Origin: an uncultured bacterium
GTDB taxonomy: Bacteria > Planctomycetota > J058
Reading direction: 5' to 3'
Length of the DNA stretch: 35,890 nt
Assembly: GCA_937911525.1 (NCBI GenBank)
Contig: CALDQK010000557.1
Span: 1 to 35,890 of the forward strand
The notes beneath the pieces are model-generated. The model made no database searches, was not told the DNA's origin, and worked only from the letters and a program-made list of their open reading frames with translations. The translations under genes were made by a program, and so were the position numbers. Shown in pieces: positions 1-35,890 of this stretch; within the stretch, counting starts at the first letter, position 1, and each line of letters begins with the position of its first letter.

Positions 1-1
1 G

Positions 2-1156
2 CGCTGGGAGGGGCTCGTCGACGCGGGCCTGCTCGCGGTCGCTGGAGTTCAGCCCCAGGCAGAGGAGCGCGCTGAAGGGGTGGTCCTCGCGCGGCGCGCG
101 GAGGAGGCCCTGAGAGCAGTTGCCTGCGACGACCGCGCCTGGGAGCGGGTCGGCAGCCAACTCAACGGCCAACTCGTGGATCTGGGCACCTCCCTCTCGG
201 TGCACGGCTACCAGCCCGTCCAGCGCCAGCAGGCCGACGTGTTCGTGGTGAGCGTTCCCTACCAGGGGCGCTCGCTCAGCCCGCTCGAGCTGGAGCAGGA
301 GCTGGCGGGGGAGGTCACGGAGCGAGAGCGGATCCTCAGCGCGCGCGAGCGGGCGGTGATCGAGGAGCACCTCGTCGGCGAGATCGCGACGCACCTCCAC
401 GAGCGTCTGCGCGAAGCGGAGCAGGTCGTCGCCGACATGAATCGGGAGCTCCAGCGCTGCCCGACCAGCACGGGGGTCGAGCTGAAGTTCACCTGGGAGC
501 CCCTGGCGGACGGACCGGCGGGGACCAGCGAGGCTCGACGGCGTTTGCTCTCGAGCAGCGCGACCTGGTCGCTGGAGGACCGCGAGGCGCTGGGCGACTT
601 CTTGCAGGAGCGGATCGAGGAGGTCCGGCGTGACCTGCGCGAGGGCGCGGGGGGCACGTGGCAGGAGGCGCTCCGCCTGGCGCTCGACTACCGCCGCTGG
701 CATAGGTTCCGGATCCACCGCCGTCAGGACGGGCGCTGGCAGCTGCTGACGCGCCGGACCCACGGGACCGGCTCGGGCGGGGAGAAGGCGATCGCGCTCA
801 CGATCCCGCAGCTGGCGGCGGCCGCGGCTCACTATCGCTCCGCGGACGCCCACGCCCCGCGCTTGATCCTGCTCGACGAGGCCTTCGTGGGGGTGGACGC
901 CGACATGCGGGCCAAGTCCATGGGCCTCATGGAGGCCTTCGACCTCGACTTCGTCATGACCTCCGAGCGCGAGTGGGGCTGCTACCCCACCTTGCCCGCC
1001 CTCGCGATCTGCCAGCTCGCCACCGCTCCCGGCGTCGACGCCGTCCACGTCACTCGCTGGGTGTGGAATGGCAGCGAGCGGCTGCGCGACGAGCGGCCGA
1101 TTTCGCCGGCTCAAGCGCCGCAGGACGCGCCGGACCTGGTTGAGGCTCCGGCCTGA
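2..1156 (+). CDS. jetC: JetC-like SMC ATPase, C-terminal part (TIGR02680 family), cut by window edge
   Basis: The frame is open from base 2, so only about the last 384 residues are visible. The C-terminal part carries an ABC/SMC signature (GTGSGGEK near base 770) and a Walker B segment (LILLDEAFVGVD near 862-900). It ends in the family-typical stretch DLDFVMTSEREWGCYPT and VTRWVWNG. These blocks are what I know from the TIGR02680 proteins, the SMC-like subunit of the four-gene TIGR02677-02680 cassette, which corresponds to the Wadjet type II anti-plasmid system. In Wadjet the SMC complex is thought to extrude DNA loops and present small circular DNA to the JetD nuclease. The P-loop, coiled coils and the jetA and jetB partners should lie to the left, outside the window. 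The stop codon overlaps the likely start of the next gene. The family call is strong; the subtype name is from memory. Confidence 0.9.
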   Translation, partial: RWEGLVDAGLLAVAGVQPQAEERAEGVVLARRAEEALRAVACDDRAWERVGSQLNGQLVDLGTSLSVHGYQPVQRQQADVFVVSVPYQGRSLSPLELEQELAGEVTERERILSARERAVIEEHLVGEIATHLHERLREAEQVVADMNRELQRCPTSTGVELKFTWEPLADGPAGTSEARRRLLSSSATWSLEDREALGDFLQERIEEVRRDLREGAGGTWQEALRLALDYRRWHRFRIHRRQDGRWQLLTRRTHGTGSGGEKAIALTIPQLAAAAAHYRSADAHAPRLILLDEAFVGVDADMRAKSMGLMEAFDLDFVMTSEREWGCYPTLPALAICQLATAPGVDAVHVTRWVWNGSERLRDERPISPAQAPQDAPDLVEAPA

Positions 1157-3996
1157 GCACGACGCGCGAGACCGACGCGGCCGCGCTCGACCCAGAGCGG
1201 CTGCGCGAGGCTCTGGGGGGACCGGACCTGGCGTGGCTGGTCGAGCGGCTGCGGCGTCGGCTGGAGACGAGCGGGGAGTTGGGCGGTCGAGTCACCCTCA
1301 GCGGCCCCACCCCCGAACAGCGCTCCGCCCTCGACCGACTCCTCGGTCGTCGGCCTTCTCGCGGACGGACGATCGGGGTCGATCCTGCGCAGCTCGAGCA
1401 GGTCCTCCGCGCAGCCGGCCTCTGCGCGGACCTCCGCCAGGCCCTTGTGCTCCTCGGCGGGCCTCTCCTGGATCGGCGCGCCTTGGCGGTGGCTCGCCAG
1501 CGAGCCTGGGACGCGCTCTACGCCGACCTGGCCGAGGCCAGCGCGCACCACCCGCGCCTCGCGGAGTGGGCCGAGCGCCTGCCCGCGACCGGCTACCTGA
1601 CCCGCCTCAGCGAGCGCGAGCCGCCTCGAGCCCAAGGGCTGGTCGACGATCTCCGCCCGGTCCTCGCCCGACTCCCTGCCCGCGGGGTGCGCCTCGCGGT
1701 CTTGGCGGCCGAGGCCCTCGGCGACGCTCACGCCCTCGATCCAGGCACACCGCTGGGGAACCTGGCCCTGCGGGCCGCCGCCGCCCTGAGCGAGACCGAG
1801 GACTTCAGCGACGCGCGCGGACGGCGCGAAGCCTGGGCCGGCGCCGGCGTCCTCCTCGACGAGCTCAGCGCGCCAGTCCTGGTCCTCGGCCTCCGCGCCC
1901 ACCTCGACACCTTCAGCGGCCGACAGCTCGCGCTCCACGCCGAGGCGGGTGAGCCCTGTCGGCTCACGGTTCGTCAGCTCCTGCGCGAGCCGCCGCGCTT
2001 CGACCCGACGCTCACGGGCCTGGTCGTCTACGTGTGCGAGAACCCCAGCGTGGTCGCGGCCGCGGCAGACCGGCTCGGAGCCGCCTGCGCGCCGCTGGTG
2101 TGCACCGAGGGCCAGCCCTCCACGGCTGCCCGGCTGCTCCTGCAGGGCCTCTCCGAGGCGGGGATCCAGCTCCTCTATCACGGCGACTTCGACCCGGCGG
2201 GCCTGGGGATCGCCGACCTCGTGATCCGCCGCCACGGCGCTCGCCCTTGGCGCTTTCGGGCCCTCGACTACCTGCTCAGCGAAGGAGGCACTCCCCTCAC
2301 CCCTCCGGCTGAGCTCGAGACGCCCTGGGATCCAGCGCTCGCCGCGGCCCTCCACGCAGAGCGCCGCGCGGTTCCCGAAGAGCGCCTCCTCGAGGAGCTC
2401 TTGCGGGACCTCGCCCAGGAGGGCGCGGGGACCTGTGCCGCAGACCCGACCGGTCTGGAGCCCCTCTCGCCAGCGCGTGTCCTCCCTCTGGCTCAGGCAG
2501 AGGAGTCCGCGGCCGAGTCGCAGAGGGAGGGAGCCCCGCTTCACGTAGCCGAGCTGCTAAGGGGGCTCCGCTGCCCCAAGCGTCTCTGGCTGAGCTCCAG
2601 GGAGCCGACGAGTCCTCGGCCGCTGAACCCTTGGCTCGCTCGGCAGCGCCGGGAGGTTGTGGCGGAGGCCCGACGAGCGCACCCCCGCGGCTGCGCTCTG
2701 CCGGAAGACCTCGCCGCGAGCGTGCCCGGGACCCGCGCCGCGCTGGCCGAGGGCCAGCGCGTCCTCTACGGGGCGGCCTTCGAGCGCGGCGGCCTGATCG
2801 GACGTCTGGACCTCCTCGTCGCCAGGGGCGCGCCCTCCGGCGCCAAGCCCACCTGGTCCTTGACGCGCGTGACGAGCGCCAGCTCGATCACGCCGGAGCA
2901 CGTCGATGCGCTGGCCCTGGGCGTGTGGCTCGCCGAAGGGAGCGGGCTCGAGGTCGAGCAGGCCTGGGTGGCCCATGTCGACACCGCTGCGACCGACCCC
3001 GCGCACCGACTGCGCTGGTCGGACGAGACCCGCGCCGTGCGGCAACGCCTGCGCACCCTCGACAGCGACATCGAGGCGTCGCGCCACACGCTGGAGCTGC
3101 CTGCGCCTCCGGCCCTAGACGTGGGTCCCCAGTGCGAGCGCGGCGGCGATCGCGCCTGCCCCTACCTCGAGCGCTGCTGGCCCGACGAAGGCCCCACGGT
3201 GTTCGAGCTGCCCCGCTTCCCCGCTCGCGTCGCATGGCGACTCCACCGCCAGGGCCGGGCGCGCCTCGAGGACCCCGCAGACCTCCCGGCTGAGCTCAGC
3301 GCCCGCCAGCGCCGGCTGGCCCTCGCAGTGCTGGAAGGTCGCCAGCATTTCGACAGGCAAGCGCTAGGTGAACACCTCTCAGCCTGGCCTCGCCCCTGGG
3401 CTTCTCTCGATTTCGAGACGATCGCGGCCGCGCTGCCTCGATACCCCGGCGCCCGGCCCTACGAGCCGATCCCTTTCCAGTTCAGCGTCCACCTCGAAAC
3501 GCCCAGTGGGCTCGAGTCGCGTGACTACCTGCATCCGACCCCCGACGACCCTCGGCCAGCGCTCGCTGCTCAGCTCGTCGGGGCCCTCGCCGATCACGCT
3601 GGGGCCGTCCTCGTCTACGGGCTCGGCTTCGAGGCCAGCCGCCTGGAGGAGCTCGCCTGCGCCGTCCCCGCCCTGGCTACAGAGCTGCGCGCGATTCGCG
3701 AGCGCCTGGTCGATCTTCGTCCGCTCCTGGAGGAGCGCCTCTTCGATCCGCGACTTGAGGGGTCCTATGGGCTCAAGCGAGTCCGCCCGCTCCTGCTAGG
3801 GCGAACTGCGATTGCCAGGATCTTGCCCCCCTCGAGGATCGACGACGGACTCGCTGCGCAGGAAGCCTACGCCCAGCTGCTCCAGAGCGACTCAACTCCA
3901 GAGGGACCCATGGCTGAGCTACGCGCTTACTGCTGTGAGGACTCAGCCTCTGTTTTGCGGATAGCACTGGGGCTCCGAGAAACCGGATCCGACTAG
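1153..3996 (+). CDS. jetD: JetD-like TOPRIM nuclease (TIGR02679/DUF2399) fused to a DUF2779 Cas4-like/DEDDy exonuclease module
   Basis: About 947 residues if started at CTG 1153, which overlaps the jetC stop (CTGA). The first conventional start, TTG 1279, would cut off conserved N-terminal sequence (GGPDLAWLVERLRRRLETSG), and an in-frame stop lies at 1141. Residues 1-430 match full-length TIGR02679/JetD, with VCENPSVV (E296) and YHGDFDPAGL (D345, D347) giving the TOPRIM-type acidic motifs. After a linker, residues 468-947 match a complete DUF2779 protein. This part has a Cas4-like region with four cysteines (C474, C661, C669, C675) suited to an Fe-S cluster. A DEDDy-like domain follows: SLDFETI (D753, E755), VYGLGFE (E827) and YCCED (Y926, D930). 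The usual E-V-K nuclease motif reads R572-V-T574, so the Cas4-like site is probably dead. Usual JetD proteins end near residue 430, so this is an extra nuclease fused to Wadjet. Domain calls are by recognition; the role is inferred. Confidence 0.85.
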   Translation: MSTTRETDAAALDPERLREALGGPDLAWLVERLRRRLETSGELGGRVTLSGPTPEQRSALDRLLGRRPSRGRTIGVDPAQLEQVLRAAGLCADLRQALVLLGGPLLDRRALAVARQRAWDALYADLAEASAHHPRLAEWAERLPATGYLTRLSEREPPRAQGLVDDLRPVLARLPARGVRLAVLAAEALGDAHALDPGTPLGNLALRAAAALSETEDFSDARGRREAWAGAGVLLDELSAPVLVLGLRAHLDTFSGRQLALHAEAGEPCRLTVRQLLREPPRFDPTLTGLVVYVCENPSVVAAAADRLGAACAPLVCTEGQPSTAARLLLQGLSEAGIQLLYHGDFDPAGLGIADLVIRRHGARPWRFRALDYLLSEGGTPLTPPAELETPWDPALAAALHAERRAVPEERLLEELLRDLAQEGAGTCAADPTGLEPLSPARVLPLAQAEESAAESQREGAPLHVAELLRGLRCPKRLWLSSREPTSPRPLNPWLARQRREVVAEARRAHPRGCALPEDLAASVPGTRAALAEGQRVLYGAAFERGGLIGRLDLLVARGAPSGAKPTWSLTRVTSASSITPEHVDALALGVWLAEGSGLEVEQAWVAHVDTAATDPAHRLRWSDETRAVRQRLRTLDSDIEASRHTLELPAPPALDVGPQCERGGDRACPYLERCWPDEGPTVFELPRFPARVAWRLHRQGRARLEDPADLPAELSARQRRLALAVLEGRQHFDRQALGEHLSAWPRPWASLDFETIAAALPRYPGARPYEPIPFQFSVHLETPSGLESRDYLHPTPDDPRPALAAQLVGALADHAGAVLVYGLGFEASRLEELACAVPALATELRAIRERLVDLRPLLEERLFDPRLEGSYGLKRVRPLLLGRTAIARILPPSRIDDGLAAQEAYAQLLQSDSTPEGPMAELRAYCCEDSASVLRIALGLRETGSD

Positions 3997-4001
3997 TTAA
4001 G

Positions 4002-4029
4002 AGACTCGCAGGCTCGACCCTGCGAGTCT
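4002..4029 (+). terminator. Perfect 11-bp hairpin after jetD
   Basis: Arms AGACTCGCAGG and CCTGCGAGTCT pair without mismatch around a 6-base loop. The hairpin begins 6 bases after the jetD stop. No clear T-run follows, so it may be a weak or Rho-assisted terminator. It separates the Wadjet operon from the kinase gene at 4075. Confidence 0.6.
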
Positions 4030-4074
4030 GTTCCGCTATGAGTAGGGCTTGCGAGGCCCGGAGCCGACTGCTGC

Positions 4075-5307
4075 GTGAGACCCGAGGACGTTGAAGAAAG
4101 CCGCAGGCTCGCTGCGAAGGCGCATGCCATGGGTCTGATCGGCGGCTCGACCCTCGCTGCCTGCGACGACTTCCTCGCCCGAGGCAACACCGCTGGCCTC
4201 GACGCGCAGCAGTTCTTCCTCAACCTGACGAACCTGAACGACGTCCACCTCGCCCTTCTTAGAGGAGATCAGGGTGTCCTGCAGGGCCTGCCGGTCTTCT
4301 CGAATCGCCTGCGCGTGGTGGGGGAGATCAGCCGCGGTGGCATGGGCGTGGTCTATCAGGCATGGGACGTTCACATTCAGCGGATGGTCGCGGTCAAGGA
4401 GATGCTGACCAGCCACCACTCCAGCCACAAGGCCTTCCTGCGCTTTCAGGCAGAGGCTCGCTCCATGGCGGCGATCCGCCACCCAGCCGTTGTGAGCGTC
4501 TATAGCGTGGGGACCTCTCAACGCGGGACGCCTTACCTCGTCATGGAGTTCGTCGCCGGCGCCACGCTCTCCGACGTGGTGAAGCTAGTCGCCCGCGGTC
4601 ACTCCGTAGAAGAGGTGCTGAAACCGGGGAATAGGGTCAGCGCTGGCCTCGCCGCTTCGCCTACGCAGCTCGATATCCAGCAGGTAGCGGCTTGGGGCTG
4701 CAGCCTCGCGGCCGGGCTTCAGGCATGCCACGACCAGGGCGTCATTCACCGCGACGTAAAGCCCTCGAACGTGCTCATTGACCAAGACGGATGCGCGAAG
4801 CTGACCGACTTCGGCGTCGCGCTCGACCCCAAGGGTCACCATGAGCGACTTACGGCTCCAGGGGGCGCCGTAGGAACTCCCCTATACATGGCGCCAGAAA
4901 ACCTCCTGGGTTCGCGAGAGTTCGAAAACGTTGGCCCCAGCGCGGACGTTTACTCCCTAGGCGCAACCCTGTTCACGGCCTTGACGGGGTCGCCTCCCTT
5001 CGTAGCAGCTTCTCAGCAAGAGCTCTTCGTGAAGGTCTACAGCGGCGACGTCTCGCCCTTGAGCGACTTCCGGGACGACGTGCCAGCGGGTCTCCAAGCA
5101 GTGCTCGCCAAGTGCCTCCTGCGAGACCCGGCCCAGCGCTACCAGACCGCCGCGGAGGTCCGGGAAGCTCTCGGGCAATACGCCACCGGCGGCCATGCGC
5201 AAAGTATGCCGGCAGGTCTGGGGCGCAATCCGAAGCTCTTCCTGCTGCTAGTTGTCCTTCTCCTCCTGGGCGTTCTCTCTGCTCTTGCCTGGCTTGGAGG
5301 ATCCTAG
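4075..5307 (+). CDS. Membrane-anchored Hanks-type Ser/Thr protein kinase
   Basis: The protein has 410 residues from GTG 4075; ATG 4129 is the alternative, and an in-frame stop at 4039 rules out anything longer. Residues 1-75 are an unrecognised, probably helical N-terminal segment. The kinase domain (about 80-370) has the glycine loop EISRGGMGVVYQA, catalytic lysine K108 (VAVK), HRDVKPSN (225-232), DFG (245-247) and APE (273-275), so it should be active. A hydrophobic segment at about 385-407 is a single C-terminal membrane anchor with almost nothing beyond it, so there is no extracellular sensor. The last 60 bases overlap the 3' end of the convergent SGNH gene. It lies in the less GC-rich accessory stretch. 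The substrate is unknown; a link to the neighbouring Wadjet genes cannot be shown from sequence. Confidence 0.88.
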   Translation: MRPEDVEESRRLAAKAHAMGLIGGSTLAACDDFLARGNTAGLDAQQFFLNLTNLNDVHLALLRGDQGVLQGLPVFSNRLRVVGEISRGGMGVVYQAWDVHIQRMVAVKEMLTSHHSSHKAFLRFQAEARSMAAIRHPAVVSVYSVGTSQRGTPYLVMEFVAGATLSDVVKLVARGHSVEEVLKPGNRVSAGLAASPTQLDIQQVAAWGCSLAAGLQACHDQGVIHRDVKPSNVLIDQDGCAKLTDFGVALDPKGHHERLTAPGGAVGTPLYMAPENLLGSREFENVGPSADVYSLGATLFTALTGSPPFVAASQQELFVKVYSGDVSPLSDFRDDVPAGLQAVLAKCLLRDPAQRYQTAAEVREALGQYATGGHAQSMPAGLGRNPKLFLLLVVLLLLGVLSALAWLGGS

Positions 5308-6432
5308 CTCCTTAGCGACTAGGCTCGCGATGTAGGCATTGCCACGTTTCGTGTAGTGTCCGCGTCCGCCAGGCTTCAGCGTGAGCCCCTCTAGAGCCTC
5401 TTGTGAAAGATCTAGGCTCCTAAGGCTCTGCCTGAGGTCCAAGAAGGATACCCCCGCTGCAGCGCAAGTCTGCATGAGCCCTCTACCGTCTTGGTCGTCT
5501 TCTCTGAGGATCGGCCCGCCTGTGGGAATGTATACGAGCAGAAGCTCGCCTCCCCACGATTCCACTTTCGCCTTGGAGTGCTGAAGGAGCTCGGCGAAGA
5601 GTGAAGTGCACTCCTCCTTCCAGGCCGCGTATCGCAGCACATCGACTCCGGCAATGAGCGCGAGGGCTACTCGGGAGTGCTTCCACCATGTCCTCGTGCT
5701 GTCGATCACCTCGGCACGCGTTCTTGGAGGCTGGACCTTCATTTCGCCGTCCTTGAACTCCACTACCGGCTTGGGCATCCATGACTTCGGAAACCAGGCG
5801 CGTCCGGCTCGCTCAACGTCGTAGCTGACCAAGCCCCACACGACGACCTGCGGTTTGAGTCGCTCCCCTAGCTGCTCAAGCTTCAGGGCGACCTGGTCGA
5901 CTCCATAGCCGGGAACGCCCGCGTTCAGGACTTCGCTGTCTGGCAGAGCCTCCTGCAACTGATAGGGCCAAGACTCGTTCCACCGAACGTCGGATCCAAA
6001 CGTGAAGGAGTCACCCACAGCGAGGATCCGAAGGTCCCGCCCTCGTGTCCAAGCCACAGCCTTGTGGGCTCTGAGTGTTGGCTTGCAATCCCAGCCCAAT
6101 CGGGTGTGCCGAACGATTGCAGTTCCCTGCTGATCAGGAATGCTAGTACCCCGATCCCACCGCTCCACGTCCTCTGTTGACGCAGTCTCGGCGAAGTCCA
6201 CCTCCCAAACGAGGGTGCTGACCCGAGTGCCGTAAGGCTGACTCGGCCTCCAGTCCAGCAAGACCCCCTCACCTGAATAGATCTTGTAGGTCAGGGGACA
6301 AACCGATCGGAGAAGGATCTCCGCAAGGCCAATCCCAACTCCTAGCGAGACGAATGCAATGGCGAGGCGAAGTCGCTTGCGACGCCTTCGAGGCGTAGCA
6401 CCCTCCGCTTCCGTCTCGCGCTGTGAATTCAC
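5248..6432 (-). CDS. Membrane-anchored SGNH/GDSL-hydrolase-fold protein
   Basis: The protein has 394 residues, starting at a GTG that overlaps the stop of the upstream kinase gene (GTGA), which implies translational coupling. An arginine-rich start (RRRRKR, 15-20) precedes one membrane helix (about 21-42), so the rest is outside the cytoplasmic membrane. ILAVGDSFTFG (137-146) is SGNH block I with S142 as nucleophile, and NAGVPGYG (170-177) is block II. Block III is altered (VSYD where GxND is usual). The C-terminal H359 sits in GGRGHYTKRGN without the usual Asp three residues before it. Such proteins are often esterases or O-acetyl/alginate-type polysaccharide modifiers, but with these deviations the activity is uncertain. 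Its 3' end is antisense to the transmembrane tail of the kinase at 4075-5307. Confidence 0.8.
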   Translation of the reverse strand: MNSQRETEAEGATPRRRRKRLRLAIAFVSLGVGIGLAEILLRSVCPLTYKIYSGEGVLLDWRPSQPYGTRVSTLVWEVDFAETASTEDVERWDRGTSIPDQQGTAIVRHTRLGWDCKPTLRAHKAVAWTRGRDLRILAVGDSFTFGSDVRWNESWPYQLQEALPDSEVLNAGVPGYGVDQVALKLEQLGERLKPQVVVWGLVSYDVERAGRAWFPKSWMPKPVVEFKDGEMKVQPPRTRAEVIDSTRTWWKHSRVALALIAGVDVLRYAAWKEECTSLFAELLQHSKAKVESWGGELLLVYIPTGGPILREDDQDGRGLMQTCAAAGVSFLDLRQSLRSLDLSQEALEGLTLKPGGRGHYTKRGNAYIASLVAKELGSSKPGKSRENAQEEKDN

Positions 6433-8465
6433 CGGTTGCCCCGTGGAACGCTAACGGCCACCCGAGCCCCTGCTAGTGGCAAGCGTGCGCTTGACCCTTC
6501 AAAGCCGCCGAATCGCCTCGTTACCTGATAGTAGTAAGCGCCCTGGGCGTAGGGATCCACCTTCGGTGGAGCCCCATCGCTGGTCCTCCACGCTCCTCCA
6601 CGAAGCACTCGGAGCGGCCCCTCGTCGCTCCTGAGCGGTCTCCAACCATGCACTCCTGCCCAGGTTTTCGTTGACTGCGTAGGTCCACGAGGATCGCGAG
6701 CGGCTGCGGTCGTGTAGGGACCCAAGTAGTCCGAGACCCACTCAGAAACGTTTCCGCACATGTCCATAGCTCCAAAGGGCGAGCAGTCCCCTTCGAACTC
6801 GCCCACAGCCGATGGCCCGGGTGCACCGTCCAACCCTCCGTGAAGATTAGCCTGCCCAATTCGGAGTCGCATACCCCAGGGAAAGACGAACTCCGGCCGA
6901 GTGCCGCGCGCTGCGAACTCCCACTCAGCTTCGGTCGGCAGTCGAAGCCCAGCCCAGTCGCAGTAGGCCTTCGCCTCTTCCCAGCGAAGACACCAGACCG
7001 GGAGGTCCTCTTGGGCTTCGTAGGTCTGACCTCCGTAGTCAATAGTCTCCCCGCTCTCGGGGATCGCGTAGTCAGGGTTGGCCTTTGAAAACCTCCGATA
7101 CTGGCCCCATGTGACCTCATAGCGTCCCAAGAAGTAGCCAGAAAGGGTCACGCGGTGCGCGGGCCGATCGTTCCAGCGGATCTTGATCAGCGATCCGAAC
7201 TCTCCCTCCGACTCCGGGTGTCCCATCATGAACTCGCCCCCTGGGACATAGACCAGGACCGACCCGTCCTTCGCATTGATGTACTCGCCAGGTTGTTGGC
7301 TAGGGAAGACACCGTTCGGGAGAGCCGGCGGCTTGCCCTCTTCAGGAAGCGTTTCGAACCACTGGGGGAAACTGGGCGTTCCCCCCTCTGCCCTAGCGCT
7401 CCCTTGCGCAGGTGGCTGGACAAGCATTGGGGTGGGCTCGGGAACTCCTATCGTGGCCTCAGGCTCAACTGGGGAAGTCCCCGGCGAGATCATCAGGGGT
7501 GCGCTTACCAAACCGAGCAAGAAGAGGATCAGCGCGGCTCCTGCGACCAGGCGATGCTTGACCGGAGACCTCTGCCCTGTGAGGTAACCCTGCAGCGCGC
7601 GTTCGAGCTCTCGCGCGCTCCCATAGCGCTTCTCAGGCTTCTTCTCCAAGCAGCGCAGGCAAATCGCTTCAAGCTTCTTGCTCAAGCCAGCTCGTAGTTC
7701 CCTGGGAGGTCTTGCTGGTTCGGCGACGGTGAGGATCGCGTTACCCGCCGCGTTGCCCCCGGTAAAGGGAGGTGCACCCGTCAGGAGCGCATAGAGAGTG
7801 GCTCCCAGCGAATAGACGTCGGTCCGCGCGTCGACCTTCCTCCACTCCCCCGTCGCCTGCTCCGGTGACCAGTAGCCGGGGCTGCCCATGGCCACGCCCG
7901 TTTGCGACAACCGCTGCTCGAGGTCCAGGTTCTTCACCAACCCGAAGTCGATAAGTACGGGTTCGCCCGTCTTGCGCAGGATAACGTTGGCCGGCTTGAC
8001 GTCCCTGTGAATCAGGCCATGTTGATGCGCGTGGTGAAGCGCGCCAGCAATGTCCCTGCAAACCTCCGCGGCCTTTCGTTCGGGGAGGGGCCCCTGAGAG
8101 AGGGACTCCGCTAGGTTTGCGCCCTCTACGAACTCCTGAACAAGGATTAGGTCCGAGCCATGCGTCTCGACTCCGTGCACGCGCACAATGTTGGGGTGCC
8201 TCAGGGCCCCTAACGCCTCTGCCTCGCGCCGGAAGCGCTCGGCCCCGGCCTCTCCCTGAGCCCCTCGGATCAGCTGCTTGAGGGCAATCTGCCGCTGGGC
8301 GCTCGGATCCCAAGCGAGGAACACGGCTCCCATTCCGCCGCGGGCAATCTCCTCAGTGACTGTGTATCTGCCCAGTTGCATTCTTCCTAGAGACGCTATC
8401 CCGTCGCTTTCAACCTGACCAGGCCCCGCTCGGAGCGAAGCTAGCGACGGTCCCGACGACTCCAC
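6429..8465 (-). CDS. Ser/Thr protein kinase fused to an FGE-sulfatase (sulfatase-modifying-factor) domain
   Basis: The protein has 678 residues from GTG 8465, chosen because GGGAGG lies just upstream at good spacing. The kinase domain (about 33-295) has IARGGMGAVF, K63, HRDVKPAN (153-160) and DFG (173-175). A membrane helix follows at about 303-325, then a proline-rich stalk. An extracytoplasmic FGE-sulfatase/C-type-lectin-like domain (about 385-678) has YVPGGEFMMG, RLPTEAEWEFAARG, FPWG, DMCGNVSEWVSD and RVLRGGAW. The domain end (LAGARVAVSVPRG) departs from the usual R....iGFR ending, and I see no paired active-site cysteines, so a ligand-binding sensor is more likely than true formylglycine generation. 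This architecture is known in Planctomycetota. It forms a two-gene unit with the SGNH protein, whose start codon overlaps its stop. Confidence 0.9.
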   Translation of the reverse strand: MESSGPSLASLRAGPGQVESDGIASLGRMQLGRYTVTEEIARGGMGAVFLAWDPSAQRQIALKQLIRGAQGEAGAERFRREAEALGALRHPNIVRVHGVETHGSDLILVQEFVEGANLAESLSQGPLPERKAAEVCRDIAGALHHAHQHGLIHRDVKPANVILRKTGEPVLIDFGLVKNLDLEQRLSQTGVAMGSPGYWSPEQATGEWRKVDARTDVYSLGATLYALLTGAPPFTGGNAAGNAILTVAEPARPPRELRAGLSKKLEAICLRCLEKKPEKRYGSARELERALQGYLTGQRSPVKHRLVAGAALILFLLGLVSAPLMISPGTSPVEPEATIGVPEPTPMLVQPPAQGSARAEGGTPSFPQWFETLPEEGKPPALPNGVFPSQQPGEYINAKDGSVLVYVPGGEFMMGHPESEGEFGSLIKIRWNDRPAHRVTLSGYFLGRYEVTWGQYRRFSKANPDYAIPESGETIDYGGQTYEAQEDLPVWCLRWEEAKAYCDWAGLRLPTEAEWEFAARGTRPEFVFPWGMRLRIGQANLHGGLDGAPGPSAVGEFEGDCSPFGAMDMCGNVSEWVSDYLGPYTTAAARDPRGPTQSTKTWAGVHGWRPLRSDEGPLRVLRGGAWRTSDGAPPKVDPYAQGAYYYQVTRRFGGFEGSSARLPLAGARVAVSVPRGNR

Positions 8466-8541
8466 GAAGGCCTCCCGTTGCGCTCAATGCAGCAGGCATG
8501 CGTCGATCGCTGATGGCGCCGCCTGTCAGTAGTCCCGATGC

Positions 8542-8760
8542 ACCAAGGCGACGGAGGCCTGATTGGCGGCCGAGGTCTCGCCGGCTTCGGTCGGGCACGT
8601 GCTCGCGCGCCTCGGCCTCTCGCGGGACTAGCGCGAGTAACCGGCGGAAGTCGGCAACCGCGAGGCGATCGTCACGCTTGGCTCCCCGGCCAAGCGTGAG
8701 GATCAGCCCCTGGCGGATCGTGAACATCGACAAGGCGCTCTGGGCTCGGACTCCCCGTCC
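8542..8760 (+). pseudogene. Possible IS630-type transposase relic
   Basis: One frame of the plus strand (8542-8628) reads TKATEA-stop-LAAEVSPASVGHVLARLGLSRD. This resembles the helix-turn-helix region of IS630-family transposases (T.ATHWS.R.LA...GVS..TV.R..R..GL). It contains an in-frame stop at 8560 and another at 8629. About 90 bases further, another frame (8720-8760) reads VNIDKALWARTPRP, faintly like the VDEKSQIQALDRTQP block. No terminal repeats were found. The 8466-8848 gap has no other recognisable gene. The call rests on short, degraded similarity. Confidence 0.35.
8672..8699. repeat. Perfect 11-bp inverted repeat (hairpin)
   Basis: Arms TCACGCTTGGC and GCCAAGCGTGA flank a 6-base loop. 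It lies in the otherwise gene-poor gap between the kinase-FGE gene and the nucleotidyltransferase-like ORF, inside the transposase relic. It could stop transcription coming from the minus-strand ORF at 8849-9343, or be a leftover of a mobile element. No T-run is present on either side. Confidence 0.45.
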
Positions 8761-8848
8761 CGCGCGATCCACTCCGCTCTTCGAGCCGCGGGCGTTAGCG
8801 CGTTCTTCGGAACCTGGCCCGGAGTCAAGCCAGGGTGCGGCTGGTGGG

Positions 8849-9343
8849 CTAGAACGCGTCGCCAGCGTCCGCGAAAAGCTTGAGCTTCTTGTTCAGTCCT
8901 CGCGTCCTGCCGAATCGGTCACAAACCGCCCTCGCCTCTTCAAGCGCATCCTCGTTTGCGGCCAAGAGCCCTTTGACGTCGCGCACCGGCTTCGCGCTCT
9001 CCGTACGCTCGTCCCAGGCGGCGATCTTCAGCGCGATCAAGTGCCCGACGCCCACAACGCGGATCGTGGTGCTGCCCGGCAGAAACTGCTTGGCCTGCTG
9101 AATGGCGTCTCGTGCTAGGGGCTGCAACTCGCCGCCCATGCTGTTCATGCTGTTGCGGAAGTTGACGACCTGAACCAGCTGGTCTTCGAACCACACGTCT
9201 ACCACCCCGCCAAGGGGGTCGAGGTAGTCCGGCTCTCGCAGTTCGACCTCGAAGCCAGCCGCCTTGGCACGCTGGGCGATCCCCTTGAGATCCGATAGGT
9301 CGATGACGACTAGATCCAACGGCGCTCGGCTGTCCGGGGGCAA
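8849..9343 (-). pseudogene. Nucleotidyltransferase-like protein, probably 5'-truncated
   Basis: The open frame gives 164 residues from TTG 9343, with an in-frame stop immediately before it. Its pattern (LDLVVIDLSDLKGIAQRAKAAGFEVE, then VVDVWFEDQLVQVVNF, then VVGVGHLIALKIAAWDER and PVRDVKGLLAANED) resembles the later part of AbiEii/MNT-type nucleotidyltransferase-like proteins. Those usually begin with a GG.A...HG.xR.T.DLD segment, which is missing here. The break lies about 100 bases from the tRNA fragment at 9447-9495, so it may mark the element end. It could also be a short functional antitoxin-like gene with an unusual start. No partner toxin is visible. Confidence 0.45.
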
Positions 9344-9446
9344 TCACCAAACGCTGTGGGCCCGTAGTTCCCTGGCTTCCCCGGCCCGCCAGTCCACATA
9401 CGTATTCGACACGAATCGCGCACGCCAAGGGGAGCGCTCCGAACGA

Positions 9447-9495
9447 TCAGATTCCCGGAAGCTGAGGGTTGAGAGTTCGAGTCTCTTCGCCCGCT
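9447..9495 (+). other. 3' half of a tRNA-Gly-like gene: candidate attachment site (attR)
   Basis: A complete T-arm is present: stem GAGAG (9471-9475), loop TTCGAGT, stem CTCTT (one G-T pair). It is followed by an acceptor 3' strand CGCCCGC and T at the discriminator position (9495), as in tRNA-Gly. Upstream, TCAGA (9447-9451) and GCTGA (9461-9465) resemble an anticodon stem around TTCCCGGAA, which contains CCC. Two extra bases enlarge the loop and the closing pair is mismatched. No D-arm or matching acceptor 5' strand (GCGGGCG) exists upstream, and no CCA is encoded. The fragment is therefore not a working tRNA. Its orientation and following terminator fit the 3' duplicate left at the far end of an element integrated in a tRNA-Gly gene. 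The isoacceptor is uncertain. Confidence 0.6.
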
Positions 9496-9563
9496 TGTGA
9501 CTCGCTTCGGCGAGATCACCTTGAGCATTCTTCGGAATAGCTCGTAGCGGCATAGACCGCCTA

Positions 9564-9589
9564 GAGAGGCGTCCTTCGGGGCGCCTCTC
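9564..9589 (+). terminator. UUCG-tetraloop terminator downstream of the tRNA fragment
   Basis: An 11-bp stem (GAGAGGCGTCC with GGGCGCCTCTC, one G-T pair) is closed by a C(TTCG)G tetraloop and followed by a T-richer stretch (gcctttggttcggtt). This is the kind of terminator found after tRNA or rRNA genes. It supports the view that an intact tRNA gene once ended just upstream. It could also stop readthrough into the antisense side of the pirin gene. Confidence 0.75.
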
Positions 9590-9687
9590 GCCTTTGGTTC
9601 GGTTGACTCCTAAGGACTTGCCCCCGCCCGGCAGCTACGCCGGAGCGCCCCTCGTCTAGCGACGCGGGGGCGAGAGCAGGCGCGCGA

Positions 9688-10605
9688 CTACTCGGGCAGC
9701 GGGACGAACTCGTCTTCGTCGCCGGGGACGAGCGGGAAGCGCCGCTCTCGCCACTCCTGCTTGGCGGCGTCGATCGCTTCGCGCCGGCTCGAGGCGAAGT
9801 TCCACCACATGAAGCGTCGTCCGTCGAGCGGATCTCCACCCAGTAGCACCAGCCGCGTCGGGTCCGTCGCCCGCAGGGGTTGGTCGCGGCGCTCGCCGAA
9901 CACGGCGAGTTGGCGCGTGCGCAGCTGACAGCTGCCGATGCTCGGGGCGCCCTCGATCACGAACGCGGCGAGCTCTCGTGCCGCCGGCAGGCTCAGCTCG
10001 TCCCCCGGAGCGAGCATGACGTCCGCGTAGAACGTGGGAGAGAGCGTTCGCGCAGGCGACTCGTGGCCCCAGCCCGCCCCTAGCAAGAGCCGAACGCGTC
10101 CGCCTCGAGGGAGGTCGAAGGCTGGCAGCTCGTCGGCGGAGCGGTGCTCGAACCAGGGGTCTTGGTCCTCCTGGTCACTCGGAACCCCCAGCCACAGCTG
10201 CAGCCCATGCAAGACTGGGCCGGCAGCCCGCTCGCCAGGGTCCGTGCGCTCCGAGTGCGCCACGCCCCGCCCCGCGAACATGAAGTTCAGCTCGCCGGGA
10301 CGAATTCGCTGCTCCACCCCCAGGCTGTCGCGATGCACGAGCTCGCCCTCGAGCAGGTAGGTGACCGTGGCCAGGTGGATATGAGGATGCGGAGGGACGT
10401 CGAGCCCTTCTCCTGGCTCGAAGCGGGTCGGGCCCATTTGGTCGAAGAAGACGAAGGGGCCCACGGTCCGACAGGCAGCCGCTGGGAGCACCCGCCCGAC
10501 CACCAGCCCCCCCAGGTCCCGCGGGCGAGGTTCGACGACGACGCGAACGCGCTCGGAGTCGCTCGAGTCAGGGCACTGCGCCTCGTTGATTGGGGTCCAA
10601 CTCAT
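9688..10605 (-). CDS. Pirin family protein
   Basis: A 305-residue bicupin, close to the usual pirin length. The N-terminal cupin has GPFVFFDQMGP, the metal-binding HPHIHLATVTYLLEGEL with the PHPHIH histidines, and a later HSER pair (H and E), matching the iron site of pirins. The C-terminal half (EGAPSIGS, LVLLGGDPLDGR, WWNFASSRREAI) is the pirin C-terminal cupin. Pirins act as quercetinase-like dioxygenases or redox-dependent regulators; the role here is not determined. The ATG (10605) faces recC across a 101-bp divergent gap. It is the first clearly core-like, very GC-rich gene to the right of the tRNA fragment. Confidence 0.93.
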   Translation of the reverse strand: MSWTPINEAQCPDSSDSERVRVVVEPRPRDLGGLVVGRVLPAAACRTVGPFVFFDQMGPTRFEPGEGLDVPPHPHIHLATVTYLLEGELVHRDSLGVEQRIRPGELNFMFAGRGVAHSERTDPGERAAGPVLHGLQLWLGVPSDQEDQDPWFEHRSADELPAFDLPRGGRVRLLLGAGWGHESPARTLSPTFYADVMLAPGDELSLPAARELAAFVIEGAPSIGSCQLRTRQLAVFGERRDQPLRATDPTRLVLLGGDPLDGRRFMWWNFASSRREAIDAAKQEWRERRFPLVPGDEDEFVPLPE

Positions 10606-10642
10606 GGCTCGATCCTAGCGAGCCGGCGGCGCCTTCCCAGAA

Positions 10643-10660
10643 CCGCCCGGCCCCGGGCGG
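10643..10660. repeat. 8-bp inverted repeat in the pirin/recC divergent promoter region
   Basis: CCGCCCGG and CCGGGCGG are separated by two bases. It sits in the middle of the 101-bp gap between the divergent pirin and recC starts, where both promoters must lie, so it could be an operator. In DNA this GC-rich a chance palindrome is also plausible. A second small hairpin (GCAGCC/GGCTGC, 10681-10696) lies just before the recC start. Confidence 0.3.
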
Positions 10661-10706
10661 AGGAGGCGCAACGATCCGGCGCAGCCGCTAGGCTGCTGCG
10701 AGACCC

Positions 10707-13700
10707 ATGACCCTCCGACTCTTCCTCAGCAACGATCTGCGCGCCCTCGCCCGAGGCCTCGACCAGGCGCTCCTCAGCGATCCGCTCGAGGCGGCCTTCG
10801 CCGGGCTCGAGGTCACGGTCGACTCGCCGCACCTGGGCAAGTTCCTGCTCGACGCCCTGGCCGAGGCGCGCGGGATCGTGGCGAACGTCCGCTTCACGAG
10901 CCTGGACGGGCTGCTGGGTCGGGCGCTCGCCGCGGGAGGGTCGCTGCGCCTGCTCGACCACGGGCGCCTGCGCAGCCTGCTCTTGGCCCGGCTGCTCGAT
11001 CCGGCGGCCCTGGCCGAAGACGCCCTCGCGCCGGTGCGCGACTACCTGGCCGCGGGCGCTAAGGACGACCCGCAGCGGCCCTACTTGCTGGCGACTCGCC
11101 TGGCGGCGTCCTTCCTCGGCTATCACGCCGAGCGGCCCGAGCAGGCGCAGCGCTGGCTCGCAGGCGAGGTCGGCTTCTCCGCCGACCCCGAGAGCGACGC
11201 CTGGCAGCGCGCGCTCTTCCGGGGCGTGTTCGGAGCAGGCGAGGCGCTGGACGAGCTCGAGCGCGAGAGCGGTCAGCGCTGGCGCGCGCTGGGGCAGCTG
11301 CCCTCCGAGCCCGAGCTGGGCGCGCAGCTCGAGCTGCCCGACCCCCTCTGCGTGGTGACGTGCGAGCCCCTCGGCCGCGCGCGGCGTGAGCTCCTGCTGC
11401 GCCTGGCCGCGGAGCGCGAGGTGCGGCTCTTCCGCTACCGCCCCACGGTCGCCTTCCAGGAGGACCTCGCCCCTGAGCTGGACGACGAGGCGGCGCGGGC
11501 CCGGCTGCCGCGGCGGAGCGACGCGCAGCTCCCTCCGCCCGAGGAGCAAGAGAGCGTACGCGAGCAAGCGCTCCTGCCCGTGCTGGGCCAGCTCGGGCTC
11601 GAGGACGACCAGGCCCTGGCCGCGCGGGCGCGCGAGCTCGGGGTCGCGCTGGTCGTCGAGCCGCGCTACTCGCTCCCGCAGGGCAGCGGGCTCCTGGCTC
11701 GGCTCCAGCGGGACCTGCTCCTGCGCGCGCCCTTGGGCCAGGCGGACCTCGATCCGGACAGCAGCCTGGCCGCGACGGCCTGCGTCAACCGCCCCGCCGA
11801 GGTCGAGCGGGCCGCCGAGGTCGTGCTGGAGCGCCTGGTCGAGGACGACGCGGAGGGCAGCGGGCGCCCGCTCCAGCTGCACGAGATCGCGCTCCTCGTC
11901 CCGCGCGGCCTCGACGGCTACTGGCCGCTGATCCGCTCGGTGTTCGGGGCCGCCGGACTGCGCGCGCGCCTGATCGAGGGGCGCCCCGACGAGCGCCTGC
12001 TCGAGGTGTGCGAGCTCTTGCTCGACCTGCCAGGGAGCCGCTTCTCGCGCCTGGAGCTGCTCGGGATCCTCACCCACCCCAGCGTCCTGACCCGCGCCGA
12101 GCTGGACCGGCACGAGGTCAGCGAGTGGTTCGACTCGCTCGGCCTCTACCTCGGCGCCGATCGCCGGGACCAGGCGGGCACCTACCTGGAGGGGCTGCCG
12201 GAGGAGCACTACACGATCCAGGCCGCCCTCCGCCGGCTCACCCTGGGCGCCTTCTGCGAAGGCGAGCGCTCCGGCGAAGAGCGGCTGGTCGCGCTCGCGC
12301 AGGGCGACGTGCCCCCCGAGGACCTGCCCAGCGACCGGCGGGCCGCCGCGGCGCGCTTCTCGCTCCTGCTCCGCTCCCTCGTCCGCGACGCGGCGGTCGC
12401 CGAGCAGACCCGGCTCGTCCTGGGCGAGTGGGGCCGCTGGTTCGAGGCCATGATCCGCACCTACCTCGCCCCGAGCGACGAGCGGGAGGAGAACCTCCAC
12501 GAGCGCCTGGCCCGGGGGCTGGGCAGCCTCGGGGAGCGCGACCTCGGCGGCGCGCAGGTCGGCTACCCCGTGGCCGCCGCGGCGGCGCGCGAAGTCCTGA
12601 GCCGCCTCCGCAGCGGCTACGCGCGCGACCTCGCCGGGGGCGTCCTCGTCGCCAGCGAGCTCCCCCCGCTCCCCCTCCGCCAGGTCGTGGTCCTCGGGCT
12701 GGACGAGTCCTTCCCGGCCGGCGAAGAGCGGGCCAGCGGACTGGACCTGCGCCGCGGGCGAGCGCCCGGAGAGGCCAGCCCGCGGACGCGGGACCTCGAG
12801 GCGATCCTCGGCACCCTGGCGAGCGCCGAGCGGGTCCACCTGACCTACGTCGCCAAGGACGCGCGCGGGCGCGACCAGGTGCCCAGCCCCGTGCTCGGCC
12901 ACCTGCGCCGCGTGCTCCGCGCTGGCTACCTGAAGCCCGCGGCGGCCGGCCGCTGGCTCGTGAGCCAGCCCGCTCTGCGTCACGAGCCGGGCGACTTCCC
13001 GGCCTTGGCCGGCGGCGCGCCCGCCTTGACCAAGCTGCCCGAGGCCCGCCGCGAAGCCCAGTGCGTCGCCCTGCGCGACGACCTCCGCCGCCACCTCGGG
13101 ATCGCGCAAGGCCCCTCGCCCTCGCTCGCCCAGGTCCGCGCCCGCGTCAGCGAGCCGGTCCGCGCGGGGCTCGACGCGCTGCTCGGCCTGGGAGAGGACC
13201 TGCCGCTGCCCGCGCCCGGCAGCTCGGGAGAGGCGACGCGCCTGAGCGTCAGCCAGCTCAAGCGCTTCCTCCAGAGCCCCGTCCAGCAGGGCGCGCGCTG
13301 GCGCGGCCTCGCCGAGCCCGAGGGGATCGAGCCGCGCGAAGCCGAGCCCTTCGAGGTCGACCGCCTCGACGAGTGGGCCCTGCTGACCGAGGTCTTCCGC
13401 GACGCCATGGCCGCGCCTGCGGCGGACGAGACCGAGCGCGTCGCCGAGCTGCTCGAGCGCTACCTGCGCGCCCTGCGCCGCGAGGAGCGCCGCGGGCGCC
13501 GCGTCCCGACCGGGCCCTTCCTCGAGGTCGTGCAGCGCAAGCAGGTCGAGGTGTTGCGCTGCTGGGACGCGGCCTTGCCGCGACCGATCCAGCCCTTGCG
13601 CGCGCTCCGCTTCGGCGGCCTGGCCGGCGCGGAGGGCGCCGAGCGCGTCGAGGCAGCCCTCGAGCTCGAGCTCACCCTGCCGACCCCCGCGGGCGAGCGC

Positions 13701-14216
13701 AGCGTGCGGGTCGAGATCGTGGGCCCCCTGCCCCTGCTCCTCGCGGACCTCTCGGGCTCGGTCACGCCCTCGACCTCGGCCCGCAAGAAGGAGGAGAAGC
13801 TGATCACCGACGGCTTCCTCAGCCACGTGCTCCTCGCCGCCAGCGGCGTCCGCTGCGACCAGCCCTTCTCGGCCCACTTGCTCCGCCCCAGGCCGGGCTA
13901 CGCCTGGAGGCCCGTGGAGCTCGCCGCCCTGGACCAGGAGCGGGCCTGCGCCTACCTGCGCGGCCTGGTCCGCGACCTGCTCCTCGGTCAGCGCGAGCTC
14001 CTCCCCCTCGAGGCCGTGGTCGCCCACCTCAAGAAGCCCGAGCGCGGGCTGCCGGCGCGGATCGAGGGCGTCCGGCGGGATCCGGACACGACCGCGTCCG
14101 TGTCCTACGGCCCGCTCCGCGACTGGCGCGAGCGCCCGGTGCCCGGCGACGCGGTGTGCAGCGCGCTGCTCGAGCGGCGCTTCGGCCTCTATCGCACGCT
14201 GAAGGTCTCGGGCTAA
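10707..14216 (+). CDS. recC: Exodeoxyribonuclease V subunit gamma (RecC)
   Basis: The protein has 1169 residues, comparable with E. coli RecC. RecC is the helicase-like, non-catalytic subunit that holds RecB and RecD, splits the strands and recognises Chi. The N-terminus (LFLSNDLRALARGL, then VTVDSPHLGKFLLDALAEARGIVANVRF) is the standard RecC opening. Later come the inactive helicase-like blocks (HEIALLVPRGLDGYWPLIRSVFG; GVLVASELPPLPLRQVVVLGLDESFPA). The C-terminal RecB-nuclease-like domain follows (LSVSQLKRFLQSPVQQGARWRGL), lacking catalytic residues as usual. It starts at ATG 10707 without a strong ribosome-binding site. The stop overlaps the recB start (TAATG), so it is the first gene of a translationally coupled recC-recB-recD operon. 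Confidence 0.95.
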   Translation: MTLRLFLSNDLRALARGLDQALLSDPLEAAFAGLEVTVDSPHLGKFLLDALAEARGIVANVRFTSLDGLLGRALAAGGSLRLLDHGRLRSLLLARLLDPAALAEDALAPVRDYLAAGAKDDPQRPYLLATRLAASFLGYHAERPEQAQRWLAGEVGFSADPESDAWQRALFRGVFGAGEALDELERESGQRWRALGQLPSEPELGAQLELPDPLCVVTCEPLGRARRELLLRLAAEREVRLFRYRPTVAFQEDLAPELDDEAARARLPRRSDAQLPPPEEQESVREQALLPVLGQLGLEDDQALAARARELGVALVVEPRYSLPQGSGLLARLQRDLLLRAPLGQADLDPDSSLAATACVNRPAEVERAAEVVLERLVEDDAEGSGRPLQLHEIALLVPRGLDGYWPLIRSVFGAAGLRARLIEGRPDERLLEVCELLLDLPGSRFSRLELLGILTHPSVLTRAELDRHEVSEWFDSLGLYLGADRRDQAGTYLEGLPEEHYTIQAALRRLTLGAFCEGERSGEERLVALAQGDVPPEDLPSDRRAAAARFSLLLRSLVRDAAVAEQTRLVLGEWGRWFEAMIRTYLAPSDEREENLHERLARGLGSLGERDLGGAQVGYPVAAAAAREVLSRLRSGYARDLAGGVLVASELPPLPLRQVVVLGLDESFPAGEERASGLDLRRGRAPGEASPRTRDLEAILGTLASAERVHLTYVAKDARGRDQVPSPVLGHLRRVLRAGYLKPAAAGRWLVSQPALRHEPGDFPALAGGAPALTKLPEARREAQCVALRDDLRRHLGIAQGPSPSLAQVRARVSEPVRAGLDALLGLGEDLPLPAPGSSGEATRLSVSQLKRFLQSPVQQGARWRGLAEPEGIEPREAEPFEVDRLDEWALLTEVFRDAMAAPAADETERVAELLERYLRALRREERRGRRVPTGPFLEVVQRKQVEVLRCWDAALPRPIQPLRALRFGGLAGAEGAERVEAALELELTLPTPAGERSVRVEIVGPLPLLLADLSGSVTPSTSARKKEEKLITDGFLSHVLLAASGVRCDQPFSAHLLRPRPGYAWRPVELAALDQERACAYLRGLVRDLLLGQRELLPLEAVVAHLKKPERGLPARIEGVRRDPDTTASVSYGPLRDWRERPVPGDAVCSALLERRFGLYRTLKVSG

Positions 14217-17200
14217 TGAGCGAGCCCGTCCTGTGGCGCCACCCCAAGGCCGAGCTGCTGGCGCGCCTCTCCCTCGCTCCCGCCAGCCGCGTCCTGATCA
14301 GCGCCGCGGCCGGCACGGGCAAGACCGAGTCGACCTGCCAAGCGGCGATCGCGCAGCTCCTCGAGCAGGGCGTCGCGCCTGAGTCGATCCTGATCGTGGC
14401 CTTCAACGAGAACGCCGCCCGCGAGAGCCGCGCCCGCTTCCGCGAGATCGTGGAGCGCCTGCTCGGCCCGCCCGAGAGCGAGCCGCCCGCCGACGCGGAC
14501 TGCTTCGAGATCACGCCCAGCGCCCAGCGCGTCCTCGCGGCGGCCCTCCGCGCGGGACCCGTGATCCGCACGATCCACTCCTGGGCCGGCCAGGTGCTCG
14601 AAGATCACCCCCTCCGCGCGGGCGTCCCCCTGGCCGCCGAGCTGGTCGGGCGGGCTGGCGCCTTCAAGCGGGCCTTCCTCGGGCTCCTGCGCGGGACCCT
14701 CGCCCGCGACCACGCCGCGGACCTCGAGCTGTGGCTGAGCCACCGCTCGCTCGAGCGCCTGGAGGTGCTCCTGCGGCGAGCCAGCGACGAGCACACCTCG
14801 ACCCTGCTCCGCCCGGCGCTCGACCACGACGCGATCGCGGCCGCCCTGGAAGAGGTCGCGGGCACCTCGCGCCGCACCTGGACCCAGCTCCGCCGGGCGA
14901 TCGAAGACAAGCAGGTGATCGCCAACTGGAAGACGCGCAACGCGCTGCGGCCGATCCTCGACTCGCTCCCCGAGCGCGCCCGCGCGCTGGCCGACTCCGG
15001 CGCCCGGCTGGCCCCCCACGACCCGTCTCTGGTTGGCGACGTGAGCTACGTCGTCTCGCGCCTGGGCGCCAACCCGCCCTCGGGCTGCGGCGCGCTGCTC
15101 AAGCGGCTGGAGGCGCTGCGACAGCTCCAGGTCGGCCTGGACGCCGCGGCGGCGAGCCTGTTCACCCAGCCGGCGCGCGAGGCCTACCGCGAGACCAAGC
15201 GCGCCCGCAACGAGATCGACTACGACGACCTGCTCGTCCTCCTCGACGAAGCCCTGGCGAGCCCCCAAGGAGCGGCCCTCCGCCAGCTGGTCCGCCAGGA
15301 GGTCGAGCTCTTCGTCAACGACGAGTTCCAGGACGCCAACAAGCTGATCTACTCCTACCGCCAGGGCGAGCTCGCGCGCGGCCTGATCCGCCCGCTCTGG
15401 CTCGAGCAGGGCTACCCGGGTCGAGCGGTGCTCTGCGGCGACGGGCGCCAGAGCATTTACTCCTGGCGCGGGGCCGACGTCCACGCCAGCTTCCTGCGCG
15501 CCAAGCAGGAGCTCCAGGCCCGCGGCGCGGTCGAGTCGCTGCGCCGCTCCTACCGGGCGACCCCGCGGCTGGTGGCCGCCATGAACGAGCTCTTCCGCCA
15601 GGACGCGAGCCCGGCCTTCTTTCAGGGGGAGATCGACTACAGCGAGCCCATGGAGGTCGGCCGCCCGGGGCTGCGCGCGCTGGGACCCGCGGGCCAGGAC
15701 GTCGAGCCGATCCGCCTGCTGGAGGTGACCACCTCGAGCCAGCGCCTGCGGGCCGACGAGCTGCGAGCGGCCGTCAACCTGGCGATCGCGCGCCGGATCC
15801 ACGGCCTGCGCAGCGACGACCCGATCACCCTGGTCGAGGACGGACGCGAGCAGCCGGTCGGCCTCGACGAGGTGTTCGTGCTCACCCGCGGCCACCGCGA
15901 CGCGGCCGAGGTGGCGCGGGGGCTGCGCAGCTTCGACCCGCCGATCCCCTGCGTCGTGCAGCGCTCGAGCGGCCTGTTCGGGACGCCCGAAGCCGCCGAC
16001 GTGCTCGACCTCCTCGCCGGCCTCGCCCGCCCCAGCGACGGGCGCCTGCGGAGGCGCGCCTTCCTGACCCCCTTCCTGGCGGTCCCCCTCGAGCGCCTGC
16101 CCTCCCTGCGCGAGCTCCCCGCCGACCACCCCCTCCTGCGGCGCTGGTATCGCTGGGTCGACCTCGCCGAGCGCGACGTGTCGCGACTCCTGGCGCTCCT
16201 CGTCGACGAGAGCGGCCTCGCCGCCCGCGAGCTGCTGGACGGCCTCGAGGCCCGCAGCGCCTCGGTCTACCGCCAGGTGCTCGAGGAGCTGCGCCTGCAG
16301 GCGACGCGCCTCGCGGGCGGGGTCAGCGAGCTGCTGGTCAGCCTCGAGCAGCTGATCGCCGAGAGCTCGGACGACGAGCGGCAGGAGCGCTTCCCCGTTC
16401 GCCAGGACGCGAGCGTCCCCAGCGTCCAGATCCAGACCGCCTACGCGGCCAAGGGTCAGGGGGCCGCGCTGGTCCTGATCGCGGCTTCGGGGATCACGGG
16501 CCGCAGCCCCAAGAAGGACCCCACCCACGTCTACCGCGACCCCGAGGAGGGCGAGGACGACCGGCCCCGCTACGATCGCGGCGACGCCCCCCCGCAGCTG
16601 GAGCTCTTCGTCGACGAGAAGGGGCAGCGCGTGCTGCACGTGGGCAACCTCGACGACGCGGCGCTCGCCCTCTGGCAGGACTCGGAGCGCGAGGCGAGCA
16701 CCTTCCTGCACTACGTCGCGATCACGCGCGCCAAGGCCCAGGTGGTGATCCCGACCGTGGCCTGGCTCGAGGACGAGGCCGAGTGGCTCTACCCCCGCCT
16801 GGCAGGCTCCTACTACGAGCCCCTCAACGAGTGCCTCCGCCGCCTGATCGCCGACCGCGAGGCCGACCCGGGCCTGCGCGAGCTCGTCTCCTGCGAGGAG
16901 ATCGCCGCCGAGCCCGAGCCCGCCCCCCCGGACCCCGCCCAGTGGGAGGAGGGCCTCGCCAGCTGGTCACCGCCCGCTCACCTGCTCGGGCCGATCGACG
17001 AGGGCGAGGGGCGCAGCGAGCTGCGCCGGGCGCACCGCGCGCAGCGCGTCGTCAGCTACTCCTCGCTCAAGCGGGACCTGGTCGAGGCCGGCGAGCTGCC
17101 CCCGCCCGAGGCCGTCGACGGCGCGAGCGCCGCCCCGGCGGGGATCGGGCGTGAGCTGCTGCGCGGCGGCAAGGACACCGGCAACTACCTGCACGCCCTG

Positions 17201-17857
17201 CTCGAGCACGCGCCGCGCGAGGGTCTGCTGGAGGCCGAGGGCCCGGCGTCCTGGGGGGCGCGCGAGGAGGTGGCCGAGGTCCTGGCGCGCGTGCAGGAGG
17301 CCTACGGGACCTCCGCGGCGGAGGCGGAGGTGGCCCGGGACATGGTGTTCCACACCCTGCGCCGCCCCCTCGACCTGGGAGAGGGCGTGAGCCTGCCCGG
17401 CTTCGCCAGCTGCCCCTCGCTCCAGGAGGCGAGCTTCCGCTTCCCGCTCCCCGAGCTGCAGGGCGTCGAGCTCGCGGCGGGTCGCCTCGCGCTGCGGCGC
17501 GGCTTCGTCTCGGGCGTGATCGACGAGGTCTTCCGCCACCCCGCCTCCCCCGGGGGCGAGCCCGCCCTGTGGTGCGCCGACTGGAAGAGCGACGTGCTGG
17601 AGGACTACTCGGCCGAGTCCATGAGGGCGCACGTGGAGAACGACTACGCCTATCAGCTCGCGCTCTACCTGGTCACGCTCAAGCGCCTGGCGCGGGTGGA
17701 GCAGCCCGAGGACCTCGGCCGCCTGGGCGGAATGCTCTACGTGTTCCTGCGCGCCTCGGGGCTGGCCGACCCGACGCCCAGCCTCGGCGTGTGCGTGATC
17801 CGCCCCAGCTGGGAGACGCTGCTCGCCTACGAGCGCGCCCTGGAGGAGATCGCCTAA
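14216..17857 (+). CDS. recB: Exodeoxyribonuclease V subunit beta (RecB helicase-nuclease)
   Basis: The protein has 1213 residues from the ATG overlapping the recC stop; the frame is open far upstream, but that part is antiparallel noise within recC. It is an SF1 3'-5' helicase with Walker A AAGTGKT (31-37), a motif II region FVNDEFQDAN (about 365-375), GDGRQSIYSWRGAD (about 408-421), a divergent motif V (TAYAAKGQGAA) and YVAITRAKAQ. The C-terminal nuclease has GVIDEVF (D1103) and ADWKSD (D1122, K1124), so the PD-(D/E)XK site appears intact, followed by YQLALYL. RecBCD resects double-strand ends for recombination and degrades foreign linear DNA. The stop overlaps the recD start (TAATG). Confidence 0.95.
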   Translation: MSEPVLWRHPKAELLARLSLAPASRVLISAAAGTGKTESTCQAAIAQLLEQGVAPESILIVAFNENAARESRARFREIVERLLGPPESEPPADADCFEITPSAQRVLAAALRAGPVIRTIHSWAGQVLEDHPLRAGVPLAAELVGRAGAFKRAFLGLLRGTLARDHAADLELWLSHRSLERLEVLLRRASDEHTSTLLRPALDHDAIAAALEEVAGTSRRTWTQLRRAIEDKQVIANWKTRNALRPILDSLPERARALADSGARLAPHDPSLVGDVSYVVSRLGANPPSGCGALLKRLEALRQLQVGLDAAAASLFTQPAREAYRETKRARNEIDYDDLLVLLDEALASPQGAALRQLVRQEVELFVNDEFQDANKLIYSYRQGELARGLIRPLWLEQGYPGRAVLCGDGRQSIYSWRGADVHASFLRAKQELQARGAVESLRRSYRATPRLVAAMNELFRQDASPAFFQGEIDYSEPMEVGRPGLRALGPAGQDVEPIRLLEVTTSSQRLRADELRAAVNLAIARRIHGLRSDDPITLVEDGREQPVGLDEVFVLTRGHRDAAEVARGLRSFDPPIPCVVQRSSGLFGTPEAADVLDLLAGLARPSDGRLRRRAFLTPFLAVPLERLPSLRELPADHPLLRRWYRWVDLAERDVSRLLALLVDESGLAARELLDGLEARSASVYRQVLEELRLQATRLAGGVSELLVSLEQLIAESSDDERQERFPVRQDASVPSVQIQTAYAAKGQGAALVLIAASGITGRSPKKDPTHVYRDPEEGEDDRPRYDRGDAPPQLELFVDEKGQRVLHVGNLDDAALALWQDSEREASTFLHYVAITRAKAQVVIPTVAWLEDEAEWLYPRLAGSYYEPLNECLRRLIADREADPGLRELVSCEEIAAEPEPAPPDPAQWEEGLASWSPPAHLLGPIDEGEGRSELRRAHRAQRVVSYSSLKRDLVEAGELPPPEAVDGASAAPAGIGRELLRGGKDTGNYLHALLEHAPREGLLEAEGPASWGAREEVAEVLARVQEAYGTSAAEAEVARDMVFHTLRRPLDLGEGVSLPGFASCPSLQEASFRFPLPELQGVELAAGRLALRRGFVSGVIDEVFRHPASPGGEPALWCADWKSDVLEDYSAESMRAHVENDYAYQLALYLVTLKRLARVEQPEDLGRLGGMLYVFLRASGLADPTPSLGVCVIRPSWETLLAYERALEEIA

Positions 17858-20016
17858 TGGCCAGCGCCGGTCGACTGAGCGCCCTCGGCGGGGTGGCCCG
17901 CCAGCGCGGCCTGCTCCCGCCCAAGGCGGCGCGCTTCGAGCAAGACCTCGAGCGCCTGGCCGAGCGCGTGGGGGACTTCGGCCTCGAGCCCGAGACCGTC
18001 CACCTCGCGCGCGAGCTGGTCGGCTTCCAGCCCAAGCTGGGCGGCACCGACGAGCGCTTCGCGGCGATCTGCCTCGTGGTCGCGAGCCTGATCGGCGAGG
18101 CGCAAGGCTGCACGCGCGTCCCGCTCCCGGGCGGCGCGCACGGGCTGGACTTCGTGGGCGAGACCCTCGCGGCGCTGCTCGCGCCGCGCGAGGGCGAAGA
18201 GGTCCCCGCCGAGCGCTCGCCGGCGGCCGTCGCACGCCAGCTCGAGCAGCTCCTCGCGGGGGAGTCGCTCAGCGCGCTGGTCGGCGCCCCCGGGGCCTTC
18301 GTGCCGCTGATCCGACACGAGGGCTGGCTCTCGCACCAGAAGCTGCGGGCCCAGGAGGGGCGCGTGGCCGAGCGGATCGGGCTCCGCCTGCGCGCTGAGC
18401 TGCCGGGCTACGAGCAGGCGCAGCTCGGCGAGGTGCTGGAGCAGGTGCTCGCCGCGCCCCCGCTCGTGGCGGGCGACGCGATCGCCCTCAGCCCCGAGCA
18501 GCAGCTCGCCCTGCTGACGCCCTTCGCAGGCGGACCTGGGGGCGGCGCCAGCGCCCTGAGCCTGATCGTCGGCCCGCCGGGGGCCGGCAAGACCTCAGCG
18601 CTGGCCGGCCTGCTGCGCTGCGCGGTGCGGCTCGGCTACGCGCCGAGCGAGATCGGCCTCGCCGCCCCCTCCGCCAAGGCCGCGGCCCGCATGGCCGAGG
18701 CGACCCGCGCCGCGCTCGAGGCGATCCCCGCGCGGAGCGAGCTGGACGAGCGCCTGCTGGCGGAGCTGCCCGAGGGGAAGACGCTCCACCGGCTCCTCGG
18801 CTGGAGCAAGGCGGGCCGGTTCCGCCACGCGGCCGACCGGCCCCTTCCGCTGCGACTGCTCGCGGTCGACGAGACCTCGATGCTCGAGCTGAGCGTCGCC
18901 GACGCGCTCTTCGCGGCGCTCCAGCCGGACACGCTCCTGATCCTGCTCGGCGACGCGGACCAGCTGCCCGCCGTCGGCGTGGGGGCCCTGCTGGCGCAGC
19001 TCGTCCCTCAGGTGACCACGACCGAGGTCCCCTGGCGGGGGCTGGTCAGCGCGGGCCTCCCCGAGGGCGACGCCGCCCCGACGGGCGCGCTGGAGCGAGT
19101 CACCCGCCGCCTGCCGGTCAGCTTCCGCGTCACGGAGGGCGGCGCGGGCGCGCACATTCTGGCGGTCGCCGAGGCGATCAACGCCGGCGACCCCGAGGCC
19201 CTGTTCGGCGACGCGGGTCCGGCGCGGATCACCCCGCGCAAGAAGCCCGCCCAGCTGGCCTTCTCCGGCGTCGAGGGCCTGCTCGAGCTCGGCGCAGGCG
19301 AGGGCGCGCTGGACCCCTTCTGGGAGCGCTTCTACCGCGAGTTCCTCCGCGGGGACGCCGAGCTCGCCGCCGCGATCGAGCGGATCTACCCGCTCGGCCC
19401 CAGCGGCGAGCTGCTCGCCGAGGGGCTCGGGCAGGCGCGCCGCGTCCTCGCCGCGCGCGCCCGCGCCAAGGTCCTCTGCGTGACCAACCTCCAGCGGGGC
19501 GTCGGCGTCGAGGCCGCCAACCGCGCGCTGCAGACGCGCCACCTCGCCCAGCTCGGGCTGCCCTCCTACGAGAGCTGGGCGCCAGGCATGCCGCTGCTCT
19601 GCGTCAAGAACACCTACGGCGTCTCGCCGCCGCTCTACAACGGCGACGCCGGGATCGTGCTGCGCTGCCAGAGCAAGCCCGACGCGCCACCTCGGCTGAT
19701 GGCCGTGTTCGAGCGGCGCGGCGCGCTGAGCGCCTTCGCGCGTCCGGCGCTGGCCGACCGGCTCCAGCCCGCCTGGGCGCTGAGCACCCACCGCGCGCAG
19801 GGCTCCGAAGCCGAGGTCGTGGCCCTGGTCCTCCCCCTGCGGCCGATCCCCCTCCTCTCGCGCCGGCTGCTCTACACCGCCGTGACGCGGGCCAAGCGCT
19901 CGGTCACCGTGGTCGGCGACCCCGCGGTCCTCAGCGCAGGCGTGCGGCGCACGCAGCCGCGCTGGTCCTCGCTGCGGGAGCGAGTGAGCGGCGCCGAGGA
20001 CCCTCCGTCCGCTTGA
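17857..20016 (+). CDS. recD: Exodeoxyribonuclease V subunit alpha (RecD helicase)
   Basis: The protein has 719 residues from the ATG overlapping the recB stop. The N-terminal domain (1 to about 205), which contacts RecC, is recognisable (LVGFQPKLGGTDERFAAI). The SF1 helicase core has Walker A GPPGAGKT (239-246), motif II AVDETSML (about 336-343), GDADQLPAVGVGALL (about 366-380), motif V/Va STHRAQGSEAEVV (about 644) and motif VI LLYTAVTRAKRSV. It supplies the 5'-3' motor of RecBCD. It is a little longer than the E. coli protein, with extra sequence around GPARITPRKKPAQLAFSGVEG in the middle. It is the last gene of the operon. Confidence 0.95.
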   Translation: MASAGRLSALGGVARQRGLLPPKAARFEQDLERLAERVGDFGLEPETVHLARELVGFQPKLGGTDERFAAICLVVASLIGEAQGCTRVPLPGGAHGLDFVGETLAALLAPREGEEVPAERSPAAVARQLEQLLAGESLSALVGAPGAFVPLIRHEGWLSHQKLRAQEGRVAERIGLRLRAELPGYEQAQLGEVLEQVLAAPPLVAGDAIALSPEQQLALLTPFAGGPGGGASALSLIVGPPGAGKTSALAGLLRCAVRLGYAPSEIGLAAPSAKAAARMAEATRAALEAIPARSELDERLLAELPEGKTLHRLLGWSKAGRFRHAADRPLPLRLLAVDETSMLELSVADALFAALQPDTLLILLGDADQLPAVGVGALLAQLVPQVTTTEVPWRGLVSAGLPEGDAAPTGALERVTRRLPVSFRVTEGGAGAHILAVAEAINAGDPEALFGDAGPARITPRKKPAQLAFSGVEGLLELGAGEGALDPFWERFYREFLRGDAELAAAIERIYPLGPSGELLAEGLGQARRVLAARARAKVLCVTNLQRGVGVEAANRALQTRHLAQLGLPSYESWAPGMPLLCVKNTYGVSPPLYNGDAGIVLRCQSKPDAPPRLMAVFERRGALSAFARPALADRLQPAWALSTHRAQGSEAEVVALVLPLRPIPLLSRRLLYTAVTRAKRSVTVVGDPAVLSAGVRRTQPRWSSLRERVSGAEDPPSA

Positions 20017-20073
20017 GGCCAGCGCGACGGCGAGGGGGACGCCGGCCCCCCTGACCCCCGTAGCCGACGTGAG

Positions 20074-20109
20074 CCCTCGCTGAGCGCTCGATTGCGAGGC
20101 TTGCGAGGG
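20074..20109 (+). repeat. Inverted repeat after recD, possible terminator
   Basis: CCCTCGC (20074-20080) and GCGAGGG (20103-20109) pair across 22 bases, which themselves contain the palindrome GAGCGCTC. It lies in the 192-bp gap between recD and the MgtC-like gene, where no gene was seen. No T-run follows. A shorter GGGGG/CCCCC pair lies at 20034-20051. Confidence 0.3.
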
Positions 20110-20208
20110 GGCTGGTGATTGAGCCCCTGGGGCCACCTGCCCTCGACGTCCAGTTCCAACCATGGTGGCGCGCGTGGCGAGGGCCTCTCTCGCTGCTACT
20201 CTGGAAGC

Positions 20209-21642
20209 ATGACGGCGACCGAGGAGCTGACCCGGTGCGCGGTCGCCCTCCTCCTGGGCACGCTCGTCGGGCTCGAGCGACAGGCGCGCCTGGAGGTCGG
20301 CGCCCGCTTCGACGCGAACGCGTCGGGCGAGATCCCCTTGGGGTCGCCGCCGGACACGCAGCCGGCTCCTGAGGCTGTTGGGAGCCAGGCGGGCCCGGGC
20401 GACTCGGGCGCCTTCCCGCGCGTCCCTGACTCCGAGCAGGCGACCGGCGTGCGCACCTTCGCGCTCCTGGCCCTGGTCGGGGCGCTCAGCGCGCTCTCCA
20501 GCTCGACCTGGGTCCTGCCCGTGGGCTTCCTCGCCGTCAGCGGGCTCCTGATCGCCAGCTACGTGATCGCCGCCGAGCACGGCGACCTCGGCCTGACGAG
20601 CAAGGTCGCCGCCTTGATCGTGTTCCTGGTCGGCGCCCTCTGCGGCCAGGGCGAGACGACGCTGGCCTCCGCCGCGGCGATCGGCGTGGCCTTCCTGCTC
20701 TCCCACAAGCAGCGGCTGCACCGCTTCGCGCGCAAGCTGCGCCAGCAGGACGTCGAGGCCGTGGTCAAGTTCGCGGCCGTGAGCGTGATCGTGCTCCCCT
20801 TGCTGCCCACCGAGCCGGTGTCGATCGCGAGCTGGTTCTCCAAGGGCGAGCCCGACCCCGACAGCCTCCTGGCCGCCCTGACCCTCGACCTGCGCAAGGT
20901 GTGGTGGATGGTCGTCCTGATCTCCTCGATCTCCTTCGCGGGCTACCTGACCAGCAAGCTCCTCGGCGCCCACCGCGGGCTGCTCGTCACGAGCGCGGTC
21001 GGGGGCCTCGTCTCCTCGACCGCGGTCTCGGTCACCTACGCCGACCGCAGCCACGAGGCGCCGCAGCTGACCGCTCAGCTGGCCAAGGGGATCCTGATCG
21101 CCAACTTGATCATGCCCCTGCGCGTGCTGGTCGTCCTGCTCGTGGTCGCCCCTCGGCTCGTCCCCTGGCTGGCGGCCCCGATGCTCTTGACCTCCCTGGC
21201 CGGCGGTCTCGCAGCGCTCGTGATCCACCTCCGCGATCGAGAGAGCGCGGCCGACGACGCCGACGTCGACCTGCGCAACCCCTTCGAGCTGGCCCCAGCG
21301 CTCCAGTTCGGCGCCCTCTTCGCCCTGATCCTGCTCCTGGCCCACGTCCTCGAGGGCAGCCTGGGCGAGAAGGCGCTCTACGGCCTGGCCCTGGCCAGCG
21401 GCTTGACCGACGTCGACGCGATCAACCTCGCCACGGCCGAGCTGGTCGAGAAAGGCCAGGCGACCCACCTGGCCGGGACCCTGATGATCACCCTGGCCGT
21501 CCTGAGCAACACGGCCTTCAAGGGGGCCGTGGTCGTGTTCCGCGGCGCCCGACAGCTGCGCGTCCTCGGCGTGCTGGCCTTCGGCGGAATGCTCCTGGCG
21601 GCCCTGGCGGGCCTGGCCGCGGTCTGGCTCTGGGTCAGCTAG
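20209..21642 (+). CDS. MgtC/SapB-DUF4010 family membrane protein
   Basis: The protein has 477 residues from ATG 20209. It is a polytopic membrane protein of about a dozen hydrophobic segments. The N-terminal part has the MgtC/SapB pattern (ALLLGTLVGLERQ, then GVRTFALLALVGAL), followed by the DUF4010 part (TSAVGGLVSSTAVSVTYADRS; ALASGLTDVDAINLATAEL). The loop between GLERQ and GVRTF is longer than usual (about 40 residues, rich in Pro, Gly and Asp). MgtC-type proteins are linked to magnesium stress and virulence; the DUF4010 proteins lack a proven transport substrate. The stop codon lies inside a hairpin shared with the convergent pps gene, 10 bp away. Confidence 0.88.
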   Translation: MTATEELTRCAVALLLGTLVGLERQARLEVGARFDANASGEIPLGSPPDTQPAPEAVGSQAGPGDSGAFPRVPDSEQATGVRTFALLALVGALSALSSSTWVLPVGFLAVSGLLIASYVIAAEHGDLGLTSKVAALIVFLVGALCGQGETTLASAAAIGVAFLLSHKQRLHRFARKLRQQDVEAVVKFAAVSVIVLPLLPTEPVSIASWFSKGEPDPDSLLAALTLDLRKVWWMVVLISSISFAGYLTSKLLGAHRGLLVTSAVGGLVSSTAVSVTYADRSHEAPQLTAQLAKGILIANLIMPLRVLVVLLVVAPRLVPWLAAPMLLTSLAGGLAALVIHLRDRESAADDADVDLRNPFELAPALQFGALFALILLLAHVLEGSLGEKALYGLALASGLTDVDAINLATAELVEKGQATHLAGTLMITLAVLSNTAFKGAVVVFRGARQLRVLGVLAFGGMLLAALAGLAAVWLWVS

Positions 21643-21652
21643 CAGCGAGCCG

Positions 21653-21660
<8 letters not shown>
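21635..21660. terminator. Bidirectional hairpin spanning both convergent stop codons
   Basis: TCAGCTAGC (21635-21643) and GCTAGCTGA (21652-21660) pair perfectly (9 bp) around an 8-base loop. The plus-strand stop TAG (21640-21642) lies in one arm and the minus-strand stop of pps (21653-21655) in the other. The hairpin thus serves as coding end and putative terminator for both genes. There is no T-run on either side. Confidence 0.55.
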
Positions 21661-24043
<2,383 letters not shown>

Positions 24044-24201
24044 GGGTCCTCCCGGGGTCGCCCCCACGCAGGAAGCTAGCGCTTCGGCGCCTCCCCTGCT
24101 CGGAGCGACCAGAGGACTACCTAGCGCTGGAGCGAGCGCGCCGCGCAGGCGCGGCTATCCTCCGGCGCGCGGCGGGTGCGTCGCGAGTCGAGAGGTCGCC
24201 G

Positions 24202-24621
24202 ATGTCGAGCAGGTGGGCGAACACGAGCGGCCGGGTCGCGGTCCTGGTCCTGGCGTGGGTGCTGGCCCAAGCCGCGAGCGGCTGCGGCACCTTCCTGTCC
24301 TGGGGCGCGGGACAGGTGCCCAAGGCCAAGGCCTATCACCCGCGCACGGACCTGATCTACAGCGGCGTCCGCACCGACGCCGACTTCCTGCTCCACGATC
24401 CGACGATCCTGTTCAAGGTCCTCTCGGCCCTCGACCTGCCCTTCAGCTTCGTGTTCGACACGATCGCTTTTCCCGTTACGGGGGTCCTGCGCCTCTTCGC
24501 CGAGCGCGAGTGGTTCCGCCTCGACGAGGACGAGCTGCGCGACCTGGCCGAGACCCACGAGGACGAGGACGTGCGCGCCGGCGCCCGCGGCGAGCTCGAG
24601 CGCCGCGCCCGGACCCGCTGA
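24202..24621 (+). CDS. YceK/YidQ-like (DUF1375) small lipoprotein
   Basis: The protein has 139 residues from ATG 24202. The N-terminal signal ends in the lipobox AASGC (Cys about 28), so it is a lipoprotein. The middle has YSGVRTDADFLL and LSALDLPFSFVFDTIAFPVTG, the hallmark of the YceK/YidQ (DUF1375) family. The family function is unknown. The C-terminus is an acidic, charged tail (DEDELRDLAETHEDEDV). It lies 158 bp from the divergent pps start and is convergent with the PPC lipoprotein gene, with a 10-bp gap that overlaps a GCGCTAGCGC palindrome (24629-24638). Confidence 0.8.
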   Translation: MSSRWANTSGRVAVLVLAWVLAQAASGCGTFLSWGAGQVPKAKAYHPRTDLIYSGVRTDADFLLHDPTILFKVLSALDLPFSFVFDTIAFPVTGVLRLFAEREWFRLDEDELRDLAETHEDEDVRAGARGELERRARTR

Positions 24622-24631
24622 ACTCGTCGCG

Positions 24632-25144
24632 CTAGCGCCGCTCGACGCTCAGCTCGTCGTAGGTCGTGACCGGGTCCGGCTTGCGCGTGAAGCGGAGGTC
24701 GTCGAGCGCCACGAGCACGATCTCGGCCGTGGTGTAGACCGCGGAGCCCTCGAGCAGGTGCCCGCTGAGGGTCTTGCCCTCCCCGTCGGAGACCGAAATG
24801 TGCAGGTGCCCGCCGCCGGGCTCGAGGGTCCCGACCAGCGACACGATCTCGAAGTGGCCCTGGAGCTTGGTCGCCTCCTCGCGGTTGGCGTAGCGGATCG
24901 TGACGTCGGTCAGGCTGCCCACGCAGGTCACGACCCCGGCCGCGCTCAGGCCGTGCTCGTCGACCGCGCGCCGGAGCTCCTGGGTCAGGTCCTGGCCCGG
25001 GCTGAGCCGCAGCGCCAGGTGGCGAATCTGGCGCGACTCGCCGGGACCCAACTCGGGCTGCGGTGCGCTCGCGGCGCCACCCTGGCAGCCGAGCAGCGCC
25101 GAGACCGCGAGTCCAAGCAAGAGCAGGCGAAGCGAATGAGTCAC
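24632..25144 (-). CDS. PPC (DUF296) domain lipoprotein
   Basis: The protein has 170 residues from GTG 25144, with GGGGAGG at good spacing. The N-terminus is a lipoprotein signal (LLLLGLAVSALLGCQGG, Cys about 20). The rest is one PPC/PCC (DUF296) domain: RHLALRLSPGQDLTQELRRAV, AAGVVTCVGSL, then GGHLHISVSDGEGKTLSGHLLEG with the metal-site-like histidines, and AVYTTAEIVLVAL. In bacteria PPC proteins are usually cytoplasmic, and the domain is better known from plant AT-hook proteins. Export and lipid anchoring is therefore odd and argues against DNA binding here. The function is unknown. Confidence 0.82.
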   Translation of the reverse strand: MTHSLRLLLLGLAVSALLGCQGGAASAPQPELGPGESRQIRHLALRLSPGQDLTQELRRAVDEHGLSAAGVVTCVGSLTDVTIRYANREEATKLQGHFEIVSLVGTLEPGGGHLHISVSDGEGKTLSGHLLEGSAVYTTAEIVLVALDDLRFTRKPDPVTTYDELSVERR

Positions 25145-25373
25145 GAATCCTCCCCAGAGAGGGTCGCGAGCGTGGCCCTCTTGCGGCGGATCCTATCCAG
25201 CAGACCCGGGGTCGGGATCGTCGCTCAGGCGTTCGGACCAGTAGGCAGGCTTGCGACTGGTGTGCGCCACTAGCGGGCGAAAGGCAACAGGGAAGCGCTA
25301 CCGACGCTGGTCCGCGACTCGATTGGGATATACCCTTCGCGGCTCGTTTCAGACCTCCACGCGTGGGGATTCC

Positions 25374-26468
25374 ATGGCCGTCAGCGTCGGAATCGTCGGG
25401 CTGCCCAACGTCGGCAAGTCCACCATCTTCAACGCCCTCACCAAGGCAGGCGCCCAGAGCGCCAACTACCCCTTCTGCACGGTCGATCCGAACGTGGGCG
25501 TGGTGCCGGTCCCCGACCCGCGGCTCGAGACGATCCGCGGGTTCATCGAGAGCCAGAAGATCATCAAGGCCACCGTCGATATCGTCGATATCGCGGGCCT
25601 GGTCCGGGGCGCGTCCAAGGGCGAGGGCCTGGGGAACAAGTTCCTGGCCAACATTCGCGAGACCGACGCGATCCTGATGGTCGTGCGCTGCTTCGTGAAC
25701 GACGACGTGATCCACGTCGACGGCTCGGTCGATCCGCTGCGCGATATCGAGACGATCGAGCTCGAGCTGATCCTGGCCGACGTCGCGGCCATGGAGAAGC
25801 GGCTCAAGCGGCTCGAGAGCAACGCGCGCGGCAACCGGGACGGCGGCAAGGCCAAGCTCGCCGTCGCCGAGAAGATCATTCCCCACCTCAACGAGGGCAA
25901 CCCGGTCCGGACCCTCGAGCTGAGCGACGAGGAGAAGGCCCTCGCCAAGGACTTCTTCCTCCTGACCGACAAGCCCGTCCTCTACTGCTGCAACGTGGGC
26001 GAGGGCGATATCCCCGACGGGAACGAGCTCTCGGCCAAGGTCGCCGAGTACGCCGCCGGCGTCGGGAGCGAGACCGTGATCGTGTGCGGCGCGATCGAGG
26101 AGGAGCTGAGCAACGTCGAGGGCGAGGACCAGGACGAGCTGCTCGAGGCCTACGGGCTGGAGGAGCCGGCCCTCAACTCGCTGACCCGCGGCTGCTACAA
26201 GCTGCTCGGCCTGCGCTCCTACTTCACCGCCGGCCCCAAGGAGATCCGCGCCTGGACGATCCGCGCGGGCGACACGGCCCCCAAGGCAGCGGCCGTGATC
26301 CACGACGACTTCGAGCGCGGGTTCATCCGCGCGCAGGTCTACACCCTGGCCGACCTCGAGGAGCACAAGACCGAGGCCGCGATCAAGGCCGCCGGCAAGC
26401 TGCGCTCCGAGGGCAAGACCTACGTGATGCAGGACGGGGACATCGTCCACTTCCTGTTCAACGTCTAG
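25374..26468 (+). CDS. ychF: Redox-regulated ATPase/GTPase YchF (Obg family)
   Basis: The protein has 364 residues from ATG 25374, the normal YchF length. It has the P-loop GLPNVGKST (8-16), NYPFCTVDPNVGVV, DIAGLVRGASKGEGLGNKFL (switch II) and NVGEGD, which gives the NxxE that makes YchF ATP-preferring instead of the NKxD of true GTPases. The C-terminal TGS domain is FTAGPKEIRAWTI to KTYVMQDGDIVHFLFNV. YchF binds ribosomes and modulates translation and oxidative-stress responses. It is convergent with the minus-strand cassette, with 12 bp between. Confidence 0.96.
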   Translation: MAVSVGIVGLPNVGKSTIFNALTKAGAQSANYPFCTVDPNVGVVPVPDPRLETIRGFIESQKIIKATVDIVDIAGLVRGASKGEGLGNKFLANIRETDAILMVVRCFVNDDVIHVDGSVDPLRDIETIELELILADVAAMEKRLKRLESNARGNRDGGKAKLAVAEKIIPHLNEGNPVRTLELSDEEKALAKDFFLLTDKPVLYCCNVGEGDIPDGNELSAKVAEYAAGVGSETVIVCGAIEEELSNVEGEDQDELLEAYGLEEPALNSLTRGCYKLLGLRSYFTAGPKEIRAWTIRAGDTAPKAAAVIHDDFERGFIRAQVYTLADLEEHKTEAAIKAAGKLRSEGKTYVMQDGDIVHFLFNV

Positions 26469-26480
26469 AGGCCGAGGCCC

Positions 26481-27059
26481 TCAATCCAGGTAGGGGTCCA
26501 ATCGCTCGGCTAGCCACGAGTCGAGCCCCCCAGTCGTGGCGAGTGTCAGAGCGGCTGTCTCATGGTCGTACGTGTAGACAGCGTCCCAATCGTGGCCGAG
26601 CCAACCGTCCAGCTCTCCGCCGAAGTCGTAGAAAGGCGTGAAGCTCGCGAGGGCCTCGTCCTCCTCGGCGAGGTCGCAGCGTAGTTGGTCACTGCTAGAT
26701 AAATCCAGCCAGCTGGCTCCGCTCGGCGTTCCGAGCAGGCCAAGCGTCTCTACGAGGCTCACGACACGAGGAGAGAACTCAACCGCCAGGCCTGCTGGGC
26801 ACCCCGCAGGGGGCTCGAACATGAGGAGATCTCCGCGAGCTGGCTGAACGAGGAGCCGAAGCCCGAGCGGTCCCTCGAAAAGGCCTAGCTCGGAGTGCTC
26901 CAAGCGGCTCGCGAGCGGATGCGGGGCACGGATCTGGAGCTGACGCACCAGTTCGAGACCTGCATTCGATCCGCACTCGAGCAGAGCCTGCCAGGCAGGG
27001 GGAACACGAGCGGCGGGCAGCTCTGCCGGACGCAGGTGCAGGTATGCGGGAACCTGCAT
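26481..27059 (-). CDS. Possible SUKH/SMI1-like immunity protein
   Basis: The protein has 192 residues from ATG 27059; the frame is open further upstream, but that part is antisense to the neighbouring gene. I do not recognise it firmly. The end (FTPFYDFGGELDGWLGHDWDAVYTYDHET, then LDSWLAERLDPYLD) resembles the SUKH/SMI1 pattern, in which a polar beta-hairpin, a Vy.ydhe strand and an F..WL helix close the fold. The gene is visibly more AT-rich than its surroundings, has no signal peptide and no membrane segment, and lies 17 bp downstream of a glycine-rich membrane protein. Together these suggest an immunity partner in a toxin cassette. An unrelated hypothetical protein is possible. Confidence 0.5.
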   Translation of the reverse strand: MQVPAYLHLRPAELPAARVPPAWQALLECGSNAGLELVRQLQIRAPHPLASRLEHSELGLFEGPLGLRLLVQPARGDLLMFEPPAGCPAGLAVEFSPRVVSLVETLGLLGTPSGASWLDLSSSDQLRCDLAEEDEALASFTPFYDFGGELDGWLGHDWDAVYTYDHETAALTLATTGGLDSWLAERLDPYLD

Positions 27060-27076
27060 GGGCTCGCCCCAGTTGC

Positions 27077-27757
27077 CTACTGCCCCAGAGCGCCCAGCGC
27101 CTGCAGGGCGCCGCGGCGGGGTGGCCCGCGGGGGGCGGCGGGCTCGAGCTCGGCGCGCTCGCGCGCGACCTCGGCGTCTTCGTCGACCTCGACGGGGGGC
27201 TGCTCGCCCTCGAGGGCGCGCCGCACGCCGGCGCCCGTGCCGGGGGCTCGACCGGCCGAGGCGCCGATCAGGGTGCTGCGGATCACGCCGCTGCGGATCA
27301 AGCCGCTGCCCGTGCTCGGTCGGGCGGAGCCAATGAACTCGCCGACCGCCGTCTTGGGGGCGCCTGCCGCGAACACGCTCGGGAGCACCCGCTTGCCCAC
27401 CGACTCGAAGGCCTTGCCGCCGCCGAGCGAGACCAGGCCGACCCCCGCGCCGACCGCGGTCGAGGTGACCACGCCTTCGTGGAGCGGGCGCTCGTTCATG
27501 ACGTTGTCGGCGGCCTGCTCGACCCCGCCGCCCGCGGCCCCGCCGAGGGCGAAGGCGCCGGCCTGCCGGGCCAGGGTCGCCCCGGCGACCGTGCTCGCGC
27601 CGAGGGTCGCCGTGGTCACCGCGCCCGCCACCGCTCCGCCGAGGGCAGCCAGGAGCACGTGCTCCATCTTGACCGGCTTGCGGGTGACCACGGCCATGGC
27701 CACGACCGCCAGAGCGGCGAAGGTGCCGCCCGCCAGGGCTCCGATCAGAATGTGCAT
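27077..27757 (-). CDS. Glycine/alanine-rich membrane protein resembling the pre-toxin region of polymorphic toxins
   Basis: The protein has 226 residues from ATG 27757. A first hydrophobic helix (MHILIGALAGGTFAALAVV) is followed by several glycine-zipper-like hydrophobic stretches (LLAALGGAVAGAVTTATLGAS; LARQAGAFALGGAAGGGVEQ; VTSTAVGAGVGLVSLGG). The last 70 residues are polar and charged, with no domain I can name. Such AGAxxG segments with ...NERPLHEGVV between them are common just before the toxin domain of large polymorphic toxins, but here there is no long upstream carrier. It forms a two-gene unit with the downstream SUKH-like gene. It may be an orphan toxin module or simply a membrane protein; no toxic activity can be read from the sequence. 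Confidence 0.6.
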   Translation of the reverse strand: MHILIGALAGGTFAALAVVAMAVVTRKPVKMEHVLLAALGGAVAGAVTTATLGASTVAGATLARQAGAFALGGAAGGGVEQAADNVMNERPLHEGVVTSTAVGAGVGLVSLGGGKAFESVGKRVLPSVFAAGAPKTAVGEFIGSARPSTGSGLIRSGVIRSTLIGASAGRAPGTGAGVRRALEGEQPPVEVDEDAEVARERAELEPAAPRGPPRRGALQALGALGQ

Positions 27758-27901
27758 AGCCAGCCCGTTGCAGATCGCGTGCCTCTCGGCGGGGCAAGGA
27801 CTTATGGGCGGTGGGGACCAGTTGCGGACCATCCCTCAGGGATTGGGAAGGGTGTGTCGCAGCGGCTTGACAAGGGGGGCGCTCCCCCGAAGGCTTGCCA
27901 G

Positions 27902-30900
27902 GTGAGCACGGCCGACTACGTCCTCGGACGCACCCCGACCCTCCAGCAGGCCTTCTGGCGCCTCGCCAAGGCGGGGCTCTCGATCGAGGGGATCGACGCC
28001 CTCGTGGTCGACGACTCCTTGCCGCACCTCGTGGCCGGGGTCACCGGCGACACCGTCCGGGCCAGCTTCGCGCCCCCGCCGGGTTGGCGCGAGCGCTGGG
28101 GGATCCACCTCAGCGTGCTGAGCGAGTCCGGCGAGCGGAGCCTGGGCTTCCTCGCCGCCAGCGCGCCCAGCGTCGAGCTCGCCGCCAAGCCCCCGGCGCG
28201 GCTGATCGTGCAGCCCGCCTTCCAGGCCCCGGCCGTCCTCCCCGGCGAGCCGCCGCGGGGCTGCCCGTCGGTGACCCTCGCCGACGCGGGCTTCGGGCGG
28301 GTGACCCGCCAGTCGAGCGCGGCCGGCCAGGCGGCGCTGCACCTGTGGATGGCCCCCACGAGCGAGGAAGAGGCCCCCTGGTGGGAGATCGACTTCGCCC
28401 AGCAGCTCTTCCTGGACTCGGTCGAGCTCCACTTCGACCCCGAGGACCTGCCCCGCGGCCAGCTCGAGCTCTGCTGCTACCCCTACCTCGACCCCGACAC
28501 CAGCGAGCCCTTCTTCGCCGACCTGGCCTGGAACGCGCTCCTGCCCCTCGAGGGCCAGCCCGTCCTGCGCCTGCCCGTCGGCGCGGTGGGGCGCTTCCTG
28601 CGCGTGCGCCTGCGTGGACCCCAACCTCAGGCGCTGCACCTCCAGGGCGTGCGCGCGGCGGCCGCGCCGCTGACCCAGGAGCGGCTGCTCGCGAGCTACC
28701 AGCGCGCCTTCACGCTCTTCGCCGAGCGGCCGCTCTTCGCGCGCCGCCGCCGGCTCGCCTCGGGCGAGCTCTCGGGCTTCGACGAGTGGCAGAGCTACCG
28801 CGAGGTATGGGACGCCGCGCTGGCCGTGAAGGCGGGCCTGGACGAGCTGCTGGCCGACGCGCCCCAGGGCGCCGAGGGGCGCGTGTTCGTGGGCCTCTTC
28901 GCGCCCAACCAGCCCGAGTGGGTGATCTGCGACCTGGCCTGCGTGCTCGGCGGCTGGGCCGTGGCGCCCCTCGCGCCCACCGACGGGGTCGAGCGCCTGG
29001 CCGGGATCGTGGAGCGAGCCGGGATCGCCTGCCTGATCGTGGGCCCCGAGCAGCTCGCGCGCGCCAAGGAGGTCGCGGCCCAGGTCGGCGTCGAGCGGCT
29101 CGTGCTCCTGCCGCACCTGGACGGCACGCCGGCCCCCGACGACGAGGCGGCGCTTCCCTACGCGGAGCTGCTGGCGCGCGGCGCCGACGCCGAGCCCGCG
29201 CTGGTCGACCGCGAGCCGGACGAGCTCTACACGGTGCTCTTCACCTCGGGCAGCACCGGCACGCCCAAGGGCGCCAAGCGCAGCTACCAGGCGGTCAACG
29301 CGCTCCTGCCGGCCTTCGGCGTGTGCCAGCCGGCGGTCCACCTCTGCTTCAAGCCGCTGAGCCACTTCAGCGAGCGGGCCTACCTGCCCACGATGATCGC
29401 CCACGGCGGCCAGATCGGCTTCGGCAGCGGCGGCGAGCGCCTGTTCGAGGACCTGGCCCTGCTGCGCCCCAGCGCCGTCTCGGGCGTGCCGCGCGTGTTC
29501 AACGTGCTCATGGCCCGCTACGAAGAGGACCTGGCCGCGGCCCGCGCCGCCCAGCCCGAGCGGGACGCCGAAGAGCTCGAGGAGGAGGTCCTGGCCTCCC
29601 TGCGCGGCGTGTTCGGCGACCGGCTCCAGAGCGTGTCCGTCGGCAGCGCGCCGCCCAGCCGTGCGCTGATGCGCTTCTTGTTCCGCTGCTTCCGCGCCCA
29701 GCGCGTGACCGAGGGCTACGGGAGCACCGAGTGCGGCACGATCACCGTCGACGACGTGGTCCAGCCCCAGGTCGACGTCAAGCTGATCGACGTGCCCGAG
29801 CTGGGCTACTACGCCGAAGACCGGCCCCCGCGCGGCGAGATCCTGGTCAAGACCCGGCACATGATCTCGGGCTACCTCGGCGACGAGGAGACGACGCAGC
29901 GCAACTTCGACGAGGAGGGCTACTTCCGCACCGGCGACCTGGGCGAGCGCCTGCCCGACGGGCGGGTGCGCGTGATCGGGCGGCGCAAGAACGTGGTCAA
30001 GCTGGCCCAGGGCGAGTTCGTGGCCCCCGAGCGGATCGAGGGCGCGCTGATGCAGTGCCCCCTGGTCGAGCAGCTCGTGGTGCACGCCGACTCGCTCCAG
30101 GCCAGCGTGGTGGCCCTGGTGGTCCCCAACGAGGGGACCCTCGCCGCGGCGCTGCCGGAGGGCGCCGCGCTCGACGGCCCCGAGGCGCGCGCGCTCCTGC
30201 ACGAGGGCCTGCGCGCGGCCGGCCGCGCGGCGAGCCTCCTGCCCTTCGAGCTGCCTTCGGCGATCCACGTCGAGCTCGAGCCCCTGAGCGTCGAGCGCGG
30301 GCTGGCGACCTCGAGCAACAAGATCGACCGCGGCGCGGTCGAGGCGCGCTACGCGGACGTGTTCCGCGCCCTCTACGCCGCGCCCCAGGCCGACGTGCCC
30401 GAGTCGGTCCTGGAGGCCGTGCGCCGCGCGGCGAGCGAGGTCCTCGGGCGCGAGGTCGCCGAGGACGCGGACCTCCTCGGCGAGCTGGGCGTCGACTCGC
30501 TCGCGGGCGTGGAGCTCGTGGCGCGGGTCCAGGAGCGCCTCCAGCGCGAGGTGCCCCTCGACGCCTGGTATGGCTCGGCGACCCTGGACGAGCTGGCGCG
30601 CCGGATCCAGCTCGACGCGGGGGTCGGCAGCGCGGGGTCGGTGGGAGACAGCCTGGCCGCCATGGCGCGCGAGGACCTGGCGCTGGACCTCGGGCTGGGC
30701 GAGCTGGGCGAGCCGCGCCAGGGCCCGCCGGGGACCGTGCTCCTGACCGGGGCCACGGGCTTCCTCGGCGCCCACCTGCTGGAGGCGCTGCTCGGCCAGA
30801 GCGAGGCGCGTGTGCTCTGCCTGATCCGCGGCGAGGACCCCGCCGCGCGCCTGCGCGAGACGCGCGCGCGCTGGGAGCTGGCCGAGGAGTTGGCCTGGGA

Positions 30901-31789
30901 CGAGCGGGTCGAGGCGATCCCGGGCGACCTGGCCCAGCCGCGGCTCGGGCTGGAGGACGCGCTCTGGGAGCGGCTGGCCGGCGAGTGCGACGCGATCCTG
31001 CACGCGGGCGCGGTGGTCAACTGGGTCCGGCTCTACGGCGCCATGCGCGCGGCCAACGTGGGCGGGACCGTCGAGCTGCTCCGCCTGGCCGCCAGCGGGC
31101 GTCCGAGCGCCTTCCACCACGTCTCGACGATCAGCACCGCGCCGCCGGGCGGCGACGAGGAGAGCGCCCTCAGCGAGGGCCAAGCCTTGGCCTCCTCGCC
31201 CTACGCCCTGAGCAAGTGGATCGCGGAGGAGCACGTCCGCGCGGCTCAGCGGCACGGCTTGCCGGCGGCGATCCACCGCCCGGCCATGATCGCGGGCCAC
31301 AGCCAGCGCGGGCTGGGCAACGAAGAGGACTTCCTCAACCGCTACCTGGTCGGCGTGGCCCAGCTCGGCCGGGCCCTCGACCTCGCGGAGGCCCGCTGCG
31401 ACTTCACCCCGGTCGACTTCGTGGCCGGCGCGATCGTGAGCCTGCTCGCCGCGGGCGAGCTGCCCGAGCGGCCGCTGCACCTGGCCAACCTCGAGGCCTC
31501 GCCGACCTGGCGCGAGCTGGCGGGCCACCTCGCGGCGGCGGGGGTCGAGCTCGAGCCCGTGCCCTACGCCGAGTTCCGTGCGGCCCTCCTGGATCGGCCC
31601 GAGTGCGCGCTGACGCCCCTGCGGGCCTTCTTCCCGGCCCAGGGCTTCGGGCTCCACATGGGGCCTTGGCCGCGGGCCCACAGCCAGGCCCTCCTGGCCG
31701 AGCGGGGGCTCCGTTGCCCCGCGGCGGGTGAAACGCTCCTCGCAACCTACGTTGAGGCGCTGCGCCGCCGCGGACGGATCGCGCGCTAG
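27902..31789 (+). CDS. Carboxylic-acid-reductase-like enzyme (A-PCP-R) with an extra N-terminal beta-sandwich domain
   Basis: The protein has about 1295 residues from GTG 27902 (GTG 27854 is possible). Adenylation domain (about 265-830): LFTSGSTGTPKGAKRSY (near 446), EGYGSTECGT, YFRTGDLGERL, RRKNVVKLAQGEFVAPE and a terminal SSNKIDRG. Carrier domain (about 840-905): LGELGVDSLAG with the phosphopantetheine serine near 866. NAD(P)H reductase domain (about 945-1290): TVLLTGATGFLGAHLLEALL and the catalytic SPYALSKWIAEE (Y...K). This set activates an acid and reduces the thioester to an aldehyde. Residues 1-260 are not part of known reductases: WWEIDFAQQLFLDSVELHF and GRFLRVRLRGPQPQALHLQGV look like a discoidin-type galactose-binding-like sandwich. 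The substrate may be a fatty or aryl acid. A phosphopantetheinyl transferase must be supplied from elsewhere. Confidence 0.87.
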   Translation: MSTADYVLGRTPTLQQAFWRLAKAGLSIEGIDALVVDDSLPHLVAGVTGDTVRASFAPPPGWRERWGIHLSVLSESGERSLGFLAASAPSVELAAKPPARLIVQPAFQAPAVLPGEPPRGCPSVTLADAGFGRVTRQSSAAGQAALHLWMAPTSEEEAPWWEIDFAQQLFLDSVELHFDPEDLPRGQLELCCYPYLDPDTSEPFFADLAWNALLPLEGQPVLRLPVGAVGRFLRVRLRGPQPQALHLQGVRAAAAPLTQERLLASYQRAFTLFAERPLFARRRRLASGELSGFDEWQSYREVWDAALAVKAGLDELLADAPQGAEGRVFVGLFAPNQPEWVICDLACVLGGWAVAPLAPTDGVERLAGIVERAGIACLIVGPEQLARAKEVAAQVGVERLVLLPHLDGTPAPDDEAALPYAELLARGADAEPALVDREPDELYTVLFTSGSTGTPKGAKRSYQAVNALLPAFGVCQPAVHLCFKPLSHFSERAYLPTMIAHGGQIGFGSGGERLFEDLALLRPSAVSGVPRVFNVLMARYEEDLAAARAAQPERDAEELEEEVLASLRGVFGDRLQSVSVGSAPPSRALMRFLFRCFRAQRVTEGYGSTECGTITVDDVVQPQVDVKLIDVPELGYYAEDRPPRGEILVKTRHMISGYLGDEETTQRNFDEEGYFRTGDLGERLPDGRVRVIGRRKNVVKLAQGEFVAPERIEGALMQCPLVEQLVVHADSLQASVVALVVPNEGTLAAALPEGAALDGPEARALLHEGLRAAGRAASLLPFELPSAIHVELEPLSVERGLATSSNKIDRGAVEARYADVFRALYAAPQADVPESVLEAVRRAASEVLGREVAEDADLLGELGVDSLAGVELVARVQERLQREVPLDAWYGSATLDELARRIQLDAGVGSAGSVGDSLAAMAREDLALDLGLGELGEPRQGPPGTVLLTGATGFLGAHLLEALLGQSEARVLCLIRGEDPAARLRETRARWELAEELAWDERVEAIPGDLAQPRLGLEDALWERLAGECDAILHAGAVVNWVRLYGAMRAANVGGTVELLRLAASGRPSAFHHVSTISTAPPGGDEESALSEGQALASSPYALSKWIAEEHVRAAQRHGLPAAIHRPAMIAGHSQRGLGNEEDFLNRYLVGVAQLGRALDLAEARCDFTPVDFVAGAIVSLLAAGELPERPLHLANLEASPTWRELAGHLAAAGVELEPVPYAEFRAALLDRPECALTPLRAFFPAQGFGLHMGPWPRAHSQALLAERGLRCPAAGETLLATYVEALRRRGRIAR

Positions 31790-31903
31790 GCCAATCGTCC
31801 CCCCTGGACGACCCTCCGTAGCCAACTCGCGACACCCCTTTCCCAGGAACCGGAAACGGTCGTCTCCGGCCGTCTTTCTGCCGCTTTCATAAAGGTTTGG
31901 GAC

Positions 31904-31918
31904 GGCGCAGAGGTTGCA
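31904..31918 (+). promoter_or_regulatory. Possible sigma-54-type promoter upstream of the kelch/MAM gene
   Basis: GGC at 31904-31906 and TTGCA at 31914-31918 match the -24 GG and -12 GC elements of sigma-54 promoters at the exact spacing; other consensus positions are only partly met. It lies about 118-132 bases before the start of the lipoprotein gene at 32036, in a 246-bp gap where no gene was seen. A chance match is quite possible. Confidence 0.25.
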
Positions 31919-32035
31919 TTTCTCTCCGCGTGCTCTGCGCCCTCAGCGCGGGAGTCGCCGGACGAGCACACCCGGCGATTCGTCTCTTCATGGGGCAGCA
32001 CTAGACACAGCACTGCACACGTCAGTTGGGGACTC

Positions 32036-34294
32036 ATGAACCGCTTCACCTCGCTCGCGCTCGCCGCGGCCCTCGCCGCGCTCACGGGCTGCGGCGGCCA
32101 CAAGGCCAAGTCGAACGCCTCGACCGCCGCGGGATCCACCGCCGCGCCCGTCCAATCCAACAGCAACGCGCCCGTGACCAGCGGCTTCGCGCTGCCCGAG
32201 GCTCGCGCCGAGCACCAGGCCGTGGTGCTCAAGAGCGGCGAGATCCTCGTGATCGGCGGCGTCGACGCGCTGGGTAACCCGCTCAACACGACGCTCCTCG
32301 TGCGTCAGAACGACGTCGTCCCCGGCCCCGACCTGAGCGAGGCCCGCGCCGGCCACAGCGCGACGCTCCTGCCCTCGGGCCAGGTGCTGGTCGCCGGCGG
32401 CCACAGCGACGCCTCGGGCGCGACCGTGCTCGGCACGAGCGAGGTGTTCGACCCCCTCGCCAGCGCCTTCAACGCGGGCCCCGCGCTGAACGAGGCGCGC
32501 AGCGGCCACGCCGCCGTGCTCGTCGGCAGCGAGGTCCTGCTGGTCGGCGGGACCGGCGCCAGCGGCGCCCCCCTCGACAGCGCTGAGTGGAACGACCCGG
32601 CCGGCGGCAACACCCGCGCCGTCAAGGGCAGCCTGAGCGTGGCTCAGACCGGCCTCCACGGCGCCCTCCTCAGCAGCGGCGAGGTCGTCGTCGGCGGCGG
32701 GATCGACGCGACCGGCGCCCCCGGCGCGGTCGAGCTCTTCGACCCGATCAACTCGGTCTTCACGCCCCTCACCGCCCAGGGTCGCGCTGGCGCGGCCGTG
32801 GCCGCCGTCGGCAGCGGCACCGCCCTGATCGCGGGCGGCGAGACCGCCACCGGGATCCAGCTCGGCAGCGAGGTCACCTGGCACAACGGCGCGGCCGTGG
32901 CCGGCCCCGGCCTGCTCGCCGCGCGCCGCGACCTCGAGGCCGCGGTCCTGCCCGGCAACGTGTTCGCCTTCGTCGGCGGCTGGGACGGCAACGTCGCCAG
33001 CGACGCGATCGAGGTCGGGATCGCGCCCCTCGGCACCGGCTCGCTGACCGCCGGTCCCGCCCTGAGCGAGGCCCGCTTCGGCCACAGCGTCTCGGTGCGC
33101 GGCACCGAGACCCTGGTCGTGATCGGCGGCTGGGCCAGCCCCGGCAACGCCCTGGCCACGATCGAGCAGGTGCGGATCACCCCGCCCGTGAGCACGACGC
33201 CCCCCAGCCGCGCTCCCAACCCCAAGCCGATCCCCAACCCGATCCCCGCCCCCGGCCCGGTGATCCCCCCCGGCGCGATCTCGACCTTCCCCTACAGCGA
33301 GGACTTCGACGCGGGCATGGGCGGCTGGAAGGACGTCACGACCGACGACTTCGACTGGAGCACCGAGACCGGCTCGACCTCTTCGCTGGACACCGGCCCC
33401 AACGGCGACCACACCGGCGGCGGGACCTACCTGTTCACCGAGTCGAGCAGCCCCAACAGCCCCAGCAAGGTGGCGATCCTCGAGGGTCCGACCTTCGCCG
33501 GCTTCAACAGCCTCGAGGTCCGCTTCTGGTTCCACATGTATGGCGCCACCATGGGTGACCTCTTCCTCGACGTCTCGACCGACAACGGTCAGACCTGGGA
33601 CCAGGGCGTCTGGAACATGTCGGGCAACCAGGGCAACCGCTGGACCGAGGCCACGGCCGACCTGAGCCAGTACGCGCCCAACCCCGTCATGATCCGCTTC
33701 CGCGCCGTGACCGGCACCAGCTTCACCAGCGACTTCGCGATCGACGACATCACGGTCGACACCACCGTGCGCGGCCCCGCGCCCGCCCCCGGCTCGACCC
33801 CGATCACGACCTTCCCCTACACCGAGAGCTTCGACGCCGGCGCGACCGGCCCCTGGCTCGACAGCGTGGCGGACGACTTCGACTGGAGCCCCAACACCGG
33901 CTCGACCACCTCGACCGGCACCGGCCCCACCGCGGGCCGCGGCGGCAGCGGCGGCTACCTCTACACCGAGTCGAGCAGCCCCAACAGCCCCAACAAGGTC
34001 GCGATCCTCGAGGGCCCGACCTTCGGCGGCTTCGGCGCCAACGCCGAGCTCCGCTTCTGGTACCACATGGAGGGCGCGACCATGGGTCAGCTCGACCTCG
34101 AGGTCAGCACCGACGCCGGCCAGACCTGGACCAGCGCCTGGAGCATGAGCGGCGACCAGGGCAGCAGCTGGCTCGAGGCCGTGGTCGACATGTCGTCCTA
34201 CGCCGGCCAGAACGTCAAGATCCGCTTCCGCGGCGAGACGGGAACCAGCTACACCAGCGACATGGCGATCGACGAGCTGTCCTTCACCAACTAG
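32036..34294 (+). CDS. Lipoprotein with kelch-like repeats and two tandem MAM domains
   Basis: The protein has 752 residues from ATG 32036. A lipoprotein signal ends in ALTGC (Cys about 19), so it is membrane-anchored outside the cytoplasm. A low-complexity Ser/Ala linker follows. Residues about 50-390 are kelch-type repeats (R.GH.A.LL.SG.VLV.GG....G patterns such as LSEARAGHSATLLPSGQVLV), a beta-propeller. A proline-rich spacer precedes two MAM domains (about 417-575 and 592-752), each with DDFDWS, GSTSS/GSTTS, FTESSSPNSPSKVAILEGP-like and RFWFHMYGATMG-like blocks. MAM domains bind partners at animal cell surfaces and are sparse in bacteria. A role in surface adhesion or ligand binding is inferred. 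A strong terminator follows. Confidence 0.88.
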   Translation: MNRFTSLALAAALAALTGCGGHKAKSNASTAAGSTAAPVQSNSNAPVTSGFALPEARAEHQAVVLKSGEILVIGGVDALGNPLNTTLLVRQNDVVPGPDLSEARAGHSATLLPSGQVLVAGGHSDASGATVLGTSEVFDPLASAFNAGPALNEARSGHAAVLVGSEVLLVGGTGASGAPLDSAEWNDPAGGNTRAVKGSLSVAQTGLHGALLSSGEVVVGGGIDATGAPGAVELFDPINSVFTPLTAQGRAGAAVAAVGSGTALIAGGETATGIQLGSEVTWHNGAAVAGPGLLAARRDLEAAVLPGNVFAFVGGWDGNVASDAIEVGIAPLGTGSLTAGPALSEARFGHSVSVRGTETLVVIGGWASPGNALATIEQVRITPPVSTTPPSRAPNPKPIPNPIPAPGPVIPPGAISTFPYSEDFDAGMGGWKDVTTDDFDWSTETGSTSSLDTGPNGDHTGGGTYLFTESSSPNSPSKVAILEGPTFAGFNSLEVRFWFHMYGATMGDLFLDVSTDNGQTWDQGVWNMSGNQGNRWTEATADLSQYAPNPVMIRFRAVTGTSFTSDFAIDDITVDTTVRGPAPAPGSTPITTFPYTESFDAGATGPWLDSVADDFDWSPNTGSTTSTGTGPTAGRGGSGGYLYTESSSPNSPNKVAILEGPTFGGFGANAELRFWYHMEGATMGQLDLEVSTDAGQTWTSAWSMSGDQGSSWLEAVVDMSSYAGQNVKIRFRGETGTSYTSDMAIDELSFTN
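33284..34291 (+). repeat. Tandem intragenic duplication (two MAM units, 525-bp period)
   Basis: The stretch starting ACCTTCCCCTACAGCGAG at 33284 recurs as ACCTTCCCCTACACCGAG at 33809. Several blocks are nearly identical in DNA, for example the one coding ESSSPNSPxKVAILEGPTF near 33438 and 33963. Other blocks have diverged (GPNGDHTGG against GPTAGRGGSG). This points to an internal duplication, partly maintained by selection or gene conversion. Confidence 0.8.
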
Positions 34295-34317
34295 GTCTTC
34301 GACTCACACGTCTCTGC

Positions 34318-34347
34318 ACGAGGGAGCGCCCCAGGGCGCTCCCTCGT
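34318..34347 (+). terminator. Strong intrinsic-type terminator after the kelch/MAM gene
   Basis: A perfect 14-bp stem (ACGAGGGAGCGCCC with GGGCGCTCCCTCGT) encloses two bases, so the real loop is probably four. It begins 24 bases after the stop codon. Only a short T-run follows. It isolates the lipoprotein gene from the ABC transporter gene at 34432. Confidence 0.8.
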
Positions 34348-34431
34348 TCCGTGTACCCGCCTCCAATCGGAAGCGTTGTCGTGTAACGCGGGTTGGCCCT
34401 ACCTTCTGCCACGCCGGTGCAAGGAGGTGCG

Positions 34432-35890
34432 TTGACCGAAGCCACGATCCAGCAGACCCCAGAACAGACCCAAGTCCACGTCAGCGCCGAGAGCTCGCTG
34501 CGGCGCGGCGTGGCGATCGAGACCCGCGCGCTGACCCTGCGTCACGGCGCGCAGCGGCTGCTCTCCGAGGTGAGCTTCGTGGCCAAGCCTGGGGAGCTGG
34601 TCGCCGTGCTCGGCGCGAGCGGCTCGGGCAAGAGCACGCTCCTGAGCGTGCTCGCGGGGCTGCGGGAAGCCCGCGAGGGCGGGGTGCTCCTGGGCGGGCT
34701 GCCGGCGGGGGTCGACGAGCTCGCCGGCGCGGTCGGCTTCGTCCCCCAGGACGACGTGCTCCACCTCGCGCTGACCCCCTACGAGTCCCTCCGCTACGCC
34801 TCCCAGCTGCGGCGGCGCGCCTGCTTCCCCGCCGCCGAGCGCGACGAGCGGGTGTGGGCCCTGCTCGCGCAGCTCGGGCTACAGGTCGTCAGCGACCGCC
34901 CCGTGCGGCGGCTCTCGGGGGGGCAGCGCAAGCGGGTCTCGCTGGGGCTCGAGCTCCTCGACGACCCGGGCGTGCTCCTGCTCGACGAGCCGACCGCGGG
35001 GCTCGACCCCTCGCTTCACCGTCGGCTGCTGGGGCTCTTCCGCCAGCTCGCCGACGAAGGGCGCACCGTGGTCCTCAGCACCCACCGCCTCGAAGACCTC
35101 GACCGCTGCGACCGGCTGGTGGTCCTCGACGCCGGGCGCCTGGTGTTCAGCGGCGCCCCCGCGCTGGCCCGCGAGCGCTTCGGGATCGAGGACCTGACAC
35201 AGCTCTACGACCGCCTTCCCCGGAGCCCGCGCGACGCGGAGTCGGCGCCGAGCGAAGCCCCGGCCCCGCGCGGACGCCGGGTGCGCCGCCCGCGGAAGAG
35301 CCCGCGGCGCCTGCAGCAGACCTGGACGGTGCTCCGGCGGGCGCTGACCCTCTTGCTGCGCGATCGCCGCCGCAGCGCGATCCTGCTCGCCCAGGCTCCG
35401 CTCCTGGGTCTGGTCGTGGCCGCGGCCCTCGAGGGGCCGGCGCTCCTGCTCTTCTTGCTGGTGCTGACCGCGATCTGGTGCGGGACCAGCACCGCCGCGC
35501 GCGAGCTGGTCAAGGAGCGCCCCGTGTTCCGGCGCGAGCAGCGGGCCGGCCTCTCGCTCCTGAGCTACCTCGCCGCGAAGAGCGCGCTCCTGGCCGGGGT
35601 CGCCGCGCTCCAGGTCGCGCTGCTCCTCGGGGTCGTCGCCGCGCTCCGGCCGCTGCCGGGCGACCTGATCGCGCTCTACGGGGCCCTGATGGCGAGCGCG
35701 CTAACGGCCAGCGGCCTCGGCCTCGCGATCTCCTCGGTCGCGCGCACCCCCGACCAGGCCAACGCGCTGGTCCCGCTGGCCCTGATTCCGCAGGTGCTCC
35801 TGGCCGGCGCGCTCACGACCCCGAGCGAGCTCTCGCAGCAGCTCGGCCGGTTGACGCCGGCTCGCTGGGGCTACGACCTCGCCCTGCGCC
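34432..35890 (+). CDS. ABC transporter, ATPase fused to ABC-2-type permease (5' part, runs off the window)
   Basis: Open from TTG 34432, which has a near-perfect AAGGAGGT just upstream, to the window edge; 486 residues are visible. The ATPase comes first: Walker A GASGSGKST (61-69), Q-loop VPQDDVLHL, signature LSGGQRKRVSLGL (161-173), Walker B LLLDEPTAGLDP (D185) and the H-loop STHRLED. A basic linker (about 265-300, RGRRVRRPRKSPRR) leads to an ABC-2 membrane domain with at least four visible helices, including LLFLLVLTAIWCGTSTAARELVKERPVFRRE and the NALVPLALIPQVLLAGA region. The order ATPase-then-permease is the ABCG/White half-transporter layout seen in many bacteria. The substrate is unknown. 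The rest of the membrane domain lies beyond the window. Confidence 0.92.
   Translation, partial: MTEATIQQTPEQTQVHVSAESSLRRGVAIETRALTLRHGAQRLLSEVSFVAKPGELVAVLGASGSGKSTLLSVLAGLREAREGGVLLGGLPAGVDELAGAVGFVPQDDVLHLALTPYESLRYASQLRRRACFPAAERDERVWALLAQLGLQVVSDRPVRRLSGGQRKRVSLGLELLDDPGVLLLDEPTAGLDPSLHRRLLGLFRQLADEGRTVVLSTHRLEDLDRCDRLVVLDAGRLVFSGAPALARERFGIEDLTQLYDRLPRSPRDAESAPSEAPAPRGRRVRRPRKSPRRLQQTWTVLRRALTLLLRDRRRSAILLAQAPLLGLVVAAALEGPALLLFLLVLTAIWCGTSTAARELVKERPVFRREQRAGLSLLSYLAAKSALLAGVAALQVALLLGVVAALRPLPGDLIALYGALMASALTASGLGLAISSVARTPDQANALVPLALIPQVLLAGALTTPSELSQQLGRLTPARWGYDLALR

What the first reader, a model, noticed from the sequence alone, without database searches (positions are those of the whole stretch)
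1153..3996. Wadjet JetD fused to a complete DUF2779 (Cas4-like plus DEDDy) nuclease module
The first ~430 residues are a full-length TIGR02679/JetD TOPRIM protein and the last ~480 are a full-length DUF2779 protein, in one uninterrupted frame downstream of jetC. Standalone DUF2779 proteins are uncharacterised. A fusion to the DNA-cutting subunit of an anti-plasmid SMC system suggests that the exonuclease-like part processes the ends that JetD makes, turning plasmid cleavage into degradation. I do not recall this fusion being described.
Basis: partly seen in the sequence, partly recalled or inferred. Interest (0 to 1): 0.88.

Follow-up and report, generated by a model that had tools for sequence, protein, structure and literature searches.

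The report
Plasmid-cutting Wadjet subunit with fused exonuclease
In one family of Planctomycetota bacteria, the DNA-cutting subunit of the anti-plasmid Wadjet system has twice, independently, been fused to a two-domain nuclease module whose first nuclease has lost its active site while the second looks intact, so these bacteria may both cut plasmids and trim the cut ends.

Summary
The fusion is real. Window 1153-3996 is one uninterrupted 947-residue ORF: complete type II Wadjet JetD (TIGR02679, PADLOC JetD2) followed by a DUF2779 protein. It starts at a CTG overlapping the jetC stop, behind a GAGG. The claim of a "complete Cas4-like plus DEDDy" module is only half right. The Cas4-like part keeps its fold and four cluster cysteines but has lost the catalytic E-x-K (now R-V-T). 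All 18 standalone bacterial and 4 viral-contig DUF2779 proteins compared keep it. The DEDDy site and the JetD TOPRIM site are intact. In the same bacterial family, a separate jetABCD operon (G004) carries JetD fused to a different Cas4-like+DEDD module, TM0106/TIGR03491, also with a lost PD-(D/E)XK site and an intact DEDD site. The two JetDs are not sisters (p-AU 1e-5), so these are two independent fusions. None of 79 other genome JetD2 loci, nor 26 actinobacterial ones, carries such an extension. The best reading is a Wadjet II variant in which JetD linearises the plasmid and a tethered 3'-5' exonuclease trims the ends. Caveats: a congener lacks the DEDDy domain, G004's jetC carries an insertion, the window's jetABC is cut off by the contig end, and RecBCD is encoded nearby. 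No function was tested.

The parts
2..1156 (+). jetC (type II Wadjet SMC subunit, TIGR02680), last 384 aa only; 5' part beyond the contig end
   Evidence: PADLOC JetC2 positions 990-1356 of 1361, 3e-126; TIGR02680 positions 1009-1355
1142..1155 (+). GAGG ribosome-binding-like motif (1142-1145) and CTG start codon (1153-1155) overlapping the jetC stop (CTGA)
   Evidence: sequence; jetD of G004 starts with an ATG overlapping the jetC stop at the same place
1153..2424 (+). JetD module, residues 1-424: N-terminal arm (DUF3323) and TOPRIM nuclease (DUF2399)
   Evidence: E296, D345, D347, E409, E410 invariant among JetD2 proteins and intact here, matching MksG E236, D279 and E349/E351 (PMC10123090; correspondence by motif)
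2425..2532 (+). linker, residues 425-460, rich in Ala/Glu/Pro
   Evidence: plain JetD proteins end here; no family match
2533..3192 (+). Cas4-like PD-(D/E)XK domain, residues 461-680, probably catalytically dead: D553 kept, E-x-K replaced by R572-V573-T574 (2866-2874); four cluster cysteines C474, C661, C669, C675 kept
   Evidence: alignment with 18 standalone DUF2779 and 4 viral-contig ones; AlphaFold model matches Cas4, Dna2, EXO5
3385..3993 (+). DUF2779 RNase H-like DEDDy exonuclease domain, residues 745-947; D753, E755, E827, Y926, D930 intact
   Evidence: PF11074 res 752-872, 3.3e-29; motif columns

Best explanation
A variant of the type II Wadjet anti-plasmid system in which JetD carries its own end-processing tail. 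JetABC would recognise a small circular DNA by loop extrusion and activate the JetD TOPRIM dimer, which makes a double-strand break (inferred from characterised type I Wadjet). The fused tail then acts on the new ends: the Fe-S Cas4-like domain, no longer a nuclease, holds or threads the DNA end or single strand, and the DEDDy domain degrades it 3' to 5', preventing re-ligation or recombinational rescue of the plasmid. Shown: the continuous frame, domain identities, intact TOPRIM and DEDDy residues, lost Cas4-like E-x-K, kept cysteines, and a second independent fusion with the same pattern. Inferred: the activities, the polarity, the end-holding role and the benefit.
For: Full-length JetD2 and DUF2779 in one frame. 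TOPRIM E296/D345/D347 and E409/E410 intact. DEDDy D753/E755/E827/Y926/D930 intact while the Cas4-like E-x-K is lost; 18 of 18 standalone bacterial and 4 of 4 viral-contig DUF2779 keep E-[VI]-K. In the same family, G004 has jetA-jetB-jetC-jetD with JetD fused to TM0106 (TIGR03491 2.3e-86 plus RNase_H_2 7.6e-27). That module also lost its PD-(D/E)XK residues (S, L, R in place of D, D/E, K) but kept its four Cys and DEDD residues. The two JetDs do not form a clade (p-AU 1.1e-5; G004's sits among actinobacterial JetDs at 100/99), so two fusions reached the same solution. Such fusions are absent from 79 other JetD2 loci in genomes and 26 actinobacterial ones, and no DUF2779 or TM0106 ORF lies in the genome contigs or plasmid JetD2 flanks searched. 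The predicted fold of the tail matches Cas4 (3e-5), Dna2 and EXO5, enzymes that take single-stranded DNA ends. DUF2779 and COG2251 were predicted as 3'-5' exonucleases with a DUF83 domain (PMC3985635).
Against: The congener G006 has the JetD-Cas4-like fusion but stops right after the fourth cysteine, with no DEDDy domain. Its Cas4-like part is only 32% identical to the window's, against 72% for TOPRIM, so the tail is under weak or changed constraint. In G004 jetC is split by a transposase-bearing insertion. The window's jetABC is incomplete at the contig end. The host already encodes RecBCD-like proteins in this window (10707-20016), so an extra end-degrader is not obviously needed. Only three draft MAGs carry such fusions, and no activity is measured.
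Confidence: 0.5

Rival explanations
1. The tail is a decaying passenger: an in-frame fusion that did not harm JetD, whose nuclease module is being lost piece by piece (first the Cas4-like site, then the DEDDy domain in G006).
For: E-x-K lost in both DUF2779-type copies; G006 lacks DEDDy and its Cas4-like part diverges far faster than TOPRIM; long branch for G006; fusions are rare.
Against: The window copy keeps every DEDDy residue and all four cysteines, and random decay would be unlikely to repeat the pattern 'dead Cas4-like, intact Cys and DEDD' in an independent fusion with another family. First and second codon positions of the Cas4-like part still differ less than in a shuffled control.
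Confidence: 0.23
2. The tail is a nucleic-acid-binding or regulatory part: the dead Fe-S Cas4-like domain helps JetD find or grip DNA (or sense redox or damage), and the DEDDy activity is secondary.
For: What all three fusions share is the Cas4-like fold with four cysteines and no catalytic residues; G006 keeps this part alone.
Against: DEDD residues are intact in the two fusions that have the domain; plain JetD2 occurs without such a part in all other loci seen.
Confidence: 0.17
3. Gene fusion for co-expression only: JetD and a DUF2779 enzyme with an unrelated task (for example trimming phage or repair intermediates) happen to share a polypeptide.
For: Standalone DUF2779 and TM0106 proteins occur widely without Wadjet, e.g. 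on plasmids beside ATPase and WYL genes; no adjacency to Wadjet elsewhere.
Against: Two independent fusions to the same subunit at the same end, from two families with the same two-domain layout.
Confidence: 0.07
4. Assembly or frameshift artefact joining two genes.
For: Draft MAG with 1342 contigs; CTG start.
Against: The same join is present in a congener's separate assembly and an analogous one in G004; codon composition is gene-like across the join.
Confidence: 0.03

Closest known systems
Wadjet type II (JetABCD; PADLOC JetA2-D2; TIGR02677-TIGR02680; EptABCD of mycobacteria)
   Same: jetC-jetD order with overlapping genes, full-length JetD2 with intact TOPRIM residues; G004 has the whole jetA-B-C-D order
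   Different: JetD normally ends at about residue 425; here it continues with a 520-residue nuclease module
DUF2779 / PF11074 proteins (Cas4-like DUF83 + RNase H-like 3'-5' exonuclease, predicted in PMC3985635)
   Same: Same two-domain layout, about 30% identity, four cysteines, DEDDy residues
   Different: Fused behind JetD; E-x-K of the Cas4-like part lost, which none of 22 compared standalone proteins shows
TM0106 / TIGR03491 / COG2251 RecB-like putative nucleases
   Same: Same kind of layout (DUF83 + RNase H-like); one is fused to JetD in G004
   Different: A different sequence family from the window's tail; the window has no TIGR03491 match
Cas4, Dna2, EXO5, AddB Fe-S nuclease domains
   Same: Predicted fold of the tail's first half matches them; four conserved cysteines as in Cas4
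   Different: Active-site E-x-K missing; DEDDy domain appended

Membership tests
Wadjet type II JetD (TIGR02679) | Full-length match above the curated cut-off | tested here: met
   323.7 bits vs 196, model positions 1-382 of 382; PADLOC JetD2 1.5e-135
Wadjet type II JetD (TIGR02679) | TOPRIM catalytic acids | tested here: met
   E296, D345, D347 identical in 35 of 35 JetD2 rows; E409 and E410 identical in all rows that have letters there
Wadjet type II system | jetA, jetB, jetC upstream in one operon | tested here: inconclusive
   Only the 3' part of jetC fits on the contig; the rest is not in the bin. Full operon present for the related G004 fusion, though jetC there carries an insertion
Wadjet type II system | Restricts small circular plasmids | not testable with these tools
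   needs an experiment
DUF2779 (PF11074) | Match above the gathering score | tested here: met
   102.1 bits vs 23.3
DUF2779 (PF11074) | DEDDy catalytic residues | tested here: met
   D753, E755, E827, Y926, D930
Cas4-like PD-(D/E)XK nuclease (active) | D ... E-x-K catalytic motif | tested here: not met
   D553 kept, E-x-K is R-V-T; so it is Cas4-like in fold but not a predicted Cas4-like nuclease
Cas4-like Fe-S fold | Four conserved cysteines and RecB-like fold | tested here: met
   C474, C661, C669, C675; Foldseek top hits Cas4 3.0e-5, then Dna2, EXO5; model pLDDT 74

The most novel reading that the evidence does not exclude
Wadjet has repeatedly acquired, in one planctomycete family, a tethered 'dead Cas4-like clamp + live DEDD exonuclease' tail, making a self-contained cut-and-degrade anti-plasmid machine; the loss of the Cas4-like activity is an adaptation, so that only ends made by JetD are digested.
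Probability: 0.4. Interest if true: 0.78.

Novelty: new variant of a known kind. Interest (0 to 1): 0.62.

Why it matters
What happens to a plasmid after Wadjet cuts it is usually left to host nucleases. A JetD with its own exonuclease would show that some systems build degradation in, and gives a single-protein handle to test it. Two independent fusions of DUF2779 and TM0106 modules to the same subunit also give a functional context for these two little-studied nuclease families, and suggest they act on freshly cut DNA ends. The repeated loss of the Cas4-like active site alongside an intact DEDD site makes a sharp, testable prediction about which half does the chemistry.

Tried and rejected
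Direct sequence search of the PDB with the whole protein and with the DUF2779 alignment gave nothing meaningful; the fold search worked. A viral-contig scan with the window tail found nothing; with standalone DUF2779 it found four. A JetD alignment of eight sequences was too divergent to scan with. An alignment mixing JetD and DUF2779 proteins (A6) placed DUF2779 rows on the JetD half and was not used for modelling. First GC3 numbers used wrong frames for the tail and were redone. Considered and rejected: artefact of assembly (same join in a congener), one ancestral fusion with module swap (JetD tree rejects a common clade), missing host RecBCD as the reason for the tail (RecBCD-like genes lie in the window), the downstream kinase gene as a system part (not next to jetD in G006 or G004). 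The G002 match to TIGR02679 is spurious (22.8 bits against a cut-off of 196). tblastn of the window fusion (plasmids, phages) and of the G004 fusion (plasmids) found no fused protein.
Full report
What is there. The frame 1153-3996 encodes 947 residues without interruption. HMM scans give a full-length type II Wadjet JetD (DUF3323, DUF2399, TIGR02679, PADLOC JetD2) followed by DUF2779. Immediately upstream is the 3' end of jetC, cut by the contig end, as the window is the whole contig G000:C557 of a 10.2 Mb, 1342-contig draft genome. The gene starts at CTG 1153, overlapping the jetC stop, with a GAGG seven bases upstream; in G004 the same position is an ATG overlapping the jetC stop. The next start, TTG 1279, would remove the first 42 residues, part of which matches the JetD2 profile. 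The bacterium belongs to Planctomycetota: the congener's contig is titled Planctomycetota NORP233.

The catalytic sites. In the JetD half E296, D345, D347, E409 and E410 are intact and invariant in an alignment of 35 JetD2 proteins; by motif they correspond to MksG E236, D279 and E349/E351, of which E236 and D279 were shown to be needed for cleavage (PMC10123090). The tail has two domains. The first is Cas4-like: an AlphaFold model of the tail (pLDDT 74) matches Cas4 best (3.0e-5), then Dna2, EXO5 and lambda exonuclease. It keeps D553 and four cysteines (C474, C661, C669, C675), but the catalytic E-x-K reads R-V-T at 572-574. All 18 standalone DUF2779 proteins from Planctomycetota and plasmids, and all four from viral contigs, have E-[VI]-K there. 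The second is the DEDDy domain with D753, E755, E827, Y926 and D930 intact. DUF2779 was predicted in 2014 to combine a DUF83 (PD-(D/E)XK-like) domain with a 3'-5' exonuclease domain, and COG2251 (the TM0106 family) likewise (PMC3985635).

Relatives. Only three genomes with fused JetD were found, all in one family. G006, same genus, has JetD joined to the same Cas4-like domain, but the frame stops just after the fourth cysteine and another gene follows; its E-x-K is C-F-A and its D an E. The window and G006 tails are sisters (100/99, with a long branch), so the fusion predates the split. Between the two, TOPRIM is 72% identical and the Cas4-like part 32%. G004, another genus of the family, has jetA, jetB, jetC and jetD in order, with JetD followed in frame by TM0106/TIGR03491 and RNase_H_2. 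Its PD-(D/E)XK residues are replaced (S, L, R), while four cysteines and the DEDD residues remain. Its jetC is split by an insertion carrying a DUF4277 transposase-type gene.

Two independent events. In a tree of 42 JetD2 proteins, G004's JetD sits inside an actinobacterial group (100/99), whereas the window and G006 pair near Sandaracinus, Phycisphaerae and Acidobacteria sequences; holding the three together is rejected (p-AU 1.1e-5). With different tails and JetDs from separate lineages, these are two fusions. Elsewhere the fusion is absent: in 79 other JetD2 loci from genome contigs no nuclease extension follows JetD (most end within 50 residues of the match; two show 69 and 111 extra residues in a frame with an internal stop; one runs off its contig), in 26 actinobacterial loci the extension is at most 16 residues (one of these is the same contig as L088), and no DUF2779 or TM0106 ORF lies in the genome contigs or plasmid flanks. 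Plasmid and phage collections hold no fused protein.

How it most likely works. JetABCD of type I senses circular DNA by extrusion and lets JetD cut it (PMC10586767). I infer that the tail then acts on the new ends: the dead Fe-S Cas4-like domain would hold a DNA end, as Dna2 and Cas4 relatives thread single strands through the nuclease domain (general knowledge of those enzymes), and the DEDDy domain would degrade 3' to 5'. That two unrelated tails lost the same activity and kept the same one argues that the DEDD site is the useful chemistry and that the second metal-dependent nuclease site is unwanted. This is inference; no activity is shown.

What weakens it. G006 lost the DEDDy domain, G004's operon is interrupted, the window's operon is cut by the contig end, and RecC-, RecB- and RecD-like genes at 10707-20016 mean the host can already degrade ends. 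A decaying passenger module is the main rival.

Literature. Open-access searches for DUF2779, JetD fusions, type II Wadjet and TM0106 returned no title or abstract describing such a fusion; subscription papers and most preprints were not searchable and most papers were not read in full.

Verdict. Observation confirmed; interpretation partly supported and extended by an independent second case; novelty is a new variant of a known kind.

Noticed in passing
window 10707-20016 (+): RecC-like (10707-14216), RecB-like (about 14213-17857) and RecD-like (within 17569-20016) genes in a row, about 6.7 kb downstream of the fused jetD.
   Followed up: partly
L012 9818-11966 (G004:C24): jetC of the G004 Wadjet operon is split by an insertion carrying a DUF4277 (PF14104) gene on the opposite strand; the two jetC pieces meet at profile positions 1043/1041.
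   Followed up: partly
L006 19-2493 (G080:C312): In another planctomycete the C-terminal part of jetC and a JetD lacking its N-terminus form one open frame, apparently by deletion.
   Followed up: no
L116 and L117 (G130, G063): Two standalone DUF2779-like proteins show the opposite pattern: Cas4-like E-x-K kept, DEDDy residues lost.
   Followed up: no
L020 5962-10632 (Sphingobium plasmid): A standalone DUF2779 gene and a TM0106 gene lie about 2 kb apart on one plasmid, with WYL-domain genes between and beside them.
   Followed up: no
window 6429-8465 (-) and 4075-5307 (+): Two Ser/Thr protein kinase genes, one fused to an FGE-sulfatase domain, next to the Wadjet remnant; not adjacent to the jetD fusions in relatives.
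   Followed up: partly
window 32036-34294 (+): Kelch repeats followed by a MAM domain (1.7e-51), a domain better known from animal proteins.
   Followed up: no
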